This document shows, in pieces, positions 1 through 64,000 of a DNA stretch of 64,000 nucleotides. The position numbers and the translations under genes are program-made. Origin of the DNA: Limnohabitans sp. Jir72 (GTDB lineage Bacteria > Pseudomonadota > Gammaproteobacteria > Burkholderiales > Burkholderiaceae_C); contig NZ_NESC01000001.1 of the NCBI RefSeq assembly GCF_003063575.1, positions 372,001 to 436,000 on the forward strand, given 5' to 3'. Numbering within the stretch: position 1 is the stretch's first letter; each line of letters opens with the position of its first letter. The notes under the pieces are model-generated. The model did no database searches. It was given only the letters and a program-made list of their open reading frames with translations, and was not told the origin of the DNA.

Positions 1-1
1 C

Positions 2-82
2 TACGAAGGCAGCACCCTGCGCGAGAACCTGGGTCTGGCCCGGCCGGAGAGCCGGTATGCCAGCGTGCTGAAGGTGGCTTGA
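2..82 (+). CDS. C-terminal end of an unidentified protein (partial)
   Basis: An open frame runs from the left edge to a TGA at 80-82 and encodes 26 residues ending in RYASVLKVA. Its base composition is coding-like and it does not overlap a gene on the other strand. The start lies outside the window. I do not recognise the family from so short a tail. It converges with the cysB-type gene, and the gap between them holds two hairpin repeats. Confidence 0.5.
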   Translation, partial: YEGSTLRENLGLARPESRYASVLKVA

Positions 83-134
83 ACTTTAGGAGACTACCCC
101 GTGCGCGATGGCATGCATGGGCGGTGTGCGAGCA

Positions 135-163
135 ATCGCCCACAGGGGTGGGCTCCTACAAAA
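135..163. repeat. REP-like element, single half
   Basis: This is one copy of the repeat family that recurs in the window; it reads ATCGCCCACAGGGGTGGGC followed by TCCTACAAAA. Other copies lie near 1585, 1641, 12420, 16779, 16827, 42949 and 42999. It lies between two convergent coding regions. Confidence 0.7.
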
Positions 164-189
164 TACCTAACAGGCGACGGCCTTCTACA

Positions 190-265
190 TTTGTAGGCGA
201 AGCCTGCGTCGCGATGCGGCCTCTGCAAACTGCAGGCGTGCCAACGCGGGGGGCGATCCTACAAA
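190..265. repeat. Hairpin with TTTGTAGG / CCTACAAA ends
   Basis: TTTGTAGG at 190-197 pairs with CCTACAAA at 258-265, and the interior is GC-rich. The ends match those of the main repeat family but the centre is different, so it may be a second subfamily. It ends just before the stop codon of the cysB-type gene and could help to end transcription from both sides. Confidence 0.45.
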
Positions 266-271
266 GTTGAT

Positions 272-1198
272 TCAACTGACGGCCAGCGCCTGCTCCACCG
301 CCTCACGCGTGAGGGTGGGCGCAAAGGTTTCGATGAAGCTGTAGGCGAAGCCACGCAGCCAAGCACCACGGCGGATGGCCAGGCGGGTCTGGTTGATTTC
401 GAACAGATGCCCGGCGTCCAAGAGGCGCAGGTGTGTGTCACGGTCCGAGTCCACCGCAATCGACGCGACGATGCCCACGCCCATGCCCAACTCGACATAG
501 GTCTTGATCACGTCGGCGTCCATGGCCGTCAGCACCACATCGGGGCTCAGGCCTTCCTTGGCAAAGGCGTCGTCGATGTGCGAGCGCCCGGTGTAACCAT
601 GCTCGTAGGTGATGATGGGGAACTTCGCCAATTGCGCCAGATTCACGGGGCCACTCACCTCCAGCAGCGGGTGGCCCGGCGGCACCACGATGCTGTGCGT
701 CCAGCGGTAGCACGGCAGCGCCACCAGCTGCGGGTATTGCGCCAGCGCTTCGGTGGCCACGCCGATGTCGGCCTCGCCCGAGAGCAGCATTTCGGCCACC
801 TGCTTGGGCGAGCCCTGGTGCAGGTGCAGCGACACGTTGGGAAACAGTTGCCGGAAGTCGCGCACCACATGCGGCAAGGCATAACGCGCCTGCGAGTGTG
901 TGGCCGCGATGGAAAGTTGCCCATTGAGCTTGGCGCTGAAGTCGTCGCCCACGCGCTTGATGTTGTCGGCACCGAGCAACAATTTTTCAACCAAGGGCAA
1001 CAAGGTCTGACCGGGCGGTGTGAGCCCAGTCAGGCGCTTGCCATTGCGCACAAAAATTTCAATACCCAGCTCGTCCTCCAGCTCGCGGATCTGACGGCTC
1101 ACGCCGGGCTGCGAAGTGAACAGCATGTTGGCCACTTCGGTCAGGTTGAAGTTGCAGCGCACGGCCTCGCGCACCGATTTGAGTTGCTGGAAATTCAT
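272..1198 (-). CDS. cysB: CysB-family LysR-type transcriptional regulator
   Basis: The 308-residue product has the LysR layout. A winged helix-turn-helix occupies roughly residues 1-60 (MNFQQLKSVREAVRCNFNLT, then VANMLFTSQPGVSRQIRELE) and an effector-binding domain follows. The N-terminus is typical of CysB/Cbl, which sense O-/N-acetylserine or related sulfur signals and activate sulfate and sulfonate genes. It is the last gene of the minus-strand sulfur set, 37 bp after the Mop gene, so it may be co-transcribed. Regulation of the sbp promoter by it is an inference from family and position. Confidence 0.9.
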   Translation of the reverse strand: MNFQQLKSVREAVRCNFNLTEVANMLFTSQPGVSRQIRELEDELGIEIFVRNGKRLTGLTPPGQTLLPLVEKLLLGADNIKRVGDDFSAKLNGQLSIAATHSQARYALPHVVRDFRQLFPNVSLHLHQGSPKQVAEMLLSGEADIGVATEALAQYPQLVALPCYRWTHSIVVPPGHPLLEVSGPVNLAQLAKFPIITYEHGYTGRSHIDDAFAKEGLSPDVVLTAMDADVIKTYVELGMGVGIVASIAVDSDRDTHLRLLDAGHLFEINQTRLAIRRGAWLRGFAYSFIETFAPTLTREAVEQALAVS

Positions 1199-1235
1199 GA
1201 CTCAAACCGCACCGAGTTGAAAGTCTTGGGAATGC

Positions 1236-1451
1236 TCACAGTTTGGCAATCGACACTTCCGTCGACTTCACCAAGGCAACGACTTCAGAACCAACTTGAA
1301 GGCTCAAGTCGTCCACGGATCTGGTAGTGATGACCGAGGTGACGATGCCCCAAGGGGTTTGCACATCGATCTCAGAAACAACATCACCACGGATGATTTC
1401 TTTGATCTTGCCTTTGAACTGGTTGCGAACGTTGATGGCTTGGATGGACAT
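1236..1451 (-). CDS. Mop/TOBE molybdopterin-oxyanion binding protein
   Basis: The product is 71 residues, beginning MSIQAINVRNQFKGKIKEI and continuing with GDVVSEIDVQTPWGIVTSVI. This is one TOBE/Mop module of the kind that binds molybdate or related oxyanions. The ATG at 1451 is chosen because an AAGGAG ribosome-binding site lies just upstream; the frame stays open for 18 more codons. In other Burkholderiales a Mop gene often closes the ssu sulfonate operon, which fits the ssuE gene upstream. Confidence 0.85.
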   Translation of the reverse strand: MSIQAINVRNQFKGKIKEIIRGDVVSEIDVQTPWGIVTSVITTRSVDDLSLQVGSEVVALVKSTEVSIAKL

Positions 1452-1584
1452 GGGTTTCTCCTTGAAAGTCCGTTGATGAAAAGATGAAAACTGGACAGCA
1501 GGCAAGGCTTCGCCCGTGCCGCTGTTGCGGGTTCTATGGCTCAGGCGCTACGAAGTGTTGTGCCAAGGCATGGAGGGCATTGGC

Positions 1585-1666
1585 TTGTAGGAGCCCACCC
1601 CGTGGGCGATGTGCGTGGCGTCACCCCCCCTGCAAGCCTTAGCCCAAGGGGTGGGCTCCTACAAAG
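1585..1666. repeat. REP-like pair (inverted copies)
   Basis: A copy reading TTGTAGGAGCCCACCCC at 1585 onward is followed by an inverted, slightly diverged copy ending GGGTGGGCTCCTACAAA at 1666. Together they can fold into one long stem. The pair fills most of the gap between ssuE and the Mop gene. Confidence 0.75.
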
Positions 1667-1685
1667 TCAAGGACAACGCCACACC

Positions 1686-2276
1686 TCAAACGCTGCACCG
1701 CACTTCAGAAAACGGCACCGACCTGAAGCGCCCTGAGTTGGACAAGCCCTGGATGAGGTTTTCCACCACCAGGGTATCCACCGCTTCATCCAGTCGGAGG
1801 CCGATCTCGCTGTCCACTTGGTAGCCGCCTTCGGGGGTGACCACCACTTGCGCATCGGTGGCATAGATGCCGGGCAGGATGTGCTTGGCGCCCAGCGACT
1901 GCAGCACTGGGCGCAGTGCATAGTCCAGCGCCAGCATGTGATGTGGGCTGCCGCCGGTGGCCAGGGGCAGTACAGTTTTACCTTTGAGCGCAATTTGCGG
2001 CAGCAAGTCCAGAAACACTTTCAGGATGCCGCTGTAGGCCGCCTTGTAGACCGGTGTGGCCACCACCAGCACCGAGGCTTGGGCCACCAGCTCTTGTGCG
2101 GCCAACACAGACGGATGTCCGAAGTCGGCCAGCAGCAGCGCCTGAGGGTTAAGGTCACGCACCCGCAGGCGCTGCACTTGCACGCCCCGGGTTTCCAGCC
2201 GCTGGCCTGTGGCCTCCAGCAGCGCCGCCGTGCGTGAGCGTTCCGACGGGCTTCCTGCGATCAATAAAACAGACAT
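1686..2276 (-). CDS. ssuE: NADPH-dependent FMN reductase, SsuE type
   Basis: The 196-residue flavodoxin-fold protein supplies reduced FMN to a flavin-dependent alkanesulfonate monooxygenase. The N-terminal FMN-phosphate loop is visible (MSVLLIAGSPSERSRTAALL), as are VVATPVYKAAYSGILKVFLD and LPLATGGSPHHMLALDYALR, both typical of SsuE. It follows sbp by 27 bp, so the two are probably one transcript. The monooxygenase gene ssuD and the ssuABC transporter are not in the window, so the partner must be encoded elsewhere. Confidence 0.9.
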   Translation of the reverse strand: MSVLLIAGSPSERSRTAALLEATGQRLETRGVQVQRLRVRDLNPQALLLADFGHPSVLAAQELVAQASVLVVATPVYKAAYSGILKVFLDLLPQIALKGKTVLPLATGGSPHHMLALDYALRPVLQSLGAKHILPGIYATDAQVVVTPEGGYQVDSEIGLRLDEAVDTLVVENLIQGLSNSGRFRSVPFSEVRCSV

Positions 2277-2303
2277 GGCGGCTTCCTTGCGTTCAGAGCT
2301 GGA

Positions 2304-3320
2304 TCAGTTCTTGGTGTAAATCTGGTCGAAGCTCGCGCCATCGGCAAAGTGGTCCTTGGCCGCTTTGGTCCAGCCGCCAAAGGCTTGGTCGATCGTCACC
2401 AAATTGAGCTTGGGGAACTGCTTGGCGTATTTGGCCTGGGCCTTGGGCGCAATGGGACGGTAGAAGTTCTTGCCCACAATGTCCTGGCCTTCGTCGGTGT
2501 ACAGGTACTCCAGATAAGCCTGCGCCACAGCGCGGGTGCCCTTCTTGTCCACGTTTTTGTCGACCACGGTCACAGCGGGTTCGGCCAGGATGGACAGTGA
2601 GGGGTAGACCACGTCGAACTTGGCCGAGAACTCTTTTTCGAGCAGGTAGGCCTCGTTTTCCCAGGCGATCAGCACATCGCCCTGGTTGCGCTGGGCAAAG
2701 GTGATGGTGGAACCCCGGGCACCGGTGTCCAGCACGGGCACATTTTTGTAAAGCGCCGCCACAAAGTCTTTGGCTTTGGCGTCACCGCCCAATTTGCGCT
2801 TGGCAAATTCCCAGGCGGCCAGGTAGTTCCAGCGGGCTCCGCCCGAGGTCTTGGGGTTGGGCGTGATCACTTTCACGCCAGGTTTGACCAAATCGTCCCA
2901 GTCTTTGATGCCTTTGGGGTTGCCCTCGCGCACCACCAAAACGATGGTCGAGGTGTAGGGCGAGCTGTTGTGCTGCAGGCGTTTTTGCCAGTCTTTGGGG
3001 ATCAGCTTGCCGTTGTCGTGCAGGGCGTCGGTGTCACCGGCCAGGGCCAGGGTGGCCACATCGGCGTCCAGGCCGTCGATGATGGAGCGGGCCTGTTTGC
3101 CCGAGCCGCCGTGCGACTGCTTGAAGCTCACGTCCTGACCGGTCTTGGCTTTCCAGTGTTTGGCAAAGGCCTGATTGAACTCCACATACAGCTCACGGGT
3201 GGGGTCATACGACACATTGAGCAGGCTGACCTGGGCTTGGGCGGCCAGACCGCTCAGGCCCAGAGCGGCGGCGGCGACCAGTTGAGAGATCTGACGAGAG
3301 AATTGACGATGGTTGTTCAT
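2304..3320 (-). CDS. sbp: Sulfate/thiosulfate ABC transporter substrate-binding protein
   Basis: The 338-residue periplasmic protein starts with a Sec signal peptide (cleavage near AAQA-QV, about residue 30). It carries Sbp/CysP hallmarks: [42 protein letters not shown] and [10 protein letters not shown]. It captures sulfate or thiosulfate for a CysTWA transporter. No permease or ATPase gene follows; the next gene is ssuE. The start ATG at 3320 faces thyA across a 188-bp divergent gap. Confidence 0.92.
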
Positions 3321-3403
3321 GTTCGGCTTTCAAAATGGCTTCGTCTTTTTGACGATGGGATGGATTCTGAAAGCCAGTCCTTAAAACTCAAACGACTGAA
3401 TAA

Positions 3404-3417
3404 TCATTTCCAAATGA
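3404..3417. promoter_or_regulatory. Palindrome between sbp and thyA, candidate operator
   Basis: TCATTT and AAATGA flank a CC centre, a perfect 6-bp dyad in an AT-rich part of the divergent sbp/thyA gap, 84 bp upstream of the sbp ATG. The position would suit a LysR-type activator such as CysB, but CysB has no tight consensus, so the link is only positional. Confidence 0.3.
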
Positions 3418-3508
3418 GGGAAACATCTATGGAAAAGAACTGCACGGTCAATTCAGGGCCTGCAAGTCGCCGCAATCCCCCAAGGCCAATGCCGTAAACT
3501 GACACCCC

Positions 3509-4348
3509 ATGAACACGCCCGCCCGCCCCATCCGCAGCCAATACGAAGACTTCATGCGCCATGTCTACACGACCGGCGTGCAAAAAGGCGACCGCACCGG
3601 CACCGGCACGCGCAGCGTGTTTGGCCACCAGATGCGTTTTGACCTGAACGAAGGCTTTCCGCTGGTCACCACCAAGAAGGTCTTTTTGAAGGCCATCATT
3701 GTGGAGTTGCTGTGGTTTTTGCGCGGCGACAGCAACGTGAAATGGCTGCAAGAGCGCGGCTGCACCATCTGGGACGAATGGGCCCGCGAGGACGGTGATT
3801 TGGGTCCGGTGTACGGCGTGCAGTGGCGCAACTGGCCCACGCCCGGTGGTGGCCACATCGACCAGATCCAGCAGGTCATGGACACGCTCAAAAACAACCC
3901 CGACTCGCGCCGCATCATCGTGAGCGCCTGGAACGTGGCAGAACTCGACCAAATGGCGCTGATGCCATGCCATGCCTTCTTCCAGTTCTATGTGGCACCG
4001 CCCAAAAAGGCGGGCGACAAGCCCAAGCTCAGCTGCCAGCTGTACCAACGCAGCGCCGACATCTTTTTGGGCGTGCCCTTCAACATCGCCAGCTACGCCC
4101 TGCTCACCCACATGATCGCGCAGCAGTGCGACATGGACGTGGGCGACTTCATCTGGACGGGTGGTGACTGCCACATCTACAGCAACCACCACGAGCAGGT
4201 CGAGTTGCAGCTGAGCCGCTCGCCCATGGCCTACCCCACGCTCCACATCAAGCGCAAACCCGCTTCGATCTTTGATTACGAATACGAAGACTTTGAGGTG
4301 CTGGGCTACGAATGCCACCCGGCCATCAAGGCACCTGTGGCCGTTTGA
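3509..4348 (+). CDS. thyA: Thymidylate synthase
   Basis: The 279-residue cytosolic enzyme methylates dUMP to dTMP with methylene-tetrahydrofolate. Family motifs are complete: the phosphate-binding loop [12 protein letters not shown] near the N-terminus, the catalytic cysteine C154 in [32 protein letters not shown], and the C-terminal [10 protein letters not shown]. folA starts 11 bp after the stop, the classical thyA-folA pair in which DHFR regenerates the folate that ThyA oxidises. Confidence 0.98.
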
Positions 4349-4359
4349 GTGGCGGTTTG

Positions 4360-4848
4360 ATGAAACTGCACCTGATTTATGCCCGCGCCCGCAATGGCGT
4401 GATTGGTGCCAACAACACCCTGCCCTGGCACCTGCCCGAAGACCTGGCGCATTTCAAACGCACCACGCTGGGCCAGCCGGTCATCATGGGTCGCAAGACC
4501 TGGGATTCGCTGCCGCCCAAGTTCCGCCCTCTGCCTGGCCGCGTCAACATCGTGGTCACCCGCCAAGCCGATTGGCAAGCTGAAGGCGCTTTGCGCGCAG
4601 GCTCCATCGACCACGCCATGCAGCAGTGCCCCGAAGCCACCGATGCCTGGGTGATCGGCGGCGCCGAGATTTACGCGCAGGCCGAACCGCACGCCATCAC
4701 AGCGGTCGTCACCGAGATTGACCAGGAATTTCAAGGGGATGCATTCGCCCCTACACTCGGCCCCGGCTGGCAAGAGGTCCAGCGCGAACAGCATGTAGCA
4801 GCCAGTGGCTTGCCCTTCAGTTTCGTCACCTACCAACACAACATCTGA
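4360..4848 (+). CDS. folA: Dihydrofolate reductase
   Basis: The 162-residue enzyme reduces dihydrofolate with NADPH. Visible motifs are RNGVIGANNTLPWHLPEDLA (acidic residue D28), the NADPH-binding GQPVIMGRKTWDSLP, and VIGGAEIYAQA. The ATG at 4360 is used because MKLHLIYARARNGVIG is the normal DHFR N-terminus; an in-frame codon 48 bp upstream lies inside thyA. It follows thyA closely and is presumably co-transcribed. Confidence 0.97.
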   Translation: MKLHLIYARARNGVIGANNTLPWHLPEDLAHFKRTTLGQPVIMGRKTWDSLPPKFRPLPGRVNIVVTRQADWQAEGALRAGSIDHAMQQCPEATDAWVIGGAEIYAQAEPHAITAVVTEIDQEFQGDAFAPTLGPGWQEVQREQHVAASGLPFSFVTYQHNI

Positions 4849-4858
4849 GGAGACTTCC

Positions 4859-5431
4859 ATGTCAGGAGATGGTTTTCACGTTCACGGCCCGCACGACCAC
4901 GAACTCGAGCACGCCGCGCAAGGCCATGGCGACAGCCACACCAGTTCGATCGCCATGTTCACGGCGGTGATCGCCACGGTGGGTGCCTTGTTTGGCTACA
5001 TGGGCGGTGCCACGCAAGCCAATGCAGGCCTGTACAAAAACAACGCAGCCATCAAGAAGACCGAGGCCTCCAACCAGTGGAACTATTACCAAGCCAAGAG
5101 CAGCAAGCAAAACCTGAGCGAGCTGGCCATGGAGCTGGCACCTGCGAAAAAAGAGTTCTACCAAGAAGAAATCAAACGCTACAAGTCAGAGAAGGCCGAG
5201 ATCAAAACCGGTGCGGAAAAACTCGAAGCCGAGGCCAAAGCCTGGGATGAAAAGTCTGACGAACAAATGCACCAGCACCACCGCTGGGCACAAGCCACCA
5301 CCGTGCTGCAAGTGGCCATCGCCATGGCCGCGATTGCCCTGCTGTCCAAAAAGAAATGGCTGGAATATGTCATGTACGGCGCAGGCACTGGCGGCGTGGT
5401 GGTCGGCGTGTTGGCCTACCTGCACATTTAA
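4859..5431 (+). CDS. DUF4337 family membrane protein
   Basis: The 190-residue product has a histidine-rich N-terminus (HVHGPHDHELEHAAQGHGDS), one hydrophobic segment at about residues 32-52, a charged coiled-coil-like middle rich in K, E and A (about 70-145), and two C-terminal hydrophobic segments ending GVLAYLHI. This is the DUF4337 pattern; function is unknown. The ATG at 4859 follows a TGAGGAG ribosome-binding site. It lies 10 bp after folA and 15 bp before xthA, so it sits inside a housekeeping operon. Confidence 0.8.
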   Translation: MSGDGFHVHGPHDHELEHAAQGHGDSHTSSIAMFTAVIATVGALFGYMGGATQANAGLYKNNAAIKKTEASNQWNYYQAKSSKQNLSELAMELAPAKKEFYQEEIKRYKSEKAEIKTGAEKLEAEAKAWDEKSDEQMHQHHRWAQATTVLQVAIAMAAIALLSKKKWLEYVMYGAGTGGVVVGVLAYLHI

Positions 5432-5446
5432 GAGAAACGCTGCCTC

Positions 5447-6214
5447 ATGAAAATTGCGACTTGGAATGTGAACTCGTTGTCGGTCCGCTTGCCCCAGGTG
5501 CTGGACTGGCTTGCCGCCAACCCCACCGATGTGCTGGCCCTGCAAGAACTCAAGCTGACGGACGACAAATTCCCGGTCGCGGCTTTCAACGAAGCCGGTT
5601 ATCAAGCCCACTGGTTTGGCCAAAAAACCTACAACGGCGTGGCGCTGATCTCGCGCAGCGAAGGTGTGGATGTCGTCAAGAACATCCCCGGTTTTGAAGA
5701 CGACATGTCACGCGTGATTGCCGCGACCTACAGTGACGTTCGCGTGATCGGCGCGTACTTTCCCAACGGCCAGGCGCCCGACAGCGACAAGTTCGTCTAC
5801 AAAATGCGCTGGCTCGACGCGCTGCGCGATTGGGTCAAGGATGAGATGACACGCCACCCGAATCTGGTGCTGCTGGGCGATTACAACATCACCTTTGACG
5901 CGCTGGACATGTGGGACCCGATCGCACTGGCGGGCACCATCCACTGCACCGATGCAGAGCGTGAAAAACTCCAAGCCCTGATCGATCTGGGCTTGACCGA
6001 CAGCTTCCGCCTGTTCGAACAGCCTGAAAAAAGCTACAGCTGGTGGGACTACCGCGAATTCGCCTTCCGCCGCAACCGAGGCCTGCGCATCGACCACATC
6101 CTGATCACAGAGGCGCTCAAGGCCCGAGCCACCGCCTGCGTGATCGACCGCGCACCCCGCAAGAACGAACGCCCCAGCGACCACACGCCGGTGGTGTTGA
6201 CGCTGGCTGATTGA
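5447..6214 (+). CDS. xthA: Exodeoxyribonuclease III / AP endonuclease
   Basis: The 255-residue exonuclease-endonuclease-phosphatase fold enzyme cleaves DNA at abasic sites and removes 3'-blocking groups in base-excision repair. Motifs run in order: KIATWNVNSLSVR at the start, LALQELKLTDDKFP (metal-binding Glu), LVLLGDYNITFDALD, WWDYREFAFRRNRGLRIDHI, and SDHTPVVLTLAD with the catalytic Asp-His near the C-terminus. Length is normal for the family. Confidence 0.95.
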   Translation: MKIATWNVNSLSVRLPQVLDWLAANPTDVLALQELKLTDDKFPVAAFNEAGYQAHWFGQKTYNGVALISRSEGVDVVKNIPGFEDDMSRVIAATYSDVRVIGAYFPNGQAPDSDKFVYKMRWLDALRDWVKDEMTRHPNLVLLGDYNITFDALDMWDPIALAGTIHCTDAEREKLQALIDLGLTDSFRLFEQPEKSYSWWDYREFAFRRNRGLRIDHILITEALKARATACVIDRAPRKNERPSDHTPVVLTLAD

Positions 6215-6327
6215 CCATCTGCATCGCCGCGGCAAGGCGAGAAGCCCTGTAAGCCAGCGCGTCAACTCAGGCACCAGCAGCGCCATGAGCCACTTTGCCG
6301 GGGCGAAAGCCAACGCCCTGTCAAGCT

Positions 6328-7236
6328 TCACCCGCGCGGGTGGTGTTGCGCGTGCAGGCTTTTGAGCCGCTCCCGCGCCACATGGGTGTAGATGGTGGTG
6401 GTCGAGATGTCGGCATGCCCCAGCAACATCTGCACAGCGCGCAGATCGGCCCCGTGGTTGAGCAAGTGCGTGGCAAAAGCGTGGCGCAAGGTATGGGGCG
6501 ACAGCGGCGAGGTGATGCCCGCCTGGATGGCGTAGCGTTTGACCAAGTTCCAGAACATGACGCGCGACATGGCCGTGCCCGGCTTGGGGCCGCTGGAGGT
6601 GATGAACAGGTCTTCGGTCTGCCGCTGGCCCAGCAAGGCCGGGCGGGCTTGCCCCATGTAGCGCTGCAGCCATTGCTGCGCTTCCTGACCAAAGGGCACC
6701 AAGCGCTCCTTGCTGCCCTTGCCCATGATGCGCAGCACGCCTTCGTTGAGTGAAACATGCAAGGTCTTGAGCTGCACCAGCTCGCTCACGCGCAGGCCAC
6801 TGGCGTACATCAACTCCAGCATGGCGCGGTCACGGGCACCCAGATCGGTGGCCGTATCAGGGGCGCTCAGCAAAGCATCGACCTGAGCCTCGCCCAAAGT
6901 CTTGGGCACACGCAAAGCTTGCTTGGCCGCCAGCATGCGCAGCGTGGGGTCTAGTGGCACCAAGCGCTCAAGCAGGGCCCAGCGAAAGTAACGTTTGAAA
7001 ACCGTGAGCCTGCGGTTGGCCGAAGTGGCTTTGCTTTGGGCGTGACGCTCGGCAAAGTAGGCCTGCAGGTGATGCTCTTGCGCGGCATCCAGCGCCAGCC
7101 GATGTGTCAGGAACAGCCAAGTGGCCAACAACTCCAGATCGCGGCGGTAGGCCGCCAAGGTGTTGGCGGCAAGGCCATCCTCCAGCCAGAGGGCATCGGC
7201 AAAGCGGTCGATGGCCGACTGGCTGTCTGGGTGCAT
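6328..7236 (-). CDS. xerD: Site-specific tyrosine recombinase XerD
   Basis: The 302-residue protein matches XerD over its length. It has an N-terminal SAM-like core-binding domain (FADALWLEDGLAANTLAAYR) and a catalytic domain with the Arg in ASGLRVSELVQL, the HxxR box in HTLRHAFATHLL, LLGHADIST, and the Tyr in IYTHV; the tail LHAQHHPRG is XerD-like. With XerC it resolves chromosome dimers at dif. Its ATG overlaps the stop of the Bug-receptor gene by one base (TGATG), so it is probably translationally coupled to it. Confidence 0.93.
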   Translation of the reverse strand: MHPDSQSAIDRFADALWLEDGLAANTLAAYRRDLELLATWLFLTHRLALDAAQEHHLQAYFAERHAQSKATSANRRLTVFKRYFRWALLERLVPLDPTLRMLAAKQALRVPKTLGEAQVDALLSAPDTATDLGARDRAMLELMYASGLRVSELVQLKTLHVSLNEGVLRIMGKGSKERLVPFGQEAQQWLQRYMGQARPALLGQRQTEDLFITSSGPKPGTAMSRVMFWNLVKRYAIQAGITSPLSPHTLRHAFATHLLNHGADLRAVQMLLGHADISTTTIYTHVARERLKSLHAQHHPRG

Positions 7237-8201
7237 CAGTCCAGCTTGAGCTTTTGGGTGTCGACGACCTTTTTGTACACCTCGAACTCGGCCTTGATCT
7301 GGGCTGCGAATTCCTCAGGTGTATTGGCCACCACCAAAGAGCCCGTGTCCTGAATGCGCTTGACCACGGCCGGATCTTGCAGCGCCTTCTTCACGCCTGC
7401 GCTGACTTTCTCGACCACTTCCTTGGGCAAATTCTTGGGGCCATAAATGCCGTAATAAGCCATGCGGTTGACCGGCTCCAGACCCACTTCCTTGAAGGTG
7501 GGCACATTGGGCAACTGCGGCAAGCGCTGAGGCGCAGCCACCACAATGGGGATCAGCTTGCCTGTCTGAATGAAGGGCATGGCCGAGGGCATGTTGTCAA
7601 AAATGATCGGCACCTGACCGGCCACGGTGTCGTTCAGTGCTGGGCCCGCACCGCGGTAAGGAATGTGGGTGATGAACACACCCGCCAAGCCCTTCCACAG
7701 TTCGGTCTGCAAGTGGCCAATGCCACCCGTGCCCGAGGATGAGTACGAATATTTGCCGGGGTTTTTCTTCAACTCAGCGATAAAACCCTTGTAATCATGT
7801 GCCGGAAAGCTCGGGTGTACCGCGATCACATTGGGCGTGGCCGCAATGTTGATGATGGGGGTGAAATCGGTGACGGGGTTGTACGGGATTTTGGTGTTGA
7901 TGGCGGGGTTGGCGGCCGTGGTGGACACGGTGGCCACGCCCAACGAATAACCATCCGGGCTGGACTTGGCGGTTTCATTGGCACCGACCACACCGCCGCC
8001 ACCGGCCTTGTTTTCGACGATGACACTTTGGCCCAGCGCTTTGCCCAAGGGTTCTGAGATCACACGCGCCACGATGTCGGTGGTGCCGCCGGGTGCAAAG
8101 GGCACCTGCAATTTGATGGTGCGGTTAGGGTAAGCCTGCGCCCAAACCGAACCGCTGACCAAGGCCAAGGTGGCCACCGAAATCCAACTGCTGCGTATCA
8201 T
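7236..8201 (-). CDS. Bug-family tripartite tricarboxylate transporter substrate-binding protein
   Basis: The 321-residue periplasmic receptor has a signal peptide (MIRSSWISVATLALVSGSVW, cleaved near AQA-YP). It shows Bug/TctC signatures: VPFAPGGTTDIVARVISEPL, VVENKAGGGGVVGANETAKS, and HIPYRGAGPALNDTVAGQVP. These proteins bind carboxylates; the ligand cannot be read from sequence. The ATG at 8201 has a TTAGGAG site and a proper signal peptide; the frame extends 96 codons upstream without either. No TctA/TctB membrane partner is adjacent, as is usual for the expanded Bug family. Confidence 0.92.
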   Translation of the reverse strand: MIRSSWISVATLALVSGSVWAQAYPNRTIKLQVPFAPGGTTDIVARVISEPLGKALGQSVIVENKAGGGGVVGANETAKSSPDGYSLGVATVSTTAANPAINTKIPYNPVTDFTPIINIAATPNVIAVHPSFPAHDYKGFIAELKKNPGKYSYSSSGTGGIGHLQTELWKGLAGVFITHIPYRGAGPALNDTVAGQVPIIFDNMPSAMPFIQTGKLIPIVVAAPQRLPQLPNVPTFKEVGLEPVNRMAYYGIYGPKNLPKEVVEKVSAGVKKALQDPAVVKRIQDTGSLVVANTPEEFAAQIKAEFEVYKKVVDTQKLKLD

Positions 8202-8342
8202 GTCAAAACTCCTAAAGACAGCGCCCATCATAAGCACAAAAAATGACCATTCCGCCAAGAGGAAATCCTTGAAAAAGTCCTCGCCTTCACCGATGCGACA
8301 CGGCCAATTCGATGCCACTTCAAGCACGGTTATGCTCAAGCC

Positions 8343-9248
8343 GTGAACTTCGCTCAACTGCTCTTCCCCGATTTCTCGCTCATTCTGTGCGGGTACCTGA
8401 TTTGCCGCTACACAGGACTGAACCGTCCCGTTTGGCAATCGGTCGAAACACTGGTGTATTTCTTCCTGTTTCCGGTCTTGCTGTTCCACTCGATCATCAA
8501 AAGCCCGATCGACCTGAACACCGCCTCCAGCCTGATTGGCGCGGGCTTGAGCCTAGGCCTGTGCGCGATTGCCTTGTCCTACAGCCTGCCGCATTGGCCC
8601 TTTCTGGGCAAACGGCTCGACAAACGCGATCACGCCGCCAGCGCGCAGGTGGGGTTTCGCTTCAACTCCTTCATCGCACTGGCACTGGCTGACCGCCTGG
8701 CGGGCCCCGAGGGCTTGCTGATGATCTCGATGCTGATTGGGGTTTGCGTGCCCTTGTTCAACATCGCTGCCGTCTGGCCCATGGCCCGGCACGCCAACAA
8801 GGGCTTCGTGGGCGAGCTGATCCGCAACCCCCTGATCGTGGCCACAGGCACAGGCTTGATCGCTAACTTGATGGGTTTTCGGATGCCGCAGTGGCTGGAC
8901 CCCAGCATTGGCCGCATTGGTGCATCGTCTTTGGCGCTGGGCTTGATGGCCGCTGGCGCAGGCATGCAACTGGGCACCCTGACGCGGGGCAAATTGCTGG
9001 GCCTGAGCGTGTTGTCGATCAAACACTTCTTTTTGCCCTTGATCGCACTGGGCATGTCGCGGCTGTTTGAACTCAACCCGACCCAGACCACCGTCTTGCT
9101 GGCGTTCTCGGCCTTGCCGACCGCATCGACTTGCTACGTGCTGGCCGCCCGCATGGGCTACAACGGGCCTTATGTGGCGGGTTTGGTCACCTTGTCCACC
9201 CTGTCGGGCATGTGGAGTTTGCCCTTTGCATTGGGCGTATTGCGCTGA
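8343..9248 (+). CDS. AEC-family transporter
   Basis: The 301-residue, largely hydrophobic protein has about ten membrane spans and resembles the auxin efflux carrier (AEC) family. Visible elements are VYFFLFPVLLFHSIIKSP, the middle loop PMARHANKGFVGELIRNPLI and ALPTASTCYVLAARMGYNGP near the end. AEC members export or exchange organic acids. The start is GTG at 8343. It diverges from the Bug receptor gene across about 140 bp, so both may be regulated from that gap; a shared substrate would be speculation. Confidence 0.85.
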   Translation: MNFAQLLFPDFSLILCGYLICRYTGLNRPVWQSVETLVYFFLFPVLLFHSIIKSPIDLNTASSLIGAGLSLGLCAIALSYSLPHWPFLGKRLDKRDHAASAQVGFRFNSFIALALADRLAGPEGLLMISMLIGVCVPLFNIAAVWPMARHANKGFVGELIRNPLIVATGTGLIANLMGFRMPQWLDPSIGRIGASSLALGLMAAGAGMQLGTLTRGKLLGLSVLSIKHFFLPLIALGMSRLFELNPTQTTVLLAFSALPTASTCYVLAARMGYNGPYVAGLVTLSTLSGMWSLPFALGVLR

Positions 9249-9345
9249 TCCAGGTTGGCATCTGTAGGTCGGCAGCGTCAGCTCCGACATGGATTGATCA
9301 ACCACAACCATTTGCAGGGGGTGAAGCCACCGACCTGCAAAAATT

Positions 9346-10446
9346 TCAAAACTTGGCCAAGGACCAAGCCACCTGCTCTTGCACCACGGGGTCCGCATGC
9401 GCTGTGAGGGCCCTCAAAGACTGCTGAAGTTTTTGCCGCTCTGAAAGCGCCAGCGCATCAGCCGCCAGCGCATTGCCCGCCGCCAGCGCCAAATTGCGCA
9501 GCCAGCGGGCGTGGCCGATGCGGCGGATCGCGCTGCCTTCGGTGCGGCGCAAAAACTCGGCTTCGGTCCAGGCCATCAAATCCACGATGTGGCCAGCACT
9601 CAAGCCTTCACGCGGCTGCCAGTCGGGCAGCGTGCTGACTTGCGCAAACTTGTTCCAGGGGCAAGCCAACTGGCAATCGTCGCAGCCGTAGATGCGGTTG
9701 CCGATCAAGGGGCGCAGGGCTTCGTCAATCGGCCCGGCGTGCTCAATCGTCAAATACGAAATGCAGCGCCGCGCATCCAGCTTGTAGGGCCCAACAATGG
9801 CCTGGGTCGGGCACAGGTCCATGCAAGCGGTGCATTGGCCGCAATGGCCGCTGACAGCAGCGGTCTCGGGCAAGGCGAAGTCCACGAACAGCTCACCCAA
9901 GAAAAACATCGAACCCGCTTCCCGGTTCAGCACCAGGGTGTGCTTACCGCGCCAGCCCAGGCCGCTGCGCGTGGCCAGTTCGGCCTCCAGCACCGGGGCC
10001 GAGTCGGTGAAGACGCGGTGACCAAAAGGACCGATCGCATCGGCAATGCGGTCTTGCAGTTTTTGCATTCGGCTGCGCAAGACCTTGTGGTAATCGCGCC
10101 CTCGGGCATAGACCGACACCACCGCCTCGCCTGGCTGCTGGCTGCGGGCGGTTTCGCGGGCCACCCAGTCGGGCGGTGTGCCCTGCGGCAGATAATCCAT
10201 GCGGGCCGTGATCACGCTCACGGTGCCCGGCACCAGCTCGGCCGGGCGTGCGCGCTTCAGGCCGTGAGCGGCCATGTAGCCCATGCTGCCGTGAAATCCA
10301 GCATGAAGCCAGGCCTGTAATCCGGGCTCGGCGCTGGACAAATCGATGCCCGTCACGCCAATTTGGGACAATCCCAATTCCAGCGCCCAGATTTGCATCT
10401 GGGGCCACAGTTCAAGAAGGTCGATTTGAGTACGTTGAGCAGTCAC
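9346..10446 (-). CDS. queG: Epoxyqueuosine reductase QueG
   Basis: The 366-residue cobalamin/iron-sulfur enzyme does the last step of queuosine synthesis in tRNA. Two [4Fe-4S] motifs are complete: GHCGQCTACMDLCPTQAI and YGCDDCQLACPWNKF. The N-terminal half has YLPQGTPPDW and VYARGRDYHKVLRSRMQKLQ, typical of QueG. GTG at 10446 is preferred since it gives the usual N-terminal helix before WALELGLSQIGVTG; the frame stays open upstream, but there it is antisense to tsaE. Its start region overlaps that of tsaE head to head. Confidence 0.93.
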   Translation of the reverse strand: MTAQRTQIDLLELWPQMQIWALELGLSQIGVTGIDLSSAEPGLQAWLHAGFHGSMGYMAAHGLKRARPAELVPGTVSVITARMDYLPQGTPPDWVARETARSQQPGEAVVSVYARGRDYHKVLRSRMQKLQDRIADAIGPFGHRVFTDSAPVLEAELATRSGLGWRGKHTLVLNREAGSMFFLGELFVDFALPETAAVSGHCGQCTACMDLCPTQAIVGPYKLDARRCISYLTIEHAGPIDEALRPLIGNRIYGCDDCQLACPWNKFAQVSTLPDWQPREGLSAGHIVDLMAWTEAEFLRRTEGSAIRRIGHARWLRNLALAAGNALAADALALSERQKLQQSLRALTAHADPVVQEQVAWSLAKF

Positions 10447-10992
10447 ACACCGATTGTAGAAAGCCCCGCCACCACCCCGCCCTTGCCCGCGGTCTGGACG
10501 GGCTTTTGGCCCGATGAATCGGCCACCCAAAGCTTTGCCGCCCAACTGGCCCAGGCCCTGCAAACCTGGCCCGGCGGACGCGATGCGCGCATCGAGCTGC
10601 GCGGCAACCTGGGCGCGGGCAAAACCACCTTGGTGCGCCACCTGCTGCGCGCCGCCGGTGTGCAAGGCCGCATCAAAAGCCCCACCTACGCCGTGGTAGA
10701 GCCCCACCAAGCCGGCTCAGGAGCATCTGCCTGGCCCATCTGGCATTTCGATTTTTACCGCTTCAGCGACCCGCAGGAATGGGAGGACGCGGGCTTTCGC
10801 GACATCTTTGCCGGCCCAGGCCTCAAGCTCATGGAGTGGCCTGACAAGGTGGCTGGCCAGCTGCCCCCTGCCGATCTGGTGATCGCGCTGCACGCGCTGG
10901 ACGAAGACCAGCGCCAAGTCAGCATGCGCGCCCACACACCTGCTGGCCAACACTGGCTAAGCAATTGGATGGCCAGTGAGCATGCGCGCTGA
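10426..10992 (+). CDS. tsaE: tRNA threonylcarbamoyladenosine biosynthesis ATPase TsaE
   Basis: The product is about 188 residues. TsaE is an ATPase that works with TsaB/TsaD to make t6A37 in tRNA. The P-loop GNLGAGKTTLVRHLL, SPTYAVVEPHQ, the Walker B-like HFDFYRFSDPQEWEDAGF and LKLMEWPDKV are all clear. A TTG at 10426 with an AAGAAGG ribosome-binding site five bases upstream is the preferred start; an ATG at 10363 would extend deeply into queG. It runs into the amidase gene, a common tsaE-amiC arrangement. Confidence 0.9.
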   Translation: MSTLSSHTPIVESPATTPPLPAVWTGFWPDESATQSFAAQLAQALQTWPGGRDARIELRGNLGAGKTTLVRHLLRAAGVQGRIKSPTYAVVEPHQAGSGASAWPIWHFDFYRFSDPQEWEDAGFRDIFAGPGLKLMEWPDKVAGQLPPADLVIALHALDEDQRQVSMRAHTPAGQHWLSNWMASEHAR

Positions 10993-12346
10993 CCGACGAC
11001 GCCTCGTCAAGGCTGGTTTTCTGGCGCTCAGCCTGGGGGCCTCGCACATGGTGCGCGGCGCCACCATGATGGCCGTGCGCATCTGGCCGGCCGCCGATTA
11101 CAGCCGGGTCACGCTCGAATCGGACAAACCCCTGCAAACCCGGCAGAGCTTCATCGCCTCGCCGCCGCGGCTGGCGGTGGACATCGAAGGCATGGAACTC
11201 AACCCCGCGCTGCGCGAGCTGGTGGGCAAGGTGCAGGCCACAGACCCCAATATCGCGGGCATCCGGGTAGGCCAGTTCAGCCCGAACGTGGTTCGGCTGG
11301 TGATAGATCTCAAGCGCCCCATTGCGCCGCAAGTGTTCACCCTGGCACCCGTGGCGTCCTATGCCAACCGCTTGGTGCTGGACCTCTACCCGACGCAAGC
11401 CGTGGACCCGCTGGAACAGTTGATCCAGGAACGCACCGCCCCCACAACGGGCACATTGCCGACCCCGCCAACGCCCAGCGCGGACCCCTTGGGCGAGTTG
11501 ATCGCCAAACAAGGGCAAAAACTGCCTTTGCCTGTGCCATCCACACGCAAGCAAGATTTTGAGCCGCCACCCACGGCCTCGATGGACAGACCCGACCATC
11601 CGCCACGCCTCATAACGACCACGGACCGGCTGATCGTGATCGCGATCGATCCCGGTCATGGTGGCGAAGACCCCGGTGCCATCGGCCCCGGCGGCACGCA
11701 GGAAAAAGACGTGGTGCTCAAGATCGCCCACCTGCTGCGCGAGCGCATCAACGCGGCCAGCGTGGGCGGCAGCCCCATGCGCGCCTACCTGACGCGCGAT
11801 GCCGACTACTTTGTGCCACTGCAGGTGCGTGTGCAAAAAGGCCGCCGCGTGCAAGCAGACCTGTTTTTAAGCATCCATGCCGATGCCTTTTTCACCCCCG
11901 AAGCCAGCGGCGCCAGCGTGTTCGCGCTCAGCCAGGGCGCAGCCTCCAGCACGGCAGCGCGCTGGATGGCGCAAAAAGAAAACAAGGCCGATCTGATTGG
12001 CGGCATCAACCTCGGCAGCCAAGATGCCCAGGTCCAACACGCCTTGCTGGACATGAGCACCACGGCCCAAATCAAGGACAGTTTGCAGCTGGGCGGCCAT
12101 TTGTTGCGCCAGATTGGCGGTGTGGGGCGGCTGCACAAACCCCGGGTCGAGCAAGCCGGATTCGCCGTGCTCAAGGCGCCCGACATCCCCAGCGTGCTGG
12201 TCGAAACCGCCTTCATCAGCAACCCGCAAGAAGAAGAAAAGCTGCGCAGCGAGACCTACCAAAAGCAACTCACCGACGCCCTGATGCGCGGCATCTTGCA
12301 ATACTTTTCACGCAACCCACCGCTGGCGCGCAATCGGTCCATTTGA
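10982..12346 (+). CDS. amiC: N-acetylmuramoyl-L-alanine amidase, AmiC type
   Basis: The 454-residue periplasmic enzyme cleaves peptide stems from peptidoglycan during cell separation. A twin-arginine signal is visible (RRRLVKAGFLALSLGASHMV). An AMIN septal-targeting domain covers about residues 30-135, then a proline-rich linker, then an Amidase_3 zinc domain beginning IDPGHGGEDPGAIGPGG with SIHADAF and ETAFISNPQEE. Start is ATG 10982, or GTG 10976; both overlap the 3' end of tsaE by 11-17 bp. Confidence 0.93.
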   Translation: MRADRRRLVKAGFLALSLGASHMVRGATMMAVRIWPAADYSRVTLESDKPLQTRQSFIASPPRLAVDIEGMELNPALRELVGKVQATDPNIAGIRVGQFSPNVVRLVIDLKRPIAPQVFTLAPVASYANRLVLDLYPTQAVDPLEQLIQERTAPTTGTLPTPPTPSADPLGELIAKQGQKLPLPVPSTRKQDFEPPPTASMDRPDHPPRLITTTDRLIVIAIDPGHGGEDPGAIGPGGTQEKDVVLKIAHLLRERINAASVGGSPMRAYLTRDADYFVPLQVRVQKGRRVQADLFLSIHADAFFTPEASGASVFALSQGAASSTAARWMAQKENKADLIGGINLGSQDAQVQHALLDMSTTAQIKDSLQLGGHLLRQIGGVGRLHKPRVEQAGFAVLKAPDIPSVLVETAFISNPQEEEKLRSETYQKQLTDALMRGILQYFSRNPPLARNRSI

Positions 12347-12419
12347 GGTCAAAAAACACTCAACAAGATCAAACTGTGCCCGCCTGCGCCACCGCCAGCT
12401 TGCCTGGAGGCGGGCCATC

Positions 12420-12447
12420 ATCGCCCACGGGGTGGGCTCCTACAAAA
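12420..12447. repeat. REP-like element, single half
   Basis: This is a single copy of the repeat family (ATCGCCCACGGGGTGGGC, then TCCTACAAAA). It lies between the convergent amidase and transaldolase-like genes and overlaps the last few bases of the latter. An imperfect GCCCGCCT / AGGCGGGC hairpin at 12378-12415 precedes it, so the convergent ends are likely closed by structure. Confidence 0.7.
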
Positions 12448-13111
12448 CGGCCTGCTGGCTCGTTTGCACGTCTTGGTCAAACTGGGCCATCGCGGCCAGC
12501 GTCAGCGGGTCGGTGGCCAAGCCAGCGGCGAACTCGGGGCGCACCGTCACGGCATGGGCACCGCATGCGATCAAGCGCGAGAGCACATCGGGCGACTTGA
12601 TGCTGGCGGCCAGCAGTTGCAGGCCATCGGCTTGCAGGGCCACGCAAGCCTCGATCAGTGCCCAAACATCGCGCCCATCGGCTTGCAGGCGGCCCACATA
12701 GGGCGCGACATAACTGGCCCCTTGCGCTCTGGCCCACAGCAGCTGCAACGGGTTGGACAAACCTGTGAGCAGCGTGGGCACGCCCCAGGCCTGCACCTCG
12801 CGCAGCACGGGTTGCCAGTCGGGATGGCATGGGAGTTTGATGGTCAGGCGCACACGGGCCTGCACCGCAGCGGGCAGCAGCACTTCGAGCCACTGCGCGG
12901 CTTCGCCCACATCGGCACGGGGCAGTTGCAGCATCAGCTCCGGGATTTTGGCCTCACCCGCCTGTGCCACCAGTTGCAAATAGCCAAGCAAGCTGACCGG
13001 TAAACCCGCTTGCATGACCAGCGTGGGGTTGGTGGTCACGCCCTGCACCGGCGGGCAACCTGCGGGCAGCGCCCATTGGCGGGCATCGGCGGAGTCGAGG
13101 TAGAACTTCAT
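12440..13111 (-). CDS. Transaldolase / fructose-6-phosphate aldolase-like enzyme
   Basis: The 223-residue TIM-barrel protein has the short FSA/TalC length. Signatures are MKFYLDSADARQW at the start, GVTTNPTLVMQAG, the Schiff-base lysine in LTIKLP, SYVAPYVGRL and LLAASI near the end. FSA-type enzymes cleave or form C-C bonds between dihydroxyacetone or related donors and aldehydes. It overlaps the ROK gene by 4 bp (ATGA) inside the sugar uptake locus, so it probably acts in catabolism of the imported sugar. The exact reaction is unknown. Confidence 0.8.
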   Translation of the reverse strand: MKFYLDSADARQWALPAGCPPVQGVTTNPTLVMQAGLPVSLLGYLQLVAQAGEAKIPELMLQLPRADVGEAAQWLEVLLPAAVQARVRLTIKLPCHPDWQPVLREVQAWGVPTLLTGLSNPLQLLWARAQGASYVAPYVGRLQADGRDVWALIEACVALQADGLQLLAASIKSPDVLSRLIACGAHAVTVRPEFAAGLATDPLTLAAMAQFDQDVQTSQQAVL

Positions 13112-14331
13112 GCGGCGTCCTGCTTGAGGAAGATGTCTTTGTCGGGGAAGAACTGGCTGTGCAGCGGCAGCAAGGCCCCGCCCAAAGCGCGGGCATGCGC
13201 GCCCACTTGGCCCGCCAGCAGTTGCGGCTGGTGCATGCCGTCAAAGCGGTAACCGGCCAGCGCCTCTTGTGTGGCGGCCATCAGGGCGCACATGAGCGGC
13301 GCGCCCAGCGAGCCGTCCATCACCACAGCGTCCAGGTCGAGCAAGGCGGCTGAACTGGCCACCGTCATGGCCAGCGCTTGGCTGGCCTGAGCGATCCAAG
13401 GCGCGGTGAATTCGGCATGAGCCGCGTCCATGATGGCGTTCTGGTGAATCAGCAAGGGGTTATGCCCTGCGGCGAGCAAGGCTTGTTCGAGTTGCCAGCC
13501 CGAGGCTTTTTGCAGCAATTGCGGCGGCATGCCTGAGCCCTTGGACTCGGATGTGGCCAAGCCAACCGGCAGTGAACCAATGGCCCCGGCGTTGCCGCGC
13601 TCACCGTTCATGATGTGGCCCGACAACACCAGGCCACCACCAATGAAGGTGCCCACAAAAACATACAGAAAACTGCGCACGCTGCGGCCATGGCCTTGCA
13701 GCAATTCGGCCACGCAGGCGGCGGTGGTGTCTTTGGCAAACACCACCGGCAAATCGGTCAGGCGCTGCACTTCGGCGGGCAGATCGATGTGTTCCCAGCG
13801 GGCCAGGGCTTGTGAGGCTTGCCCACCCATCAGGTCGGCCCATTTGTGCAACGACAAGGGGGCCGTCAGGCCCACGCCCACGGTGCGCGCCCACAAATCG
13901 CCCATGCGTTCTTTCAGCGTTTGCAGGCCCCGGGCCATGGACTGGAACAACACATCCGGATCGGGATAGTTGTAAAGCACTTCCACGCGCTCGACCGGCT
14001 GCCCGGTGAAGTCGGCCACCAGCAACTCCAGATTGCGCCGCCCCACCTGAATGCCCACGCTGAACGCACCTTGCGGGTTGAGCGACAGCGGCACCGAAGG
14101 CTGGCCGATCTTGCCGCGCACCCGGTCTTGTTTGAGCAGCAAGCCATCGTCGAGCAATCGCCCCACGATGATGGCCACCGTCTGGGTGGACAACTGGGTG
14201 AGGCGGGCCAGATCAGCCTTGGGGATGGCCCCGTGGTGGCGGATGGCCTGGAGCACGATGCGCTCGTTGAACTGGCGCATGCCGACGTGGTTGGAGCCGC
14301 GCATGGCTGAATTCGGGATGGCGCTGTTCAT
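13108..14331 (-). CDS. ROK-family transcriptional regulator
   Basis: The product is 407 residues. An N-terminal winged helix-turn-helix (GAIPKADLARLTQLSTQTVA) precedes a ROK domain with VGVGLTAPLSL, a region around FVGTFIGGGLVLSGHI and GNAGAIGSLPVG, and DAVVMDGSLGAP near the C-terminus. Such proteins repress sugar operons and respond to a sugar or sugar phosphate. The ATG at 14331 gives MNSAIPNSAMRGSN. It lies 31 bp after the mutarotase gene. The palindrome at 15652-15677 is the likely operator, which is an inference. Confidence 0.88.
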   Translation of the reverse strand: MNSAIPNSAMRGSNHVGMRQFNERIVLQAIRHHGAIPKADLARLTQLSTQTVAIIVGRLLDDGLLLKQDRVRGKIGQPSVPLSLNPQGAFSVGIQVGRRNLELLVADFTGQPVERVEVLYNYPDPDVLFQSMARGLQTLKERMGDLWARTVGVGLTAPLSLHKWADLMGGQASQALARWEHIDLPAEVQRLTDLPVVFAKDTTAACVAELLQGHGRSVRSFLYVFVGTFIGGGLVLSGHIMNGERGNAGAIGSLPVGLATSESKGSGMPPQLLQKASGWQLEQALLAAGHNPLLIHQNAIMDAAHAEFTAPWIAQASQALAMTVASSAALLDLDAVVMDGSLGAPLMCALMAATQEALAGYRFDGMHQPQLLAGQVGAHARALGGALLPLHSQFFPDKDIFLKQDAA

Positions 14332-14362
14332 TGAAAACCTGAATGGCTTGGGTGACAAAGAG

Positions 14363-14803
14363 TTAAAGCAGGATCACGCCCTTGCAGAACAAGGCGTTGC
14401 CGTAGGCCGTGCCTTCGCCGCTTTGCACAATCAGGCTGGCCCCTTTGATTTTCTCGTAAAAGGCGTAGCGCTCGACGGACTCGACCTGTTCGGCCTGAAA
14501 GCCCTCGGCCACGACCAGATCCACCACCGCCTGCTGGGCCGCCGTGCGGTGACCGTCAGCGCTGTGGCACACGCGCATGAAAGCGGCCGGTTGCGCCACA
14601 TCGACTGCCAGCGGCAACACCGACAGCACCGCTCGGCTCACGCGCTCCAGGCTGTGCCCGGGGATGCGCACCACCGGCTTGCCCTGGCTCAAAAAATCGG
14701 CCGTGAAATTCGCGTCCACCACCGCCACCCATTCGCCATGACCCATGGCGCACAGGTGCATCAGCAGCTCGGGCGTCAGCAGCGGGTCGATTCCTTTCAG
14801 CAT
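14363..14803 (-). CDS. RbsD/FucU-family sugar mutarotase
   Basis: The 146-residue protein opens MLKGIDPLLTPELLMHLCAM, followed by GHGEWVAVVDANF, the family signature. It ends in YAFYEKIKGASLIVQSGE and GNALFCKGVILL. RbsD/FucU proteins interconvert anomers of ribose, fucose or related sugars so that the kinase or isomerase receives the right form. It overlaps the upstream ABC ATPase gene by 7 bp, so the two are translationally linked. FucU-type is slightly more likely from the tail, but this is not certain. Confidence 0.87.
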   Translation of the reverse strand: MLKGIDPLLTPELLMHLCAMGHGEWVAVVDANFTADFLSQGKPVVRIPGHSLERVSRAVLSVLPLAVDVAQPAAFMRVCHSADGHRTAAQQAVVDLVVAEGFQAEQVESVERYAFYEKIKGASLIVQSGEGTAYGNALFCKGVILL

Positions 14804-15594
14804 GTGACGGCCTCATTGACTTCTGAAGAGCGCAAGCTGGCCGGGTCGATGGCCCCTGTGATCAGGCCCACGATTTCTTCGGGGCTGGTCTCGCGGGTCA
14901 AGCGGCTGCAAATGATGCGGCCTTGGCGGAACACCCAGATGCGGTCCACCAGATCAAAAACCTGGCGCAGGTTATGGCTGATGATGATGAGTGGAATGCC
15001 ACGCTGCTTGAGGCCCTTGATGATTTCTTCCACGCGGGCCGTCTCTTGCACGCCCAAGGCTGCGGTGGGCTCGTCCAGGATGATGAGTTTTTTGGCAAAA
15101 CCGGCGGCGCGGGCAATGGCCACGCACTGGCGCTGACCGCCCGACATGCCGCGCAGGCTCTCGGACATGTCCTGGATTTTCACGCCTGTGGTGGCCAACA
15201 TGGCCGCTGACTTTTCGCGCATGGCCTTGTGGTTCAGGATGGACAGCGGCCCCAGGTTCAGGCGCGTGATCTCGCGGCCCAAAAAGATGTTGGCAGGGAC
15301 ATCCAGGTCTTCGGCCAGCGCCAGGGTTTGGTACACCGTCTCGATGCCCTGCTCTCTCGCATCGAGGGGTGACTCGAAATTCACCTTGCCTCCGTCCAGC
15401 AGGATGTCGCCCGAATTGGGCTGCTCGGCACCGGTGATCAGGCGCACAAAAGTGCTTTTGCCTGCCCCGTTGTCGCCCACGATGGCGGCGTGCTCGCCGG
15501 GCAGCAGTCGAAATTGCGCATCGGTCAGGGCTTTGACGCCACCGTAATGCTTGGTCAATTTCTGGATTTCAAGAACAGCTTGGGGTGTGGACAT
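14797..15594 (-). CDS. Sugar ABC transporter ATP-binding protein (single-domain, FrcA-like)
   Basis: The 265-residue ATPase has Walker A GDNGAGKST at 40-48, signature SGGQRQ at 151-156, and Walker B LIILDEP at 170-176 followed by an H-loop in IIISHNLRQVF. Unlike RbsA/XylG it has only one ATPase domain, as in FrcA-type fructose transporters. It is transcribed away from its binding protein and permease, which lie on the other side of the operator region. The ATG at 15594 is used; a TTG ten codons upstream is possible. Confidence 0.93.
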   Translation of the reverse strand: MSTPQAVLEIQKLTKHYGGVKALTDAQFRLLPGEHAAIVGDNGAGKSTFVRLITGAEQPNSGDILLDGGKVNFESPLDAREQGIETVYQTLALAEDLDVPANIFLGREITRLNLGPLSILNHKAMREKSAAMLATTGVKIQDMSESLRGMSGGQRQCVAIARAAGFAKKLIILDEPTAALGVQETARVEEIIKGLKQRGIPLIIISHNLRQVFDLVDRIWVFRQGRIICSRLTRETSPEEIVGLITGAIDPASLRSSEVNEAVTC

Positions 15595-15651
15595 GGCAAT
15601 CACTTTCACGGGGAATGGCGGCAAGCATCGTGGATTTGATGATTTATTGCA

Positions 15652-15677
15652 TTAGTAAAACTACTAGGTTTACTTAG
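15652..15677. promoter_or_regulatory. Palindromic operator candidate of the sugar locus
   Basis: AGTAAAAC (15654-15661) and GTTTACT (15668-15674) form an inverted repeat around TACTAG in an AT-rich pocket of an otherwise GC-rich region. The site is about 60 bp upstream of the ATPase start and about 85 bp upstream of the binding-protein start, so one bound repressor could control both divergent promoters. The ROK protein encoded nearby is the obvious candidate. Confidence 0.5.
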
Positions 15678-15758
15678 TCGGTGTTTTAGATTCCAATCCG
15701 TTCGCGGTCAGAAAAAGCGGAGCGATGACCGAAAACCTCAACAACGGAGATAAAACCC

Positions 15759-16724
15759 ATGATCACCAAACGCACATTCGGCCGCCTGGCCATCGCTGCA
15801 GCAGCGGCCACCCTGTTCACCTCGGCCATGGCGGCTGACGTGACCGTGGCCTACATCACCAACGGCAACACCAACGAAGGCTGGACGCTGATCAACGGTG
15901 GTGCCAAGAAAGCCGGTCAGGCCAAAGGTGTGAAGTTCATCGAATTGGCCGCAGAAAAAGGCGAGCTGTCCAAGCAACTGGCCATCGTCGAAGACATGAT
16001 CACCCGCAAGGTCAATGCGATTGCCATCGCGCCTGTGGACTCCGCTGGCATCGCCCCCGCCATCAACAAGGCCCTGAAAGCCGGCATCGCTGTGGTGGCC
16101 GTGGACACCGGCATCACCGGCGCAGCCATCACCTCTTATGTGGCCACCGACAACATCAAGGCCGCCAATGTGCAGGGCAAGTGGGCCGCAGGAGAGATCA
16201 AGGACGGTGACACCGTGATTTATGTGACCGGCGACCAAGGCCAGTCCACCGGCCAGGAGCGCAAAAAAGGTTTTGTGGACGCTTTGAATGCAGGCCGCAA
16301 GAACATCAAGATCGTTGAAGTGGCCACCACTTGGGACCAGACCATGGCCCAAAACGGTGTGGAAGCCGCTTTGCGCGCCAACCCCAATGCCAAGGTGATC
16401 GCCTGCGCATGGGACGGCGGCGCGCTGGGTGCCAAGGCAGCTTTGATGGCCGCGGGCAAAAAACCCGGCGACGTGAAGATCGCTGGCTTTGACGGCTCCC
16501 CCGGCGGTCTGGACATGATGAAGCAAGGCTGGCAGCAAGCCAACGCCGCGCAAATGCTGGCCAAGATCGGGCAGGTCGGCGTGGAAACAGCTGTGGCTGC
16601 GGCCCAAGGCAAGAAGGTGGATGCACGCATCGACACCGGCTCCTTCCTGGTGCTGCCGTCCAACGTGGACAAGTTCGCGGCCGACTCCGGCGTGGGCCAG
16701 TTCATGAAGGTCAAGGCCAAATAA
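15759..16724 (+). CDS. Sugar ABC transporter substrate-binding protein
   Basis: The 321-residue periplasmic binding protein belongs to the ribose/fructose-type family (Peripla_BP_4). It has a signal peptide (MITKRTFGRLAIAAAAATLF, cleaved near MAA-DV), VTVAYITNGNTNEGWTLING, AIAIAPVDSAGIAPAINKAL, VAVDTGITGAAITSYVATDN and VTGDQGQSTGQERKKGFVDA. A GGAG site precedes the ATG. It starts the rightward half of the locus and is followed by a terminator-like hairpin and a REP pair before the permease. Confidence 0.93.
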   Translation: MITKRTFGRLAIAAAAATLFTSAMAADVTVAYITNGNTNEGWTLINGGAKKAGQAKGVKFIELAAEKGELSKQLAIVEDMITRKVNAIAIAPVDSAGIAPAINKALKAGIAVVAVDTGITGAAITSYVATDNIKAANVQGKWAAGEIKDGDTVIYVTGDQGQSTGQERKKGFVDALNAGRKNIKIVEVATTWDQTMAQNGVEAALRANPNAKVIACAWDGGALGAKAALMAAGKKPGDVKIAGFDGSPGGLDMMKQGWQQANAAQMLAKIGQVGVETAVAAAQGKKVDARIDTGSFLVLPSNVDKFAADSGVGQFMKVKAK

Positions 16725-16745
16725 GTCAAGGCCGCGATATGGCCC

Positions 16746-16772
16746 GCCCGGACCAGCGTGTCCGGGCTTTCC
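16746..16772 (+). terminator. Hairpin after the sugar-binding protein gene
   Basis: GCCCGGAC (16746-16753) and GTCCGGGC (16760-16767) form a perfect 8-bp stem with a 6-base loop, followed by TTTCCTCC. It lies 21 bp after the stop codon. It could stop most transcripts here and so leave more binding protein than permease. Confidence 0.6.
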
Positions 16773-16778
16773 TCCTGA

Positions 16779-16853
16779 TGTAGGAGCCCACCCCTGTGGG
16801 CGATTGCACGGCCAGTGCGCCACAGCCAATCGCCCACGGGGTGGGCTCCTACA
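16779..16853. repeat. REP-like pair (inverted copies)
   Basis: The left copy TGTAGGAGCCCACCCC...GTGGGCGATTG (16779-16806) and its inverted partner CAATCGCCC...GGGCTCCTACA (16827-16853) are almost perfect complements around a 20-base loop. The structure lies inside the transcript between the binding-protein and permease genes. Confidence 0.85.
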
Positions 16854-16883
16854 GCAAGACATGCTTTGAAAATTGAAAAGATC

Positions 16884-17828
16884 ATGAAATCCATCACCCG
16901 ACAAGAGTGGTACGGCGCCTTTGTGGCGGTCATCGTGCTGGGCGTTTTGCTCACCTTCGCCTCGCCTTACTTCCTGACCACCGGCAACCTGTCCAACATC
17001 TTGGTGCAGGCCTCGGTGATTGCCTTGCTCGCGGGTGGACAAACCTTTGTGATCCTGACCGGCGGCGTCGACCTGGCTGTGGGTGCACTCACCGCGCTGG
17101 CCGGTGCGGTGGCGGGTCACCTGATGATCAAGGTCGGCATCGATCCATATCTGGCCATGTTGGTGGCGCTGGCCATCGGCGCTGCGGTGGGAATTTTCAA
17201 CGGGTATTTGGTCGCGTTTGTCGGCATTCCAGCCTTCATCGTCACCTTGGGTGGCCTGACACTTTGGCGCGGCTTGGCCTTTGATTTGACCGGCGGTTTT
17301 GACAACGCGGGCTTGCCCGAGCCCTTCCCTTTCCTGGGCTATGGCGATGTGTTCGGTATCCCCATGCCCACGCTGATCACGGGCCTCTTTTTTGTGGTGA
17401 TGGCCTTCATTTTGTCGAGCACCAAGATCGGTCGCTATGTGTACGCCATGGGCTCCAACGAAATGGGTGCCCGCCAGGTGGGCATCAACATCCGCTGGTA
17501 CAAGCTGGGCGTGTACGTGGTCTCGGGCCTGAGCTGCGCGCTGGGTGCCATCGTGCTGATGGCCCGCATGGACTCGTCGAGCGGCAAGATGGCGCAGATG
17601 TTCGAGCTGGACGCGATCGCAGCGGTGATCCTGGGCGGCACATCGCTCTTTGGCGGTCGCGGCAGCATCTGGGGCAGCTTGCTGGGCGCGGTGCTGATCA
17701 CCATGATCCGCAACGGCATGAACCTGATGGAAGTCTCCCAGTTCAAGCAAATGATGGCGATTGGCGCGGTCGTGATCGTGGCCGTGTGGATCGACGTGGT
17801 GCGCCGCAAGCACCTGCTCAAGAAGTGA
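16884..17828 (+). CDS. Sugar ABC transporter permease
   Basis: The 314-residue inner-membrane protein is of the BPD_transp_2 (RbsC/FrcC) family, with about ten hydrophobic segments. Hallmarks are FVILTGGVDLAVGALTALAG, PAFIVTLGGLTLWRGLAF, the cytoplasmic coupling loop YAMGSNEMGARQVGINI, and ILGGTSLFGGRGSIWGSLLG. The ATG at 16884 gives a normal N-terminus (MKSITRQEWYG). It pairs with the binding protein upstream and the ATPase encoded divergently. Confidence 0.94.
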   Translation: MKSITRQEWYGAFVAVIVLGVLLTFASPYFLTTGNLSNILVQASVIALLAGGQTFVILTGGVDLAVGALTALAGAVAGHLMIKVGIDPYLAMLVALAIGAAVGIFNGYLVAFVGIPAFIVTLGGLTLWRGLAFDLTGGFDNAGLPEPFPFLGYGDVFGIPMPTLITGLFFVVMAFILSSTKIGRYVYAMGSNEMGARQVGINIRWYKLGVYVVSGLSCALGAIVLMARMDSSSGKMAQMFELDAIAAVILGGTSLFGGRGSIWGSLLGAVLITMIRNGMNLMEVSQFKQMMAIGAVVIVAVWIDVVRRKHLLKK

Positions 17829-17850
17829 ATCCCCTGCCTTGATTTCCGAC

Positions 17851-18783
17851 ATGACCACTTCGATTTTTGTGCTGGGCGAAGCCCTGATGGACTGCATCGC
17901 GCAGCCAGATGGCCAATTGCGGCCGCTGATGGGCGGCAGCCCCTACAACCTGGCCCGCGCCGCCGCCTTGCGTGGGGCACCGGTCACTTACTTGAACCCG
18001 CTGTCCACCGACAACTTTGGGCAACAACTGCGTGCGCAGCTGGTGGCCGATGGCGTGCAGCTGCTGGCCCAGCCCTCGCGCCAACCCACGTCACTGGCCG
18101 TGGTGCAGGTCAAAGACGGCCAGCCGAGCTACGGCTTTTACCGTGAAGGCATCGCCGACCGAGACTACAGCGTGGAGAGCGTACTGGCCCAACTGAAAAA
18201 CACGGTGCCCGGCATCTTGCACACCGGCTCGCTGGCCTTGGTGCCGCCCGAACACGAGAAAGTGCTGGCCATCGTGCAAGGGGCCAAAGCCCTGGGCTGG
18301 ACCGTGAGCGTGGACATCAACCTGCGCCCCAAACTGGCTGCCGACCTGAACGCCTATGTGGCCGCCGTGCGCTCGGTCATGGTGCTGGCCGACTGGATCA
18401 AGGCCAGCGACGAAGACCTGGAAACACTGGGTTTTGAGGGCGTCAAACTGGCCGAGTCAGCGCGCCTGGTCGCTGAACTGCGATCAAGCGCCACACCCGG
18501 CGCTTTGAGCCGCATCGCCCTCACCTTCGGGGGTGATGGGGCCTGTCTGGACATCGACGGCCAGCACCACAGCCTGCCCGTGCCCCGCATCACCGTGGCC
18601 GACACCGTGGGTGCAGGCGACACCTTTTGGGGCAACACCCTGGCCGACTGGGCATTGCAGACCGAAGGCGCAGCGCAGCGCGTGGCGGCCACGCTGGAAC
18701 TGTCCATGAAAGCAGCAGCCATCAACTGCACCCGCCAAGGCTGTCAACCGCCGACTTGGGCTGAAGTGCAGGCGTTTTATTGA
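17851..18783 (+). CDS. PfkB-family carbohydrate kinase (fructokinase-like)
   Basis: The 310-residue ribokinase-fold enzyme has the N-terminal sugar-binding GGSPYNLARAAALRG, the middle VDINLRP, and the ATP/anion-hole motif DTVGAGDTFWGN with the catalytic Asp. It is likely to phosphorylate the sugar brought in by the adjacent transporter; fructose is the best guess. The ATG at 17851 gives MTTSIFVLGEALMD, 22 bp after the permease. A TTG four codons upstream is an alternative. Confidence 0.88.
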   Translation: MTTSIFVLGEALMDCIAQPDGQLRPLMGGSPYNLARAAALRGAPVTYLNPLSTDNFGQQLRAQLVADGVQLLAQPSRQPTSLAVVQVKDGQPSYGFYREGIADRDYSVESVLAQLKNTVPGILHTGSLALVPPEHEKVLAIVQGAKALGWTVSVDINLRPKLAADLNAYVAAVRSVMVLADWIKASDEDLETLGFEGVKLAESARLVAELRSSATPGALSRIALTFGGDGACLDIDGQHHSLPVPRITVADTVGAGDTFWGNTLADWALQTEGAAQRVAATLELSMKAAAINCTRQGCQPPTWAEVQAFY

Positions 18784-18823
18784 TCAGGCCCTTCAGAGTC
18801 TTAAACAACCGGCAAGGGCTATT

Positions 18824-18848
18824 TTGTAGGGCCCACCCTGTGGGCGAG
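18824..18848. repeat. Degenerate REP-like element
   Basis: TTTGTAGGGCCCACCCTGTG followed by GGCGA resembles the consensus repeat with one changed base and one missing base. It lies between the convergent kinase and DedA genes and ends just before the DedA stop codon. Confidence 0.55.
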
Positions 18849-18853
18849 GTCTG

Positions 18854-19486
18854 TCATTTGCGCGCCCGCCACGCACCGATGACGGCGATCAAGCCCGGTA
18901 CAAAGATCAAAGCCCAGATGATCTTGGACAGGTGCGTCTGCACAAAGGGCAAGTTGCCAAACAGGTAGCCGGCCAGCGTCAGGCCCACCACCCAGATGGT
19001 GCCGCCCACCACGTTGAACATCGTGAACTTGTGGCGCGTCATCTCGGCCACGCCTGCGACAAAGGGCACAAAAGTGCGGATGAAGGGCATGAAGCGGGCC
19101 AGCACGATCGTGATGCCGCCGTATTTTTCATAAAAAGCGTTGGCCTGCATGAAGGCTTGGCGGTTGAAAAAGCGCGAGTTCTCCCACTTGAACACCTTGG
19201 GGCCAAAGTAACGCCCGATGCTGTAGTTGGTCTGGTCGCCCAGAATGGCGGCCGCCAGCAGCAAAACCACCGTCAAAGGCAGGTTCAGCAAATCGGCGCC
19301 ACACAGCGCGCCGACGATGAAGAGCAGGGAATCGCCTGGCAAGAACGGCATGATCACCAGGCCGGTCTCCACAAAGATGATCACGAACAAGAGGGCATAC
19401 ACCCACGCGCCGTGCTGGCCCACAAAGGCCTCCAGGTAGCGGTCCACGTGGAGGATGAAATCGAGGAGTTGCAAAAGGATGTCCAT
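18854..19486 (-). CDS. DedA-family membrane protein
   Basis: The 210-residue integral membrane protein has the DedA/SNARE-associated (VTT) domain. Typical parts are FVETGLVIMPFLPGDSLLFI, AILGDQTNYSIGRYFG, and the arginine-containing VLARFMPFIRTFVPFVAGVA. DedA proteins affect membrane potential, lipid carrier recycling and resistance to stress or cationic compounds. It diverges from mutL across 38 bp. Confidence 0.93.
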   Translation of the reverse strand: MDILLQLLDFILHVDRYLEAFVGQHGAWVYALLFVIIFVETGLVIMPFLPGDSLLFIVGALCGADLLNLPLTVVLLLAAAILGDQTNYSIGRYFGPKVFKWENSRFFNRQAFMQANAFYEKYGGITIVLARFMPFIRTFVPFVAGVAEMTRHKFTMFNVVGGTIWVVGLTLAGYLFGNLPFVQTHLSKIIWALIFVPGLIAVIGAWRARK

Positions 19487-19524
19487 CGCAGGATTATCCC
19501 CTGTGAAGCCCTAAAATCAGGCGG

Positions 19525-21549
19525 GTGACCTCCGAACAAACCCCGGCTTCCGCGCGCCGCCCCATTCGCGAACTCCCCGATGAACTGATCAGCCAAATCG
19601 CCGCAGGCGAGGTGGTCGAACGCCCAGCCTCGGTCGTGCGCGAGCTGGTGGACAACGCCATGGACGCGGGCGCGCAAAGCATCACGTTGCGACTGATGGG
19701 CGGCGGCACCCGGCTGATTTCGGTGGAAGACGACGGCGGCGGCATCGCCCCGGATGAGCTGGCCACCGCTTTAAAACGCCACGCCACCAGCAAGATCGGC
19801 AACCTCGATGAACTCGAATCGGTCATGACCATGGGCTTTCGGGGCGAGGCGCTGGCGGCCATCAATTCGGTGTCCGAACTCACCCTGCTCTCGCGCATGG
19901 ACGGCCAGCCCACCGCCTTTGCGCTGGACGGTCGCACCGGAGAAATTCGCCCCGCCGCCCGCGCTGTGGGCACCACGGTGGAGGTCAAAGAGCTGTTTTT
20001 TTCGACCCCCGCCCGCCGCAAATTTTTGAAAAGCGACAGCACCGAGCTGGCGCACTGCATCGAGGCCGTGCGCCGCCACGCGCTGGCCCGCCCCGATGTG
20101 GGCTTTGCCATTTGGCACGAGGGCAAGCTGGTCGAGCAGTGGCGCGTGCACCCCGGTGCGGCGGGCTTGGAGCAGCGTTTGGCCGATGTGCTGGGCGAAG
20201 AATTCGTGGCGCAATCCATTGCCGTCGAATACAACGCCGGGCCGCTCAAAGTGATCGGCCGCGCTGGCCTGCCCGACGCCGCCCGCTCGCGCCCCGACCA
20301 CCAATTTGCCTATGTGAATGGCCGATTTGTGCGCGACAAGGTGGTCATGCACGGTGCGCGCAGCGCCTACGAAGACGTGTTGCACGGCCACAAGCAACCG
20401 GCCTATGCGCTTTTCATGCAGATCGACCCCACGCTGGTCGATGTGAACGTGCACCCGACCAAGATCGAGGTGCGTTTTCGCGACAGCCGTGCTGTGCACC
20501 AAGCGGTGCGCCACGCGTTGGAAAACGCGCTGGCCGCACCGCGTTCGCAAAACTTGGCCGATTCATCCTCAGAGACCCCGAGCGGTTTCGACCTGCAAGC
20601 CCCCGCCCCCAAAGCCCTGCCCGAGTCGGCCAGCTGGCAACAAGGCGGCATGGCCTTTGAACGCCCCGGCCCCGCCACCTTCAGTGCCCCGGCCTACAAA
20701 CCCGCTGATTTTGTGCGCCCCCGCGTGGATGGCGAACAGGCCATGGCCGACCTCAAGGCGCTGTGGCAACCCGCTGCGGATTCACGCGCAGGCACTGCGC
20801 TCAAGGGCCAAGAAGACGACCCCATCCAAATGCGGGCAGAAGAAAGGTCGGGCATGTGGTCCGTCGGCCCAGGGGCCGTCGAAGCATCGCGCATGGGGGT
20901 GCGCGCCTACAGGGAACACAGCGCCCAGCCAGCCCCCCTGCCCGAAGGCGACTGGCCCTTGGGCCGAGCCGTCGCACAGCTGCACGGCGTGTACATCCTG
21001 GCCGAAAACAAGCAAGGCTTGGTGGTGGTGGACATGCATGCTGCGCACGAACGCATCGTGTACGAGCGCCTGAAAAACCAATTGAACACCACCGACGGCG
21101 AAGGACCGCGCATCGCCAGCCAGCCGTTGCTGATCCCTGCCACCTTTGCCGCCAACCCCACCGAAGTGGCCACTGCAGAAAGTTGCGCCGAAGTGCTGGA
21201 ACAACTGGGCCTGGAAATCTCACCCCTGTCGGCCAAGACCCTGGCCGTGCGCGCCGTGCCCACCAGCCTGGCCCAAGGCGACGCGGTCGAGCTGGCCCGC
21301 AGTGTGCTGGCCGAGCTGGCCCAGCACGATGCGAGCACCGTGGTGCAACGCGCCCAAAACGAGATCTTGGCCACCATGGCCTGCCATGGCGCAGTGCGCG
21401 CCAACCGCCGCCTGACCTTGGACGAAATGAACGCCCTGCTGCGCCAGATGGAAGAGACCGAGCGCTCTGACCAATGCAACCACGGCCGCCCCACTTGGCG
21501 GCAGATGACGATGCGCGATCTGGACGCCTTGTTCTTGCGGGGCCGTTGA
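19525..21549 (+). CDS. mutL: DNA mismatch repair protein MutL, endonuclease-type
   Basis: The 674-residue protein has an N-terminal GHKL ATPase (ELISQIAAGEVVERPASVVR, then DNAMDAG and MGFRGEAL). A proline-rich linker covers about residues 345-450, before the C-terminal dimerisation domain. That domain carries the metal-binding motif DMHAAHERIVYE at 503-514, plus ACHGAVRAN and CNHGRPTW, which mark nicking-competent MutL. Such bacteria usually lack MutH. Start is GTG at 19525. The stop overlaps the ATG of the MFS gene (TGATG). Confidence 0.96.
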   Translation: MTSEQTPASARRPIRELPDELISQIAAGEVVERPASVVRELVDNAMDAGAQSITLRLMGGGTRLISVEDDGGGIAPDELATALKRHATSKIGNLDELESVMTMGFRGEALAAINSVSELTLLSRMDGQPTAFALDGRTGEIRPAARAVGTTVEVKELFFSTPARRKFLKSDSTELAHCIEAVRRHALARPDVGFAIWHEGKLVEQWRVHPGAAGLEQRLADVLGEEFVAQSIAVEYNAGPLKVIGRAGLPDAARSRPDHQFAYVNGRFVRDKVVMHGARSAYEDVLHGHKQPAYALFMQIDPTLVDVNVHPTKIEVRFRDSRAVHQAVRHALENALAAPRSQNLADSSSETPSGFDLQAPAPKALPESASWQQGGMAFERPGPATFSAPAYKPADFVRPRVDGEQAMADLKALWQPAADSRAGTALKGQEDDPIQMRAEERSGMWSVGPGAVEASRMGVRAYREHSAQPAPLPEGDWPLGRAVAQLHGVYILAENKQGLVVVDMHAAHERIVYERLKNQLNTTDGEGPRIASQPLLIPATFAANPTEVATAESCAEVLEQLGLEISPLSAKTLAVRAVPTSLAQGDAVELARSVLAELAQHDASTVVQRAQNEILATMACHGAVRANRRLTLDEMNALLRQMEETERSDQCNHGRPTWRQMTMRDLDALFLRGR

Positions 21550-22756
21550 TGGGTCGGCACTTTGTTGTTGTGTTGTTGGCCCTGCTGCTCGGGGTGCAGG
21601 CGGTCACCACCGACTTGTACCTGCCCACCCTGCCCGCCATTCGCGACAGCCTTGGGACCAGCATGGGCGAGATCCAACTGACCCTGACCGCGCTGCTGCT
21701 GGCATTTGGTATTTCGCAGCTGGTCTGGGGGCCACTGTCTGACCGCTTTGGGCGCAGGCCCGTGTTGCTCTGGGGCATGAGCGCTTATGTCCTGGCTTCG
21801 CTGGCATGTGTGGCAGCGCCCAGCATTGATTGGTTGATCGCGGCGCGCACAGTGCAAGGCATCGCCATGGGTGCCGGCGTCATGGCCGCACGCGCCATCG
21901 TGCGCGACCTGTACCCGCCGCACGAAGGCGCGCAGGTCATGTCGCAAGCCCTCACAGGTCTGGGCATGATCGCCTGCACCTGTGCGCCCATGGGCGGTCT
22001 GCTCAGCGACTGGGTGGGCTGGCGCTACGCTTTGTTTTCCGTGACCTTGTTTGGTCTGCTCACCTTGGGCCTGTTGATTTGGGGCTACCGCGAAACCCTG
22101 CCACAACGCCGTTTGGACGCGCTGCAATGGCGTTCCCTGTGGCGGTCCAATGTGGAGATCTTTCGCCACCCGACATTCCTCACCTGGTGCGCGCTGTCCT
22201 CAGCGTCTTACCTGGGGCTGTTCACATTTTTGGCCACATCGTCCTTCGTCTTCACGCAACAACTGGGCTACAGCAAAACCACTTACGGTCTGCTGATGCT
22301 CACCATGTCCTTGTCCTACATCGTGGGCACTTTTTGGGGGCGCTGGATGTTGCGGCGCACCAGCATCCACCGCACTGTGGGCTTGGCCGCCGTGCTGTCC
22401 TTGTTGGGCGGCGCGTTGCTGACGGTGCTGGCCCATCTGGGCGTGGGTCAAGCTTGGTACGGCGGTTGGGCTGTGATGCTGCCGGTGTACTGCTACATGT
22501 TTGCCCATGGCGTGCACCAGCCTTGCGGTCAAAGCGCAGCGGTCGCCCCCTTCCCGCTCAAGGCGGGTACGGCCTCGGCACTCAACGGTTTTCTGATGAT
22601 GTTGGGTGCCTTCTTCATGGGTGATTGGCTGGGGCGCAACATGGACGTGCCGGTCTTCGCCTTGGCGCATGGCATGCTGGTTTGGAGCACGCTGTTGGCC
22701 ATCATGGCCTGGACCGCGGTGCAACGCCATGGCAAACCCTTGGCGCTGAAAGCCGC

Positions 22757-22760
<4 letters not shown>
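21549..22760 (+). CDS. MFS multidrug efflux transporter, Bcr/CflA type
   Basis: The 403-residue, 12-helix protein has Bcr/CflA features: [37 protein letters not shown] (motif A), [20 protein letters not shown] and the second-half core [17 protein letters not shown]. It likely exports drugs or metabolites by proton antiport; the substrate is not predictable. The ATG at 21549 overlaps the mutL stop, and its own stop overlaps the miaA start (ATGA). It is therefore sandwiched in a translationally coupled mutL-MFS-miaA operon. Confidence 0.9.
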
Positions 22761-23725
<965 letters not shown>

Positions 23726-23732
23726 GCCACCC

Positions 23733-24137
23733 TCAATATGCGTCGTCTTTACGACGCGTGCTTTTCAATTTGGCCTGTATCGCCTTGCCCTGCAAGCGCC
23801 GCTGCACAGCGCCGTAGCTGGGCTTGGTGGCTTTGCGGGCTTTTGGCGCTTTGGCAAATTGGTCGAGCAGTTCGTACAGTCGTGACCAGGCATCCTGGCG
23901 GTTGGCTTCTTGCGTGCGGTAACGCTGGGCCTTGATGATGAGCACCCCTTCTTGCGACAGGCGGCTATCGCCCGACTGCAGCCACCGCGCCTTAACGGCT
24001 TCGGGCAAGGAGGAGCCAGCCACATCGAAACGCAGCTGAATGGCGGTGGAGACTTTGTTGACGTTTTGCCCACCCGGGCCTTGGGCACGGATGGCGGTCA
24101 GTTCGACTTCAGCCTCGGGAATGTGCAGGGAAGTCAT
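23733..24137 (-). CDS. arfB: Alternative ribosome-rescue factor ArfB (YaeJ-type peptidyl-tRNA hydrolase)
   Basis: The 134-residue protein has the GGQ motif (GPGGQNVNKVSTAIQLRFD, GGQ at 22-24) and a basic C-terminal tail rich in K and R (residues about 100-130) that enters the empty mRNA channel of stalled ribosomes. It hydrolyses peptidyl-tRNA on non-stop complexes. The ATG at 24137 gives the usual MTSLHIPEAEVELTAIRAQG; a TTG nine codons upstream is less likely. It converges with miaA, leaving only 7 bp. Confidence 0.93.
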   Translation of the reverse strand: MTSLHIPEAEVELTAIRAQGPGGQNVNKVSTAIQLRFDVAGSSLPEAVKARWLQSGDSRLSQEGVLIIKAQRYRTQEANRQDAWSRLYELLDQFAKAPKARKATKPSYGAVQRRLQGKAIQAKLKSTRRKDDAY

Positions 24138-24172
24138 GGACTGCTCAGGCTGGGCATCGGTCAACAGCCAAG

Positions 24173-25132
24173 TTAATGACCAGCTTCAAAAGCGGCCAGT
24201 CGTTCCTTCAGACGCGGCAGCTGCGCCAGCATGGCCACGCGGCCCGCTTCAATGGAGCGGCGGCGAGCGCTGAAGTCGGCGCTTTTGACACCGCTGAGCG
24301 CCGGACGGATCACGATGTCCGCCTCTTTGAGCGCCAAGGTGTTGATGCTTTTGCCCATGATGGTGAAGGTCTGCAGCAAGATCTGGAAGGTGTCACCTGC
24401 GGGGTTGCCCTCGGGGTCGCTGGAGATGTCCACGGCGATCACGAAATTGGCCCCCATCTCGCGCGTCTGATGCACCGGGACTGGTGCAACCAGGCCGCCA
24501 TCCACGTACTCCCGGTCCCCAATGCGCACTGGCTGAAACACGGCCGGCACCGCGCTGGACGCACGCACCGCCGAGCCCGTATTGCCCCGGCGGAAGGTGA
24601 TGGCCTCGCCGCTGCGCAAATCGGTCGCCACAATGCCAAGCGGTATCTTCATGTTTTCCAAGTTGCGTCCACCCACCTGGGCGTTCACATATTTGGCCAA
24701 AGCTTCACCCCGCAAAGCGCCCCGGTTGAGCAAGGGCACCATCCAGTCGGTGATCTCGGCTTCTTCCATCGTTTCGGCGGCTTTGCGCAGTTCTGCCACA
24801 CTTTTGCCGCTGGCATACAAAGCCGCCACCAGCGAACCCGCCGATGTGCCCACCACGTGGCTGGGCTTCAAACCCGCCTCCTCCAGCACCTGGATCACGC
24901 CCACGTGCGCAAAGCCACGCGCAGCGCCACCGCCAAGTGCCAAACCCAGATGCACCGGTCGGCGCGCCAAGGGCACTTCAGCGGTGGGCGCGGGCGTGAC
25001 TGGCGTTGGGGCGGTATTGACCTCGGTGTTGACCGCGACCGGCGGCAAACTGGTGCAAGCACCGAGCAGCGCGAGCAAAACGCATGCGCTGCTTCTGATC
25101 AAGCACTGCGGCAAGCTCTTGTGTCCGTTCAT
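24173..25132 (-). CDS. Patatin-like phospholipase lipoprotein (RssA-like)
   Basis: The 319-residue predicted lipoprotein has a lipobox LLGAC with C26, then a proline/threonine-rich spacer (about 30-55). The patatin domain has oxyanion hole GGGAARG at 67-73, nucleophile S97 in GTSAGS, and the dyad Asp D211 in VDGG. It should hydrolyse acyl lipids at the cell envelope. ATG 25132 has an AGGGA site; the frame remains open 20 more codons. The Fur box at 25160-25178 is about 28 bp upstream, so iron control is plausible. Confidence 0.9.
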   Translation of the reverse strand: MNGHKSLPQCLIRSSACVLLALLGACTSLPPVAVNTEVNTAPTPVTPAPTAEVPLARRPVHLGLALGGGAARGFAHVGVIQVLEEAGLKPSHVVGTSAGSLVAALYASGKSVAELRKAAETMEEAEITDWMVPLLNRGALRGEALAKYVNAQVGGRNLENMKIPLGIVATDLRSGEAITFRRGNTGSAVRASSAVPAVFQPVRIGDREYVDGGLVAPVPVHQTREMGANFVIAVDISSDPEGNPAGDTFQILLQTFTIMGKSINTLALKEADIVIRPALSGVKSADFSARRRSIEAGRVAMLAQLPRLKERLAAFEAGH

Positions 25133-25159
25133 CTTTTTCCCTGATTTCAAAACGTTATT

Positions 25160-25178
25160 GATAATGATTCTCATTTGA
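25160..25178. promoter_or_regulatory. Fur box in the divergent patatin/ferric-binding-protein gap
   Basis: GATAATGATTCTCATTTGA matches the 19-bp GATAATGATAATCATTATC consensus at 14 positions, with nine identical in a row at the left. It lies 28 bp from the patatin start and 40 bp from the ferric-ion binding protein start, so ferric uptake regulator bound here could repress both genes. Confidence 0.75.
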
Positions 25179-25218
25179 TATAGAATTTTCACATCGAAAC
25201 AAAGCCTGAGAGCACCCC

Positions 25219-26262
25219 ATGCGCCTCCTGCCAGCCGCCATCACACTGCCCTTGCTGATCGCCTCGTCCATGGCTTTTGCCCAAGACAAAGTGGTCAACA
25301 TCTATTCGGCTCGCCACTACCCGACCGATGAAGCGCTCTACAGCGACTTCACCAAGGTCTCCGGCATCAAGATCAACCGCGTCGATGCCGACGATGCCGG
25401 TATTCTCGCTCGCCTCAAGGCCGAGGGCGCTGCCTCCCCTGCGGACGTGATTTTGCTGGTGGATGCCGCCCGCCTGTGGCGCGCCGAAGTCGATGGCCTT
25501 TTTCTGCCCGTGCAATCGAAGACACTGCAGGCAGCCATTCCCGACAACTTGCATGCCAAACCGGCCGACAACGGTGCCATCGCCTGGTTTGGCTTGTCCA
25601 CCCGCGCCCGTGTCGTGGTCTACGACAAGCTCAAGTTCAACAAGTCCGATGTGGACAGCTACGAAAAACTGGCCGATCCCAAGCTCAAAGGCGCTTTGTG
25701 CATCCGCTCCGGCTCGCACCCCTACAACCTGAGCCTGTTCGGCGCGATGACCGAGCACCTGGGCGTAGAAAAAACCGAAACCTGGCTCAAAGGGCTGGTG
25801 GACAACATGGCGCGCAGCCCCAAAGGCGGTGATACCGACCAAATCAAAGGCGTGGCCTCAGGCGAATGCGGCGTGGCCGTGACCAACACCTATTACCTGG
25901 CCCGCATGATGCGCTCGGCCAACCCGGCCGACAAAGCCGTGACAGAGCGCATCGGCGTGGTCTTTCCGAACCAGTCGAGTTGGGGCACGCACGTCAACGT
26001 GGCCGGTGGCGCTGTAGCCCGCCATGCCAAGAACCCGGACAACGCCATCAAGTTCCTGGAATACCTGGCCAGCCCCTCAGCGCAAAACCACTTTGCCAAC
26101 GGCAACAACGAGTGGCCAGCGGCCAAAGGCGTGAGCTTTGACAACCCAGCGCTGAAAGCCATGACCGGCGGCAGCTTCAAAAGCGAGCTGATCCCGATCA
26201 GCGCCGTCGGCATGAACCAGATCAAGGTCCAGCAAATGCTCGACCGCGTGGGCTTCAAGTAA
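25219..26262 (+). CDS. Ferric-ion ABC transporter substrate-binding protein (FutA/FbpA-like)
   Basis: The 347-residue periplasmic protein has a signal peptide (MRLLPAAITLPLLIASSMAF, cleaved near AFA-QD). It begins KVVNIYSARHYPTDEALYSD and contains a TNTYYLARMMRS segment with the tandem tyrosines that bind Fe(III) in this family, and PNQSSWGTHVNVAGGAVARH. It delivers ferric ion to an inner-membrane ABC permease. No permease or ATPase gene is nearby. The Fur box lies just upstream. Confidence 0.9.
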   Translation: MRLLPAAITLPLLIASSMAFAQDKVVNIYSARHYPTDEALYSDFTKVSGIKINRVDADDAGILARLKAEGAASPADVILLVDAARLWRAEVDGLFLPVQSKTLQAAIPDNLHAKPADNGAIAWFGLSTRARVVVYDKLKFNKSDVDSYEKLADPKLKGALCIRSGSHPYNLSLFGAMTEHLGVEKTETWLKGLVDNMARSPKGGDTDQIKGVASGECGVAVTNTYYLARMMRSANPADKAVTERIGVVFPNQSSWGTHVNVAGGAVARHAKNPDNAIKFLEYLASPSAQNHFANGNNEWPAAKGVSFDNPALKAMTGGSFKSELIPISAVGMNQIKVQQMLDRVGFK

Positions 26263-26272
26263 AGCCCCCTCG

Positions 26273-26293
26273 GGCCGAACGGCACGTTCGGCC
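26273..26293 (+). terminator. Hairpin after the ferric-binding-protein gene
   Basis: GGCCGAACG and CGTTCGGCC pair perfectly (9 bp) around GCA, 10 bp after the stop. There is no T-tract. Two more stems follow (26319-26340 and CCGAAAA/TTTTCGG at 26364-26383), so this gap is unusually structured; it may attenuate read-through into the receptor gene or protect the upstream mRNA. Confidence 0.5.
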
Positions 26294-26405
26294 TGCCCAC
26301 CCTCTTGAGCCAGCCATTCACCCCGGACCCGCCGGGGGTGATAGCCAGCCATCGCCTGTTTTCCCGAAAACCGCCGTTTTCGGCCGCCTTGGATTGGACT
26401 TCACC

Positions 26406-28571
26406 ATGCACACCGCCTCCACAAAAACACCCCTATTGCCCCTGGCCGCACTCATGCTGGCGGGCGCCGTGAGCCCCACCGCACAAGCCCAGTCCGAACG
26501 GGAGATGGGCACGGTGGTCATCAAGGACACCCGCATCGAAGACGCCAAAAGCGTGCTGCGCGTGCGTGAGACCGAGATCGGCAAGGGCCGCCAGGCGTTG
26601 CGCGACATCCCGCAAACCGTGACGGTGATGACCGAGCGGCTGATGAACGACCGCAACATGGACGATCTGCGCGAAGTGCTCAAAACCACCGCAGGCGTGA
26701 CCTTTCAGGCGGGTGAGACCGGCGAAGAAGATGTGCGCCTGCGTGGCTTCTCGCTGGGCCAGGCCGGCGACATTTATGTGGACGGCCTGCGCGACGCGCC
26801 GCTGATCGAGCGCGACACCTTCAACCAGGACCGGGTCGAAGTGCTCAAGGGCTCGGCTTCCATGCTGTTTGGCAAAGGCTCCACCGGCGGCGTGGTCAAC
26901 CAGGTCAACAAAGCGCCGCAACTGATCGAACAGCACGAGCTGAACCTGACCGTGGGCAGCGGCAACCAGCAGCGCCTGACGGGCGATTTCAATTGGGTCA
27001 CCGGTGAAGACGCGGCCTTGCGCCTGAACGCCATGACACACCAAGCCGACAACTGGGGCGCGAAGGTGGACAAAAAAGGCATTGCGCCGACTTTCCGCTG
27101 GGGCATCGGCCACCGCGATGAATTCAGTGTGGGTCTGTACCACCTGGAAACCGATGGACGCCCGCTCTACAACCACCCTTGGTTCATCCAGAACGGCGTG
27201 ATCGTGCCCACCTTGCCCGCCCAAAACTACTACGGGCTGGCCAGCGACTACCTGCGCACCGAAAGCACTTACGGCACCTTCAGCCATGTGCACCGCTTGG
27301 GCGCCGACAGCCAGATCAAGACCCAGCTGCGCCAAGGGCACTACGAGCGCGACCTGTGGGCCAGCGCCATCGCTTTCGTCAACCCAATCACCAGCTTATC
27401 GGACATCACGGCCAGCACTGCGCTCAAACGCACGCCCAAGGGCCGCTTGGGCGTGAGCGATTTGACCCAGGTGCAAAGCGACTACTCCGGCAAGTTGCAA
27501 GCTTGGGGTCACACGCACCAGCTGATCACCGGCGTGGACGCTTACCGCGAAAACGCCCAGCGCAACCAAAGCTTTGCAGGGGCAGCCTCGGGCCTGAACA
27601 CCGCCGTGGGCACGCCCAACGACGGCGCTTGGCGCGCCGACATGCGGGGCAACGCCCCCATGAACACCTTCAAGGCCCAAGGCCTGGGGGTCTATGCCCA
27701 AGACACGGTCGAACTGGTGCCCCACATCAAATGGGTGGCGGGTTTGCGCTTTGACCACTTCACGGGCGACTACCGGGACCCCAGCGGCAACCGTTTTGCC
27801 ATGAGCGAAAACCTCTGGAGCCCGCGCACCGGCTTGATCTTCCAGCCTGACGATTTGAGCAGCTACTACGTCAGCGCGGGCACTTCGTACAACACCTCGG
27901 GCGACACCTACCAGTTTGCCCTGGGCAGCTTTGCTGAGGGCGGTGCCAATGCCAAACTGGCCAACACCCCGCCCGAGAAAAGCCGCAACGTGGAGTTGGG
28001 CGGCAAGTGGGAGGTCTTCAACAAGAAAGCCTCGTTGGGCGTGGCCCTGTTCCACTCCGAGAAATACAACGAACGCAACACCGACCCGGATGCCGCTGCG
28101 GCGCAAATGCTCTTGTCGGGCAAGCGCCACGCGAGCGGCATGGAGTTCAACCTGGCAGGACGCCTCACGCCGAAATGGGAAATTTTCTACAACCAGACCT
28201 GGATTCCCAGCGCCCGCATTGACGAGAGCAACATCACCAGCGGCAATGCACAGCGCCTCGGCGATCGCCCTGCCCTCACCCCCAAGCAAAGCGCGAGCCT
28301 GTGGACCAGCTACCTGCTGAGCAGCCAATGGCGTATGGCTGGCGGCCTGAACCACCGGGGCGAACAATCGCCCGAAGGCAACCGCAACGTGGTGGCCGCC
28401 GCCTTCACCACGCTGGATGCCATGGCCGAATACAGCTTCAGCGAAGCCACCACGCTGAAACTGAACGTGAGCAACCTGACCAATAAGCTCTACGCCGACA
28501 CCCTGTACCGCGGCTTTTATGGCCCGGGCGCACCGCGCACGGTGCAGCTGTCGCTCAAAACCATGTTCTGA
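26406..28571 (+). CDS. TonB-dependent siderophore receptor (Fiu/catecholate type)
   Basis: The 721-residue outer-membrane receptor has a signal peptide (cleaved near AQA-QS), a plug with DIPQTVTVMTERLMNDRNMD, VRLRGFSLGQAGDIYVDGLR and VEVLKGSASMLFGKGSTGGV, and a beta-barrel ending TVQLSLKTMF with the terminal Phe. Similarity in the plug to Fiu-type receptors suggests a catecholate or monomeric siderophore. The ATG at 26406 gives a normal signal peptide. No Fur box was found directly upstream; transcription may come from the site at 25160. Confidence 0.94.
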   Translation: MHTASTKTPLLPLAALMLAGAVSPTAQAQSEREMGTVVIKDTRIEDAKSVLRVRETEIGKGRQALRDIPQTVTVMTERLMNDRNMDDLREVLKTTAGVTFQAGETGEEDVRLRGFSLGQAGDIYVDGLRDAPLIERDTFNQDRVEVLKGSASMLFGKGSTGGVVNQVNKAPQLIEQHELNLTVGSGNQQRLTGDFNWVTGEDAALRLNAMTHQADNWGAKVDKKGIAPTFRWGIGHRDEFSVGLYHLETDGRPLYNHPWFIQNGVIVPTLPAQNYYGLASDYLRTESTYGTFSHVHRLGADSQIKTQLRQGHYERDLWASAIAFVNPITSLSDITASTALKRTPKGRLGVSDLTQVQSDYSGKLQAWGHTHQLITGVDAYRENAQRNQSFAGAASGLNTAVGTPNDGAWRADMRGNAPMNTFKAQGLGVYAQDTVELVPHIKWVAGLRFDHFTGDYRDPSGNRFAMSENLWSPRTGLIFQPDDLSSYYVSAGTSYNTSGDTYQFALGSFAEGGANAKLANTPPEKSRNVELGGKWEVFNKKASLGVALFHSEKYNERNTDPDAAAAQMLLSGKRHASGMEFNLAGRLTPKWEIFYNQTWIPSARIDESNITSGNAQRLGDRPALTPKQSASLWTSYLLSSQWRMAGGLNHRGEQSPEGNRNVVAAAFTTLDAMAEYSFSEATTLKLNVSNLTNKLYADTLYRGFYGPGAPRTVQLSLKTMF

Positions 28572-28578
28572 GGTCCCT

Positions 28579-29277
28579 GTGCTGCTGCATCTGCCCCATA
28601 TCCTGAACCCCCAAGAGTTGGCCACGGCGCGCCAGCTGTTGGGCAATGACGCGCCCTGGAACGATGGCCGCAGCAGCGCCGGGCCGCAAGCCGTGGGCCA
28701 GAAAAACAACCAGCAATTGCGCCAAGACAGCGATGCGTCCCATCGGCTGCAGGCCATCGCCTTGCAGGCTCTGCAGCGTGAGCCCATGTTTTTGTCGGCC
28801 GCGCTGCCCAGGCGGATTTTCAATCCCCTGTTCAACCGCTACGGCGGGCAGACCAACCACTATGGCGACCACATCGATGGTGCCGTGCTGCGCAGCGCCA
28901 GCACCGGTGAATGGGTGCGCAGCGACTTGTCGTGCACGCTGTTCCTGTCGGACCCATCGGACTATGAGGGTGGTGAACTGGTGATCGAAGACGCCATGAA
29001 CAACGCGGCAGTGGCTCAGAGCCTCAAATTCTCTGCCGGCGATCTGGTGCTCTACCCCAGCACCCATGTGCACCGAGTGGAACCAGTCACCCGGGGCGTT
29101 CGCCTGGCCAGTTTCTTCTGGGTGGAGAGCATGGTGCGCAGTGGCGAGCAACGGCGCATCTTGTTCGACCTGGACATGAACTTGCTGAGGCTGCGCCAGC
29201 AGCTCGGCGAAACCGACGAGACCACGGCCCTGACCGGGGTCTATCACAACCTGCTGCGGCAATGGGCCAGCACGTGA
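28579..29277 (+). CDS. PiuC/YbiX-type Fe(II)/2-oxoglutarate PKHD hydroxylase
   Basis: The 232-residue protein has the 2OG-Fe(II) core: HxD ligands H98 and D100 in HYGDHIDGAVL, third His H165 in STHVHRVEPVTRGVRLASFF, and the oxoglutarate arginine shortly after. Members are regularly encoded beside Fiu-like receptors (ybiX-fiu, piuC-piuA) and are thought to process siderophores. The start is GTG at 28579, 7 bp after the receptor stop. The 3' end overlaps the next gene by 16 bp. Confidence 0.92.
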   Translation: MLLHLPHILNPQELATARQLLGNDAPWNDGRSSAGPQAVGQKNNQQLRQDSDASHRLQAIALQALQREPMFLSAALPRRIFNPLFNRYGGQTNHYGDHIDGAVLRSASTGEWVRSDLSCTLFLSDPSDYEGGELVIEDAMNNAAVAQSLKFSAGDLVLYPSTHVHRVEPVTRGVRLASFFWVESMVRSGEQRRILFDLDMNLLRLRQQLGETDETTALTGVYHNLLRQWAST

Positions 29278-30359
29278 CCCACACCGTCAACCTGCAAGAC
29301 CACGAAGACGCCGCCCGTGCTGTGCTGGACGATGGCGCCTGGGCGTATTTCTCGGGCGGTGCGGCTGACGAGATCACGCTTGGCCGCAACCAGCAGGCCT
29401 GGCAGCAATGGGCGCTCGCACCGCGGGTCTTGCAAAACCTGCGCGGCGGGCACACGCACTGCCAGCTGCTGGGCCAAACCTGGCCCTTCCCTTTGCTGGT
29501 GGCCCCGATGGCCTTGCAGCGCTGGGCGCACCCCGATGGCGAAGCGGCCATGGCCCTGGCCGCCGCCAGCCAGCAATGCGGCATGGTGCTCAGCCACCAA
29601 ACCAGCACCGACTTGCACACGGTCGCGCAACTGACCCGGCAAATGGCACTGCAGGGCACCGAACGCGGCCCCCTGTGGTTTCAGCTCTACGCACACGGCG
29701 ACCGGGGCGCTCTGGCTGAATTGGTCCAACAAGTGGAGGCTGCGGGCTATGAGGCACTGGTACTGACGGTGGATGCGCCGGTCAGCGGTGCACGCGACCG
29801 CGAGCGTCGCCATGCGGCTGCAAGGCCCGCCCACATCCACGCGGTCCATGCACAACCACCCGCAGTGGCTTCAGCGATAGGCTTGTGCCAAGGCCTGGCC
29901 AACAGCGCCCCCACTTGGGACGATGTGACTTGGCTGCAAAGCCGCACGCGGCTGCCCATCTTGCTCAAAGGCATCACCCACCCTCTGGACGCTAAGCAAG
30001 CCGCCCAACTGGCGCTGGCCGGGCTGATCGTGAGCAACCATGGCGGACGCACGCTGGACACGATGCCCGCCACCGCAGAACTGCTGCCGCGCGTGGCCGA
30101 TGCCGTGCAAGGCGAGATGACGCTGCTGGTCGATGGTGGCATCCGGCGCGGCACCGACATCTTCAAGGCGCTCGCCTTGGGCGCCGATGCCGTGCTGGTC
30201 GGGCGCCCTTGCGTGTACGGCCTGGCGCATGCCGGGGCGCAAGGCGTGGCCCATGTGCTGCGCCTGCTGCGCGATGAGTTTGAAATCGCCCTCGCCTTGT
30301 CGGGCTGCGCCACGCCTGAAGCCATCACACGGCACCACCTGTTTGGAAACACGCCATGA
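29262..30359 (+). CDS. FMN-dependent alpha-hydroxy-acid oxidase/dehydrogenase
   Basis: The 365-residue TIM-barrel flavoenzyme oxidises 2-hydroxy acids such as lactate. It has the YFSGGAADE N-terminus, FPLLVAPMALQRWAHPDGE, VLTVDAPVSGARDRERR, the flavin Lys in LPILLKGITHP, the catalytic His in SNHGGRTLD, and the phosphate loop DGGIRRGTDIFKALALGA. It overlaps piuC by 16 bp and hemP by 4 bp. Why a hydroxy-acid oxidase is wired into an iron operon is not known; hydroxy-carboxylate siderophores are one possibility. Confidence 0.9.
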   Translation: MGQHVTHTVNLQDHEDAARAVLDDGAWAYFSGGAADEITLGRNQQAWQQWALAPRVLQNLRGGHTHCQLLGQTWPFPLLVAPMALQRWAHPDGEAAMALAAASQQCGMVLSHQTSTDLHTVAQLTRQMALQGTERGPLWFQLYAHGDRGALAELVQQVEAAGYEALVLTVDAPVSGARDRERRHAAARPAHIHAVHAQPPAVASAIGLCQGLANSAPTWDDVTWLQSRTRLPILLKGITHPLDAKQAAQLALAGLIVSNHGGRTLDTMPATAELLPRVADAVQGEMTLLVDGGIRRGTDIFKALALGADAVLVGRPCVYGLAHAGAQGVAHVLRLLRDEFEIALALSGCATPEAITRHHLFGNTP

Positions 30360-30544
30360 ATCAGCCCGCGCAGCCTTTGCGGCCTCATCAGGAAGTGCCT
30401 CGCGCGAGTGGTGATCGAACGACCGTGCCCCTCTTCAACAGCCGAGACTTGTTTGGCGATGGCTCTTTGGTGTTCATCGACCACCAGGGCGAGCGCTACC
30501 GCTTGCAAATGACCCGGCAAGGCAAGCTGATCTTGACCAAATGA
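30356..30544 (+). CDS. hemP: Hemin uptake protein HemP
   Basis: The 62-residue protein carries the HemP core FNSRDLFGDGSLVFIDHQGE followed by YRLQMTRQGKLILTK. HemP/HmuP is a small factor linked to heme and iron uptake and, in some betaproteobacteria, is needed for expression of the heme receptor gene. The ATG overlaps the oxidase stop (ATGA). It is the last gene of the iron operon. Confidence 0.92.
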   Translation: MNQPAQPLRPHQEVPRASGDRTTVPLFNSRDLFGDGSLVFIDHQGERYRLQMTRQGKLILTK

Positions 30545-30546
30545 CT

Positions 30547-30572
30547 GGGCACTTGCGTCATTGCAAGTGCCC
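30547..30572. terminator. Bidirectional hairpin between hemP and the alpha-E gene
   Basis: GGGCACTTGC (30547-30556) and GCAAGTGCCC (30563-30572) form a perfect 10-bp stem with a 6-base loop, directly between two convergent stop codons. There is no clear T-run, so it may act with Rho or as a 3'-end stabiliser. Confidence 0.55.
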
Positions 30573-30585
30573 TGAAGTGCCCTGT

Positions 30586-31563
30586 TCAGACCGCCGATGG
30601 CATCAAAAATTCCCGGCTGATGCGGCCGCCCAGCACGTTCACGCGGTCCAGGAACTGTGTCAAATACGCGTGCAAGCCCGTGGCCAAAATCTCGTCGATG
30701 CGGCCAAAGGCCAGCTCTGACAGTAGGCGGCCTGCGTGGCGCAGGGTATCGCTTTCGGGGTCATGCGAGACCAGCTTCAAGTTGGACAAAACCTCGTTCA
30801 GACTGGCGTGCAGCGAGCGTGGCATGTCGGGGCGCAAGATCAGCAACTCGGCCACCCGCTCGGGGCGGATCACATCGCGGTAGACCTTGCGGTAAACCTC
30901 GAAGCCGCTGACGCTGCGCAAGATGGCGCTCCAGTGGTAGAAGTCGTATTCCTGCGTGGTTTCTGCGCCAGCCGTGCTGTATTGAGGTGCGCCAAAAAAG
31001 TCGTTGTTCATGGCATGGAACTTCACGTCCACCAAGCGTGCCGTGTTGTCGGCCCGCTCCAAGAAGGTGCCCATGCGCATGAAATACAGCGACTCGTCCA
31101 TCAGCATGGTGCCCACCGTCACACCGCGTGACAGGTGCGAGCGGAATTTCACCCACTCAAAGAACTGACCCGGATCGCGCTCGAACTCGCCGCTCTTGAG
31201 CATGCGGTTGACTTCCAGCCAGGTCTGGTTTTGTGTCTCCCACACCTCGGTGGTCAGCGTGCCGCGCACAGCACGGGCGTTCTCGCGGGCAGCGCGCAAG
31301 CACGAAATGATGGACGAGGGGTTGTCCACGTCCTTGACCATGAAGGCCATCACATCGCGGGACGTGATGGTTTTGTACAGCGCCAGGTACGCGGGCAGCA
31401 ATTCGCTGATCGACAAAATGCCTTCCCAGCCAGCCTCTACCGCGGCAGCAGATTGGGGCAAGAGCGAGGTCTCGTAACTCACATTGAGCATGCGGGCGGT
31501 GTTCTCTGCCCGCTCCATGTAGCGGGACATCCAGAAAAGGTGGTCGGCGGTTCTTGAAAGCAT
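30586..31563 (-). CDS. Alpha-E domain protein (DUF403)
   Basis: The 325-residue, mainly alpha-helical protein starts MLSRTADHLFWMSRYMERAE followed by NTARML, the conserved alpha-E opening, and has TMLMDESLYFMRMGTFLERADN and LILRPDMPRSLHASL. Alpha-E proteins are encoded next to circularly permuted ATP-grasp ligases and transglutaminases in predicted peptide or amide-forming systems; no activity is established. It follows the ATP-grasp gene by 16 bp. The same domain appears fused to an ATP-grasp in the gene at 39179-41977. Confidence 0.9.
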   Translation of the reverse strand: MLSRTADHLFWMSRYMERAENTARMLNVSYETSLLPQSAAAVEAGWEGILSISELLPAYLALYKTITSRDVMAFMVKDVDNPSSIISCLRAARENARAVRGTLTTEVWETQNQTWLEVNRMLKSGEFERDPGQFFEWVKFRSHLSRGVTVGTMLMDESLYFMRMGTFLERADNTARLVDVKFHAMNNDFFGAPQYSTAGAETTQEYDFYHWSAILRSVSGFEVYRKVYRDVIRPERVAELLILRPDMPRSLHASLNEVLSNLKLVSHDPESDTLRHAGRLLSELAFGRIDEILATGLHAYLTQFLDRVNVLGGRISREFLMPSAV

Positions 31564-31579
31564 GTGTGTTCTCCCCTTT

Positions 31580-33031
31580 TCAATCCTGCAAAATCCAGGT
31601 GTCCTTGGTGCCGCCGCCTTGGCTGCTGTTGACCACCAAAGAGCCTTCTTTCAAAGCCACGCGGGTCAAGCCACCGGGCACCATTTGCACGGTGCGGCCG
31701 CTCAGCACAAAGGGGCGCAGGTCGATGTGGCGCGGCGCGATGCCACTGTCCACAAAGGTCGGGCAGCTCGACAGGCTGAGCGTGGGCTGCGCGATGTAGC
31801 CCTCGGGGTTGGCCAGCAGTGCGCCACGGAATCGCTCAATCTCTTCCTTGGTCGAAGCCGGGCCGACCAGCATGCCGTAGCCGCCTGCGCCGTGCACTTC
31901 CTTGACCACGAGGTCTTTCAGGTTGGCCAGGGTGTACTTCAAGTCATCGGGCTTGCGGCATTGAAAAGTGGGCACGTTTTTGAGGATGGGTTCTTCGCCC
32001 AGGTAGAACTTGATCATGTCGGGCACATACGGGTAGATCGACTTGTCATCGGCCACGCCCGTGCCCACCGCGTTGCAAATCGCCACATGCCCGGCCTTGT
32101 AGGCGTCCATCAGGCCCGCGCAGCCCAGCGTCGAGGTGGGGCGGAACACATTCGGGTCCAAAAAGTCGTCGTCCACCCGGCGGTAGATCACGTCCACGCG
32201 CTTGGGGCCGCGCGTGGTGCGCATGTAGACGAACTTGTCTTTCACGAACAAGTCTTGGCCTTCGACCAACTCCACGCCCATTTGCTGCGCCAAAAAGGCG
32301 TGTTCGAAATAGGCGCTGTTGTACATGCCGGGCGTGAGCACCACCACCGTGGGCTCGGCCGTGGTGGCGGGGCTTGAGGCGCGCAGGGTCTCCAGCAGCA
32401 AGTCAGGGTAATGTGCCACCGGGGCCACGCGGTGCTGGCTGAACAATTCGGGGAAGAGCCGCATCATCATCTTGCGGTCTTCCAGCATGTAGCTCACGCC
32501 GCTGGGCACGCGCAGGTTGTCTTCGAGCACGTAGTACTCGCCCTTGCCCGCGCTGTCCGGTGCGCGCACGATGTCGATGCCGCTGATGTGCGAATAAATT
32601 TGGTTGGGCACGTCCACACCCACCATCTCGGGGCGGAACTGGGCGTTGTTTTCGATCTGCTCACGCGGGATCACGCCGGCCTTGAGGATGTCCTGGTCGT
32701 GGTAGACGTCGTGGATGAAGCGGTTCAGCGCGGTGACGCGTTGCACCAGACCGGCCTCCATGCTCTTCCATTCCTGGGCGGCGATCACGCGGGGAATCAA
32801 GTCGAAGGGGATCAGGCGCTCGGTGCCTGAGCCATCCTCGTCCTTGTCGCCATAGACCGCGAAGGTGATGCCCACGCGGCGGAAAATCATCTCGGCTTCT
32901 TCACGGCGGGCTGCCATGGTTTGGGGGTCTTGCGCCTGCAACCAGCGGGCATAGGCCTCGTAGTGTTGTCTCACCTCACCCGCATCGCCTGATGCAGGCA
33001 AGCGGCTGTACATTTCATCGAATTGGCGCAT
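31580..33031 (-). CDS. Circularly permuted type 2 ATP-grasp protein
   Basis: The 483-residue protein belongs to the DUF404/DUF407 group (YGDKDEDGSGTERLIPFDLI, YYVLEDNLRVPSGVSYMLED, VVVLTPGMYNSAYFEHAFLA, DVIYRRVDDDFLDPNVF, KEVHGAGGYGMLVGPAS). It is predicted to join a carboxylate to an amine with ATP; substrate unknown. The ATG at 33031 is taken as the start because MRQFDEMYSRL is the family N-terminus and a GCAGGAG site precedes it; the frame is open for 138 more codons antisense to comEC. It pairs with the alpha-E gene downstream. Confidence 0.92.
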   Translation of the reverse strand: MRQFDEMYSRLPASGDAGEVRQHYEAYARWLQAQDPQTMAARREEAEMIFRRVGITFAVYGDKDEDGSGTERLIPFDLIPRVIAAQEWKSMEAGLVQRVTALNRFIHDVYHDQDILKAGVIPREQIENNAQFRPEMVGVDVPNQIYSHISGIDIVRAPDSAGKGEYYVLEDNLRVPSGVSYMLEDRKMMMRLFPELFSQHRVAPVAHYPDLLLETLRASSPATTAEPTVVVLTPGMYNSAYFEHAFLAQQMGVELVEGQDLFVKDKFVYMRTTRGPKRVDVIYRRVDDDFLDPNVFRPTSTLGCAGLMDAYKAGHVAICNAVGTGVADDKSIYPYVPDMIKFYLGEEPILKNVPTFQCRKPDDLKYTLANLKDLVVKEVHGAGGYGMLVGPASTKEEIERFRGALLANPEGYIAQPTLSLSSCPTFVDSGIAPRHIDLRPFVLSGRTVQMVPGGLTRVALKEGSLVVNSSQGGGTKDTWILQD

Positions 33032-33089
33032 AGCTCGGTACTCCTGCAGTGAGGATAGCAAGATGCGTACCTGCTCGGACTGGCAGGCG

Positions 33090-35639
33090 TCAAGGCGGGG
33101 CGTGGTGCCAATAGCGGCGCGCGCGCTCGCGCTCGCAAACCAGCTGCTCAGGTGCATCGCTGCGCCAAGTGGCCGCGCCGCAGTGCACGCTGTCCACCAC
33201 ACGGATGCGCAGGCCTTGGTAGCGGGCCAGCACTGCGGGTGCCGGGTGGCCAAAACGGTTGCGGTAGCCCGCTTGCACCAGCGCCAGCTGAGGTGCCAAG
33301 GCGTGCAAGAACTCGGGCGTCGAAGAGGTCTTGCTCCCGTGGTGCGGCACCAGCAGCAGATCGACCGGCGCCAGTCCTGCCGCCACCAAGGCTTGTTCTT
33401 GCGGCGCTTCGATGTCGCCCGCGAGCAATGCCGAATGCACGCCATCGCTGATGCGCAAAACGCAACTCAGCGCATTGGGCTTGATCGGCTTGTCCAGCGG
33501 CAGCTGAGGCAGTGCCGTGGGGTGCAGCACCTCGAAACGCACGCCGTCCCAGACCCAAGCCTGGCCCCGTTGGCAAGGCTTTGTGCTGACGGCCACCGCA
33601 TGCAAAGGGTGCCCAGCTTCCAGCGATGACCACAGCGCCGCTTGCGGCTGCATGGCCAATACCGCTGGCGCACCGCCCGTGTGGTCAGTGTCGCGGTGGC
33701 TGAGCATCAGCACATCCAGCCGCTCGGCCATCTGCGCCAGCAAAGGCACCAACACGCGGTGACCGGCATCGCTTTCGGGCGAATAGCGCGGCCCCGCGTC
33801 GTACAGCAAACTGTGACGCGCCGTTCGCACCAAAACAGCGTTTCCCTGCCCCACATCGGTGATGAGCAATTCATAAGTACCCATCGCAGGCCGAGGCGCC
33901 GTCCAAAACAGTGCAGGCCACAGCAGGGGCAAGCTGGCCAGCTTCCACGACTTGGGCCAGCGCGACACCCACAACAGCGCCGCCAACAAAGCCAAGACGG
34001 CAAAACCCCAGGGCGGCAAAGCCAGGCTCACACTGGCACCCGGCCAGCTGGCCATCCAGACCAACAGTGTGGTCAAAGGCCTGAGCGCCGCTGCAGCCAG
34101 CACCGCAAACCCCGACCAGAGCACCCCCAGCATGGCCAGCGGCGTGACCACAAAACTCACCCACGGAATGGCCACCAGATTGGCCAGCAAACCCACAAGC
34201 GAAACCTGCCCAAAGAAGAGCAAACACAAAGGTGCCAACGCCAGCGTGACCACCGATTGCTCGCGCAACAAGCCCCACACCCGAGCACCCCAACGCGCCA
34301 AGCCTTGCGGCCACACCACATGCACCCCTGAAAGCCCCCCAAGCCACGCACGCCAGCGGTGCACGCCCCGCTCAAGCACAGGCTTGGTGCACAAGCAAGG
34401 CGGATCGGCCTGCGGTGCATCGGTTCTGGGCCCCTCGCGCTGGCTGGTCCACAGCAGCACCGCCACCGCCACAAAGCTGAGCCAAAAGCCCGGCTGCAAC
34501 AATGCCCAAGGGTCCAGCGTCAACACCACGGCCGCCGCCAGCAAACACACCAGACCGGCCGACCATTGCCGTGCAGACAAGCGCAAGAGGACCACCACGC
34601 CCAGCATCCAGACCGTGCGCTGCGCAGGCACGCCCCAGCCACTGAAGGCGGCATACAACGCCGCCAGCCCCAAGCCCGCCACAGCCCCCACCTGCGGCGC
34701 AGGCCAATGCAAAGCCCCCTTGAAACCCCACAGCGCAGACCGGCGCCAGCACCAGCCCACCGTCATGGCCGCCAGCCAGGCGAACATGGTCACGTGCAGG
34801 CCCGAGATGCTCATCAGGTGCGCCACGCCGGTGGCCCGAAACACATCCCAGTCGCTGCGGTCGATCGCCGCCTGATCGCCTGTGACCAGCGCCACCACGA
34901 TGCCGCCGACGTTCAGGCCCGCGTTGCCAGTCACCCCCAAGCGCGTCTGCAGCCGGTCGCGCACGCTTTGCCGCCACCACTCCATCGGGTGCCGCCAGGT
35001 CTGCGCCAGGCGCAGGGGTGCGGGGTGGGCCGCCCCGGCGCGGACCGTTCCGGTGGCGCGAATGCCCTGCTCCCACAGCCACAGCTCATGGTCAAACCCC
35101 CGGGGGTTCAAGTTGCCGTGCGCGGCCTTCAGGCGGGCACGCAAACGCCAGCGCTCGCCGGCCTGCACCGGCTCGGGCAAGGCCGTCAAATTCCAGCCGC
35201 TGTCCGTCACGCCGTCTTGCCCATACCAGGCCAAATGGATGTGCTCGGGCACCTGCACGCCTTGCCCACCTTGGACCGCGTGCGCCTGCTCCACCTGAAA
35301 CCTGAAACGCCAGCCGATGTCTTGCCGCTGCGGCATGGCCTGCACCACGCCCACCAGATCCAGGTCTTGCCCCTCCAGCGCCGGGTCCATGCCCGGCGAC
35401 TTCCACAGCGCATGCCCCCCGGTGCAGGCAAAAGACAACAAGGCACTCGCCAAACACATACCAAGCGATGGCATCGCACCCCAGCAGCGGCGCCGCCACA
35501 GCACCAGCAAGGCCAGTGCAGCCAGCGCGGCATACGCCTCAGTGGACCAAAGGGCGGGCTGCTGCAGCTCAAGCGCCACGCCTGCGCACCAGGCCAGCAG
35601 CGCAGGCCCCAAGCCATGTGCCCAGCGCAAGTCATGCAT
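33090..35639 (-). CDS. comEC: DNA internalization-related competence protein ComEC/Rec2
   Basis: The 849-residue inner-membrane protein forms the channel and nuclease-like part of natural DNA uptake. It has a DUF4131-type N-terminal region with hydrophobic segments, the Competence domain (SISGLHVTMFAWLAAMTVGW and ALYAAFSGWGVPAQRTVWML), many membrane helices, and a C-terminal metallo-beta-lactamase domain with SHRDTDHTGG near residue 650 and LLVPHHGSKTSSTPEFL. Length is normal. It splits the two halves of the ATP-grasp/alpha-E/transglutaminase region. Confidence 0.95.
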   Translation of the reverse strand: MHDLRWAHGLGPALLAWCAGVALELQQPALWSTEAYAALAALALLVLWRRRCWGAMPSLGMCLASALLSFACTGGHALWKSPGMDPALEGQDLDLVGVVQAMPQRQDIGWRFRFQVEQAHAVQGGQGVQVPEHIHLAWYGQDGVTDSGWNLTALPEPVQAGERWRLRARLKAAHGNLNPRGFDHELWLWEQGIRATGTVRAGAAHPAPLRLAQTWRHPMEWWRQSVRDRLQTRLGVTGNAGLNVGGIVVALVTGDQAAIDRSDWDVFRATGVAHLMSISGLHVTMFAWLAAMTVGWCWRRSALWGFKGALHWPAPQVGAVAGLGLAALYAAFSGWGVPAQRTVWMLGVVVLLRLSARQWSAGLVCLLAAAVVLTLDPWALLQPGFWLSFVAVAVLLWTSQREGPRTDAPQADPPCLCTKPVLERGVHRWRAWLGGLSGVHVVWPQGLARWGARVWGLLREQSVVTLALAPLCLLFFGQVSLVGLLANLVAIPWVSFVVTPLAMLGVLWSGFAVLAAAALRPLTTLLVWMASWPGASVSLALPPWGFAVLALLAALLWVSRWPKSWKLASLPLLWPALFWTAPRPAMGTYELLITDVGQGNAVLVRTARHSLLYDAGPRYSPESDAGHRVLVPLLAQMAERLDVLMLSHRDTDHTGGAPAVLAMQPQAALWSSLEAGHPLHAVAVSTKPCQRGQAWVWDGVRFEVLHPTALPQLPLDKPIKPNALSCVLRISDGVHSALLAGDIEAPQEQALVAAGLAPVDLLLVPHHGSKTSSTPEFLHALAPQLALVQAGYRNRFGHPAPAVLARYQGLRIRVVDSVHCGAATWRSDAPEQLVCERERARRYWHHAPP

Positions 35640-35762
35640 CGTCAGCCCCCCTGAATCGGCTTTTTCATGGGCGCCTGGCCTCGGGCTGGCGCGTGTCTTG
35701 CTAGTTTAAAAAGCCCAAGCTGCACTTGTCATGCGTGCAGCCCCTGTTGCGCTCGAAGAAAT

Positions 35763-38700
35763 ATGTCGATACACGTTGCCCTGCACCACGTCACCCATTA
35801 CACCTACGACCGGCCGGTTCAGCTCGGCCCGCAAGTCATCCGCTTGCGCCCCGCACCGCACAGCCGCAGCCGCATCCTGAGCTACAGCCTCAAGGTCGAG
35901 CCCGCAGATCACTTCATCAACTGGCAGCAGGACGCCTTTGCCAACTACCAAGCGCGGCTGGTCTTCCCCAAAAAGACCACCTCGTTCAAGGTGACCGTGG
36001 ACGTGGTCACCGAAATGGCCGTGTTCAACCCCTTTGATTTCTTTCTGGAGCCCTCGGCCGAGGAAGTGCCCTTCAAGTACTCGGACCTGGTCAAGGAGGA
36101 GTTGCAGTCTTACCTGGACAAGGACAACAAAACGCCCTTGTTCAAAAAATACCTGGCCAGCCTGGACCGCAAGCGCCAGCGCACCATCGACTTCCTCGTC
36201 CAGATCAACCAGCGCCTGCACCAGGACATCCGCTACACCATCCGCATGGAGCCCGGGGTGCAAACGCCCGAAGAAACGCTGACCCTGAAAAGCGGCTCTT
36301 GCCGCGACTCGGCCTGGCTGCTGGTGCAGCTCTTCCGCCACATGAACATCGCGGCCCGCTTTGTCTCGGGTTACCTGATCCAACTCGCCCCAGACGTGAA
36401 ATCGCTCGACGGCCCCAGCGGCACCGAAGTCGACTTCACAGACCTGCACGCTTGGTGCGAGGTGTATTTGCCCGGCGCAGGCTGGGTGGGGCTGGACCCC
36501 ACATCGGGCCTCTTGGCCGGTGAGGGGCACATTCCGCTGGCCTGCACCCCGCAACCCTCAGCAGCGGCACCGATCGAAGGCCTGATGGACAAGGCCGAGG
36601 TCGAGTTCAGCCACGAGATGAGCGTGACGCGCATCCACGAGTCGCCCCGCGTGACCAAGCCTTACACCGACGAGCAATGGGCCCAGGTGCTGCAGCTGGG
36701 CGAACAGGTCGATGCACAACTGGTGGCTGAGGACGTGCGCCTGACCATGGGCGGCGAGCCCACCTTTGTGTCCACGCAAGACCCCGATGGTGCCGAGTGG
36801 AACACCGATGCCCTGGGCCCGACCAAGCGGGGCCTGGCCACCGAGCTGGTGCACAAGCTGCGCCAGCAATACGGTCAAGGCGGCTTCTTGCACTTTGGCC
36901 AAGGCAAGTGGTACCCGGGCGAGCAGCTGCCACGCTGGGCGCTTTCCATTTACTGGCGTGCCGATGGCTCGCCCTGCTGGCAAAACCCCGAGGTGTTCGC
37001 CGACGAACGCGAGCCCAGCCACTACACCAGCGCCGATGCAAAGCGTTTCGTTCAGGGCCTGACACAGCAATTGGGCTTGCCAGACGACACCGTGCTGCCG
37101 GGCTACGAAGACACCTGGTACTACCTCTGGCGCGAACGCCGATTGCCGGTGAACGTGGACCCGTTTGACGCCAAGCTGGACGACGAGATGGAGCGCAACC
37201 GCCTGCGCCGCATCTTCAGCCAAGGCCTGGACCAGCCGGTGGGTTATGTGTTGCCGATTCAGCCTGTAGAAGCGGACACACCCGAGTTGACCGACCCACA
37301 GTGGCAAACCGGCCGCTGGTTCCTGCGAGACGAACGCATGTACCTCATGCCCGGCGACTCGCCCATGGGCTGGCGCCTGCCGCTGGACTCGCTGCCTTGG
37401 GCCGCGCCGACCGACCGTTGGCACATGATCGAGCAAGACCCCTTTTCGCCACATCTCGCCCCACGCCACCCCCTGCCCTCCATGGCGCCCGTGACGCAGC
37501 AGGCGCGCCATGCCAAAGCCATGCCCGCGCAAGCGCCGGTGGCCAAGTTCGAGTCCGACCCGTCGGTGGTGCGAACCGCTTTGTGCGTGGAAGTGCGCGA
37601 CCCCAACCGCGCCAACGGCCCCAAGGTGGAAGCCGAGGCCATGGCCAAAGGCGAAAAATCTGGCGTGCTTTACGTCTTCATGCCGCCCCTGGCGAGGCTG
37701 GAAGATTACCTGGCCTTGGTCAGCGCCGTGGAGGCGACCGCCGTGAAGCTGGGCCTGAAGATCGTCATGGAAGGCTACCCGCCGCCGCGCGACCCACGCC
37801 TGAAACTCCTGCAGGTCACGCCCGACCCGGGCGTGATCGAGGTCAACATCCACCCGGCCCACAACTGGACCGAGCTGGTCGAGCACACCGAGTTTTTGTA
37901 CCAAGCGGCTTTCGAGACGCGCCTGTCGGCCGAAAAGTTCATGACCGATGGCCGCCACACCGGCACCGGCGGCGGCAACCACATGGTGATGGGCGGGGCC
38001 ACACCTGCTGACAGCCCCTTCCTGCGCCGCCCCGAGGTGCTGGCCAGCCTCATCCTTTATTGGCACAACCACCCGAGCTTGAGCTATTTGTTCAGCGGCA
38101 TGTTCATCGGCCCCACCAGCCAGGCACCACGGGTGGACGAGGCTCGCAACGACCAGGTCTATGAGCTGGAGATCGCGCTGCGCGAGATCACACGCAACCG
38201 CCAGAAGTTTGGTGCCGACATGCCGCCGTGGCTGGTGGACCGCACCCTGCGCAACATTTTGGTGGACGTGACCGGCAACACGCACCGCAGCGAGTTTTGC
38301 ATCGACAAGATGTACTCGCCCGACAGCAGCACAGGGCGTTTGGGCCTGTTGGAGCTGCGGGCGTTTGAGATGCCGCCGCACGCCCGCATGAGCATCGTGC
38401 AGCAGCTGCTTCTGCGTGCGCTGGTGGCCCGCTTTTGGGATGCGCCGTATTCAGCGCCCGTGACCCGCTGGGGCACCGAGCTGCACGACCGCTTCATGCT
38501 GCCGCACTGGATTCACAAAGACTTTGACGACGTGCTGACCGAGCTGGGCGATGCGGGCTTTCACTTTGACCCCAGCTGGTTTGCACCACATTTCGAGTTC
38601 CGCTTCCCGCTGGTCGGTCAGGTCCGGGTCGACGGCGCGGTGGTGACGCTGCGCAACGCGCTGGAGCCCTGGCACGTCATGGGCGAAGAAAGCTCAGCAG

Positions 38701-39164
38701 GCGGCACCGCCCGCTATGTGGACTCGTCGCTCGAGCGCATCGAGGTCCATGTGACCGGCATGAACCCCTCACGCCACACGGTGACCGTGAACGGCAAGGC
38801 CCTGCCCCTGCAACCCACGGGTGTGGTGGGCGAATACGTGGCCAGCGTGCGCTACAAAGCCTGGAACCCGCCTTCGTCGCTGCACCCGAGCATCGGCATG
38901 CATGCGCCGCTCACGGTGGACCTGGTGGACACCTGGATGAAGCGCTCACTGGGTGGTTGCCAGTACCACGTGGTCCACCCCGGTGGCCGCAGCTACGACA
39001 GCTTCCCGGTCAACGCCTATGAGGCCGAAAGCCGACGCCTGGCGCGCTTCTTCCGCATGGGGCACACGCCCGGGGCGATGAAGCAGCTGGCGGCGCTCGG
39101 CCCCAACGCCACACTGCACGCCAGTCCTGAGTTCCCTTACACACTGGATTTGCGCAAGGCTTGA
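35763..39164 (+). CDS. Large transglutaminase-fold protein with DUF2126
   Basis: The 1133-residue protein begins with a bacterial transglutaminase N-domain (MSIHVALHHVTHYTYDRPVQ), followed by a transglutaminase core with C180 (SGSCRDSAWLLVQLF), H229 (DLHAWCEVYLPG) and D245 (LDPTSG). From about residue 300 to the end it is the DUF2126 region (TMGGEPTFVSTQDPDGAEWN, GGGNHMVMGGATPADSPFLR, EMPPHARMSIVQQLLLRALV). It likely cleaves or forms amide bonds on a peptide or modified substrate. Its stop overlaps a possible TTG of the next gene. Confidence 0.92.
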   Translation: MSIHVALHHVTHYTYDRPVQLGPQVIRLRPAPHSRSRILSYSLKVEPADHFINWQQDAFANYQARLVFPKKTTSFKVTVDVVTEMAVFNPFDFFLEPSAEEVPFKYSDLVKEELQSYLDKDNKTPLFKKYLASLDRKRQRTIDFLVQINQRLHQDIRYTIRMEPGVQTPEETLTLKSGSCRDSAWLLVQLFRHMNIAARFVSGYLIQLAPDVKSLDGPSGTEVDFTDLHAWCEVYLPGAGWVGLDPTSGLLAGEGHIPLACTPQPSAAAPIEGLMDKAEVEFSHEMSVTRIHESPRVTKPYTDEQWAQVLQLGEQVDAQLVAEDVRLTMGGEPTFVSTQDPDGAEWNTDALGPTKRGLATELVHKLRQQYGQGGFLHFGQGKWYPGEQLPRWALSIYWRADGSPCWQNPEVFADEREPSHYTSADAKRFVQGLTQQLGLPDDTVLPGYEDTWYYLWRERRLPVNVDPFDAKLDDEMERNRLRRIFSQGLDQPVGYVLPIQPVEADTPELTDPQWQTGRWFLRDERMYLMPGDSPMGWRLPLDSLPWAAPTDRWHMIEQDPFSPHLAPRHPLPSMAPVTQQARHAKAMPAQAPVAKFESDPSVVRTALCVEVRDPNRANGPKVEAEAMAKGEKSGVLYVFMPPLARLEDYLALVSAVEATAVKLGLKIVMEGYPPPRDPRLKLLQVTPDPGVIEVNIHPAHNWTELVEHTEFLYQAAFETRLSAEKFMTDGRHTGTGGGNHMVMGGATPADSPFLRRPEVLASLILYWHNHPSLSYLFSGMFIGPTSQAPRVDEARNDQVYELEIALREITRNRQKFGADMPPWLVDRTLRNILVDVTGNTHRSEFCIDKMYSPDSSTGRLGLLELRAFEMPPHARMSIVQQLLLRALVARFWDAPYSAPVTRWGTELHDRFMLPHWIHKDFDDVLTELGDAGFHFDPSWFAPHFEFRFPLVGQVRVDGAVVTLRNALEPWHVMGEESSAGGTARYVDSSLERIEVHVTGMNPSRHTVTVNGKALPLQPTGVVGEYVASVRYKAWNPPSSLHPSIGMHAPLTVDLVDTWMKRSLGGCQYHVVHPGGRSYDSFPVNAYEAESRRLARFFRMGHTPGAMKQLAALGPNATLHASPEFPYTLDLRKA

Positions 39165-39178
39165 GCGACAATGGTTCA

Positions 39179-41977
39179 ATGAATGAATCCAGCCAAAGCA
39201 CTGTCCAACATCTGGACGCGCAAGCCATGTCCTGGCTGGCGCACCAGGCCTTGGCCGCGCCCGAGGGACACTGGGATGAACTGCGCGGATTGACCCTTGC
39301 GCCCACGGCACAAGAGCAAGCGTCGGATGCGCACATGAGCAGTGCTTGGCAAACGTTCATCGACCATGTGGCGGGCGAAGGCCTGCAGGGTCTGAACGTG
39401 CGCATGAAAAACTTGCAACGGCAAGTGCGCGACAACGGCATCACCTACAACGTGTACGCCGCGGCCGATCAGCCCCAGCGGCCATGGTCGCTCGACCTGT
39501 TCCCACTCATGGTGCCCGAGGCCAATTGGCAGCAGATCGAAGCGGGTGTGTTGCAGCGCATGCAGCTGCTCGAACGCATCATGGCCGACGCCTACGGCCC
39601 CCAAAAACTGGTGCTCGACGGGCATTTGCCTGCGGCGCTCATACAAGGCCACCCCGCGTACCTGCCCGCCATGCATGGCGTGCCGCCAGTGGGGGGCCGT
39701 TATTTGTCGGTGGCCGCATTCGATCTGGCACGCGGGCCGGATGGCTGCTGGTGGCTCTTGTCGCAACGCACGCAAGCGCCTTCGGGCTTGGGCTATTTGC
39801 TGGAAAACCGTTTGATCGTCTCGCGCTTGTTTCCGCAGGCGTTTGAAGCGTTTCCTGTCAAGCGCCTGGCCGAGACCTACCGCACGCTGATCGACGGCAT
39901 CAAGGCCAGAAGCCCGGCGGGTGCTTCGGCCCACATCGCACTGCTCACGCCTGGCCCCTACAACGAAACCTATTTTGAACACGCCTACCTGGCCCGCTAC
40001 CTGGGCCTGAGCTTGGTGCAGGGCAACGACCTGACGGTGCGCGACGAAAAGCTTTACCTCAAAACCCTGCAAGGCCTGCAACCGGTGCACGGCCTTTTGC
40101 GCCGCGTGGACGACGATTGGCTGGACCCGCTGGAGCTGCGCGCCGACTCCACGCTGGGCGTGCCCGGCCTCTTGCAGGCGGTGCGCAGTGGCAACGTGCT
40201 GGTGGCCAACACACCCGGCTCGGGTTTTCTGGAGTCGAACGCGCTGCTGGGCTTCATGCCTGCGCTGGCGCGTGACCTGTTGGGTGAAGAACTGCAGCTG
40301 CCCGCCATTCCGAGTTGGTGGTGCGGCGAAGCAGCGGCCCTGAAAGATGTGTTGCCGCGCATCGGCAGCTGCGTGATCAAACCCACCTACCCTTACAACA
40401 CCGACCGCCACAGCTTTGAGCCTGTGCTGGGCCACCAACTGAGCCGCCGCGAACAGGACGAATGGGCGGGCCGCATCCTGCGCGACCCGGATGCCTTCAC
40501 CCTGCAGTCGTGGTTGCCGCTGTCGCACCAGCCCACCTGGCAAACCCGGGTGGATGGCCCAAGCGAAAGCCAAGCGGCGATTGAATCTCGCCCAGTGGTG
40601 CTGCGCGTGTTTGCCGTGGCCGATGCACAAGGCGGCTGGCAGGTGCTGCCCGGTGGCTTGGCGCGGCTGGGCACCCGCGAAGGCATTGCCTCGATGCAGC
40701 GCGGCGGCAGCAGCGCCGATGTGTGGGTGCAGGCGAGCTCGGCTGAGGCCGCTGAGGGCGGCGCCCTTGCGGACGACGGTGTGCGTGCCCAGACGGGAAC
40801 GGCTCAGCGTTTGGTGCCCGGCGATAACACACCCCGCGCCGTCTTGGCGACCCAAACACAGTCGTCCGTGCCCATGGCACCATCCCAATCGCAATCCCAA
40901 TCCCAATCCCAATCCCAATCCCAATCGCCATCGCAACAGCCCTCGGCCAAGGTGTTGGCCCAGCGCCAGCGCTTGGTCACCAGCCGTGCTGCCGAAAACC
41001 TGTTCTGGATGGGCCGCTACACCGAGCGCACCGAAAACACCTTGCGCCTGGTGCGCCTGAGCTTGGAAATCCTGAACAGCGAAAACCAGAACCAGCCCCA
41101 GCTGCTGAACTTCATCACCCAAATGGCCACACGCCACGGCCTGGTGCGCCCCGGCGTGCCTGCGGCGGCGCTGTCGCACCGTGTGTTTGAACGCTCGCTG
41201 ATCGCGGGTCTGTGGGACAAAAAACTCGCCACCAGCGTGGGCTTCAACCTGCGTTCGGTGCGGCTGGCAGCGGCCTCGGTGCGCGAGCGTTTGTCGCCCG
41301 AGCACTGGCGCTTGCTGGAACAAGCCGAGTTGCGCTTTTTCAACTCGGTGGCCAGCGACAACTCGCAAGACACCGTGGAAGTGCAAGGCCTGCTGGCCGA
41401 GACCAGCCAGATGCTGGCGGCCCTGACCGGTGCGCAAACCGACCGCATGACACGCGACGACGGCTGGCGCCTTTTGTCGATTGGCCGCCACATCGAGCGG
41501 CTCGAATTTTTATCGAGCGCCTTGAGCAGCGCCGTGCAAGGCGGATTGATCGGCGAACAAGCCGGGTTTGACGCCGTGCTCGACCTGTTTGACAGCACCA
41601 TCAGCTTCCACGCGCAGTACCAGCAAAGCCGCACGCCCCAGGCCCTGCTGGACCTGCTGGTGACCAACCCCGACAACCCGCGTGCTTTGGGCTGGGTGGC
41701 GCACACCCTGCGCTCGCGCCTGCTGCGCATGGGCAACTTGGCCGACGGCGTCACCTTGCCGCTGGCAGGTTTGGTGCCACGCTTGGTGGACCTCACACCC
41801 GAAGCCCTGTGGCCACTGGACTGCCGGGCCGATGCGATCTGGACCACCTCGGTCCAGCCCCTGCCCTTGCACGCGGCATTGGCCGATTGCCAGACCGCCG
41901 CGCGGCATGTGTCTGACCAACTGTGTGGCCTGTTCTTCACCCACAGTGGTGAGGCCCGTTTCAGCTTTGTCTCTTGA
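39179..41977 (+). CDS. Circularly permuted ATP-grasp fused to alpha-E domain
   Basis: The 932-residue fusion has an N-terminal ATP-grasp (DUF404/407) of about 530 residues (DNGITYNVYAAADQPQRPW, LLTPGPYNETYFEHAYLARY, RRVDDDWLDPLELRADSTLG, GSCVIKPTYPYNTDRHSFEP). A low-complexity Ser-Gln linker (about 565-590) follows, then an alpha-E domain starting SRAAENLFWMGRYTERTENT. It is a fused version of the two genes at 30586-33031 and probably works with the flanking transglutaminases. ATG 39179 is preferred; TTG 39161 is possible. Confidence 0.92.
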   Translation: MNESSQSTVQHLDAQAMSWLAHQALAAPEGHWDELRGLTLAPTAQEQASDAHMSSAWQTFIDHVAGEGLQGLNVRMKNLQRQVRDNGITYNVYAAADQPQRPWSLDLFPLMVPEANWQQIEAGVLQRMQLLERIMADAYGPQKLVLDGHLPAALIQGHPAYLPAMHGVPPVGGRYLSVAAFDLARGPDGCWWLLSQRTQAPSGLGYLLENRLIVSRLFPQAFEAFPVKRLAETYRTLIDGIKARSPAGASAHIALLTPGPYNETYFEHAYLARYLGLSLVQGNDLTVRDEKLYLKTLQGLQPVHGLLRRVDDDWLDPLELRADSTLGVPGLLQAVRSGNVLVANTPGSGFLESNALLGFMPALARDLLGEELQLPAIPSWWCGEAAALKDVLPRIGSCVIKPTYPYNTDRHSFEPVLGHQLSRREQDEWAGRILRDPDAFTLQSWLPLSHQPTWQTRVDGPSESQAAIESRPVVLRVFAVADAQGGWQVLPGGLARLGTREGIASMQRGGSSADVWVQASSAEAAEGGALADDGVRAQTGTAQRLVPGDNTPRAVLATQTQSSVPMAPSQSQSQSQSQSQSQSPSQQPSAKVLAQRQRLVTSRAAENLFWMGRYTERTENTLRLVRLSLEILNSENQNQPQLLNFITQMATRHGLVRPGVPAAALSHRVFERSLIAGLWDKKLATSVGFNLRSVRLAAASVRERLSPEHWRLLEQAELRFFNSVASDNSQDTVEVQGLLAETSQMLAALTGAQTDRMTRDDGWRLLSIGRHIERLEFLSSALSSAVQGGLIGEQAGFDAVLDLFDSTISFHAQYQQSRTPQALLDLLVTNPDNPRALGWVAHTLRSRLLRMGNLADGVTLPLAGLVPRLVDLTPEALWPLDCRADAIWTTSVQPLPLHAALADCQTAARHVSDQLCGLFFTHSGEARFSFVS
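40887..40928 (+). repeat. Hexanucleotide tandem repeat encoding a Ser-Gln linker
   Basis: Seven consecutive AATCCC/AATCGC units (42 bp) encode a run of Gln-Ser pairs between the ATP-grasp and alpha-E domains. Because the unit is 6 bp, copy-number change keeps the reading frame and alters only linker length. Confidence 0.9.
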
Positions 41978-41989
41978 CCGACAGTGACC

Positions 41990-42892
41990 ATGCGCCTGGC
42001 CATCACCCACGAAACCCGCTACAGCTACAGCCCTGCCGTGCAAACCGCGCAGCATGTGGCCCACCTGCAGCCCGCCAACTCACCGTGCCAACAAGTGCTC
42101 AGCCACAGCTTGCATGTTGAGCCTGCGGCCTTTGTGCAGCACAACGTGGACGCGTATTGCAACCACCGCGCTTACTGGGCATTGACCAACCCCCACAAAG
42201 GTTTGCTGGTGCGCGCTTACAGCGAGCTGGAAACCTCAGTCATTGCGCAAGCCACCTCCTCACAAAGCTGGGAATCGGTGCGCGAACATTTCCGTTACCG
42301 GGGCGGACATCCGGCCGACGTGAACAACGGCTTTGTTTTTGGCTCGCACCATGCGCCCGTGCACGAGGCCTTTTTGGCTTATGCGCAAAGCAGCTTCACC
42401 CCGGGGCGGGCCTTGATGCCAGCGGCGCTGGAACTGACGGCGCGCATGCACAGCGATTTCACCTACGCCTCGCAAAGCACCGACATCAACACCCCGGCAC
42501 TGCAAGCGCTGCAAAGCAAACGCGGTGTTTGTCAGGACTTCGCCCACATCCTGCTGGCCTGCCTGCGCTCGCTGGGCTTGCCCGCCCGTTATGTGAGCGG
42601 CTACCTGCTGACCCAACCGCCACCGGGCCAGCCGCGCTTGGTGGGCAGCGACGCCTCGCACGCCTGGGCCTCGGTGTATTTGCCCGAGCTGGCCAGCCAC
42701 GCCTGCCAAGGCTGGCTGGACCTGGACCCCACCAACAACCGATGTGGCCTGGCCAGCCCGGGCCTGGACTATGTGCGCCTGGCGGTGGGCCGCGACTTTG
42801 CCGATGTGTCGCCCCTGCGCGGCGTGCTGCAAGGCGGTGGGGAGCACACACTGGATGTGGCCGTCACGGTGGCACCACTGGACGAGCATTGA
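41990..42892 (+). CDS. Transglutaminase-like cysteine peptidase-fold protein
   Basis: The 300-residue protein begins MRLAITHETRYSYSPAVQTA, a bacterial transglutaminase N-terminal region, followed by the core with C181 in SKRGVCQDFAHILLACLR, H224 in SDASHAWASVYLPE and D246 in WLDLDPTNN. A complete triad suggests activity as an amidase, peptidase or transferase. It lies 12 bp after the ATP-grasp/alpha-E fusion and is the third gene of the plus-strand operon. An upstream in-frame GTG at 41984 is an alternative start. Confidence 0.91.
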   Translation: MRLAITHETRYSYSPAVQTAQHVAHLQPANSPCQQVLSHSLHVEPAAFVQHNVDAYCNHRAYWALTNPHKGLLVRAYSELETSVIAQATSSQSWESVREHFRYRGGHPADVNNGFVFGSHHAPVHEAFLAYAQSSFTPGRALMPAALELTARMHSDFTYASQSTDINTPALQALQSKRGVCQDFAHILLACLRSLGLPARYVSGYLLTQPPPGQPRLVGSDASHAWASVYLPELASHACQGWLDLDPTNNRCGLASPGLDYVRLAVGRDFADVSPLRGVLQGGGEHTLDVAVTVAPLDEH

Positions 42893-42948
42893 TCCGGCCC
42901 CATGAAGTTTGAATGGCCCTTGTTTGTCAGCCATGGGCTTGTTGTTGC

Positions 42949-43028
42949 TGTAGGAGCCCACCCCTGTGGGCGATGGCTTGCAGGGCGTGTGCCACGCCCA
43001 TCGCCCACAGGGGTGGGCTCCTACAAAA
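42949..43028. repeat. REP-like pair (inverted copies)
   Basis: TGTAGGAGCCCACCCCTGTG...GATGG at 42949-42975 and its exact inverted partner ending GGGTGGGCTCCTACAAAA at 43028 form the cleanest hairpin of this family in the window. It occupies the centre of the 308-bp gap between the transglutaminase-like gene and ridA; the remaining ~170 bp up to 43200 shows no gene and presumably carries the ridA promoter. Confidence 0.85.
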
Positions 43029-43200
43029 AATCAATCCCTTGCTTGCTGCTCAAGACATCAAGAGGCCGGATCAACAAGCCACACATCGCGGCCAAAGCCT
43101 CCTGGCTGTAACAAGCCACCCTGCAGGTCAGCGCTTCAACTCCGACACGGCCGATTCAGCGACAATCTGATCCAGTTTTCAACCCTGAGATGAGCCCACC

Positions 43201-43659
43201 ATGAGCGTTTACGACACCCTGAAATCCTTGAACATCGAATTGCCACCCGTGGCGGTGCCTGCTGCGGCCTATGTACCCTACGTTCAAACCGGTAACCTGG
43301 TTTTCCTGTCCGGCCACATTGCCAAAAAAGACGGCAAAGTCTGGGCCGGCCAACTGGGCAAAAACATCGACACCACCGAAGGCCAACAAGCCGCTCGCGC
43401 CGTGGCGATTGACCTGATGGGCACGCTGCACGCCGCCGTGGGCGACCTGAACAAGGTCAAGCGCATCGTCAAGGTGATGAGCCTGGTCAACTCTACAGGC
43501 GATTTCACCGAGCAGCACCTGGTCACCAACGGATGCAGCGAGCTGCTGGGCCAGGTGTTTGGCCCGCAAGTCGGTGCACACGCCCGCAGCGCTTTTGGCG
43601 TGGCCCAGATCCCCATGGGCGCTTGCGTCGAGATCGAGCTGATCGCCGAACTGGCTTGA
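43201..43659 (+). CDS. RidA-family (YjgF/YER057c/UK114) protein
   Basis: The 152-residue product has the longer RidA-subfamily form: SLNIELPPVAVPAAAYVPYV, NLVFLSGHIAKKDGKVWAGQ, RIVKVMSLVNSTGDFTEQH and the C-terminal GAHARSAFGVAQIPMGACVE. RidA proteins remove reactive enamine/imine intermediates from amino-acid metabolism. The conserved Arg (in GAHARSA) and Glu at the end are present. It is the first of a run of small plus-strand genes. Confidence 0.92.
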   Translation: MSVYDTLKSLNIELPPVAVPAAAYVPYVQTGNLVFLSGHIAKKDGKVWAGQLGKNIDTTEGQQAARAVAIDLMGTLHAAVGDLNKVKRIVKVMSLVNSTGDFTEQHLVTNGCSELLGQVFGPQVGAHARSAFGVAQIPMGACVEIELIAELA

Positions 43660-43668
43660 CCCTCGGCC

Positions 43669-43932
43669 ATGTCCATTGAACTGAGCAAAGAAGACCGCGC
43701 TCAGGCGATTGCCAGCATTGAGCGCTACTTTGAAGCCAACTTCGAGCAAAAGATCGGCAACATTTCTGCCAGTGCCTTGCTCGGCTTTGTGCTCGAAGAA
43801 ATCGGCCCCAGCATCTACAACCGCGCCGTGAGCGATGCCAAAGAACGCATGATCACCCGCGTGGAAGATCTGGAATACGAAGTCCGTGCGGACGAATTCC
43901 AATACTGGCAAAAGTTCAACAAGCGCAAATGA
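43669..43932 (+). CDS. DUF2164 family protein
   Basis: The 87-residue soluble protein reads MSIELSKEDRAQAIASIERY, then FEANFEQKIGNISASALLGF and IYNRAVSDAKERM, matching the DUF2164 family. Function is unknown. It starts 9 bp after ridA and its stop overlaps the next start codon. Confidence 0.85.
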   Translation: MSIELSKEDRAQAIASIERYFEANFEQKIGNISASALLGFVLEEIGPSIYNRAVSDAKERMITRVEDLEYEVRADEFQYWQKFNKRK

Positions 43933-44129
43933 TGTTCAAGTTGTTTCTCGCTCTGACGCTGCTGACCGGCTTGGCCGGCTGCGGCCTGACTTCGCCGCAA
44001 GCCGTGTACGAGGGCATACGCGCCCAAGAAAAAGCCAACGCCGTCGGCACCAATGCACCGCCCAACCAGGGCTTGCCGCGCTACGACCAATACGAAAAGG
44101 AGCGCTCTGTGCGCCCTGAAACCCGCTGA
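43932..44129 (+). CDS. Small lipoprotein, unknown function
   Basis: The product is 65 residues. It has a lipoprotein signal with lipobox LAGC (MFKLFLALTLLTGLAGCGLT), so the mature, lipid-anchored part is only about 48 residues, hydrophilic and charged (EGIRAQEKANAV, RYDQYEKERSVRPETR). I do not know its function. The ATG at 43932 overlaps the DUF2164 stop; an ATG three bases earlier is equivalent. Confidence 0.75.
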   Translation: MFKLFLALTLLTGLAGCGLTSPQAVYEGIRAQEKANAVGTNAPPNQGLPRYDQYEKERSVRPETR

Positions 44130-44135
44130 CCGACC

Positions 44136-44714
44136 ATGCAAACCGTTGACCTGAAACATGCCTACCGCCTGCTCAACCACGGCCCCACCGTGCTGGTGGG
44201 CAGCGCACACGCAGGCCGCAGCAATGTGATGGCCGCTGCATGGGCCATGCCGCTGGACTTTGACACGCCCAAGGTGGCGGTCGTCATCGACAAGAGCACC
44301 CTCACGCGCGAGTTGATCGATGCCTCGGGCGTGCTCAGCCTTTGCGTGCCAACGGTGGCGATGAAAGATCGGGTCATGGCTGCAGGCGGCATGAGCGGCA
44401 AAAACCACCCCGACAAACTGAACCGTTGCAAGATCAGCACCCAAGCCGCACCGCAGACCGGCGCTCCCTTGGTGGACGGCAGCATCGCCCAGATGGAATG
44501 CCGCGTGCTGCCCGCCACCGCCCATGTGGCGGGGCCGCACGACTTGATCCTGGCCGAGGTGGTCGGGGCTTGGGCCGATGCGCGCGTGTTCAGCCAAGGC
44601 CGCTGGCACTTTGAACAAGCGCCCCCCGAACTGCGCAGCCTGCACCATGTGGCAGGCGGGCACTTTTATGCCATCGGCGAGGCGGTCCAGGCTTTGCCTG
44701 TGGCCAACGCCTGA
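44136..44714 (+). CDS. Flavin reductase family protein
   Basis: The 192-residue protein has the FMN-binding split-barrel of the flavin reductase-like family: NHGPTVLVGSAHAGRSNVMA, AAWAMPLDFDTPKVAVVIDK, TRELIDASGVLSLCVPT, and IAQMECRVLPATAHVAGPHD. Such proteins reduce FMN for a partner oxygenase or bind flavin in other redox roles. It follows the small lipoprotein gene by 6 bp. No partner monooxygenase is beside it. Confidence 0.88.
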   Translation: MQTVDLKHAYRLLNHGPTVLVGSAHAGRSNVMAAAWAMPLDFDTPKVAVVIDKSTLTRELIDASGVLSLCVPTVAMKDRVMAAGGMSGKNHPDKLNRCKISTQAAPQTGAPLVDGSIAQMECRVLPATAHVAGPHDLILAEVVGAWADARVFSQGRWHFEQAPPELRSLHHVAGGHFYAIGEAVQALPVANA

Positions 44715-44755
44715 ATTTCCAAAGCCAAAATTTTCAACAACGACCGGAGACTTTC

Positions 44756-45271
44756 ATGACCATTTCCATGTCCAGCGCCAGTTTGCCTGTGTGCACCCGC
44801 ATGCTGACCAACCTGAGCCACATCCTGGCCAAGGCCGAGCAATTCGTCGACACCAAAAAGATCGACCCCACGGCGCTCACCACTTACCGCCTGGCCCCCG
44901 ACATGTTCCCCTTCACACGCCAAGTGCTGATCGCTTGCGACGCGGTGAAAAACGGCGTAGCCCGTTTGAGCGGCATCGAAGCGCCCAAGTTCGATGACAC
45001 CGAAACCACCTTGGCACAACTGCAAGAACGCATTCAGAAAACCCTGGCCTTCATCGCCACCGTGCCAGCCGCAGCGCTGGACGGCACCGAGGACAAAGAG
45101 ATCACCTTCCCTGCTGGCCCGGGCAAAACCCGCACCCTCAAAGGTCAGGATTACCTCACGGGCTGGATGCTGCCCAATCTGTACTTCCACATCACCACGG
45201 CTTACACCATCCTGCGCCACAACGGCGTGGATGTGGGCAAGATCGACTACCTGCTGGGCGCACAGGGCTGA
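44756..45271 (+). CDS. DUF1993 domain protein
   Basis: The 171-residue, mostly helical product (MTISMSSASLPVCTRMLTNL, SHILAKAEQFVDTKKIDPTA, LAPDMFPFTRQVLIACDAVK, NLYFHITTAYTILRHNGVDV) matches DUF1993, a DinB-like four-helix family. Function is unknown. An ACCGGAGA ribosome-binding site precedes the ATG. A terminator-like hairpin follows. Confidence 0.87.
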   Translation: MTISMSSASLPVCTRMLTNLSHILAKAEQFVDTKKIDPTALTTYRLAPDMFPFTRQVLIACDAVKNGVARLSGIEAPKFDDTETTLAQLQERIQKTLAFIATVPAAALDGTEDKEITFPAGPGKTRTLKGQDYLTGWMLPNLYFHITTAYTILRHNGVDVGKIDYLLGAQG

Positions 45272-45285
45272 TCCTGTCACCGAGT

Positions 45286-45322
45286 GGACTTTCTTGGGGA
45301 TTACACGAAGTCCCCTTTTTTT
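45286..45322 (+). terminator. Rho-independent terminator after the DUF1993 gene
   Basis: GGGGA (45296-45300) and TCCCC (45311-45315), alternatively GGACTT with AAGTCC, form a stem followed by seven T residues. It separates the small-gene operon from the molybdenum-hydroxylase genes. Confidence 0.65.
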
Positions 45323-45419
45323 GAGCCTCTCCATAATCAGTTGGGCTGTATGGATCCTTGTGGATTCACGGCCCCGGCTCGTCGTCTGCACAAACGGGCC
45401 TCAAATCATGGAGACGAAC

Positions 45420-45878
45420 ATGGCTCAAATCAATTTGAAGGTCAACGGAAAGGCCCGCGCAGTCGATGCCGATCAGGACATCCCGCTGCTGTACGCGCTG
45501 CGCGACAACCTTGGCCTGAATGGCCCCAAATTCGGCTGTGGCAAAGGCCAATGCGGCGCCTGTACCGTGATCGTCAACGGTCAAGCGACACGTTCTTGCA
45601 TCACCCCCGCAGCCAGCGTGCAAGGCAAAGCAGTCACGACCCTGGAGGGGCTGGGCAGCTCAGCCAAACCCGGCAAGCTTCAGCAAGCCTTCATGGACAC
45701 CCAGGCGGTGCAATGCGGTTACTGCATCAACGGCATGATCATGACGGCCACAGCTTTGCTGGCACAAAACAAAAACCCCAGCGACCAGCAAATCAGCGAA
45801 GCGCTGGCGGGCAACCTTTGCCGCTGCGGCACCCACCAACGCATTGTGGCCGCCGTCAAACGCGCCATCACCGCCTGA
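45420..45878 (+). CDS. [2Fe-2S] subunit of a molybdenum hydroxylase (IorA-like)
   Basis: The 152-residue protein has a plant-ferredoxin type cluster site with C40, C45, C48 and C60 (FGCGKGQCGACTV...SC) and a second, C-terminal cluster with C99, C102, C134 and C136 (QCGYC...LCRCG). It passes electrons from the Mo subunit to an acceptor. The ATG at 45420 has a GGAGA site; an ATG four codons earlier is possible. It has no signal peptide, so export would need the Tat-tagged partner encoded 10 bp downstream. Confidence 0.92.
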   Translation: MAQINLKVNGKARAVDADQDIPLLYALRDNLGLNGPKFGCGKGQCGACTVIVNGQATRSCITPAASVQGKAVTTLEGLGSSAKPGKLQQAFMDTQAVQCGYCINGMIMTATALLAQNKNPSDQQISEALAGNLCRCGTHQRIVAAVKRAITA

Positions 45879-45888
45879 GGAAAGCACC

Positions 45889-48117
45889 ATGACTTCATTC
45901 AATCGACGTCAATTTCTCGGTGCAGCGGGCGCAGGTGTTCTGACCGTTGGCTTTTCCTTGACAGGTCAGGCTCAGGCGGCGACTGGACTTCCTCCAGCCA
46001 AAAGCGTGGCCCCTGACGTGCTGGACTCCTGGCTGACCATCGACAAGAACAACCGCATCACGCTGTATGTCGGCAAGGTCGATCTGGGCACCGGCACCAA
46101 GACGGCGCTCACCCAAATCGCCGCAGATGAGCTGGATGTCGCCTTCGGCCGCATCGACATGGTCATGGGCGACACAGGCACCACGCCCGACCAATGGATC
46201 ACGGGCGCAGCGCTCACCATCTCTCAAGGCGGCAGCGAACTGCGCATCGCTGCGGCCAACGCGCGTCAGGCTTTGTTGCAGCGCGCATCCAAAAACTGGG
46301 GCGTGCCTGTGGCCGAGTTGGTCGTCAACGATGGCGTGATCGCGCACGAGGCCAGCCGCCAAACCGCCACCTACGGCAGCCTGATCGGCACCGGCTTTGA
46401 AGTCAAGGTCGACCCCAAGGTGGTTGTGAAGAAACACACCGACTACAAACTCGTGGGCAAGTCTGTGCCGCGCGTCGACATTCCCGGCAAGGTCACGGGC
46501 GAGCACACCTATGTGCACGACCTGCGCATGCCCGGCATGCTGCACGCCCGGGTGATCCGCCCCACCCAGATTGGCGCCACGCTGCAGGGCTTTGACGAGG
46601 GACCCGCCAAACGCGTGAACGGCTTTGTGCAGACCGTGCGCAAGGGCAATTTTTTGGCGGTCGTGGCCAAGACCGAATGGGCGGCGATCAAAGCCTCACA
46701 GGCCATCAAGGCGCAATGGAGTGCGGGCCCGGACCTGCCCGCCAAGGCCACCATTTTTGAAGCCTGGCGCAAGATGCCCATCGCCAAGGAGGAAGCCACG
46801 CAAAAAGTAGGCGATGTGTCGCAGGCCTTGGGCAGTGCCGTCAAAAGCGTCAAGGCCACGTACAACTTTGCCGTGCAAACCCATGCCTCCATCGGCCCAT
46901 CGTGTGCCGTGGCCGATTTCAAAGAAGGTCAACTGGTGTGCTGGTCGGCCTCTCAGGCCACGCACTCCATGCAGCATGAGCTGTCGGTCATCACCGGCTT
47001 GCCCAAATCGGCCATCCGTCTGGTGTACCTGGACGGCTCAGGCTGCTACGGCCGCAACGGCCATGAAGACGCCACCGCAGACGCAGCGCTGATTGCCATC
47101 CAAATTGGCAAACCCGTGCGTGTGCAGTGGATGCGCCAAGACGAGACCGCGCTCGCCCCCAAGAGCCCGCCCCGGTCCATGGACCTGGAAGCCAGCCTCG
47201 ATGCGCAAGGCAAGATCACCGGCTGGAAAGGCGACTTCTTCATTGCACTCAACCACATCGCCGCCTTCAAGCCCTTGGACTTTCCTTTGCTGGCCGCCAG
47301 TGACACGGGCGTTCCACGTCCAGGTAACTGGGTGGGCTTCCTGTTCCAGAACGCGGGTGCACCCTACGCCGTGCCCAACATCCTGGTCACCACCAAACAC
47401 GTGGCGCAAACTTTCCTGCGCTCATCGCACTTGCGCAGCCCAGGCCGCATTGAAAACAGCTTTGCCAACGAAGCCTTCATGGACGAACTGGCTGCAGCAG
47501 CGGGCGCCGATGCTGCTGAGTTCCGCCTCAACCACCTGAACGATGCGCGTGCCAGCGGGGTGATCAACGCGGTGCTCAAGGCCTCCAACTGGAGCAAACG
47601 ACCCTCGGCTACACAGGTCAGCACAGGCAACATCACGCGAGGCCGCGGTATTTCTTATGTGCGTTACAACAACGCCATCACTTACGTGGCCACGGTGGCC
47701 GAGGTGGAAGTCAACCGCAGCACAGGCCAGATTTTGGTGACCAAGGTGTTTGTGGCCCACGACTGCGGTCAGATCATCAACCCCGACGGTGTGCAGAACC
47801 AGATCCAGGGCGGCGTGATCCAAACCGTGAGCCGCACGCTGATGGAAGAAGTGCAGTGGAGCGGCAGCACCATCGACAGCGTGGACTGGGCCAGCTACCC
47901 CATCTTGCGCTTCCCGGACACGCCCACGGTGCAAACGGTCTTGATCGACCAGCCTGGCCAGCCAGCATGGGGCGCTGGCGAACAAACCCCCACCACCGTG
48001 CCTGCCGCCATTGCCAACGCCTTCTTTGATGCCACGGGGGTTCGCCTGCGGACCATCCCCTTCACGCCAGAGAGTGTGAAGACGGCTTTGAAGGGCACCG
48101 ATCGCAAAGTCGCTTGA
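45889..48117 (+). CDS. Xanthine dehydrogenase-family molybdopterin-binding subunit (IorB-like, Tat-exported)
   Basis: The 742-residue catalytic subunit starts with a twin-arginine signal (NRRQFLGAAGAGVLTVGFSL). It has the family regions KVDLGTGTKTALTQIAADEL, ITGAALTISQGGSELRIAAA, LDGSGCYGRNGHEDATADAA, FVAHDCGQIINPDGVQNQIQ and the catalytic Glu segment WGAGEQTPTTVP. With the [2Fe-2S] protein it forms an IorAB-type enzyme that hydroxylates aldehydes or N-heterocycles. There is no FAD subunit, as expected for enzymes delivering electrons to a cytochrome or quinone. Substrate unknown. Confidence 0.92.
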   Translation: MTSFNRRQFLGAAGAGVLTVGFSLTGQAQAATGLPPAKSVAPDVLDSWLTIDKNNRITLYVGKVDLGTGTKTALTQIAADELDVAFGRIDMVMGDTGTTPDQWITGAALTISQGGSELRIAAANARQALLQRASKNWGVPVAELVVNDGVIAHEASRQTATYGSLIGTGFEVKVDPKVVVKKHTDYKLVGKSVPRVDIPGKVTGEHTYVHDLRMPGMLHARVIRPTQIGATLQGFDEGPAKRVNGFVQTVRKGNFLAVVAKTEWAAIKASQAIKAQWSAGPDLPAKATIFEAWRKMPIAKEEATQKVGDVSQALGSAVKSVKATYNFAVQTHASIGPSCAVADFKEGQLVCWSASQATHSMQHELSVITGLPKSAIRLVYLDGSGCYGRNGHEDATADAALIAIQIGKPVRVQWMRQDETALAPKSPPRSMDLEASLDAQGKITGWKGDFFIALNHIAAFKPLDFPLLAASDTGVPRPGNWVGFLFQNAGAPYAVPNILVTTKHVAQTFLRSSHLRSPGRIENSFANEAFMDELAAAAGADAAEFRLNHLNDARASGVINAVLKASNWSKRPSATQVSTGNITRGRGISYVRYNNAITYVATVAEVEVNRSTGQILVTKVFVAHDCGQIINPDGVQNQIQGGVIQTVSRTLMEEVQWSGSTIDSVDWASYPILRFPDTPTVQTVLIDQPGQPAWGAGEQTPTTVPAAIANAFFDATGVRLRTIPFTPESVKTALKGTDRKVA

Positions 48118-48150
48118 CGCATTCAGGCCAACGAAGGCCAAGAACAGACA

Positions 48151-48187
48151 AACCGTGGCGTCCTGTACAGGCGCTGCGGTTTTTTGT
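48151..48187 (+). terminator. Rho-independent terminator after the Mo-hydroxylase genes
   Basis: AACCGTGGCG (48151-48160) and CGCTGCGGTT (48172-48181) pair over 10 bp with two G-U wobbles, followed by a run of T. It ends the operon and faces the convergent tannase-family gene. Confidence 0.75.
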
Positions 48188-48201
48188 CTTTCAAGAAGGT
48201 G

Positions 48202-49929
48202 TCACTTGCAACTGAAGTTGCTGGCGTCTTCTGCCGAGCCACTGCCTTTGTAGGTGGCCACGGTGGGGTAAGCACACAGTGGGCGTGTGCGCTTGGCCGA
48301 CCAATCGGCGGGCAGTTCGGTGTTCACGCCGCCGGCGTTGCCTGCGCCCCGCACACTGGCCAGCACGGCTTGCGGTGCCTCGCCCTGCTCGACCCACTTG
48401 ACCAAGGGTCCGAGCAGGTCAAATTGGTCAGCGGCCGGGCCCATGCTGCAGTGGTTCATGCCGGGCACCGGGAAGTAGCGCGCAAAGTCAGCACCGGGGT
48501 TCAGCCCCGCCTTGCCCAAGCGCTCCACCCATTGGCGGGTGTCTTCGGCAGAGAAGATGGCATCACTCACGCCGTGGTACAGCACCACCTTGGCGCCTCG
48601 GCTGCGCAAGGCGGCCAAATTGTCAGGCTGGGTTTCGCCGGGCGGCGTCATGAGCGACCAGCCCGACTCGCGGTAGCTCTCGTTGGTGGCGCTGAACATG
48701 GCCAGGCGCGCCGCGATGTTGTCCTTGAGCGGGTCCACGGGCGCAGGTGGCACGCTGAAAATCGTGCTCAGGGCCAGCGGGTCGCGGATCAGTGAATCGA
48801 TGAATTTCCAGCTGCCCCAGTTGGCCCCGGCGACACCCATGTCGTATGGAAAGCTGGCATAAATGGGCTGACCCGAAGCGGTCTTGGCACCGCCAAACAC
48901 CGTAGCCAAGACGTCTTTTTGTGCGGAGGTCAAGCAAGCACCGTTGCGCTCACCGTTGCAGGTGGCCACATCGGTCTTCAGGTTGAACACCGCCTGACAA
49001 GCCTGCGTGGCCTGGACCATGCCGTCTTTGGCACCGTCAAGCGCATCGCATTTGTTGGCAATGGCCTGAGCCACCGTCTGGCGCTCTTGCACCGTGAAGG
49101 CGCTGGCCAGATCGGGCAAGGTGCCGTTGGGGTTGAGTGGGTTTTTCACGGTGGCGCCTGACGTGGCCAGAGGTGCCCACTGTTGCGCACCCCAGATTTG
49201 CGCCAGCGCCGCATAAGGCAAACGGTAGCCCGGTGCACCCACGAGGTAGCCGTCGTACTGGTCACCCAGGCGCGCCGCGGCCACCATGGCATGGCGGCCA
49301 CCGTTGGAGCAGCCGCCAATGTAGGAGCGGTCAGGCCCCTTGCCATAGGCAGCCTGAATCAGCTGCTTGGCCATGGGCGTGAGCTTTTGCACTGCCTGGT
49401 AACCGTAGTCCAACCGGGCCTGCGGCTCCAGTCCGAAGACGGTGGTTTGCGGGCCGCTGTGTCCGGCATCCGAGCTGATCACGGCAAAGCCTTGCATCAA
49501 TGCACCCGTGAGCGGCCCACCGCCCAAAGCACCCAGCGCGGGCACCACAGCGCCATCCAGCCCGCCGTTGCCTTGGTAAAAAAAGCGGCCATTCCAAGCC
49601 ACAGGCAAACGCATTTCAAAGCCGATGGCGTAATCGCGCCCATCGCTGCCCTTGCGCTCGTGCATGCGGCCCAAGACCCGGCAGTGCTCGGGCACAGCGC
49701 GGTCTCCTTGCATGACAGCGCCTGCCGCAACCAATGCCGCCGATTCGATGCGGGTGTGGCTCAGCTTCAAGGAGTCCACCAAAGTGGTGCAAGCGGGCAG
49801 ACTGGCACCGGTCGCGGCCTTGAGGGTTGGCAGTGCACCGCCAGGCAAGCTGCTGCACGCGATCAAAACGCTGCCAGCGCCCAACAGGGCAAGGCTTTGG
49901 AGGGTGGGTTTGAACTGGATTCTTGTCAT
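48202..49929 (-). CDS. Tannase/feruloyl esterase-family lipoprotein
   Basis: The 575-residue protein belongs to the tannase and feruloyl esterase alpha/beta-hydrolase family. It has a lipobox LIAC with C25, the nucleophile S208 in YIGGCSNGGRHAM, and late segments VVLYHGVSDAIFSAEDTRQW and VPGMNHCSMGPAADQFDLLG with the catalytic Asp and His. Paired cysteines typical of the family are present. It likely cleaves aromatic esters from plant material outside the inner membrane. Confidence 0.9.
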   Translation of the reverse strand: MTRIQFKPTLQSLALLGAGSVLIACSSLPGGALPTLKAATGASLPACTTLVDSLKLSHTRIESAALVAAGAVMQGDRAVPEHCRVLGRMHERKGSDGRDYAIGFEMRLPVAWNGRFFYQGNGGLDGAVVPALGALGGGPLTGALMQGFAVISSDAGHSGPQTTVFGLEPQARLDYGYQAVQKLTPMAKQLIQAAYGKGPDRSYIGGCSNGGRHAMVAAARLGDQYDGYLVGAPGYRLPYAALAQIWGAQQWAPLATSGATVKNPLNPNGTLPDLASAFTVQERQTVAQAIANKCDALDGAKDGMVQATQACQAVFNLKTDVATCNGERNGACLTSAQKDVLATVFGGAKTASGQPIYASFPYDMGVAGANWGSWKFIDSLIRDPLALSTIFSVPPAPVDPLKDNIAARLAMFSATNESYRESGWSLMTPPGETQPDNLAALRSRGAKVVLYHGVSDAIFSAEDTRQWVERLGKAGLNPGADFARYFPVPGMNHCSMGPAADQFDLLGPLVKWVEQGEAPQAVLASVRGAGNAGGVNTELPADWSAKRTRPLCAYPTVATYKGSGSAEDASNFSCK

Positions 49930-49974
49930 GGCTTGTCTCCTGTTGTGATGGCACTGGACTTGCGCTGCGGTGGC

Positions 49975-50442
49975 TCAAGCCACTTCAAAAAACCGCATCA
50001 CCACCTTGTCTGGGTGGCGTGCCCCCGTGCCCACAAACAGGCGCTCGGTGATCCAGCCCAAAGAGGCAGATGCGGTCTCAAAGCTGGGCGTGCAGCGAAA
50101 ATACACTGCCTCAGGCGGCACAGGCTCGCCCCGGATGAGCTTGGCCATCACCTCAGGGGCGGCGGTGCGCACCGCGTGGTTTTGCACAAAAATCAAATCG
50201 CCGCCATCGGTCTCCAACATGTAGCGGGCATCGAGCTCGGCCATGCGCGGGTTGAGGATCAACTGGAAATCGGCACCGCCGGGCAGGACGCGGGCCGTCC
50301 AGCCGTCGCCTTGCACCTGCCCGCCCAGAATCGGGATCAAGCGGCGAACGCCGTGGTGGGTTTGACCCACCTCCTGGGGCTTGTCCACCTGGACAGACAA
50401 GTCAGCAAAAAATTTCAGTTGAGGTGTCGGTAAATTCAGCAT
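49975..50442 (-). CDS. DUF3237 family protein
   Basis: The 155-residue beta-barrel-like protein reads LKFFADLSVQVDKPQEVGQT, HHGVRRLIPILGGQVQGDGW and TASASLGWITERLFVGTGAR, a clear DUF3237 pattern. The family is uncharacterised but often lies among aromatic-compound genes. It precedes the tannase-family gene on the same strand by 45 bp, so the two may be co-transcribed. Confidence 0.88.
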   Translation of the reverse strand: MLNLPTPQLKFFADLSVQVDKPQEVGQTHHGVRRLIPILGGQVQGDGWTARVLPGGADFQLILNPRMAELDARYMLETDGGDLIFVQNHAVRTAAPEVMAKLIRGEPVPPEAVYFRCTPSFETASASLGWITERLFVGTGARHPDKVVMRFFEVA

Positions 50443-50474
50443 GGGGTCATCCTAATCCCAAGTGATCGGCTGCA

Positions 50475-52376
50475 CTAAACCCAATGCGACACCACCCGGA
50501 ATGTGATGAAGGCCGCGCCATAAGCCAGCGCCAGCTGGTACAACAAGGTGATGGCAGGCAGCTTCCAGCTGCCGCTTTCGCGGTGGATGGCCACCAGCGT
50601 GGACAGGCACTGCGGCGCAAAGATGTACCAAGCCAACAGCGCCATGCCCGTGGCCAAGCTCCACTGACCGGCCAGCACAGGCGCCAGCGCCGTGGCGGTG
50701 GCCGCGCCGCCGTCTGCGGCCACCACGGCATAGACCGTGGCCAATGCGCCGATGGCCACTTCGCGGGCGGCCATGCCGGTCAACAAGGCCACGCTGATTT
50801 GCCAGTTGAAACCCACGGGCTCAAACAGGTGCACCAGCACGTGCCCGATTTGCCCAGCGTAACTGTATTCAATGGCAGGCCCGGCCGCGCCCAGGGGCGC
50901 CGCCGGGTAGCTGGCCAGCCACCACAAGGCCACGGTCAGCAGCAAGATCACCGTGCCCACACGGCGCAGGAAGATCCAGGCCCGCTGCCACAAGCCCAGC
51001 GCCAAATTGCGCAGCGTAGGCCAGTGGTAGGACGGCAGCTCCATCATCAGTGGCCGCGACTGACGGCCCGAGCGTGTGAGCAGCTTGAGCACCCAGGCCA
51101 CCGCCATGCCGCCTGCAATGCCCGTGAGGTACAAGCCCAAGAGCACCAGCCCTTGCAGCTGCATGCCGCCCCGGCTGCTGGCCGGGATGAAGGCCGAAAT
51201 CAACAAGGTGTAAATCGGCAAGCGCGCCGAGCAGGTCATCAAAGGCGCAATCAATATCGTCACCAGCCGGTCACGCCGGTTGGCAATGGAGCGCGTGGCC
51301 ATGATGCCCGGCACAGCGCAGGCAAAGCTCGACAACAGCGGGATGAACGAGCGCCCCGACAGCCCCACCCCGCCCATGATGCGGTCCAGCAAAAACGCCG
51401 CGCGTGGCAGGTAGCCCGACTCTTCGAGCAGCAAAATGAAGAAAAACAAAATCAAGATTTGCGGCAAGAACACCAGCACGCCGCCCATGCCCGCCAACAG
51501 CCCCTGCACCAGCAAATCGCGCCACCAGACCTGCGGCAAAGCTTGCATGGCCAAAGCCGACAAGGCATCGGTGGCCGACTTGATCAGGTCCATGGGCCAT
51601 GTGGCCCAGGCAAACACAGCCTGAAACACCAGGAACAGCACCGCCAGCAAAATCATAGGCCCCGCCCACGGGTGCAGCACTACGCGGTCGATGCGGTCGC
51701 TCAGTGCATCGGGCACCAGCGCATCGAGCTGCAAGCGGCGCAAGATGCCTTGCACCTGCACGTGGTCACCCTCGGTGTTGGCTGTATCATGCTGCTCACC
51801 TGGTGCATCACGGCTGTCTGCAACAGGGCTCCACCGCGTCCAGGGTTGCGCGGCCAGCCAGGAGCGCACCGCTGCATCGCCACCGGTATGCACGGCCACA
51901 CTGGTCACCACCGGCAATGCCAGCGCCTGCGACAAGGCAGCAGCGTCAATCTTCAAGCCACGGCTTTCGGCCAGATCGGCCATGTTGAGCACCACCAGAC
52001 ACGGCAAGCCCAAGCGTTTGACCGCCAACACCAAGCGCAACCCCCGACGCAGGTTGGTCGCATCCACCACGCAGACCAGCGCATCGGGGCGCTTTTCTCC
52101 GGGGGACCGACCCATCATGACAGCGCAGGCCACGCGCTCATCATCAGACCTGGGGTACAGGCTGTAAACACCTGGCAAATCCAGCACACGCAATGCGCTG
52201 CCATCGGGCATGGCCAGACGACCTTCTTTCTTTTCGACCGTGGCACCGGCGTAGTTGGCCACCTTTTGGTGGCTGCCGGTCAGGCGGTTGAACAAAGCCG
52301 TCTTGCCGCAATTGGGGTTGCCCACCAGCGCAACCATCGTGCCGCGCGGCACCAGGTGCAAGCGCTGCTCACGCAT
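50475..52376 (-). CDS. feoB: Ferrous iron transporter FeoB
   Basis: The 633-residue inner-membrane Fe(II) transporter has a cytosolic G-protein domain with G1 GNPNCGKT at 19-26, LDLPGVYSLYPRSDDERVA and VVLNMADLAE. The membrane domain contains two Gate regions (PLLSSFACAVPGIMATRSIA; AREVAIGALATVYAV). It is shorter than E. coli FeoB (773 residues), the compact form seen in betaproteobacteria. It overlaps feoA by 8 bp. No feoC-like gene follows. Confidence 0.95.
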   Translation of the reverse strand: MREQRLHLVPRGTMVALVGNPNCGKTALFNRLTGSHQKVANYAGATVEKKEGRLAMPDGSALRVLDLPGVYSLYPRSDDERVACAVMMGRSPGEKRPDALVCVVDATNLRRGLRLVLAVKRLGLPCLVVLNMADLAESRGLKIDAAALSQALALPVVTSVAVHTGGDAAVRSWLAAQPWTRWSPVADSRDAPGEQHDTANTEGDHVQVQGILRRLQLDALVPDALSDRIDRVVLHPWAGPMILLAVLFLVFQAVFAWATWPMDLIKSATDALSALAMQALPQVWWRDLLVQGLLAGMGGVLVFLPQILILFFFILLLEESGYLPRAAFLLDRIMGGVGLSGRSFIPLLSSFACAVPGIMATRSIANRRDRLVTILIAPLMTCSARLPIYTLLISAFIPASSRGGMQLQGLVLLGLYLTGIAGGMAVAWVLKLLTRSGRQSRPLMMELPSYHWPTLRNLALGLWQRAWIFLRRVGTVILLLTVALWWLASYPAAPLGAAGPAIEYSYAGQIGHVLVHLFEPVGFNWQISVALLTGMAAREVAIGALATVYAVVAADGGAATATALAPVLAGQWSLATGMALLAWYIFAPQCLSTLVAIHRESGSWKLPAITLLYQLALAYGAAFITFRVVSHWV

Positions 52377-52611
52377 CGGCTGGCTCCAGCTCGATGCAGC
52401 GGGCTTCGTCGCGGCGCAAAGCAAAGGTGGACAACCCCACCCGCACCGCCAGCGGATCACCGCCCCACGCGCCCCGCGACATCACGCACACGGCCTCGCC
52501 AGGCAAAAAACCGATTTCTTCCAGCTGCCGCGCCTGGTCTTCACGCCCGCAAGGCACGCGCACCCTCGCCACGCGCAACATGGCAGACAAAGGGGCTTGA
52601 TCAAGGTTCAT
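52369..52611 (-). CDS. feoA: Ferrous iron transport protein FeoA
   Basis: The 80-residue SH3-like protein (RARVPCGREDQARQLEEIGF-type core, here RVRVPCGREDQARQLEEIGF, then LPGEAVCVMSRGAWGGDPLA) supports FeoB-mediated Fe(II) uptake. The ATG at 52611 gives the usual length; an earlier in-frame start would reach into the Fur box. The Fur-type palindrome lies about 35 bp upstream. Confidence 0.93.
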   Translation of the reverse strand: MNLDQAPLSAMLRVARVRVPCGREDQARQLEEIGFLPGEAVCVMSRGAWGGDPLAVRVGLSTFALRRDEARCIELEPADA

Positions 52612-52642
52612 GGAGAGAATGGGCACGTCAATCACCATTCTA

Positions 52643-52661
52643 TCGAGAATCATTCTCAATT
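52643..52661. promoter_or_regulatory. Fur box upstream of feoAB
   Basis: GAGAATCATTCTC (52645-52657) is a near-palindrome similar to the GATAATNATTATC core of Fur sites, and shares the AATGATTCTC string with the box at 25160. It is placed just upstream of feoA, as expected for iron repression. Confidence 0.75.
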
Positions 52662-52790
52662 GAGTTGATGCAAGGCAAACACCGGACCGATGGCTCCGGC
52701 AATGACCGCCGCGTGACCGCCCCGTTGCCTCTGAAATTCAAAAATGACCGGATGGCTGGGCTTTAAAGGGGGGTGCGGGCGTTGTGAGCT

Positions 52791-53408
52791 TCAACGCTCC
52801 AGCTCACCGCCGGCAAGCCACCTTGCGCCGCGCTGGTACAACTCGTTGACCACCGGCCCTTTGAGCATGGGCATGTCCATCTTGACCTTGTAGCCAATGC
52901 GTGTCTGGATGTAGGCCAAGTGCCGGTAGCCTTCCGGAAAGGTCGCCAGCGCCGCCGCGTCCAGTTTAAGAACAGCTGTGGAATCCACCGGGTCGATGCG
53001 GTCTTTTTCGTAGATCGGCTGGCGGTGCAGCAACTTCCACTCGCCATTGTGGCGGGTGACAAAGTCGTAAAAGCGACCGGTGCAGACGACGTCACACAAT
53101 ACAGGACCGTTTTCGCCCTCGACCATGCCGCGCTGCGAAATGGTCATCTTGGTTTGCGCGATGGCGCGGTCGCCGGCGACATCGATGGCCGAGCCTCCCA
53201 AAAAGTGGAGGATGCTCACCCCCTTGGCCCAGCCCTCTTGCGTGACGCGAATGAAGTCGGCAAACGGGCCTTGAAACCAGGTGGCCATCATCACCCCTTC
53301 AGGGTGCCAGACGGTGGCAAACCGGTCCCAATCGCCCGCGTCGCGCCAAACGGCCCAGCGCTCGACCATTTGGCGGATCAAAAGTTCGTCATTCAAATCA
53401 GTGTTCAT
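52791..53408 (-). CDS. NTF2/SnoaL-like protein
   Basis: The 205-residue protein starts MNTDLNDELLIRQMVERWAV and has WDRFATVWHPEGVMMATWFQ and GRFYDFVTRHNGEWKLLHRQ, typical of the NTF2-like cone fold used by SnoaL-type isomerases, dehydratases and small-subunit-like proteins. It is the last gene of the minus-strand operon with Dabb, YciI, Bug and bicupin genes. The ATG at 53408 follows Dabb by 19 bp. A catabolic role is likely but the reaction is unknown. Confidence 0.85.
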   Translation of the reverse strand: MNTDLNDELLIRQMVERWAVWRDAGDWDRFATVWHPEGVMMATWFQGPFADFIRVTQEGWAKGVSILHFLGGSAIDVAGDRAIAQTKMTISQRGMVEGENGPVLCDVVCTGRFYDFVTRHNGEWKLLHRQPIYEKDRIDPVDSTAVLKLDAAALATFPEGYRHLAYIQTRIGYKVKMDMPMLKGPVVNELYQRGARWLAGGELER

Positions 53409-53427
53409 GGGGTGTTGCTCCAAAAGT

Positions 53428-53730
53428 TCAATGTGAGGGGAAGTCCACTTGGTGGCGTGCAATGCGCAGGCCCTCAAGTTCATTTTTGACCCGTTGGTGC
53501 TCGGGGTGGCTGGCATACGCATCAAGCGATGCCTGGCTGTCAAACTCGCTGTACAAGACCACGTCGCATGCGTAATCGATACGGCTGGTGTCGACACCAA
53601 TCTCCAACTGCAGCAAGCCAGGAATCAAGCCGCGCAAGCTCTCAAAGCTGCGCTGGACTTGCGCGATGGCCTGTGCTTTTTCTTCGGGCGTATGGCCACG
53701 CACGTTCCACATCACGATGTGTTTGATCAT
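53428..53730 (-). CDS. Dabb-domain (stress-responsive A/B barrel) protein
   Basis: The 100-residue protein begins MIKHIVMWNVRGHTPEEKAQ and has CDVVLYSEFDSQASLDAYAS and HPEHQRVKNELEGLRIARHQ, the dimeric alpha-beta barrel of the Dabb family. Relatives include cyclases and isomerases acting on polyketide or aromatic intermediates. It lies 10 bp after the YciI gene. Confidence 0.9.
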   Translation of the reverse strand: MIKHIVMWNVRGHTPEEKAQAIAQVQRSFESLRGLIPGLLQLEIGVDTSRIDYACDVVLYSEFDSQASLDAYASHPEHQRVKNELEGLRIARHQVDFPSH

Positions 53731-53740
53731 ATAAGGTGCC

Positions 53741-54046
53741 TCAGACTGCGGGCGGAAAGCCGACTTTTTGGGGCCACAGATTCACAAACGCGTGCACCGT
53801 GGTGCTGCCGTACAAACCCGCTTTGGTGAAAGGCTCCTCCGCCAGCCAGGCGTGCGCGGCATCGCGGCTGGGGAAGTCGATCACCAACAAACTGCCCAGC
53901 ATGGTTTGGCCGTCGTCGTGGGTGAATGGCCCCGCAAAGGCCATGCGGTCGGCCGCCGCGGCCAAATAAGCCTTGTGCTCAGGCCGCACACGCTGGCGCA
54001 TTTCTGCGTGGTTGGGTTTGTCGATCAGGATGAAGGTAAACAGCAT
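53741..54046 (-). CDS. YciI-family protein
   Basis: The 101-residue ferredoxin-like fold protein (MLFTFILIDKPNHAEMRQRV, RPEHKAYLAAAADRMAFAGP, LVIDFPSRDAAHAWLAEEPF) carries the conserved His-Asp features of the YciI family (RPEH, THDDG). Some relatives are hydrolases or muconolactone isomerase-like. It lies 38 bp after the Bug receptor and 10 bp before Dabb in the same operon. Confidence 0.9.
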   Translation of the reverse strand: MLFTFILIDKPNHAEMRQRVRPEHKAYLAAAADRMAFAGPFTHDDGQTMLGSLLVIDFPSRDAAHAWLAEEPFTKAGLYGSTTVHAFVNLWPQKVGFPPAV

Positions 54047-54084
54047 GTCAAATTTCCATGTTCAAACTGGGGCGGGCGTCTTTG

Positions 54085-55062
54085 TCACTCGGGCTTGACG
54101 CCAGCTTGCTGAGCGACTTTTTGCCAGCGGGCCAATTCTTCTTTGATGTAAGCCGAAAACTGCTCGGGTGTCGTGGCCACGGCCAAAGCGCTGTACTGGG
54201 CAAACTTGTCTTTCACTTCAGCAGACGCCATGACCGTGACCAGCCCCCGGTGCAGGCGCGCAATCACCGGCTTGGGCGTGCCCGCAGGCACCACAATGCC
54301 CTGCCATGAGCTGACATCAAAGCCTGCGAACCCTTGCTCGGCCACCGTGGGCACTTGCGGTGCCGCGCTGGCGCGCTTGTCGGTGGTCACGGCCAAGGCA
54401 CGGGCCTTGCCTCCAGCCACCAAGGGGTAAATGCTCGAAAACGGGTCAAACAAAACCTGGATTTGTCCGCCCACCAAATCGGTGATGGCGGGCGCACTGC
54501 CCTTGTAGGCGATGTGGTTCATCTTGATGCCCGCCAGGCTGTTGAACTGCTCCACCGCCAAATGAATGGAACTGCCCGCTGTGCCGTAATTCAATTTGCC
54601 GGGTTGGCTTTTGGCCAGTTGCACCAACTCAGCCAAGTTCTTGGCAGGCACCCCAGGGTGGACCGTGATGAGCAAGGGCTGCACCGCCACCATGCTGACG
54701 GGGTCAAAGCTGGTCACAGGGTCGTAACCCAGCTTGGCAAACGTGGCCGGGTTGATGCCCAAGGTGCTGATGTTGCCCATGATCAGGGTGTAGCCGTCGG
54801 GCGCTGCGCGGGCACCCCATTCAGCGCCAATGGCACCACTCGCCCCTGCCCGGTTTTCCACCACCACGGGCTGGCCCAACTCGGCGCTGAGCTTGACAGA
54901 CACGGTGCGCGCCACGATGTCGGTCACGCCACCCGGCGGGAACGGGACGATCAGTTTCAGGGGCTTGCTGGGGTAATCGGCCTGAGCCCAGGCCAGCGAT
55001 GAGAGCAAGCTGCACAGAACCAACAACGGCTTGAGCAGACGAGTGGTGATCCATGGCTTCAT
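54085..55062 (-). CDS. Bug-family substrate-binding protein
   Basis: The 325-residue periplasmic receptor has a signal peptide (about residues 1-29, cleaved near AQA-DY) and the Bug motifs IVPFPPGGVTDIVARTVSVK, VVVENRAGASGAIGAEWGAR and HIAYKGSAPAITDLVGGQIQ. It is distinct from the Bug gene at 7236-8201. Its ATG overlaps the stop of the bicupin gene by 4 bp (ATGA). The ligand is likely the carboxylate degraded by the surrounding operon; this is inferred from context. Confidence 0.92.
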   Translation of the reverse strand: MKPWITTRLLKPLLVLCSLLSSLAWAQADYPSKPLKLIVPFPPGGVTDIVARTVSVKLSAELGQPVVVENRAGASGAIGAEWGARAAPDGYTLIMGNISTLGINPATFAKLGYDPVTSFDPVSMVAVQPLLITVHPGVPAKNLAELVQLAKSQPGKLNYGTAGSSIHLAVEQFNSLAGIKMNHIAYKGSAPAITDLVGGQIQVLFDPFSSIYPLVAGGKARALAVTTDKRASAAPQVPTVAEQGFAGFDVSSWQGIVVPAGTPKPVIARLHRGLVTVMASAEVKDKFAQYSALAVATTPEQFSAYIKEELARWQKVAQQAGVKPE

Positions 55063-55799
55063 GCGGCGATCTCCTGGTAGGCCAGCTCTTTGGGCGGGCA
55101 ATGCAAACTCAAAATCGTGGCCCCTTCAGGCCCCGCAGTGCACACGGGCAGCGCTTCATCCCGAGACACAAAAAAGAGCTCCCAAGGTGCCAGCGTTTGG
55201 GTGGGCAAATTCAGCTGCCCCTGCAAGACGAAGACAAAAACGCCATCGCTGGCGGGATGCCGGTCCATGTGAATTTGACCTTGGGGCTGCAGTTGCAAAT
55301 AGCCCACGCCCAGGCCATCGGCTTCGAAGGGGTGCAGCGCCAGTTCTTGCCCAGGCTGAGAGCCGACAGGTGGCGCAGACAAATCAATGGGGCCCACTGT
55401 GAGGTGCCGTTTGGGGCCGCGCACCATGTGTTCACGCGCTTGAGTCGCGGGAATAAAACCCGACTCGCACACAGGCCGAATGGTGAAATACTTGATGCCT
55501 TTGGGGCCTGCAATCAAAGGGCCATAACCGGTGTAGGCCCCGGCGTAATGCACCAACACGCAGTCCAATGCATGCGGGCCAATCTGCCCGTCGCCCTCGA
55601 CAAACACTTGGAATTGGTTTTGCCGATGGAAATGCGCCTCGAGCGTAGCGTGAGGCGGTTGCTCAATCAAGGAAGCCGTTGGGGACAGCACAGGGTCTTC
55701 ACCCGCCTCCAGCCATTCAGACTTGTAGAAATGCTCGACCATCTTGGGCAGCTGCCGCCGCTTGCTCACCCCATGGGCTCGGGTTCCTATGGCAATCAT
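55059..55799 (-). CDS. Bicupin-like protein
   Basis: The 246-residue protein has two beta-barrel halves. The first holds the cupin-like HATLEAHFHRQNQFQVFVEG and the second has GQIHMDRHPASDGVFVFVLQ and LAPWELFFVSRDEALPV. Metal ligands in half one (HFHRQNQF) look complete; half two keeps only part. It may be a dioxygenase or isomerase. The ATG at 55799 is preferred over a longer frame since MIAIGTRAHGVSKRRQLPKM starts the folded part. It is the first gene of the operon. Confidence 0.75.
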   Translation of the reverse strand: MIAIGTRAHGVSKRRQLPKMVEHFYKSEWLEAGEDPVLSPTASLIEQPPHATLEAHFHRQNQFQVFVEGDGQIGPHALDCVLVHYAGAYTGYGPLIAGPKGIKYFTIRPVCESGFIPATQAREHMVRGPKRHLTVGPIDLSAPPVGSQPGQELALHPFEADGLGVGYLQLQPQGQIHMDRHPASDGVFVFVLQGQLNLPTQTLAPWELFFVSRDEALPVCTAGPEGATILSLHCPPKELAYQEIAA

Positions 55800-56018
55800 C
55801 GAATACTCCTGGGCATTGAAGCGCTCAGTGTGGCGACAGACCTGACATCCATCAAGAATGCCATGTCTTGTGGGGGACTTCGCTTGACATCGCTGGGCCA
55901 AGAGCACAACGACGCCCTCTGCACGCGGACGTGATGATGGCCTTGCACGCCAAGCCCCCTAAAATCGGCGCAGGTCTGCAGCTCGCTGTTCGAGCAAGAC
56001 AACACCTGAAGCTTCACC

Positions 56019-56918
56019 ATGTCCACCCCCACGGGCCACAGCGCCGCCACACACACTGCCCCCGCCAGCTCGGTGCTGGAATTTGCCAACGCCCTGTGGC
56101 GCGTGCGTCGGCCCAAGCCCTTTGTGCTGGTGATTGAAGGTGAAGTCGGCCATGAAAGCACCGAGCCCAGCGACTACTTGCACGACCAACTCCTTTTGCC
56201 CGAATGGCGCGAAGCCTTTTACCAATTGGTCGATGACACAGGCTTGGTCGTCTGCCTGAATTCGCACACCCAACACCCCACCTACCGCGATGTGCGTGGG
56301 CGCTCCAGCAAAGGCCGGCTGAGCCAAGGCGAGTATTACCACCACGACGGCTGCACAGGCCCCGTCAAACCACGCTTTGTCGAAATCCGCTGCCCCATCC
56401 AGCCGCAAACACGCGGCGTGGCCACCGCCGTGGCACCGCACCGCGATGTGGTCAAAGCCATGGTGCAAGTGCTGCCCGCAGAGTTGGCCGCCACGACAGC
56501 ATTGGCCACGCAAGACATGAGCCTCGAAACCCTGAGCCAAATGGACGACGAAGCGCTAGACCACTTGCAAGGCCTCATCACGCGCACCGTGCGCAAGAAG
56601 CTCAACGCCGAAGGCGCACGCAGCTACTTCCGCCAAGTGGATGCTGCCGCCAATGCCTACTTTGAACCTTGGGCCTTGGGCGAAAGCCGCTTCATCGCCA
56701 ACGCCAACAGTGGCATCACCATGCAACACCGCCGCGCCTACCAAGCCCCTCACAACGGCGGCGTGGCCAACGGCCACTTGGTCAAGCGCTGGACCCATGA
56801 AGAGTTGCTGCTGCCCGGCCAAGTAGTGGACCAAGCCTTGATTGCTGCGCTGTGCAGCGAAGAAGGTGATGAGGTGGATGGGGAGCGGGCTGAGGGGTGT
56901 TACCTCGGGGCGCATTGA
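56019..56918 (+). CDS. Putative Fe(II)/2-oxoglutarate-dependent oxygenase (TauD/TfdA-like)
   Basis: The product is 299 residues. A possible HxD ligand pair is H108-x-D110 in EYYHHDGCTGP. A third ligand could be H237 in SGITMQHRRAYQ, followed by GHLVKRWTHEEL, where the Arg would bind oxoglutarate as in the TauD/TfdA family. Overall similarity is weak, so this is a fold-level guess. The last 13 residues are encoded by a 45-bp repeat also present at 60510-60554, so the natural C-terminus may have been altered. It diverges from the bicupin operon. Confidence 0.55.
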   Translation: MSTPTGHSAATHTAPASSVLEFANALWRVRRPKPFVLVIEGEVGHESTEPSDYLHDQLLLPEWREAFYQLVDDTGLVVCLNSHTQHPTYRDVRGRSSKGRLSQGEYYHHDGCTGPVKPRFVEIRCPIQPQTRGVATAVAPHRDVVKAMVQVLPAELAATTALATQDMSLETLSQMDDEALDHLQGLITRTVRKKLNAEGARSYFRQVDAAANAYFEPWALGESRFIANANSGITMQHRRAYQAPHNGGVANGHLVKRWTHEELLLPGQVVDQALIAALCSEEGDEVDGERAEGCYLGAH

Positions 56919-56920
56919 GC
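56876..56920 (+). repeat. 45-bp dispersed repeat, copy 1 (inside a CDS)
   Basis: The sequence from GGATGGGGAGCGGGCTGAGG to CGGGGCGCATTGAGC matches 60510-60554 at 43 of 45 positions. It supplies the last 13 codons and the TGA stop of the putative oxygenase gene. Confidence 0.85.
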
Positions 56921-57015
56921 AGCTGTTCGGCGCGTTGCCTTTTGCAGCACAAGTGACAGTTCTGCAGGCCACGCGTGCATAAAGTGCATGCTATTGACCC
57001 ATCGAAAGAGCATCC

Positions 57016-57798
57016 ATGTCGAACGCATCAACCACAGCACCAGCCCCAGCGCACACCCAAGACGATCCTGTTTGGCAAGCCAAGGTGCACTTGGCCGCCG
57101 CTTTGCGTTTGGCGGTGCTGCACGACTTTGATGAGGGCATCGACAACCACTTCACCGTCGCCGTGCCGGGCCGTGAAGACCAATACCTGATTTCGCCCTT
57201 TGGCGTGCACTGGTCCGAAGCCAAAGCCAGCACCATGATGGTGTTCAACGAAGCGGGCGAAACGCTGGAAGGCACGGGTTTGGTAGAACTGTCGGCGCAG
57301 TCGATCCACGCCCCGGTGCACCGATTGACTGGAGCCAAAGTGGTGCTGCACACCCACCAGCCTTGGGCACTGGCTTTGAACATGCTCAAAGCCAACCGTT
57401 TGCTGCCAGCCACCCAAACAGCGGCGTTCTTTGATGGCGCCATCGCCTACGACGACCACTACACCGGGCTGGCCGCAGAATTGTCGGAGGGTGAGCGCCT
57501 GTCGCAGCTCATGAGCGGTGGCAAAACCGTGCTCTTCATGAAAAACCATGGCGTGATGACGGTTGGCGACACCGTGGCACAAGCCTACCGCAGGCTCTAC
57601 AAACTGGAAAAAGCCTGCCGCACCCAGGTGCTGGCCATGGGCACAGGCCAGCCCCTGAACGTGCTGACCGAATCCGTGATCCAGCGCATCAAAAACCCGA
57701 GCCCCCTAGACCGTCACCCCCGAAGCGAACGAGAGCGCCTGTTTTTTGAAGCCATGATGCGGGTGGTCGACCGGGTGAACCCGGGTTATGCCGATTGA
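57016..57798 (+). CDS. Class II aldolase/adducin-family protein
   Basis: The 260-residue protein has the class II aldolase fold: a zinc site with HTHQPWALALN near residue 113, the acidic IDNHFTVAVPG, and KNHGVMTVGDTVAQAYRRLY with the third His. Members cleave or decarboxylate sugar-type or aromatic hydroxy acids. It follows the putative oxygenase by 97 bp on the same strand and faces away from the bicupin/Bug operon. These genes may form one catabolic pathway; this is inferred from arrangement. Confidence 0.88.
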   Translation: MSNASTTAPAPAHTQDDPVWQAKVHLAAALRLAVLHDFDEGIDNHFTVAVPGREDQYLISPFGVHWSEAKASTMMVFNEAGETLEGTGLVELSAQSIHAPVHRLTGAKVVLHTHQPWALALNMLKANRLLPATQTAAFFDGAIAYDDHYTGLAAELSEGERLSQLMSGGKTVLFMKNHGVMTVGDTVAQAYRRLYKLEKACRTQVLAMGTGQPLNVLTESVIQRIKNPSPLDRHPRSERERLFFEAMMRVVDRVNPGYAD

Positions 57799-57844
57799 GC
57801 CTGGCAGCGGCAAGTAGCATCCAACAAGCCCCGATGTTGGGTGG

Positions 57845-58252
57845 CTAAAGCGGCGCCGCCCCATCCATCAGCGCCTTGCCGCCAGCGGCTGCGGCCGCGC
57901 TGACGCAGGTCCCCCAGGCCACGTCCATCACCGACAAGCCCATCGGCCACTGCTTGAGCGTCGCCAGGTTCGTGAGGTCATAGGTGGCGTAGGCAAAAAA
58001 GCCAAACAACGCCGCCATGCCCATGGTCTTGCCCCAGCCCGGGGCGGGACCGGCAGGCAGCACCGCAAACACCACCAGTCCGATCCCGAACAGCGCGTAA
58101 AAAAGCACTGCCGCTGACATGTTGGGTTTGTCGGTCATCAGGTGACCGATGCCTTGTTGGTAGATTGGCTTGGCGATGATGCCCAGCCAAAGCAAGTCCA
58201 GTCCCACCATCACGATCAGGGTGCCGAAATAAGCAGCGAGGTGTCTTTTCAT
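57845..58252 (-). CDS. DUF2177 family membrane protein
   Basis: The 135-residue protein has four hydrophobic segments (YFGTLIVMVGLDLLWLGIIA, VLFYALFGIGLVVFAVLPAG, MGMAALFGFFAYATYDLTNL, VAWGTCVSAAAAAGGKALM) and the DUF2177 signature YDLTNLATLKQWP. Function is unknown. The ATG at 58252 is chosen because MKRHLAAYF is the normal N-terminus. It follows the PNPOx-like gene by 28 bp. Confidence 0.88.
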   Translation of the reverse strand: MKRHLAAYFGTLIVMVGLDLLWLGIIAKPIYQQGIGHLMTDKPNMSAAVLFYALFGIGLVVFAVLPAGPAPGWGKTMGMAALFGFFAYATYDLTNLATLKQWPMGLSVMDVAWGTCVSAAAAAGGKALMDGAAPL

Positions 58253-58280
58253 GTTGGCGTTGGTGGCGCTGCCGCCCGTT

Positions 58281-58781
58281 TTAAGCCGACAAGTTGGTGA
58301 GCGACCCATGCTCGCCCAGCCCCACGGGCTTGCCCGCGATGACGGAGGCGATCATCCCTAAGGCCCGCACCATCTTGCTGCTGGGTCCATCCCAGTAGTC
58401 GGCCCTGTTCGGAATGAACTTCAGCAGCGCCAAGTTGCTGGAGTCCGGGCCGTCGGGAAACCAAGGCTTCGCGATGACGGTCCACAACTGTTGGATGCGC
58501 GCACGGTCGGTATCGATTTCAGCGTGGCCCGACAGCGACACATAAGCGCCTTGGTCCCTGTCCGTGTAACTGAGATTGACCACACGCAAATGGTCGACTT
58601 TTGCAGATTGCACATCGGTGAAGAACCACAGCGCGCCTTGGGCGTCCATTTCGAGGGTGGTCATTGGGCGGCTGGCCAAGGCGCCGTCGTCGTCCAAATT
58701 GGTCATCATGGCGACCGGGATGTTTTTGATCAGCTTGCTGACATGGGTGAGTTCGGCATTGGTCTGGGTTGCGATTTTCAT
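58281..58781 (-). CDS. Pyridoxamine 5'-phosphate oxidase-like general stress protein
   Basis: The 166-residue split-barrel flavoprotein resembles general stress protein 26: PVAMMTNLDDDGALASRPMT, GALWFFTDVQSAKVDHLRVV, LSYTDRDQGAYVSLSGHAEI and LALLKFIPNRADYWDGPSSK. Such proteins bind FMN or F420/PLP-like cofactors and appear in stress regulons. It lies upstream of DUF2177 in a probable stress operon that also holds a fasciclin remnant. Confidence 0.88.
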   Translation of the reverse strand: MKIATQTNAELTHVSKLIKNIPVAMMTNLDDDGALASRPMTTLEMDAQGALWFFTDVQSAKVDHLRVVNLSYTDRDQGAYVSLSGHAEIDTDRARIQQLWTVIAKPWFPDGPDSSNLALLKFIPNRADYWDGPSSKMVRALGMIASVIAGKPVGLGEHGSLTNLSA

Positions 58782-58853
58782 GGGTGGCCTCAGGGTGAAG
58801 GTTTTGTGAGTGAGCTGTGGGCGACGCGTTGCAGGCTGCCCATCGCGCGGCGC

Positions 58854-59000
58854 TTACTTGGGCAATGACTTGAGCAATGACTTGGGCATCAAGACGGTGT
58901 CGATGGCATGGATCACGCCGTTGTCGGCTGTCACATCGGCGGCCACAATGTCTTTGGCCTGTTCGGCGAGGGCCGCGATGAGCCATGTTTTCGTGTTCAT
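58854..59000 (-). pseudogene. Fasciclin (FAS1) domain remnant
   Basis: The 48-residue frame ends in IVAADVTADNGVIHAIDTVL followed by MPK. This is the C-terminal H2 box of a FAS1 domain. The ~110 residues that normally precede it are missing, and no other frame upstream supplies them. ATG 59000 begins MNTKTWLIAALAEQAKD, which is not FAS1-like. It is probably a deletion relic rather than a functional adhesion protein. Confidence 0.65.
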
Positions 59001-59403
59001 CAAATTTTCTTTCGGTTGGGTTGATGCCGCGTCCCGATAACGGTGTGCCCTGCAAGGTGGGATATGTGCTGGATTTGCGGCAAGCACCCAACTTAGCGAT
59101 TGGCGTGCGGCCGGTCTGTCTGTTGGCACGCAAAGAGCGGCTGGACGCCACGCCAACATGACTGAACCCCAATGGGGTGTGAATCAGCAAATGAAAGGCC
59201 TGTTGACTGCACAGCGTCAATTGCCAGTCCCGGGTCAATGGCAGCAGGATTTGGTCGGCGTCATTCTCAAAGGCGACGGTGCCCGCTTGTTTTACGGGCC
59301 ATGCAAAGGTTGGGATGGGTCTTGCAATCCCCTTTTTCACCACTATGTAAATAGTTGACAGCAATTTCTGTTGCCTTCTTTTCACATTGATTCAAAAATT
59401 CCT
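59001..59403. other. 403-bp stretch without a supported gene
   Basis: Between the fasciclin remnant and the Old Yellow Enzyme gene I find no recognisable coding region. A 66-codon plus-strand frame (59158-59358) has no known motif. The last 70 bp are AT-rich (for example GTAAATAGTTGACAGCAATT at about 59345) and plausibly hold the promoter of the reductase gene. The stretch may include the missing part of the fasciclin locus in decayed form. Confidence 0.4.
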
Positions 59404-60459
59404 ATGCTGTTTAGCCCTCTTCAAATCGGCTCCGTTTCCCTCGCCAACCGCATGCTCATGGCACCACTGACCCGTGCGCGTGCCAGTGCCGGGCATTTGC
59501 CCAATGCACTCATGGCCGAGTACTACGCGCAGCGCGCCAGCGCCGGGCTGATCATCACCGAGTGCACCATGATTGCCGAGAACACCTCGGCCTTTGTCAA
59601 CGAACCCGGCATTTACAACGCCGCACAAATCGAAGCCTGGAAAGAAACCACCGCCGCTGTGCACGCCAAGGGCGGCAAAATCTTCATGCAAATCTGGCAC
59701 GCTGGCCGCGCCGCTCACCCAGCCAACAACGACGGCGCACCGATTGTTTCGTCCAGCACCCTGCCGCTCAAGGGCGATGCCCACACCGCGCAAGGCACTC
59801 TGCCTCAAGCCACGCCCCACGCCTTGCTGGAAAGCGAAATTGCCCCCATCGTTGAAGCCTTTGCACAGGCTGCCAAAAACGCCATCGCCGCAGGTTTTGA
59901 CGGCGTGGAAGTCCACGGTGCCAACGGCTACTTGATTGACCAATTTCTGCGCGACAGCGCCAACCAGCGCAGTGACGGCTACGGCGGCTCTCTGGCGCAT
60001 CGCGCACGCTTCCTGTTTGAAGTGTTGACCGCCGTGTGTGCCGCCATCGGCAGCGACCGCGTGGGCCTGCGCCTGTCGCCGCTCAACAGCTACAACGACA
60101 TGAAAGACAGCGACCCGCTGGCCTGGACAGCCTACCTGGCCGAGCAACTCAACCGCTTTGATTTGGCCTACTTGCACATCATGCGGGCCGACTTTTTTGG
60201 CCTACAAAAAGCCGATGTGATGCCTGTTGCCCGCGCCCACTACAAAGGCGTGCTGATTGGCAACATGGGTTACACCCCAGACGAAGCCGAGACCGCCATC
60301 ACAGAAGGCAAGCTGGATGCCGTCGCCTTTGGCACGGGCTTCCTCGCCAACCCAGACTTCCCCGCCCGTGTCAAAGCAGGTGCTGCCATGAACGTACCCG
60401 ACCAAAGCACCTTTTACACCCCAGGTGCCAAGGGCTACACCGATTACCCGACGCTGTAA
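59404..60459 (+). CDS. Old Yellow Enzyme-family alkene reductase
   Basis: The 351-residue FMN TIM-barrel enzyme reduces activated C=C bonds with NAD(P)H. Motifs: MLFSPLQIGSVSLANRMLMA with PLTRARA, GGKIFMQIWHAGRAAHP, the substrate-binding pair in GVEVHGANGYLIDQFLRDSA, NQRSDGYGGS, and FGTGFLANPDFPARV. It is of the classical NemA/OYE type. ATG 59404 gives the typical start. A bidirectional terminator follows. Confidence 0.94.
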   Translation: MLFSPLQIGSVSLANRMLMAPLTRARASAGHLPNALMAEYYAQRASAGLIITECTMIAENTSAFVNEPGIYNAAQIEAWKETTAAVHAKGGKIFMQIWHAGRAAHPANNDGAPIVSSSTLPLKGDAHTAQGTLPQATPHALLESEIAPIVEAFAQAAKNAIAAGFDGVEVHGANGYLIDQFLRDSANQRSDGYGGSLAHRARFLFEVLTAVCAAIGSDRVGLRLSPLNSYNDMKDSDPLAWTAYLAEQLNRFDLAYLHIMRADFFGLQKADVMPVARAHYKGVLIGNMGYTPDEAETAITEGKLDAVAFGTGFLANPDFPARVKAGAAMNVPDQSTFYTPGAKGYTDYPTL

Positions 60460-60475
60460 TCAACGCTGGTGAAAA

Positions 60476-60505
60476 AAAGCCCGAACTGGCAACAGTTCGG
60501 GCTTT
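60476..60505. terminator. Bidirectional Rho-independent terminator
   Basis: AAAGCCCGAACTG (60476-60488) and CAGTTCGGGCTTT (60493-60505) form a perfect 13-bp stem with a GCAA tetraloop, with A-run and T-run on the two sides. It serves the reductase gene and the convergent DUF2130 gene. Confidence 0.9.
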
Positions 60506-60509
60506 AAGC

Positions 60510-60554
60510 GGATGGGGAGCGGGCTGAAGGCTGTTACCTCGGGGCGCATTGAGC
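60510..60554 (+). repeat. 45-bp dispersed repeat, copy 2 (intergenic)
   Basis: This is the second copy of the element at 56876-56920, differing at two positions. It lies between the terminator and the DUF2130 stop codon. Confidence 0.85.
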
Positions 60555-60560
60555 GCCGTC

Positions 60561-61973
60561 TCAGTCGGGGGTGTTCCCCGGCAACTCTGCAAACTTGGCC
60601 GCCATCGTGGGGTTGCCTCGGGTGAGCTTCTTGATCGTCAAGTCGTCGGCCTTGTCGTTGGCCAGGCGCAGATTGTTGGCCGACTTGTGCAGCGCTTCCT
60701 TGGTTTTTTCCAGGTCCTTGATGGCTTCGTCAATGCGCCGAATAGCTTCTTCAAAACCCTCAGAGGCCAAACGCCAATTGCGGCCAAACGCCGTCTTGAA
60801 TTCGTCCAGCTGGGTTTCAAACTTGGTGATGTCCACGTTCTGCGAGCGCACCAAGGCCAGCTCAGACTTGTACCTCATCGCGTTCAAAGCCGCATTGCGC
60901 AACAGCGTGATCAGGGGCACAAAGAACTGCGGCCGCACCACGTACATCTTGGCGTAGCGGTGCGACACATCAACGATGCCGCTGTTGTACAACTCGCTCT
61001 CCGGCTCCAGCAGGGACACCAGCACCGCGTACTCGCACGCTTTTTCCGTGCGGTCCTTGTCCAGCTCTTTCAGAAAATCATCGTTCCGCTTTTTGGTGGC
61101 CGTCTCGTCGCTTTCGTTCTTCATCTCAAACATGATGGAGACGATCTCGGCACCCGACTCGTCTGAGTCCCGAAAAATGTAGTCACCCTTGCTGCCGTTG
61201 CGGGCGTCGTTGTCTTTCTCAAAATGCGCCCGTTGAAAGGCGGCTGCGCGGATGCGGTTGAACTCGATCTCGCAGTGCTGCTCTAGGGTTTCACCCACCA
61301 TCTTGGTCGACAGCCGCGCCTTCATGTCCCGCAGGCGCGCAATCTCGCCATCACGGTCGCGCAGCTGCAAGGCGAATTGCTCCTTGATGGCTTTCTCTTC
61401 CAGCTGATTTTTCACGGCAATGAGGTTGAGGTCATTTTTCAAGCCATCGCGCTCCCGGGCGACCACACCCACGGCCTCGTTCACAGCCAGCTGGCGCGCT
61501 GTCTCGGTGGCCGCCAGCTTGGCTTGCAGCGCCTGAATTTCGGCGTCCTTTTTGGCAGCCTCGGCCTGCAGCGCATGGGCCAGCTTGGCCTCGGCCAACT
61601 GAGCTGCCGCATGGCTGCTGTTGCGCGCCCACTCCTGTTCGGTCTTCAGCTCGTTGGCCAACTGATCACGCTCTTTGCTCACCGTGCCCAAAGCCTCCGA
61701 CACCGCCAGCTTGCGCGCCACCTCGCCCGCGTCGAGCTGGGCTTTCAGCGCCTGAATCTCCGTGTCTTTGGCCGCCGCTGTTTTTTGCAGCGCATTGGTG
61801 ACATTGGCCTCGGCCAAAGCAATCGCGCCCTGCTTTTCCCGCTCGGCCAGCTCCAGCCGCTCGTGCAACTGCCTTTCAAAATCGCCATCACGCACCTGCT
61901 TGAGGATGTCGGCATACCCAGCCTCGTCGATCTTGAAGGCTTTGTGGCAGTGGGGGCAGATGATTTCGTGCAT
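60561..61973 (-). CDS. DUF2130 domain protein
   Basis: The 470-residue protein begins with a zinc-ribbon-like [16 protein letters not shown] long coiled-coil with two related halves ([13 protein letters not shown] and [13 protein letters not shown]) covers about residues 35-200. The DUF2130 nuclease-like domain follows ([51 protein letters not shown]). The D...E-K arrangement resembles restriction-endonuclease folds; biological role is unknown, but the family is frequent in accessory or defence-associated regions. ATG 61973. Confidence 0.88.
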
Positions 61974-62006
61974 GGGGAATAAACCTTTCCTTGTTAATTG
62001 GGCTGG

Positions 62007-62112
62007 CATCAAATACCCAGCAAGCACCCGAAGATCTATAAACCATTGATTTATATATATTTTTTCAAAAAGGCTTGATCACCCAGACCAATTCCATCAA
62101 ATACCCAGCAAG
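62007..62112. repeat. 18-bp direct repeat flanking an AT-rich spacer
   Basis: CATCAAATACCCAGCAAG occurs at 62007-62024 and again, identical, at 62095-62112. The 70 bp between contain TTTATATATATTTTTTC, markedly AT-richer than the surroundings. The pair lies next to decayed gene fragments and may mark a past insertion or excision. Confidence 0.8.
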
Positions 62113-62117
62113 TAAAT

Positions 62118-62372
62118 TCAAGCCCAGCTTGGAAGGTAACGCCGAGTCTTTGGCGGCGCAGTCGGATCTTGCAAGCGAATAACACCGGCACCCAGTGCCT
62201 CTTTGATCAGCCTTGACGCGGTAGCGCTGTTTTTGGCGTCGATGCCAAAGCGATCCCTCAAGGTTGTGTTGGTCATGAACTCACGCTCTACGTAGCGCAA
62301 GCAGGCATGCAAGTACACCGCCCGCACGCGGTCGGCTTGCTCCATCTTCGTCAAGGTCCGAGGCGCAAACAA
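62118..62372 (-). pseudogene. C-terminal fragment of a COG2865-type ATP-binding/DNA-binding protein
   Basis: The frame encodes AVYLHACLRYVEREFMTNTT, LRDRFGIDAKNSATASRLIK and DPTAPPKTRRYLPSWA. This looks like the winged-helix C-terminus of large AlbA_2/RecG-like (COG2865) proteins, which often sit inside type I restriction loci. Only about 84 residues remain, beginning with TTG, and a TAA lies in frame 33 bp further upstream. I regard it as the tail of a deleted gene. Confidence 0.6.
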
Positions 62373-62395
62373 GGTGCTTCGAGTGGAGTCGCCCG

Positions 62396-62578
62396 TTACC
62401 TCACCTTAGCGGATTCGACCAGCACAGCAGACCTGTTGCTTTCCAACACACATTCCAGACGGCGCAACAGGGCGAAAGGCAGGATGACGCGGCCGTATTG
62501 GCTCTGTTTGAAGTCGCCGCGCAGCAGGTCTGCCAGCGCCCACAGGTCGGCGGCGAGGTTGTTGGTTTCTTGGGTCAT
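62396..62578 (-). pseudogene. N-terminal stub of hsdM (type I DNA methyltransferase)
   Basis: [20 protein letters not shown], then [20 protein letters not shown] and [13 protein letters not shown], is the start of HsdM of a type I restriction-modification system. It breaks off at about residue 55 and stops at residue 60. The SAM-binding and NPPF catalytic parts are absent, as are hsdS and hsdR. It lies 24 bp before the COG2865 fragment on the same strand, as if a single deletion joined both. Confidence 0.7.
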
Positions 62579-62703
62579 TTTTTACGAATGAGGGGTTGGA
62601 GTTTCAACCTGATAGCCCACAAGTATTACACGGGGTTTAGGGGGAATTGGCCCTGAGCCACAAAGGCCAGCTGACCGGCGGCGTGGGGTGTTTTTTTAGC
62701 CTG

Positions 62704-62721
62704 GATATACTGTGGTATCTA
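62704..62721. promoter_or_regulatory. Dyad upstream of vapBC, candidate operator
   Basis: GATATAC and GTATC flank TGTG (ATAC-TGTG-GTAT) about 25 bp before the antitoxin ATG, overlapping a probable -10 region. Toxin-antitoxin operons are normally autoregulated at such dyads by the antitoxin complex; binding here is inferred. Confidence 0.45.
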
Positions 62722-62744
62722 CCATCGCGCCATGGAGGTTAAAC

Positions 62745-63029
62745 ATGTCCCAAACCGCCAAACTTTTCCTGAACGGTCGCAGCCAGGCAGTGCGCCTGCC
62801 AGCGGCCTACAGGTTTGACACCGAAGAAGTCTTTATCCGCAAAGACCCGGTCACGGGTGATGTGATCCTTTCACGCCGTCCCGATGACTGGACTGGTTTT
62901 TTCGCGGCGGCTGACAACGCCCAGGTGCCTGACGACTTTTTGAGTCCCGAAGAACGCACACCACACGGCCAGGCTGAGGCTACAGATCGGGACCCTTTTG
63001 AGTCGTTACCCAACACCTTGGGGCACTGA
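62745..63029 (+). CDS. vapB: VapB-type antitoxin
   Basis: The 94-residue protein begins MSQTAKLFLNGRSQAVRLPA followed by AYRF and EVFIRKDP, an AbrB/MazE-like swapped-hairpin DNA-binding domain of the VapB family. The acidic C-terminus (DDFLSPEERTPHGQAEATDR) should bind and inhibit the toxin. A perfect GGAGG lies just upstream of ATG 62745. The toxin gene starts 8 bp after the stop. Confidence 0.92.
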   Translation: MSQTAKLFLNGRSQAVRLPAAYRFDTEEVFIRKDPVTGDVILSRRPDDWTGFFAAADNAQVPDDFLSPEERTPHGQAEATDRDPFESLPNTLGH

Positions 63030-63037
63030 GCCAGGCC

Positions 63038-63448
63038 ATGAAAACACGCTACCTGCTGGACACCAACACGGTCAGTCACCTCATCAAACACCATCCGCAG
63101 GCAACCCAACACTTGCTGGCTGTGCCCATGCACAGCGTTTGCATATCGGCCATCACGGCAGGTGAGCTGGCCTATGGTTTGGCAAAACGCCCCGAGGCAC
63201 TGGCGTTGAAAGCGGCTGTGCACGAATTTTTGCGTCGCGTAGAAGTGCTGCCGTGGGATGAAGCCGTGGCTCAAACCTACGGCACATTGCGGGCGCAACT
63301 GCAAAGCAAAGGCATCAGCCTGTCGGCGTTGGACATGCAAATTGCGGCGCATGCACTGGAAGCCAAAGCCGTGCTGGTCAGTAGCGATGCCGCCTTTTTA
63401 CATGTAGCTCAGCTCCAAATCCAAAATTGGATGGATGCCATCAGTTGA
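63038..63448 (+). CDS. vapC: VapC-type PIN-domain ribonuclease toxin
   Basis: The 136-residue PIN-domain protein has all four acidic metal ligands: D8 (YLLDTNTVSHLIK), E43 (ITAGELAYGLAK), D99 (LSALDMQIAAHALE) and D117 (SSDAAF). VapC toxins cut tRNA or rRNA when freed from the antitoxin. It appears intact. It lies beside a decayed restriction locus and may persist through its addictive effect. Confidence 0.93.
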   Translation: MKTRYLLDTNTVSHLIKHHPQATQHLLAVPMHSVCISAITAGELAYGLAKRPEALALKAAVHEFLRRVEVLPWDEAVAQTYGTLRAQLQSKGISLSALDMQIAAHALEAKAVLVSSDAAFLHVAQLQIQNWMDAIS

Positions 63449-63489
63449 TGGATTTTTTACGCTCTGAGTCAAAGACACCAGTTCATCAA

Positions 63490-63527
63490 AAAGAAGCCGC
63501 CAACCCTTTCAGGTTGGCGGCTTCTTT
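63490..63527. terminator. Bidirectional Rho-independent terminator
   Basis: AAAGAAGCCGCCAACC (63490-63505) and GGTTGGCGGCTTCTTT (63512-63527) make a perfect 16-bp stem with a 6-base loop, between the convergent vapC and lpdA genes. Confidence 0.93.
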
Positions 63528-63545
63528 GTTTAAAGCGCGAAGCGT

Positions 63546-64000
63546 TTACTTCTTGCTAGGCGGCAAGTCCGTGCAGCTACCGTGCGCCACTTCTGCCGCC
63601 ATGCCGATGCTTTCGCCCAGCGTGGGGTGTGGGTGGATGGTTTTGCCGATGTCCACAGCGTCTGCGCCCATCTCGATGGCCAGAGCGATCTCGCCAATCA
63701 TGTCGCCAGCGTGCGTGCCCACCATGCCGCCGCCCAAGATCTTGCCGTGGCCGTGGGCCTCGGGTGAATCGTCAAACAGCAGTTTGGTCACGCCTTCGTC
63801 GCGGCCGTTGGCAATGGCGCGGCCCGAGGCGGTCCAAGGGAACAAGCCCTTTTTCACCTTGATGCCTTGTGCTTTGGCTTGGTCTTCGGTCAAGCCCACC
63901 CAGGCCACTTCGGGGTCGGTGTAGGCCACGCTTGGGATGACTCGTGCGTTGAACGCAGCGGCTGCCAGCTCTTTGTTGCCTTGCAGTTCGCCCGCAATCA
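63546..64000 (-). CDS. lpdA: Dihydrolipoyl dehydrogenase, C-terminal part (partial)
   Basis: About 150 residues of the C-terminal dimerisation domain are seen; the start lies beyond the right edge. Motifs: AFNARVIPSVAYTDPEVAWV, GLTEDQAKAQGI, GGGMVGTHAGDMIGEIALAI, and the catalytic His-Glu pair in IHPHPTLGES. This E3 flavoenzyme reoxidises lipoamide in pyruvate or 2-oxoglutarate dehydrogenase. The tail AHGSCTDLPPSKK ends the protein. Confidence 0.92.
   Translation of the reverse strand, partial: IAGELQGNKELAAAAFNARVIPSVAYTDPEVAWVGLTEDQAKAQGIKVKKGLFPWTASGRAIANGRDEGVTKLLFDDSPEAHGHGKILGGGMVGTHAGDMIGEIALAIEMGADAVDIGKTIHPHPTLGESIGMAAEVAHGSCTDLPPSKK

Follow-up and report, generated by a model that had tools for sequence, protein, structure and literature searches.

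What do two sets of ATP-grasp, alpha-E and transglutaminase genes on either side of comEC do in Limnohabitans, and do they belong together? We analysed a window of 64,000 nucleotides from Limnohabitans sp. Jir72, in which the following features were identified:

30586-31563, minus strand: alpha-E protein of set 1 (325 aa; Pfam Alpha-E, 1.3e-94)
31580-33031, minus strand: split circularly permuted (CP) ATP-grasp protein of set 1 (ATG at 33031; 483 aa; CP_ATPgrasp_2, 3.3e-165)
33057-33072, minus strand: sigma-54-like -24/-12 element ahead of set 1, AGGTACGCATCTTGCT (matches 9 of the 11 scored positions; 41 nt upstream of the ATP-grasp ATG)
33090-35639, minus strand: comEC (TIGR00361 / ComEC_Rec2, 339 bits; cutoff, 190)
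35687-35702, plus strand: sigma-54-like -24/-12 element ahead of set 2, TGGCGCGTGTCTTGCT (matches 10 of the 11 scored positions)
35763-39164, plus strand: transglutaminase-DUF2126 protein (1133 aa; Bact_transglu_N, 1.6e-25; Transglut_core, 8e-18; DUF2126, E=0, 1335 bits)
39179-41977, plus strand: CP ATP-grasp/alpha-E fusion (932 aa; CP_ATPgrasp_2, 1.1e-138; Alpha-E, 5e-57)
41990-42892, plus strand: stand-alone transglutaminase-like protein (300 aa; Transglut_core, 9.7e-20; Bact_transglu_N, 3.7e-19)
43201-43659, plus strand: RidA-like gene (PF14588, 9e-16; PF01042, 2e-15), which bounds set 2 on the right and lies outside the system

The initial annotation of this DNA had described six genes, from the alpha-E gene to the stand-alone transglutaminase gene, with comEC between the two halves. 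All six reading frames are open, Pfam matches bear out the family assignments, and comEC indeed lies between set 1 and set 2. The gene layout shows two predicted transcription units, one with the ATP-grasp gene followed by the alpha-E gene (set 1) and the other with the transglutaminase-DUF2126, ATP-grasp-alpha-E fusion and transglutaminase genes (set 2). Searches of the whole genome yielded two matches each for alpha-E, CP ATP-grasp and Bact_transglu_N, all of them inside the window. The locus belongs to the ATP-grasp/alpha-E/transglutaminase/Anbu system, a prediction dating from 2009. In the literature on these families, we recognised no paper naming a substrate or a product.

The two ATP-grasp proteins differ in the motifs expected of an active enzyme. 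We assume that the E-x-N metal motif and the Gly-rich loop have the same catalytic roles as in GspS-type enzymes. In the split protein, which matches PDB 3N6X (E=6.7e-214), E170, D171, N172 and four loop glycines are present in 52 of 52 aligned sequences, whereas E-x-N is found in none of the 75 aligned sequences of the fused protein. Glycines 381, 383, 384 and 386 of the latter are retained in 7, 3, 18 and 3 of the 75, respectively, and the Lys residue preceding the loop in 61. The fused ATP-grasp is likewise degenerate in the Burkholderia cenocepacia, Azospirillum, Shinella and Sinorhizobium copies. Its sequence thus suggests that it is probably a non-catalytic partner.

The initial annotation had also overlooked DUF2126, which makes up three quarters of the protein encoded at 35763-39164 and is labelled 'putative amidoligase' in Pfam. 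The ligase of set 2 would be DUF2126, and to speak of two ligase/alpha-E pairs in a catalytic sense is misleading, since the fused ATP-grasp lacks the E-x-N motif that the split copy has. We take DUF2126 to be the permuted GS-like ligase of the 2009 system. Such a GS-like fold found no confirmation in its AlphaFold2 model, which has a pLDDT of 68 and gave no Foldseek match at E<=0.001, or in a profile search of PDB sequences, which returned nothing significant. The system of Iyer et al. 2009 (Mol BioSyst 5:1636) is indeed said to include a permuted GS-like ligase.

The alpha-E protein of set 1 is predicted to be all-helical (AlphaFold2, pLDDT 88). No match was found in the PDB by Foldseek at E<=0.001 (best E 0.56) or by sequence search, and a translin match (E=0.2) was put down to chance. 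Both transglutaminase-fold proteins had been credited with complete C-H-D triads. Among aligned proteins that are in frame, cover >70% of the length and are >35% identical, window included, these Cys, His and Asp residues are invariant in 81 of 81 transglutaminase-DUF2126 and 71 of 71 stand-alone sequences. The stand-alone protein matches PDB 3ISR (1.9e-10).

The initial annotation had treated the two halves as one system, and their distribution agrees with this: they do co-occur in related genomes, whereas a lack of co-occurrence would, by its own standard, have spoken against it. In 37 genomes of the genus at >=90% completeness, including that of Jir72 and the 9%-contaminated G017, DUF2126 and alpha-E were both matched in 28 and neither in 9. 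One of these 28, G034 (99% complete), has kept set 1, the fusion, the last transglutaminase and Anbu, with a mere remnant of DUF2126, as only the ends of its transglutaminase-DUF2126 gene are left. DUF2126 may therefore be dispensable, unless this reflects an assembly fault. Anbu is found in the same 28 genomes, plus G051. In 40 genomes taken one per other family, alpha-E was matched in 21, Anbu in 20 and DUF2126 in 15; neither Anbu nor DUF2126 occurs without alpha-E, a count that includes the alpha-E of the fusion, and alpha-E and Anbu are present without DUF2126 in 6.

It had also been remarked that the window holds no Anbu gene. This is true of the window, but the hint of absence was wrong, as the genome encodes Anbu on another contig than the cluster, beside mutS (G000:C3:96631-97455, minus strand). 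Anbu adjoins the cluster in the sister genomes G052, G027, G037, G007 and G022. The arrangement of the two sets also varies. In 80 loci, they are split around comEC in 36, in same-strand tandem in 12 and on opposite strands without comEC in 5; the remaining 27 gave no set-1 ATP-grasp match in the stretch examined. As judged by homology matches, the pieces of the system are shown to be mostly present, absent and relocated together.

Upstream sequences connect the two units further. Each stands behind a conserved element that, from its sequence, is of the sigma-54 type. Sigma-54-like sites occur in the window at chance level (61 observed, 71 expected), so the case for promoters rests on conservation and position. 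Upstream of the split ATP-grasp gene, the element scores >=10 in 22 of 52 loci and >=9 in 42; the copy in the window, at 9 of 11, is imperfect. Where transglutaminase-DUF2126 heads its unit, 52 of 67 loci score >=10 upstream of it and the other 15 score below 10; of the 11 loci with this gene in tandem, none scores >=10. Scores >=10 are found upstream of none of 50 alpha-E, 74 fusion ATP-grasp and 79 TG2-type genes. In a 22-row alignment of upstream sequences, the set 2 element is the only conserved block besides the start codon. A relaxed exact sigma-54 pattern matched the genome 95 times, as against 4 for the reversed pattern.

The genome harbours rpoN and ntrC. However, rpoN is present in 93 of 100 genomes, making its co-occurrence with the system non-discriminating, and rpoN is absent from the complete genome G090, where alpha-E and Anbu are both present. 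Over 400 nt of upstream sequence, a simple consensus scan revealed no enrichment of NtrC-like palindromes (score >=9 in 10 of 77, as against ~12% of the background). Outside the genus, a sigma-54-like site precedes the first gene of the B. cenocepacia cluster (record L149); none was found in the Azospirillum, Shinella, Deinococcus and Tsukamurella copies.

The predicted promoters point to nitrogen limitation. They fit the control reported for B. cenocepacia, where I35_5080-83 are described as targets of NtrC and sigma-54 (PMC5491218). In Pseudomonas putida, PP_2686-2688, with NtrB/NtrC given as putative regulator, are reported to rise 11-15-fold under nitrogen limitation in the wild type (PMC7801951). 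Strict sigma-54 control does not fit that organism, since the three genes are still induced in the rpoN mutant (14.2-, 16.0- and 19.6-fold), and the Anbu gene PP_2685 rises only 1.12-fold in the wild type (PMC7801951).

As to comEC, 15 genomes lacking a comEC-flanking system were sampled, and in all 15 it adjoins the RidA-like gene that here comes after set 2, with the RidA-like region at ~0.26-0.63 kb from comEC (match edges). We conclude from these sites that comEC is a bystander. Absence of the system amounts to 6 changes on the comEC tree (32 rows), at least 5 of which are forced by supported branches. A functional link, for instance if DNA taken up during nitrogen stress served as a nutrient, might be read into the 36 of 80 loci with comEC between the halves, and into the actinobacterium Tsukamurella, where comEC lies 1.5 kb before an ATP-grasp/alpha-E/transglutaminase run. 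We consider it highly improbable, as comEC is kept without these neighbours at all 15 empty sites, and no sigma-54 element scores >=10 before comEC in 46 loci (>=9 in 2). On the basis of the empty comEC-RidA sites, we reject comEC as a functional partner in Limnohabitans.

The system is widespread among bacteria. The amidoligase system, potentially for peptide tagging, that Iyer, Abhiman, Burroughs and Aravind described in 2009 (cited in PMC5666114 and PMC6376114) shares CP ATP-grasp, alpha-E, transglutaminase and Anbu with our locus, whereas here the parts are dispersed over the genome, Anbu stands alone beside mutS and the fused ATP-grasp is degenerate. The four-gene Anbu operon of Yersinia bercovieri likewise comprises Anbu, transglutaminase, ATP-grasp and alpha-E, and P. 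putida PP_2685-2688 combine Anbu with transglutaminase and respond to nitrogen (PMC7801951). Unlike our locus, these two four-gene sets, as described, have no DUF2126 and no ATP-grasp-alpha-E fusion. The B. cenocepacia genes I35_5080-83 (BCAM1233-1236) have the same domain order (PMC5491218) as record L149, from which we infer that they are the same cluster. L149 encodes ATP-grasp, alpha-E, transglutaminase and transglutaminase-DUF2126, then the fusion and another transglutaminase. It differs from the locus in forming one run on one strand, with no comEC match and one extra transglutaminase; its split ATP-grasp is 56% and its alpha-E 38% identical to those of the locus.

On balance, we favour the view that the locus and Anbu represent one dispersed copy of an ATP-grasp/DUF2126 (GS-like amidoligase)/alpha-E/transglutaminase/Anbu system, which most likely serves the cell during nitrogen shortage. 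The P. putida rpoN-mutant values and G034 have slightly lowered our confidence in it. NtrC and sigma-54 would switch on both units upon nitrogen limitation. The split ATP-grasp would act with alpha-E to convert a carboxylate to an acyl phosphate, which would then be joined to an amine. DUF2126 would be a second ligase working with the fused ATP-grasp/alpha-E protein, whose ATP-grasp half may hold or position the substrate in place of normal Mg-ATP binding. The transglutaminase-fold enzymes and Anbu might cleave the products, transfer them or remove them. Most likely, what is made would be a peptide or else a tag joined by an amide link to peptides or proteins, letting the cell reuse nitrogen. 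Against this reading stand findings reported for a related operon, in which phosphate release by the ATP-grasp was not stimulated by Gln or Glu, Anbu did not act as a peptidase and was not detected in complex with its partners (PMC6376114).

That two pathways merely lie side by side, with set 1 and Anbu as a core peptide system and set 2 acting on its own substrate, would account for alpha-E and Anbu without DUF2126 in 6 of the 40 genomes and, remnant apart, in G034. The Azospirillum and Shinella copies of set 2, with no set-1 match within the ~20 kb examined, and the two alpha-E domains of the locus, just 17-22% identical, could be read in the same way. We consider this rather unlikely, given the both-or-neither pattern in all 37 genus genomes, the promoter type common to both sets, the tandem loci and the consistent company of DUF2126 with alpha-E, that of the fusion included. 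Slightly more credit, still on the unlikely side, goes to a small-molecule route, in which a storage peptide, or one resembling glutathionylspermidine, would be made by the ligases and its nitrogen freed by the hydrolases, with no protein tagged. The name of 3N6X, 'putative glutathionylspermidine synthase', the nitrogen-limitation control reported in B. cenocepacia (PMC5491218) and P. putida (PMC7801951) and metagenomes in which these domains are reported to correlate with urea metabolism (PMC3597751) are consistent with it; yet a proteasome-like Anbu ring seems excessive for a small-peptide hydrolase.

The initial annotation had suggested a make-and-trim cycle acting on a peptide or on a 'cell-wall-like polymer'; the latter would make the system an envelope or capsule modifier. 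HvyA, a transglutaminase homologue with an NtrC peak in its promoter, is reported to prevent capsulation of Caulobacter swarmer cells (PMC10274813), but no wall or capsule gene is found among the annotated neighbours in the window, and we regard this role as improbable. Pupylation, with PafA, Dop, Pup and the proteasome, offers a works-like analogy only, as it pairs an amidoligase with a deconjugating enzyme and adds a proteasome-like particle. Tagging of proteins or peptides in nitrogen starvation, distinct from ubiquitin and pupylation, is a speculative and quite unlikely elaboration of our preferred reading. The active ATP-grasp would prime a substrate, the DUF2126 GS-like enzyme with its built-in transglutaminase-fold editor would attach it, the pseudo-ATP-grasp/alpha-E protein would be a carrier without catalytic activity, and Anbu with the second transglutaminase would degrade or recycle the conjugates.

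With both units and Anbu considered as one system, the search for the product is narrowed to nitrogen limitation. The ligase role in set 2 would pass to DUF2126, the fused ATP-grasp becoming a candidate partner protein. A comparative test is possible among Limnohabitans relatives, since those that have the system and those that lack it are interspersed on the comEC tree.

All six genes named in the initial annotation are intact open reading frames with correctly assigned families. The transglutaminase-fold domain of the 35763-39164 product stood as well, and the DUF2126 fused to it, which takes up about three quarters of the length and is labelled 'putative amidoligase' in Pfam, had been overlooked.

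30586-31563, minus strand: alpha-E (set 1)
31580-33031, minus strand: split ATP-grasp (set 1)
33090-35639, minus strand: comEC
35763-39164, plus strand: transglutaminase-DUF2126 protein (TG-DUF2126, set 2)
39179-41977, plus strand: ATP-grasp/alpha-E fusion (set 2)
41990-42892, plus strand: last transglutaminase (TG2, set 2)
43201-43659, plus strand: RidA-like gene
Contig C3, 96631-97455 (1243-2070 of record L003), minus strand: Anbu, 11 nt downstream of mutS, same strand

Searches of the genome (3.69 Mb, 45 contigs) returned two matches each for alpha-E, CP ATP-grasp and Bact_transglu_N, every one inside the window. The suggested search for Anbu elsewhere in the genome yielded a single proteasome-family match, a 275-residue Anbu (E=6e-90 against a crystallised Anbu) adjoining mutS on a different contig. 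No sigma-54 element was found upstream of Anbu in the two Limnohabitans loci checked; together with the 11-nt spacing and the shared strand, this suggests that Anbu may be transcribed with mutS instead of with the remaining system genes. The alpha-E model (30589-31563) is a confident all-helical fold (pLDDT 88) for which Foldseek gave no hit in the PDB at E<=0.001, and R4, W11, R14, E17, R18, R24 and R170 are invariant in 51 sequences.

Set 1, set 2 and Anbu are largely jointly present. The two halves, whose co-occurrence in related genomes had been proposed as a check, are matched or absent together in all 37 genus genomes at least 90% complete: DUF2126 and alpha-E both give matches in 28 and are both missing in 9. 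Anbu is found in the same 28 and in G051, a genome in which comEC was likewise not found. Among all 60 genus genomes, drafts included, alpha-E occurs without DUF2126 in three and without Anbu in three, and Anbu occurs alone in one (G051). Of 40 further genomes, each from a different other family, 21 have alpha-E, and among these 20 have Anbu and 15 DUF2126; by coordinates, the distance from Anbu to an alpha-E is no more than ~13 kb in all of those 20 but G064. As the compared genomes share ancestry, Fisher values on this co-occurrence are not independent tests. In one of the 28, G034, TG-DUF2126 is cut down to its two ends, through either a genuine deletion or an assembly collapse; set 1, both other set-2 genes and Anbu are all there. 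This remnant (L155:5823-6065, contig C30), about 30 codons plus the last 53 residues, has comEC on one side and an otherwise intact set 2 on the other.

Gene order was scanned in 80 named loci with a TG-DUF2126 relative, the top 80 out of 588 confirmed stretches. Nine of the highest-ranking named loci, with 90-94% identity over the query, come from Limnohabitans, which marks the source as a Limnohabitans-type genome. Within these best 80, the halves flank comEC on opposite strands in 36; the set-1 ATP-grasp is in tandem on the same strand in 12 (Burkholderia, Pelomonas, Ideonella, Scleromatobacter and others) and on the opposite strand without comEC in 5, and no set-1 ATP-grasp match was found in the scanned stretch in 27, some of which are short contigs. 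In two Limnohabitans records (L016 and L020), both sets adjoin Anbu and mutS.

We also compared 15 comEC regions, from 10 genus genomes without the system (G029 and G009 being <90% complete) and 5 with the system elsewhere. None of the 15 fetched regions had a match to set-1 or set-2 genes at comEC, with only 0.9 kb available on the set-1 side in L105. The RidA-like gene region lies ~0.26-0.63 kb from comEC, between match edges, in all 15, the match displayed in L100 and L101 being the overlapping antisense frame. In each of the five genomes with the system elsewhere, it sits next to Anbu, on a contig other than that of comEC. On a 32-row comEC tree, which is only a proxy since comEC may itself have been transferred, absence of the system requires 6 changes, and supported branches force at least 5 of them; as few changes arose in 12 of 500 shuffles. 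Proximity to comEC is seen again, perhaps by chance, in a second phylum: in Tsukamurella tyrosinosolvens (L154:4838-15062), an ATP-grasp/alpha-E/transglutaminase run begins 1.5 kb after comEC, with a DNA polymerase III delta gene and rpsT in between and a RidA gene 3.3 kb after the run.

At the right edge of the locus, a frame at 43156-43911 (minus strand) overlaps the RidA-like gene, and the frames of both strands match in relatives; the plus-strand gene is backed by Pfam, and the antisense frame has no family. A perfect inverted repeat with 27-nt arms (42950-43024) follows the last set-2 gene and may be a REP-like element or a terminator; its arm recurs with one mismatch at 133-159 and 16780-16806 (4 matches versus none expected). 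Further on, 44994-48117 encodes a [2Fe-2S] protein and a molybdopterin-binding oxidoreductase.

The two ATP-grasps differ in their motifs, which we take to be metal- and phosphate-binding by analogy with glutathionylspermidine-synthetase-type ATP-grasps. In the split protein, E170-D171-N172 and four glycines of the loop are conserved in 52/52 sequences, whereas the fused one has E-x-N in 0/75, with the four glycines left in 7, 3, 18 and 3 of 75 and the Lys preceding the loop kept in 61. The same loss is found in fused copies of B. cenocepacia, Azospirillum, Shinella and Sinorhizobium, and E-D-N and G-G-Y-G are kept in split copies of B. cenocepacia, Deinococcus and Tsukamurella. Judging from these motifs, the fused copy is most likely a non-catalytic ATP-grasp that would serve DUF2126.

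Both units of the window are preceded by a sigma-54-type -24/-12 element and share this promoter type. Elements were scored over 11 positions, GG and GC being required, in the 200 nt upstream of genes in the same loci, leaving out matches with less upstream sequence; as the loci share ancestry, the counts are not independent. Scores >=10 were obtained for TG-DUF2126 in 52/67 loci where it is the first gene and in 0/11 where it is in tandem, and in 20/30 loci when sampled one per genus or MAG. The split ATP-grasp reached >=10 in 22/52 and >=9 in 42/52 loci, and >=9 in 8/10 tandem loci with a measurable start where it heads the run. The comEC control gave >=10 in 0/46 and >=9 in 2/46, and random 270-nt stretches 0.9% and 5%, respectively. 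No element >=10 was found for alpha-E (0/50), the ATP-grasp of the fusion (0/74), TG2-type genes (0/79) or positions within fused genes (0/74 and 0/80). In a 22-row upstream alignment, the element and the start codon are the only conserved blocks.

The genome encodes rpoN, and ntrC above the curated cutoff. In PMC5491218, B. cenocepacia I35_5080-83 (DUF404/407, DUF403 and two transglutaminases) are common NtrC and sigma-54 targets; our B. cenocepacia record has the same domain order, with an element before the first gene. PMC7801951 gives an 11-15-fold increase of P. putida PP_2686-2688 in nitrogen-limited wild type (NtrB/NtrC being the putative regulator), a 14- to 20-fold increase still in an rpoN mutant, and 1.12-fold for the Anbu gene PP_2685 in wild type. 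We found no enrichment of NtrC palindromes upstream and no sigma-54-type element in the non-Burkholderiales loci tested, and alpha-E and Anbu also occur in a complete genome that lacks rpoN (G090). Given these observations and the rpoN-mutant and PP_2685 values, a nitrogen response has more support across genera than strict control by sigma-54.

For a related operon, PMC6376114 describes phosphate release by the ATP-grasp, with neither Anbu peptidase activity nor a complex detected. The literature searched, the 2009 paper itself excepted, yielded neither the degeneracy of the fused ATP-grasp nor the Comamonadaceae promoter pattern. We file the Jir72 genes as a member of the ATP-grasp/alpha-E/transglutaminase/Anbu system reportedly predicted in 2009. 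In Jir72, expression would be triggered by nitrogen limitation; the split ATP-grasp and DUF2126 would form amide bonds, the transglutaminase-fold enzymes and Anbu would cleave or transfer, and the product may be a peptide or an amide-linked tag.
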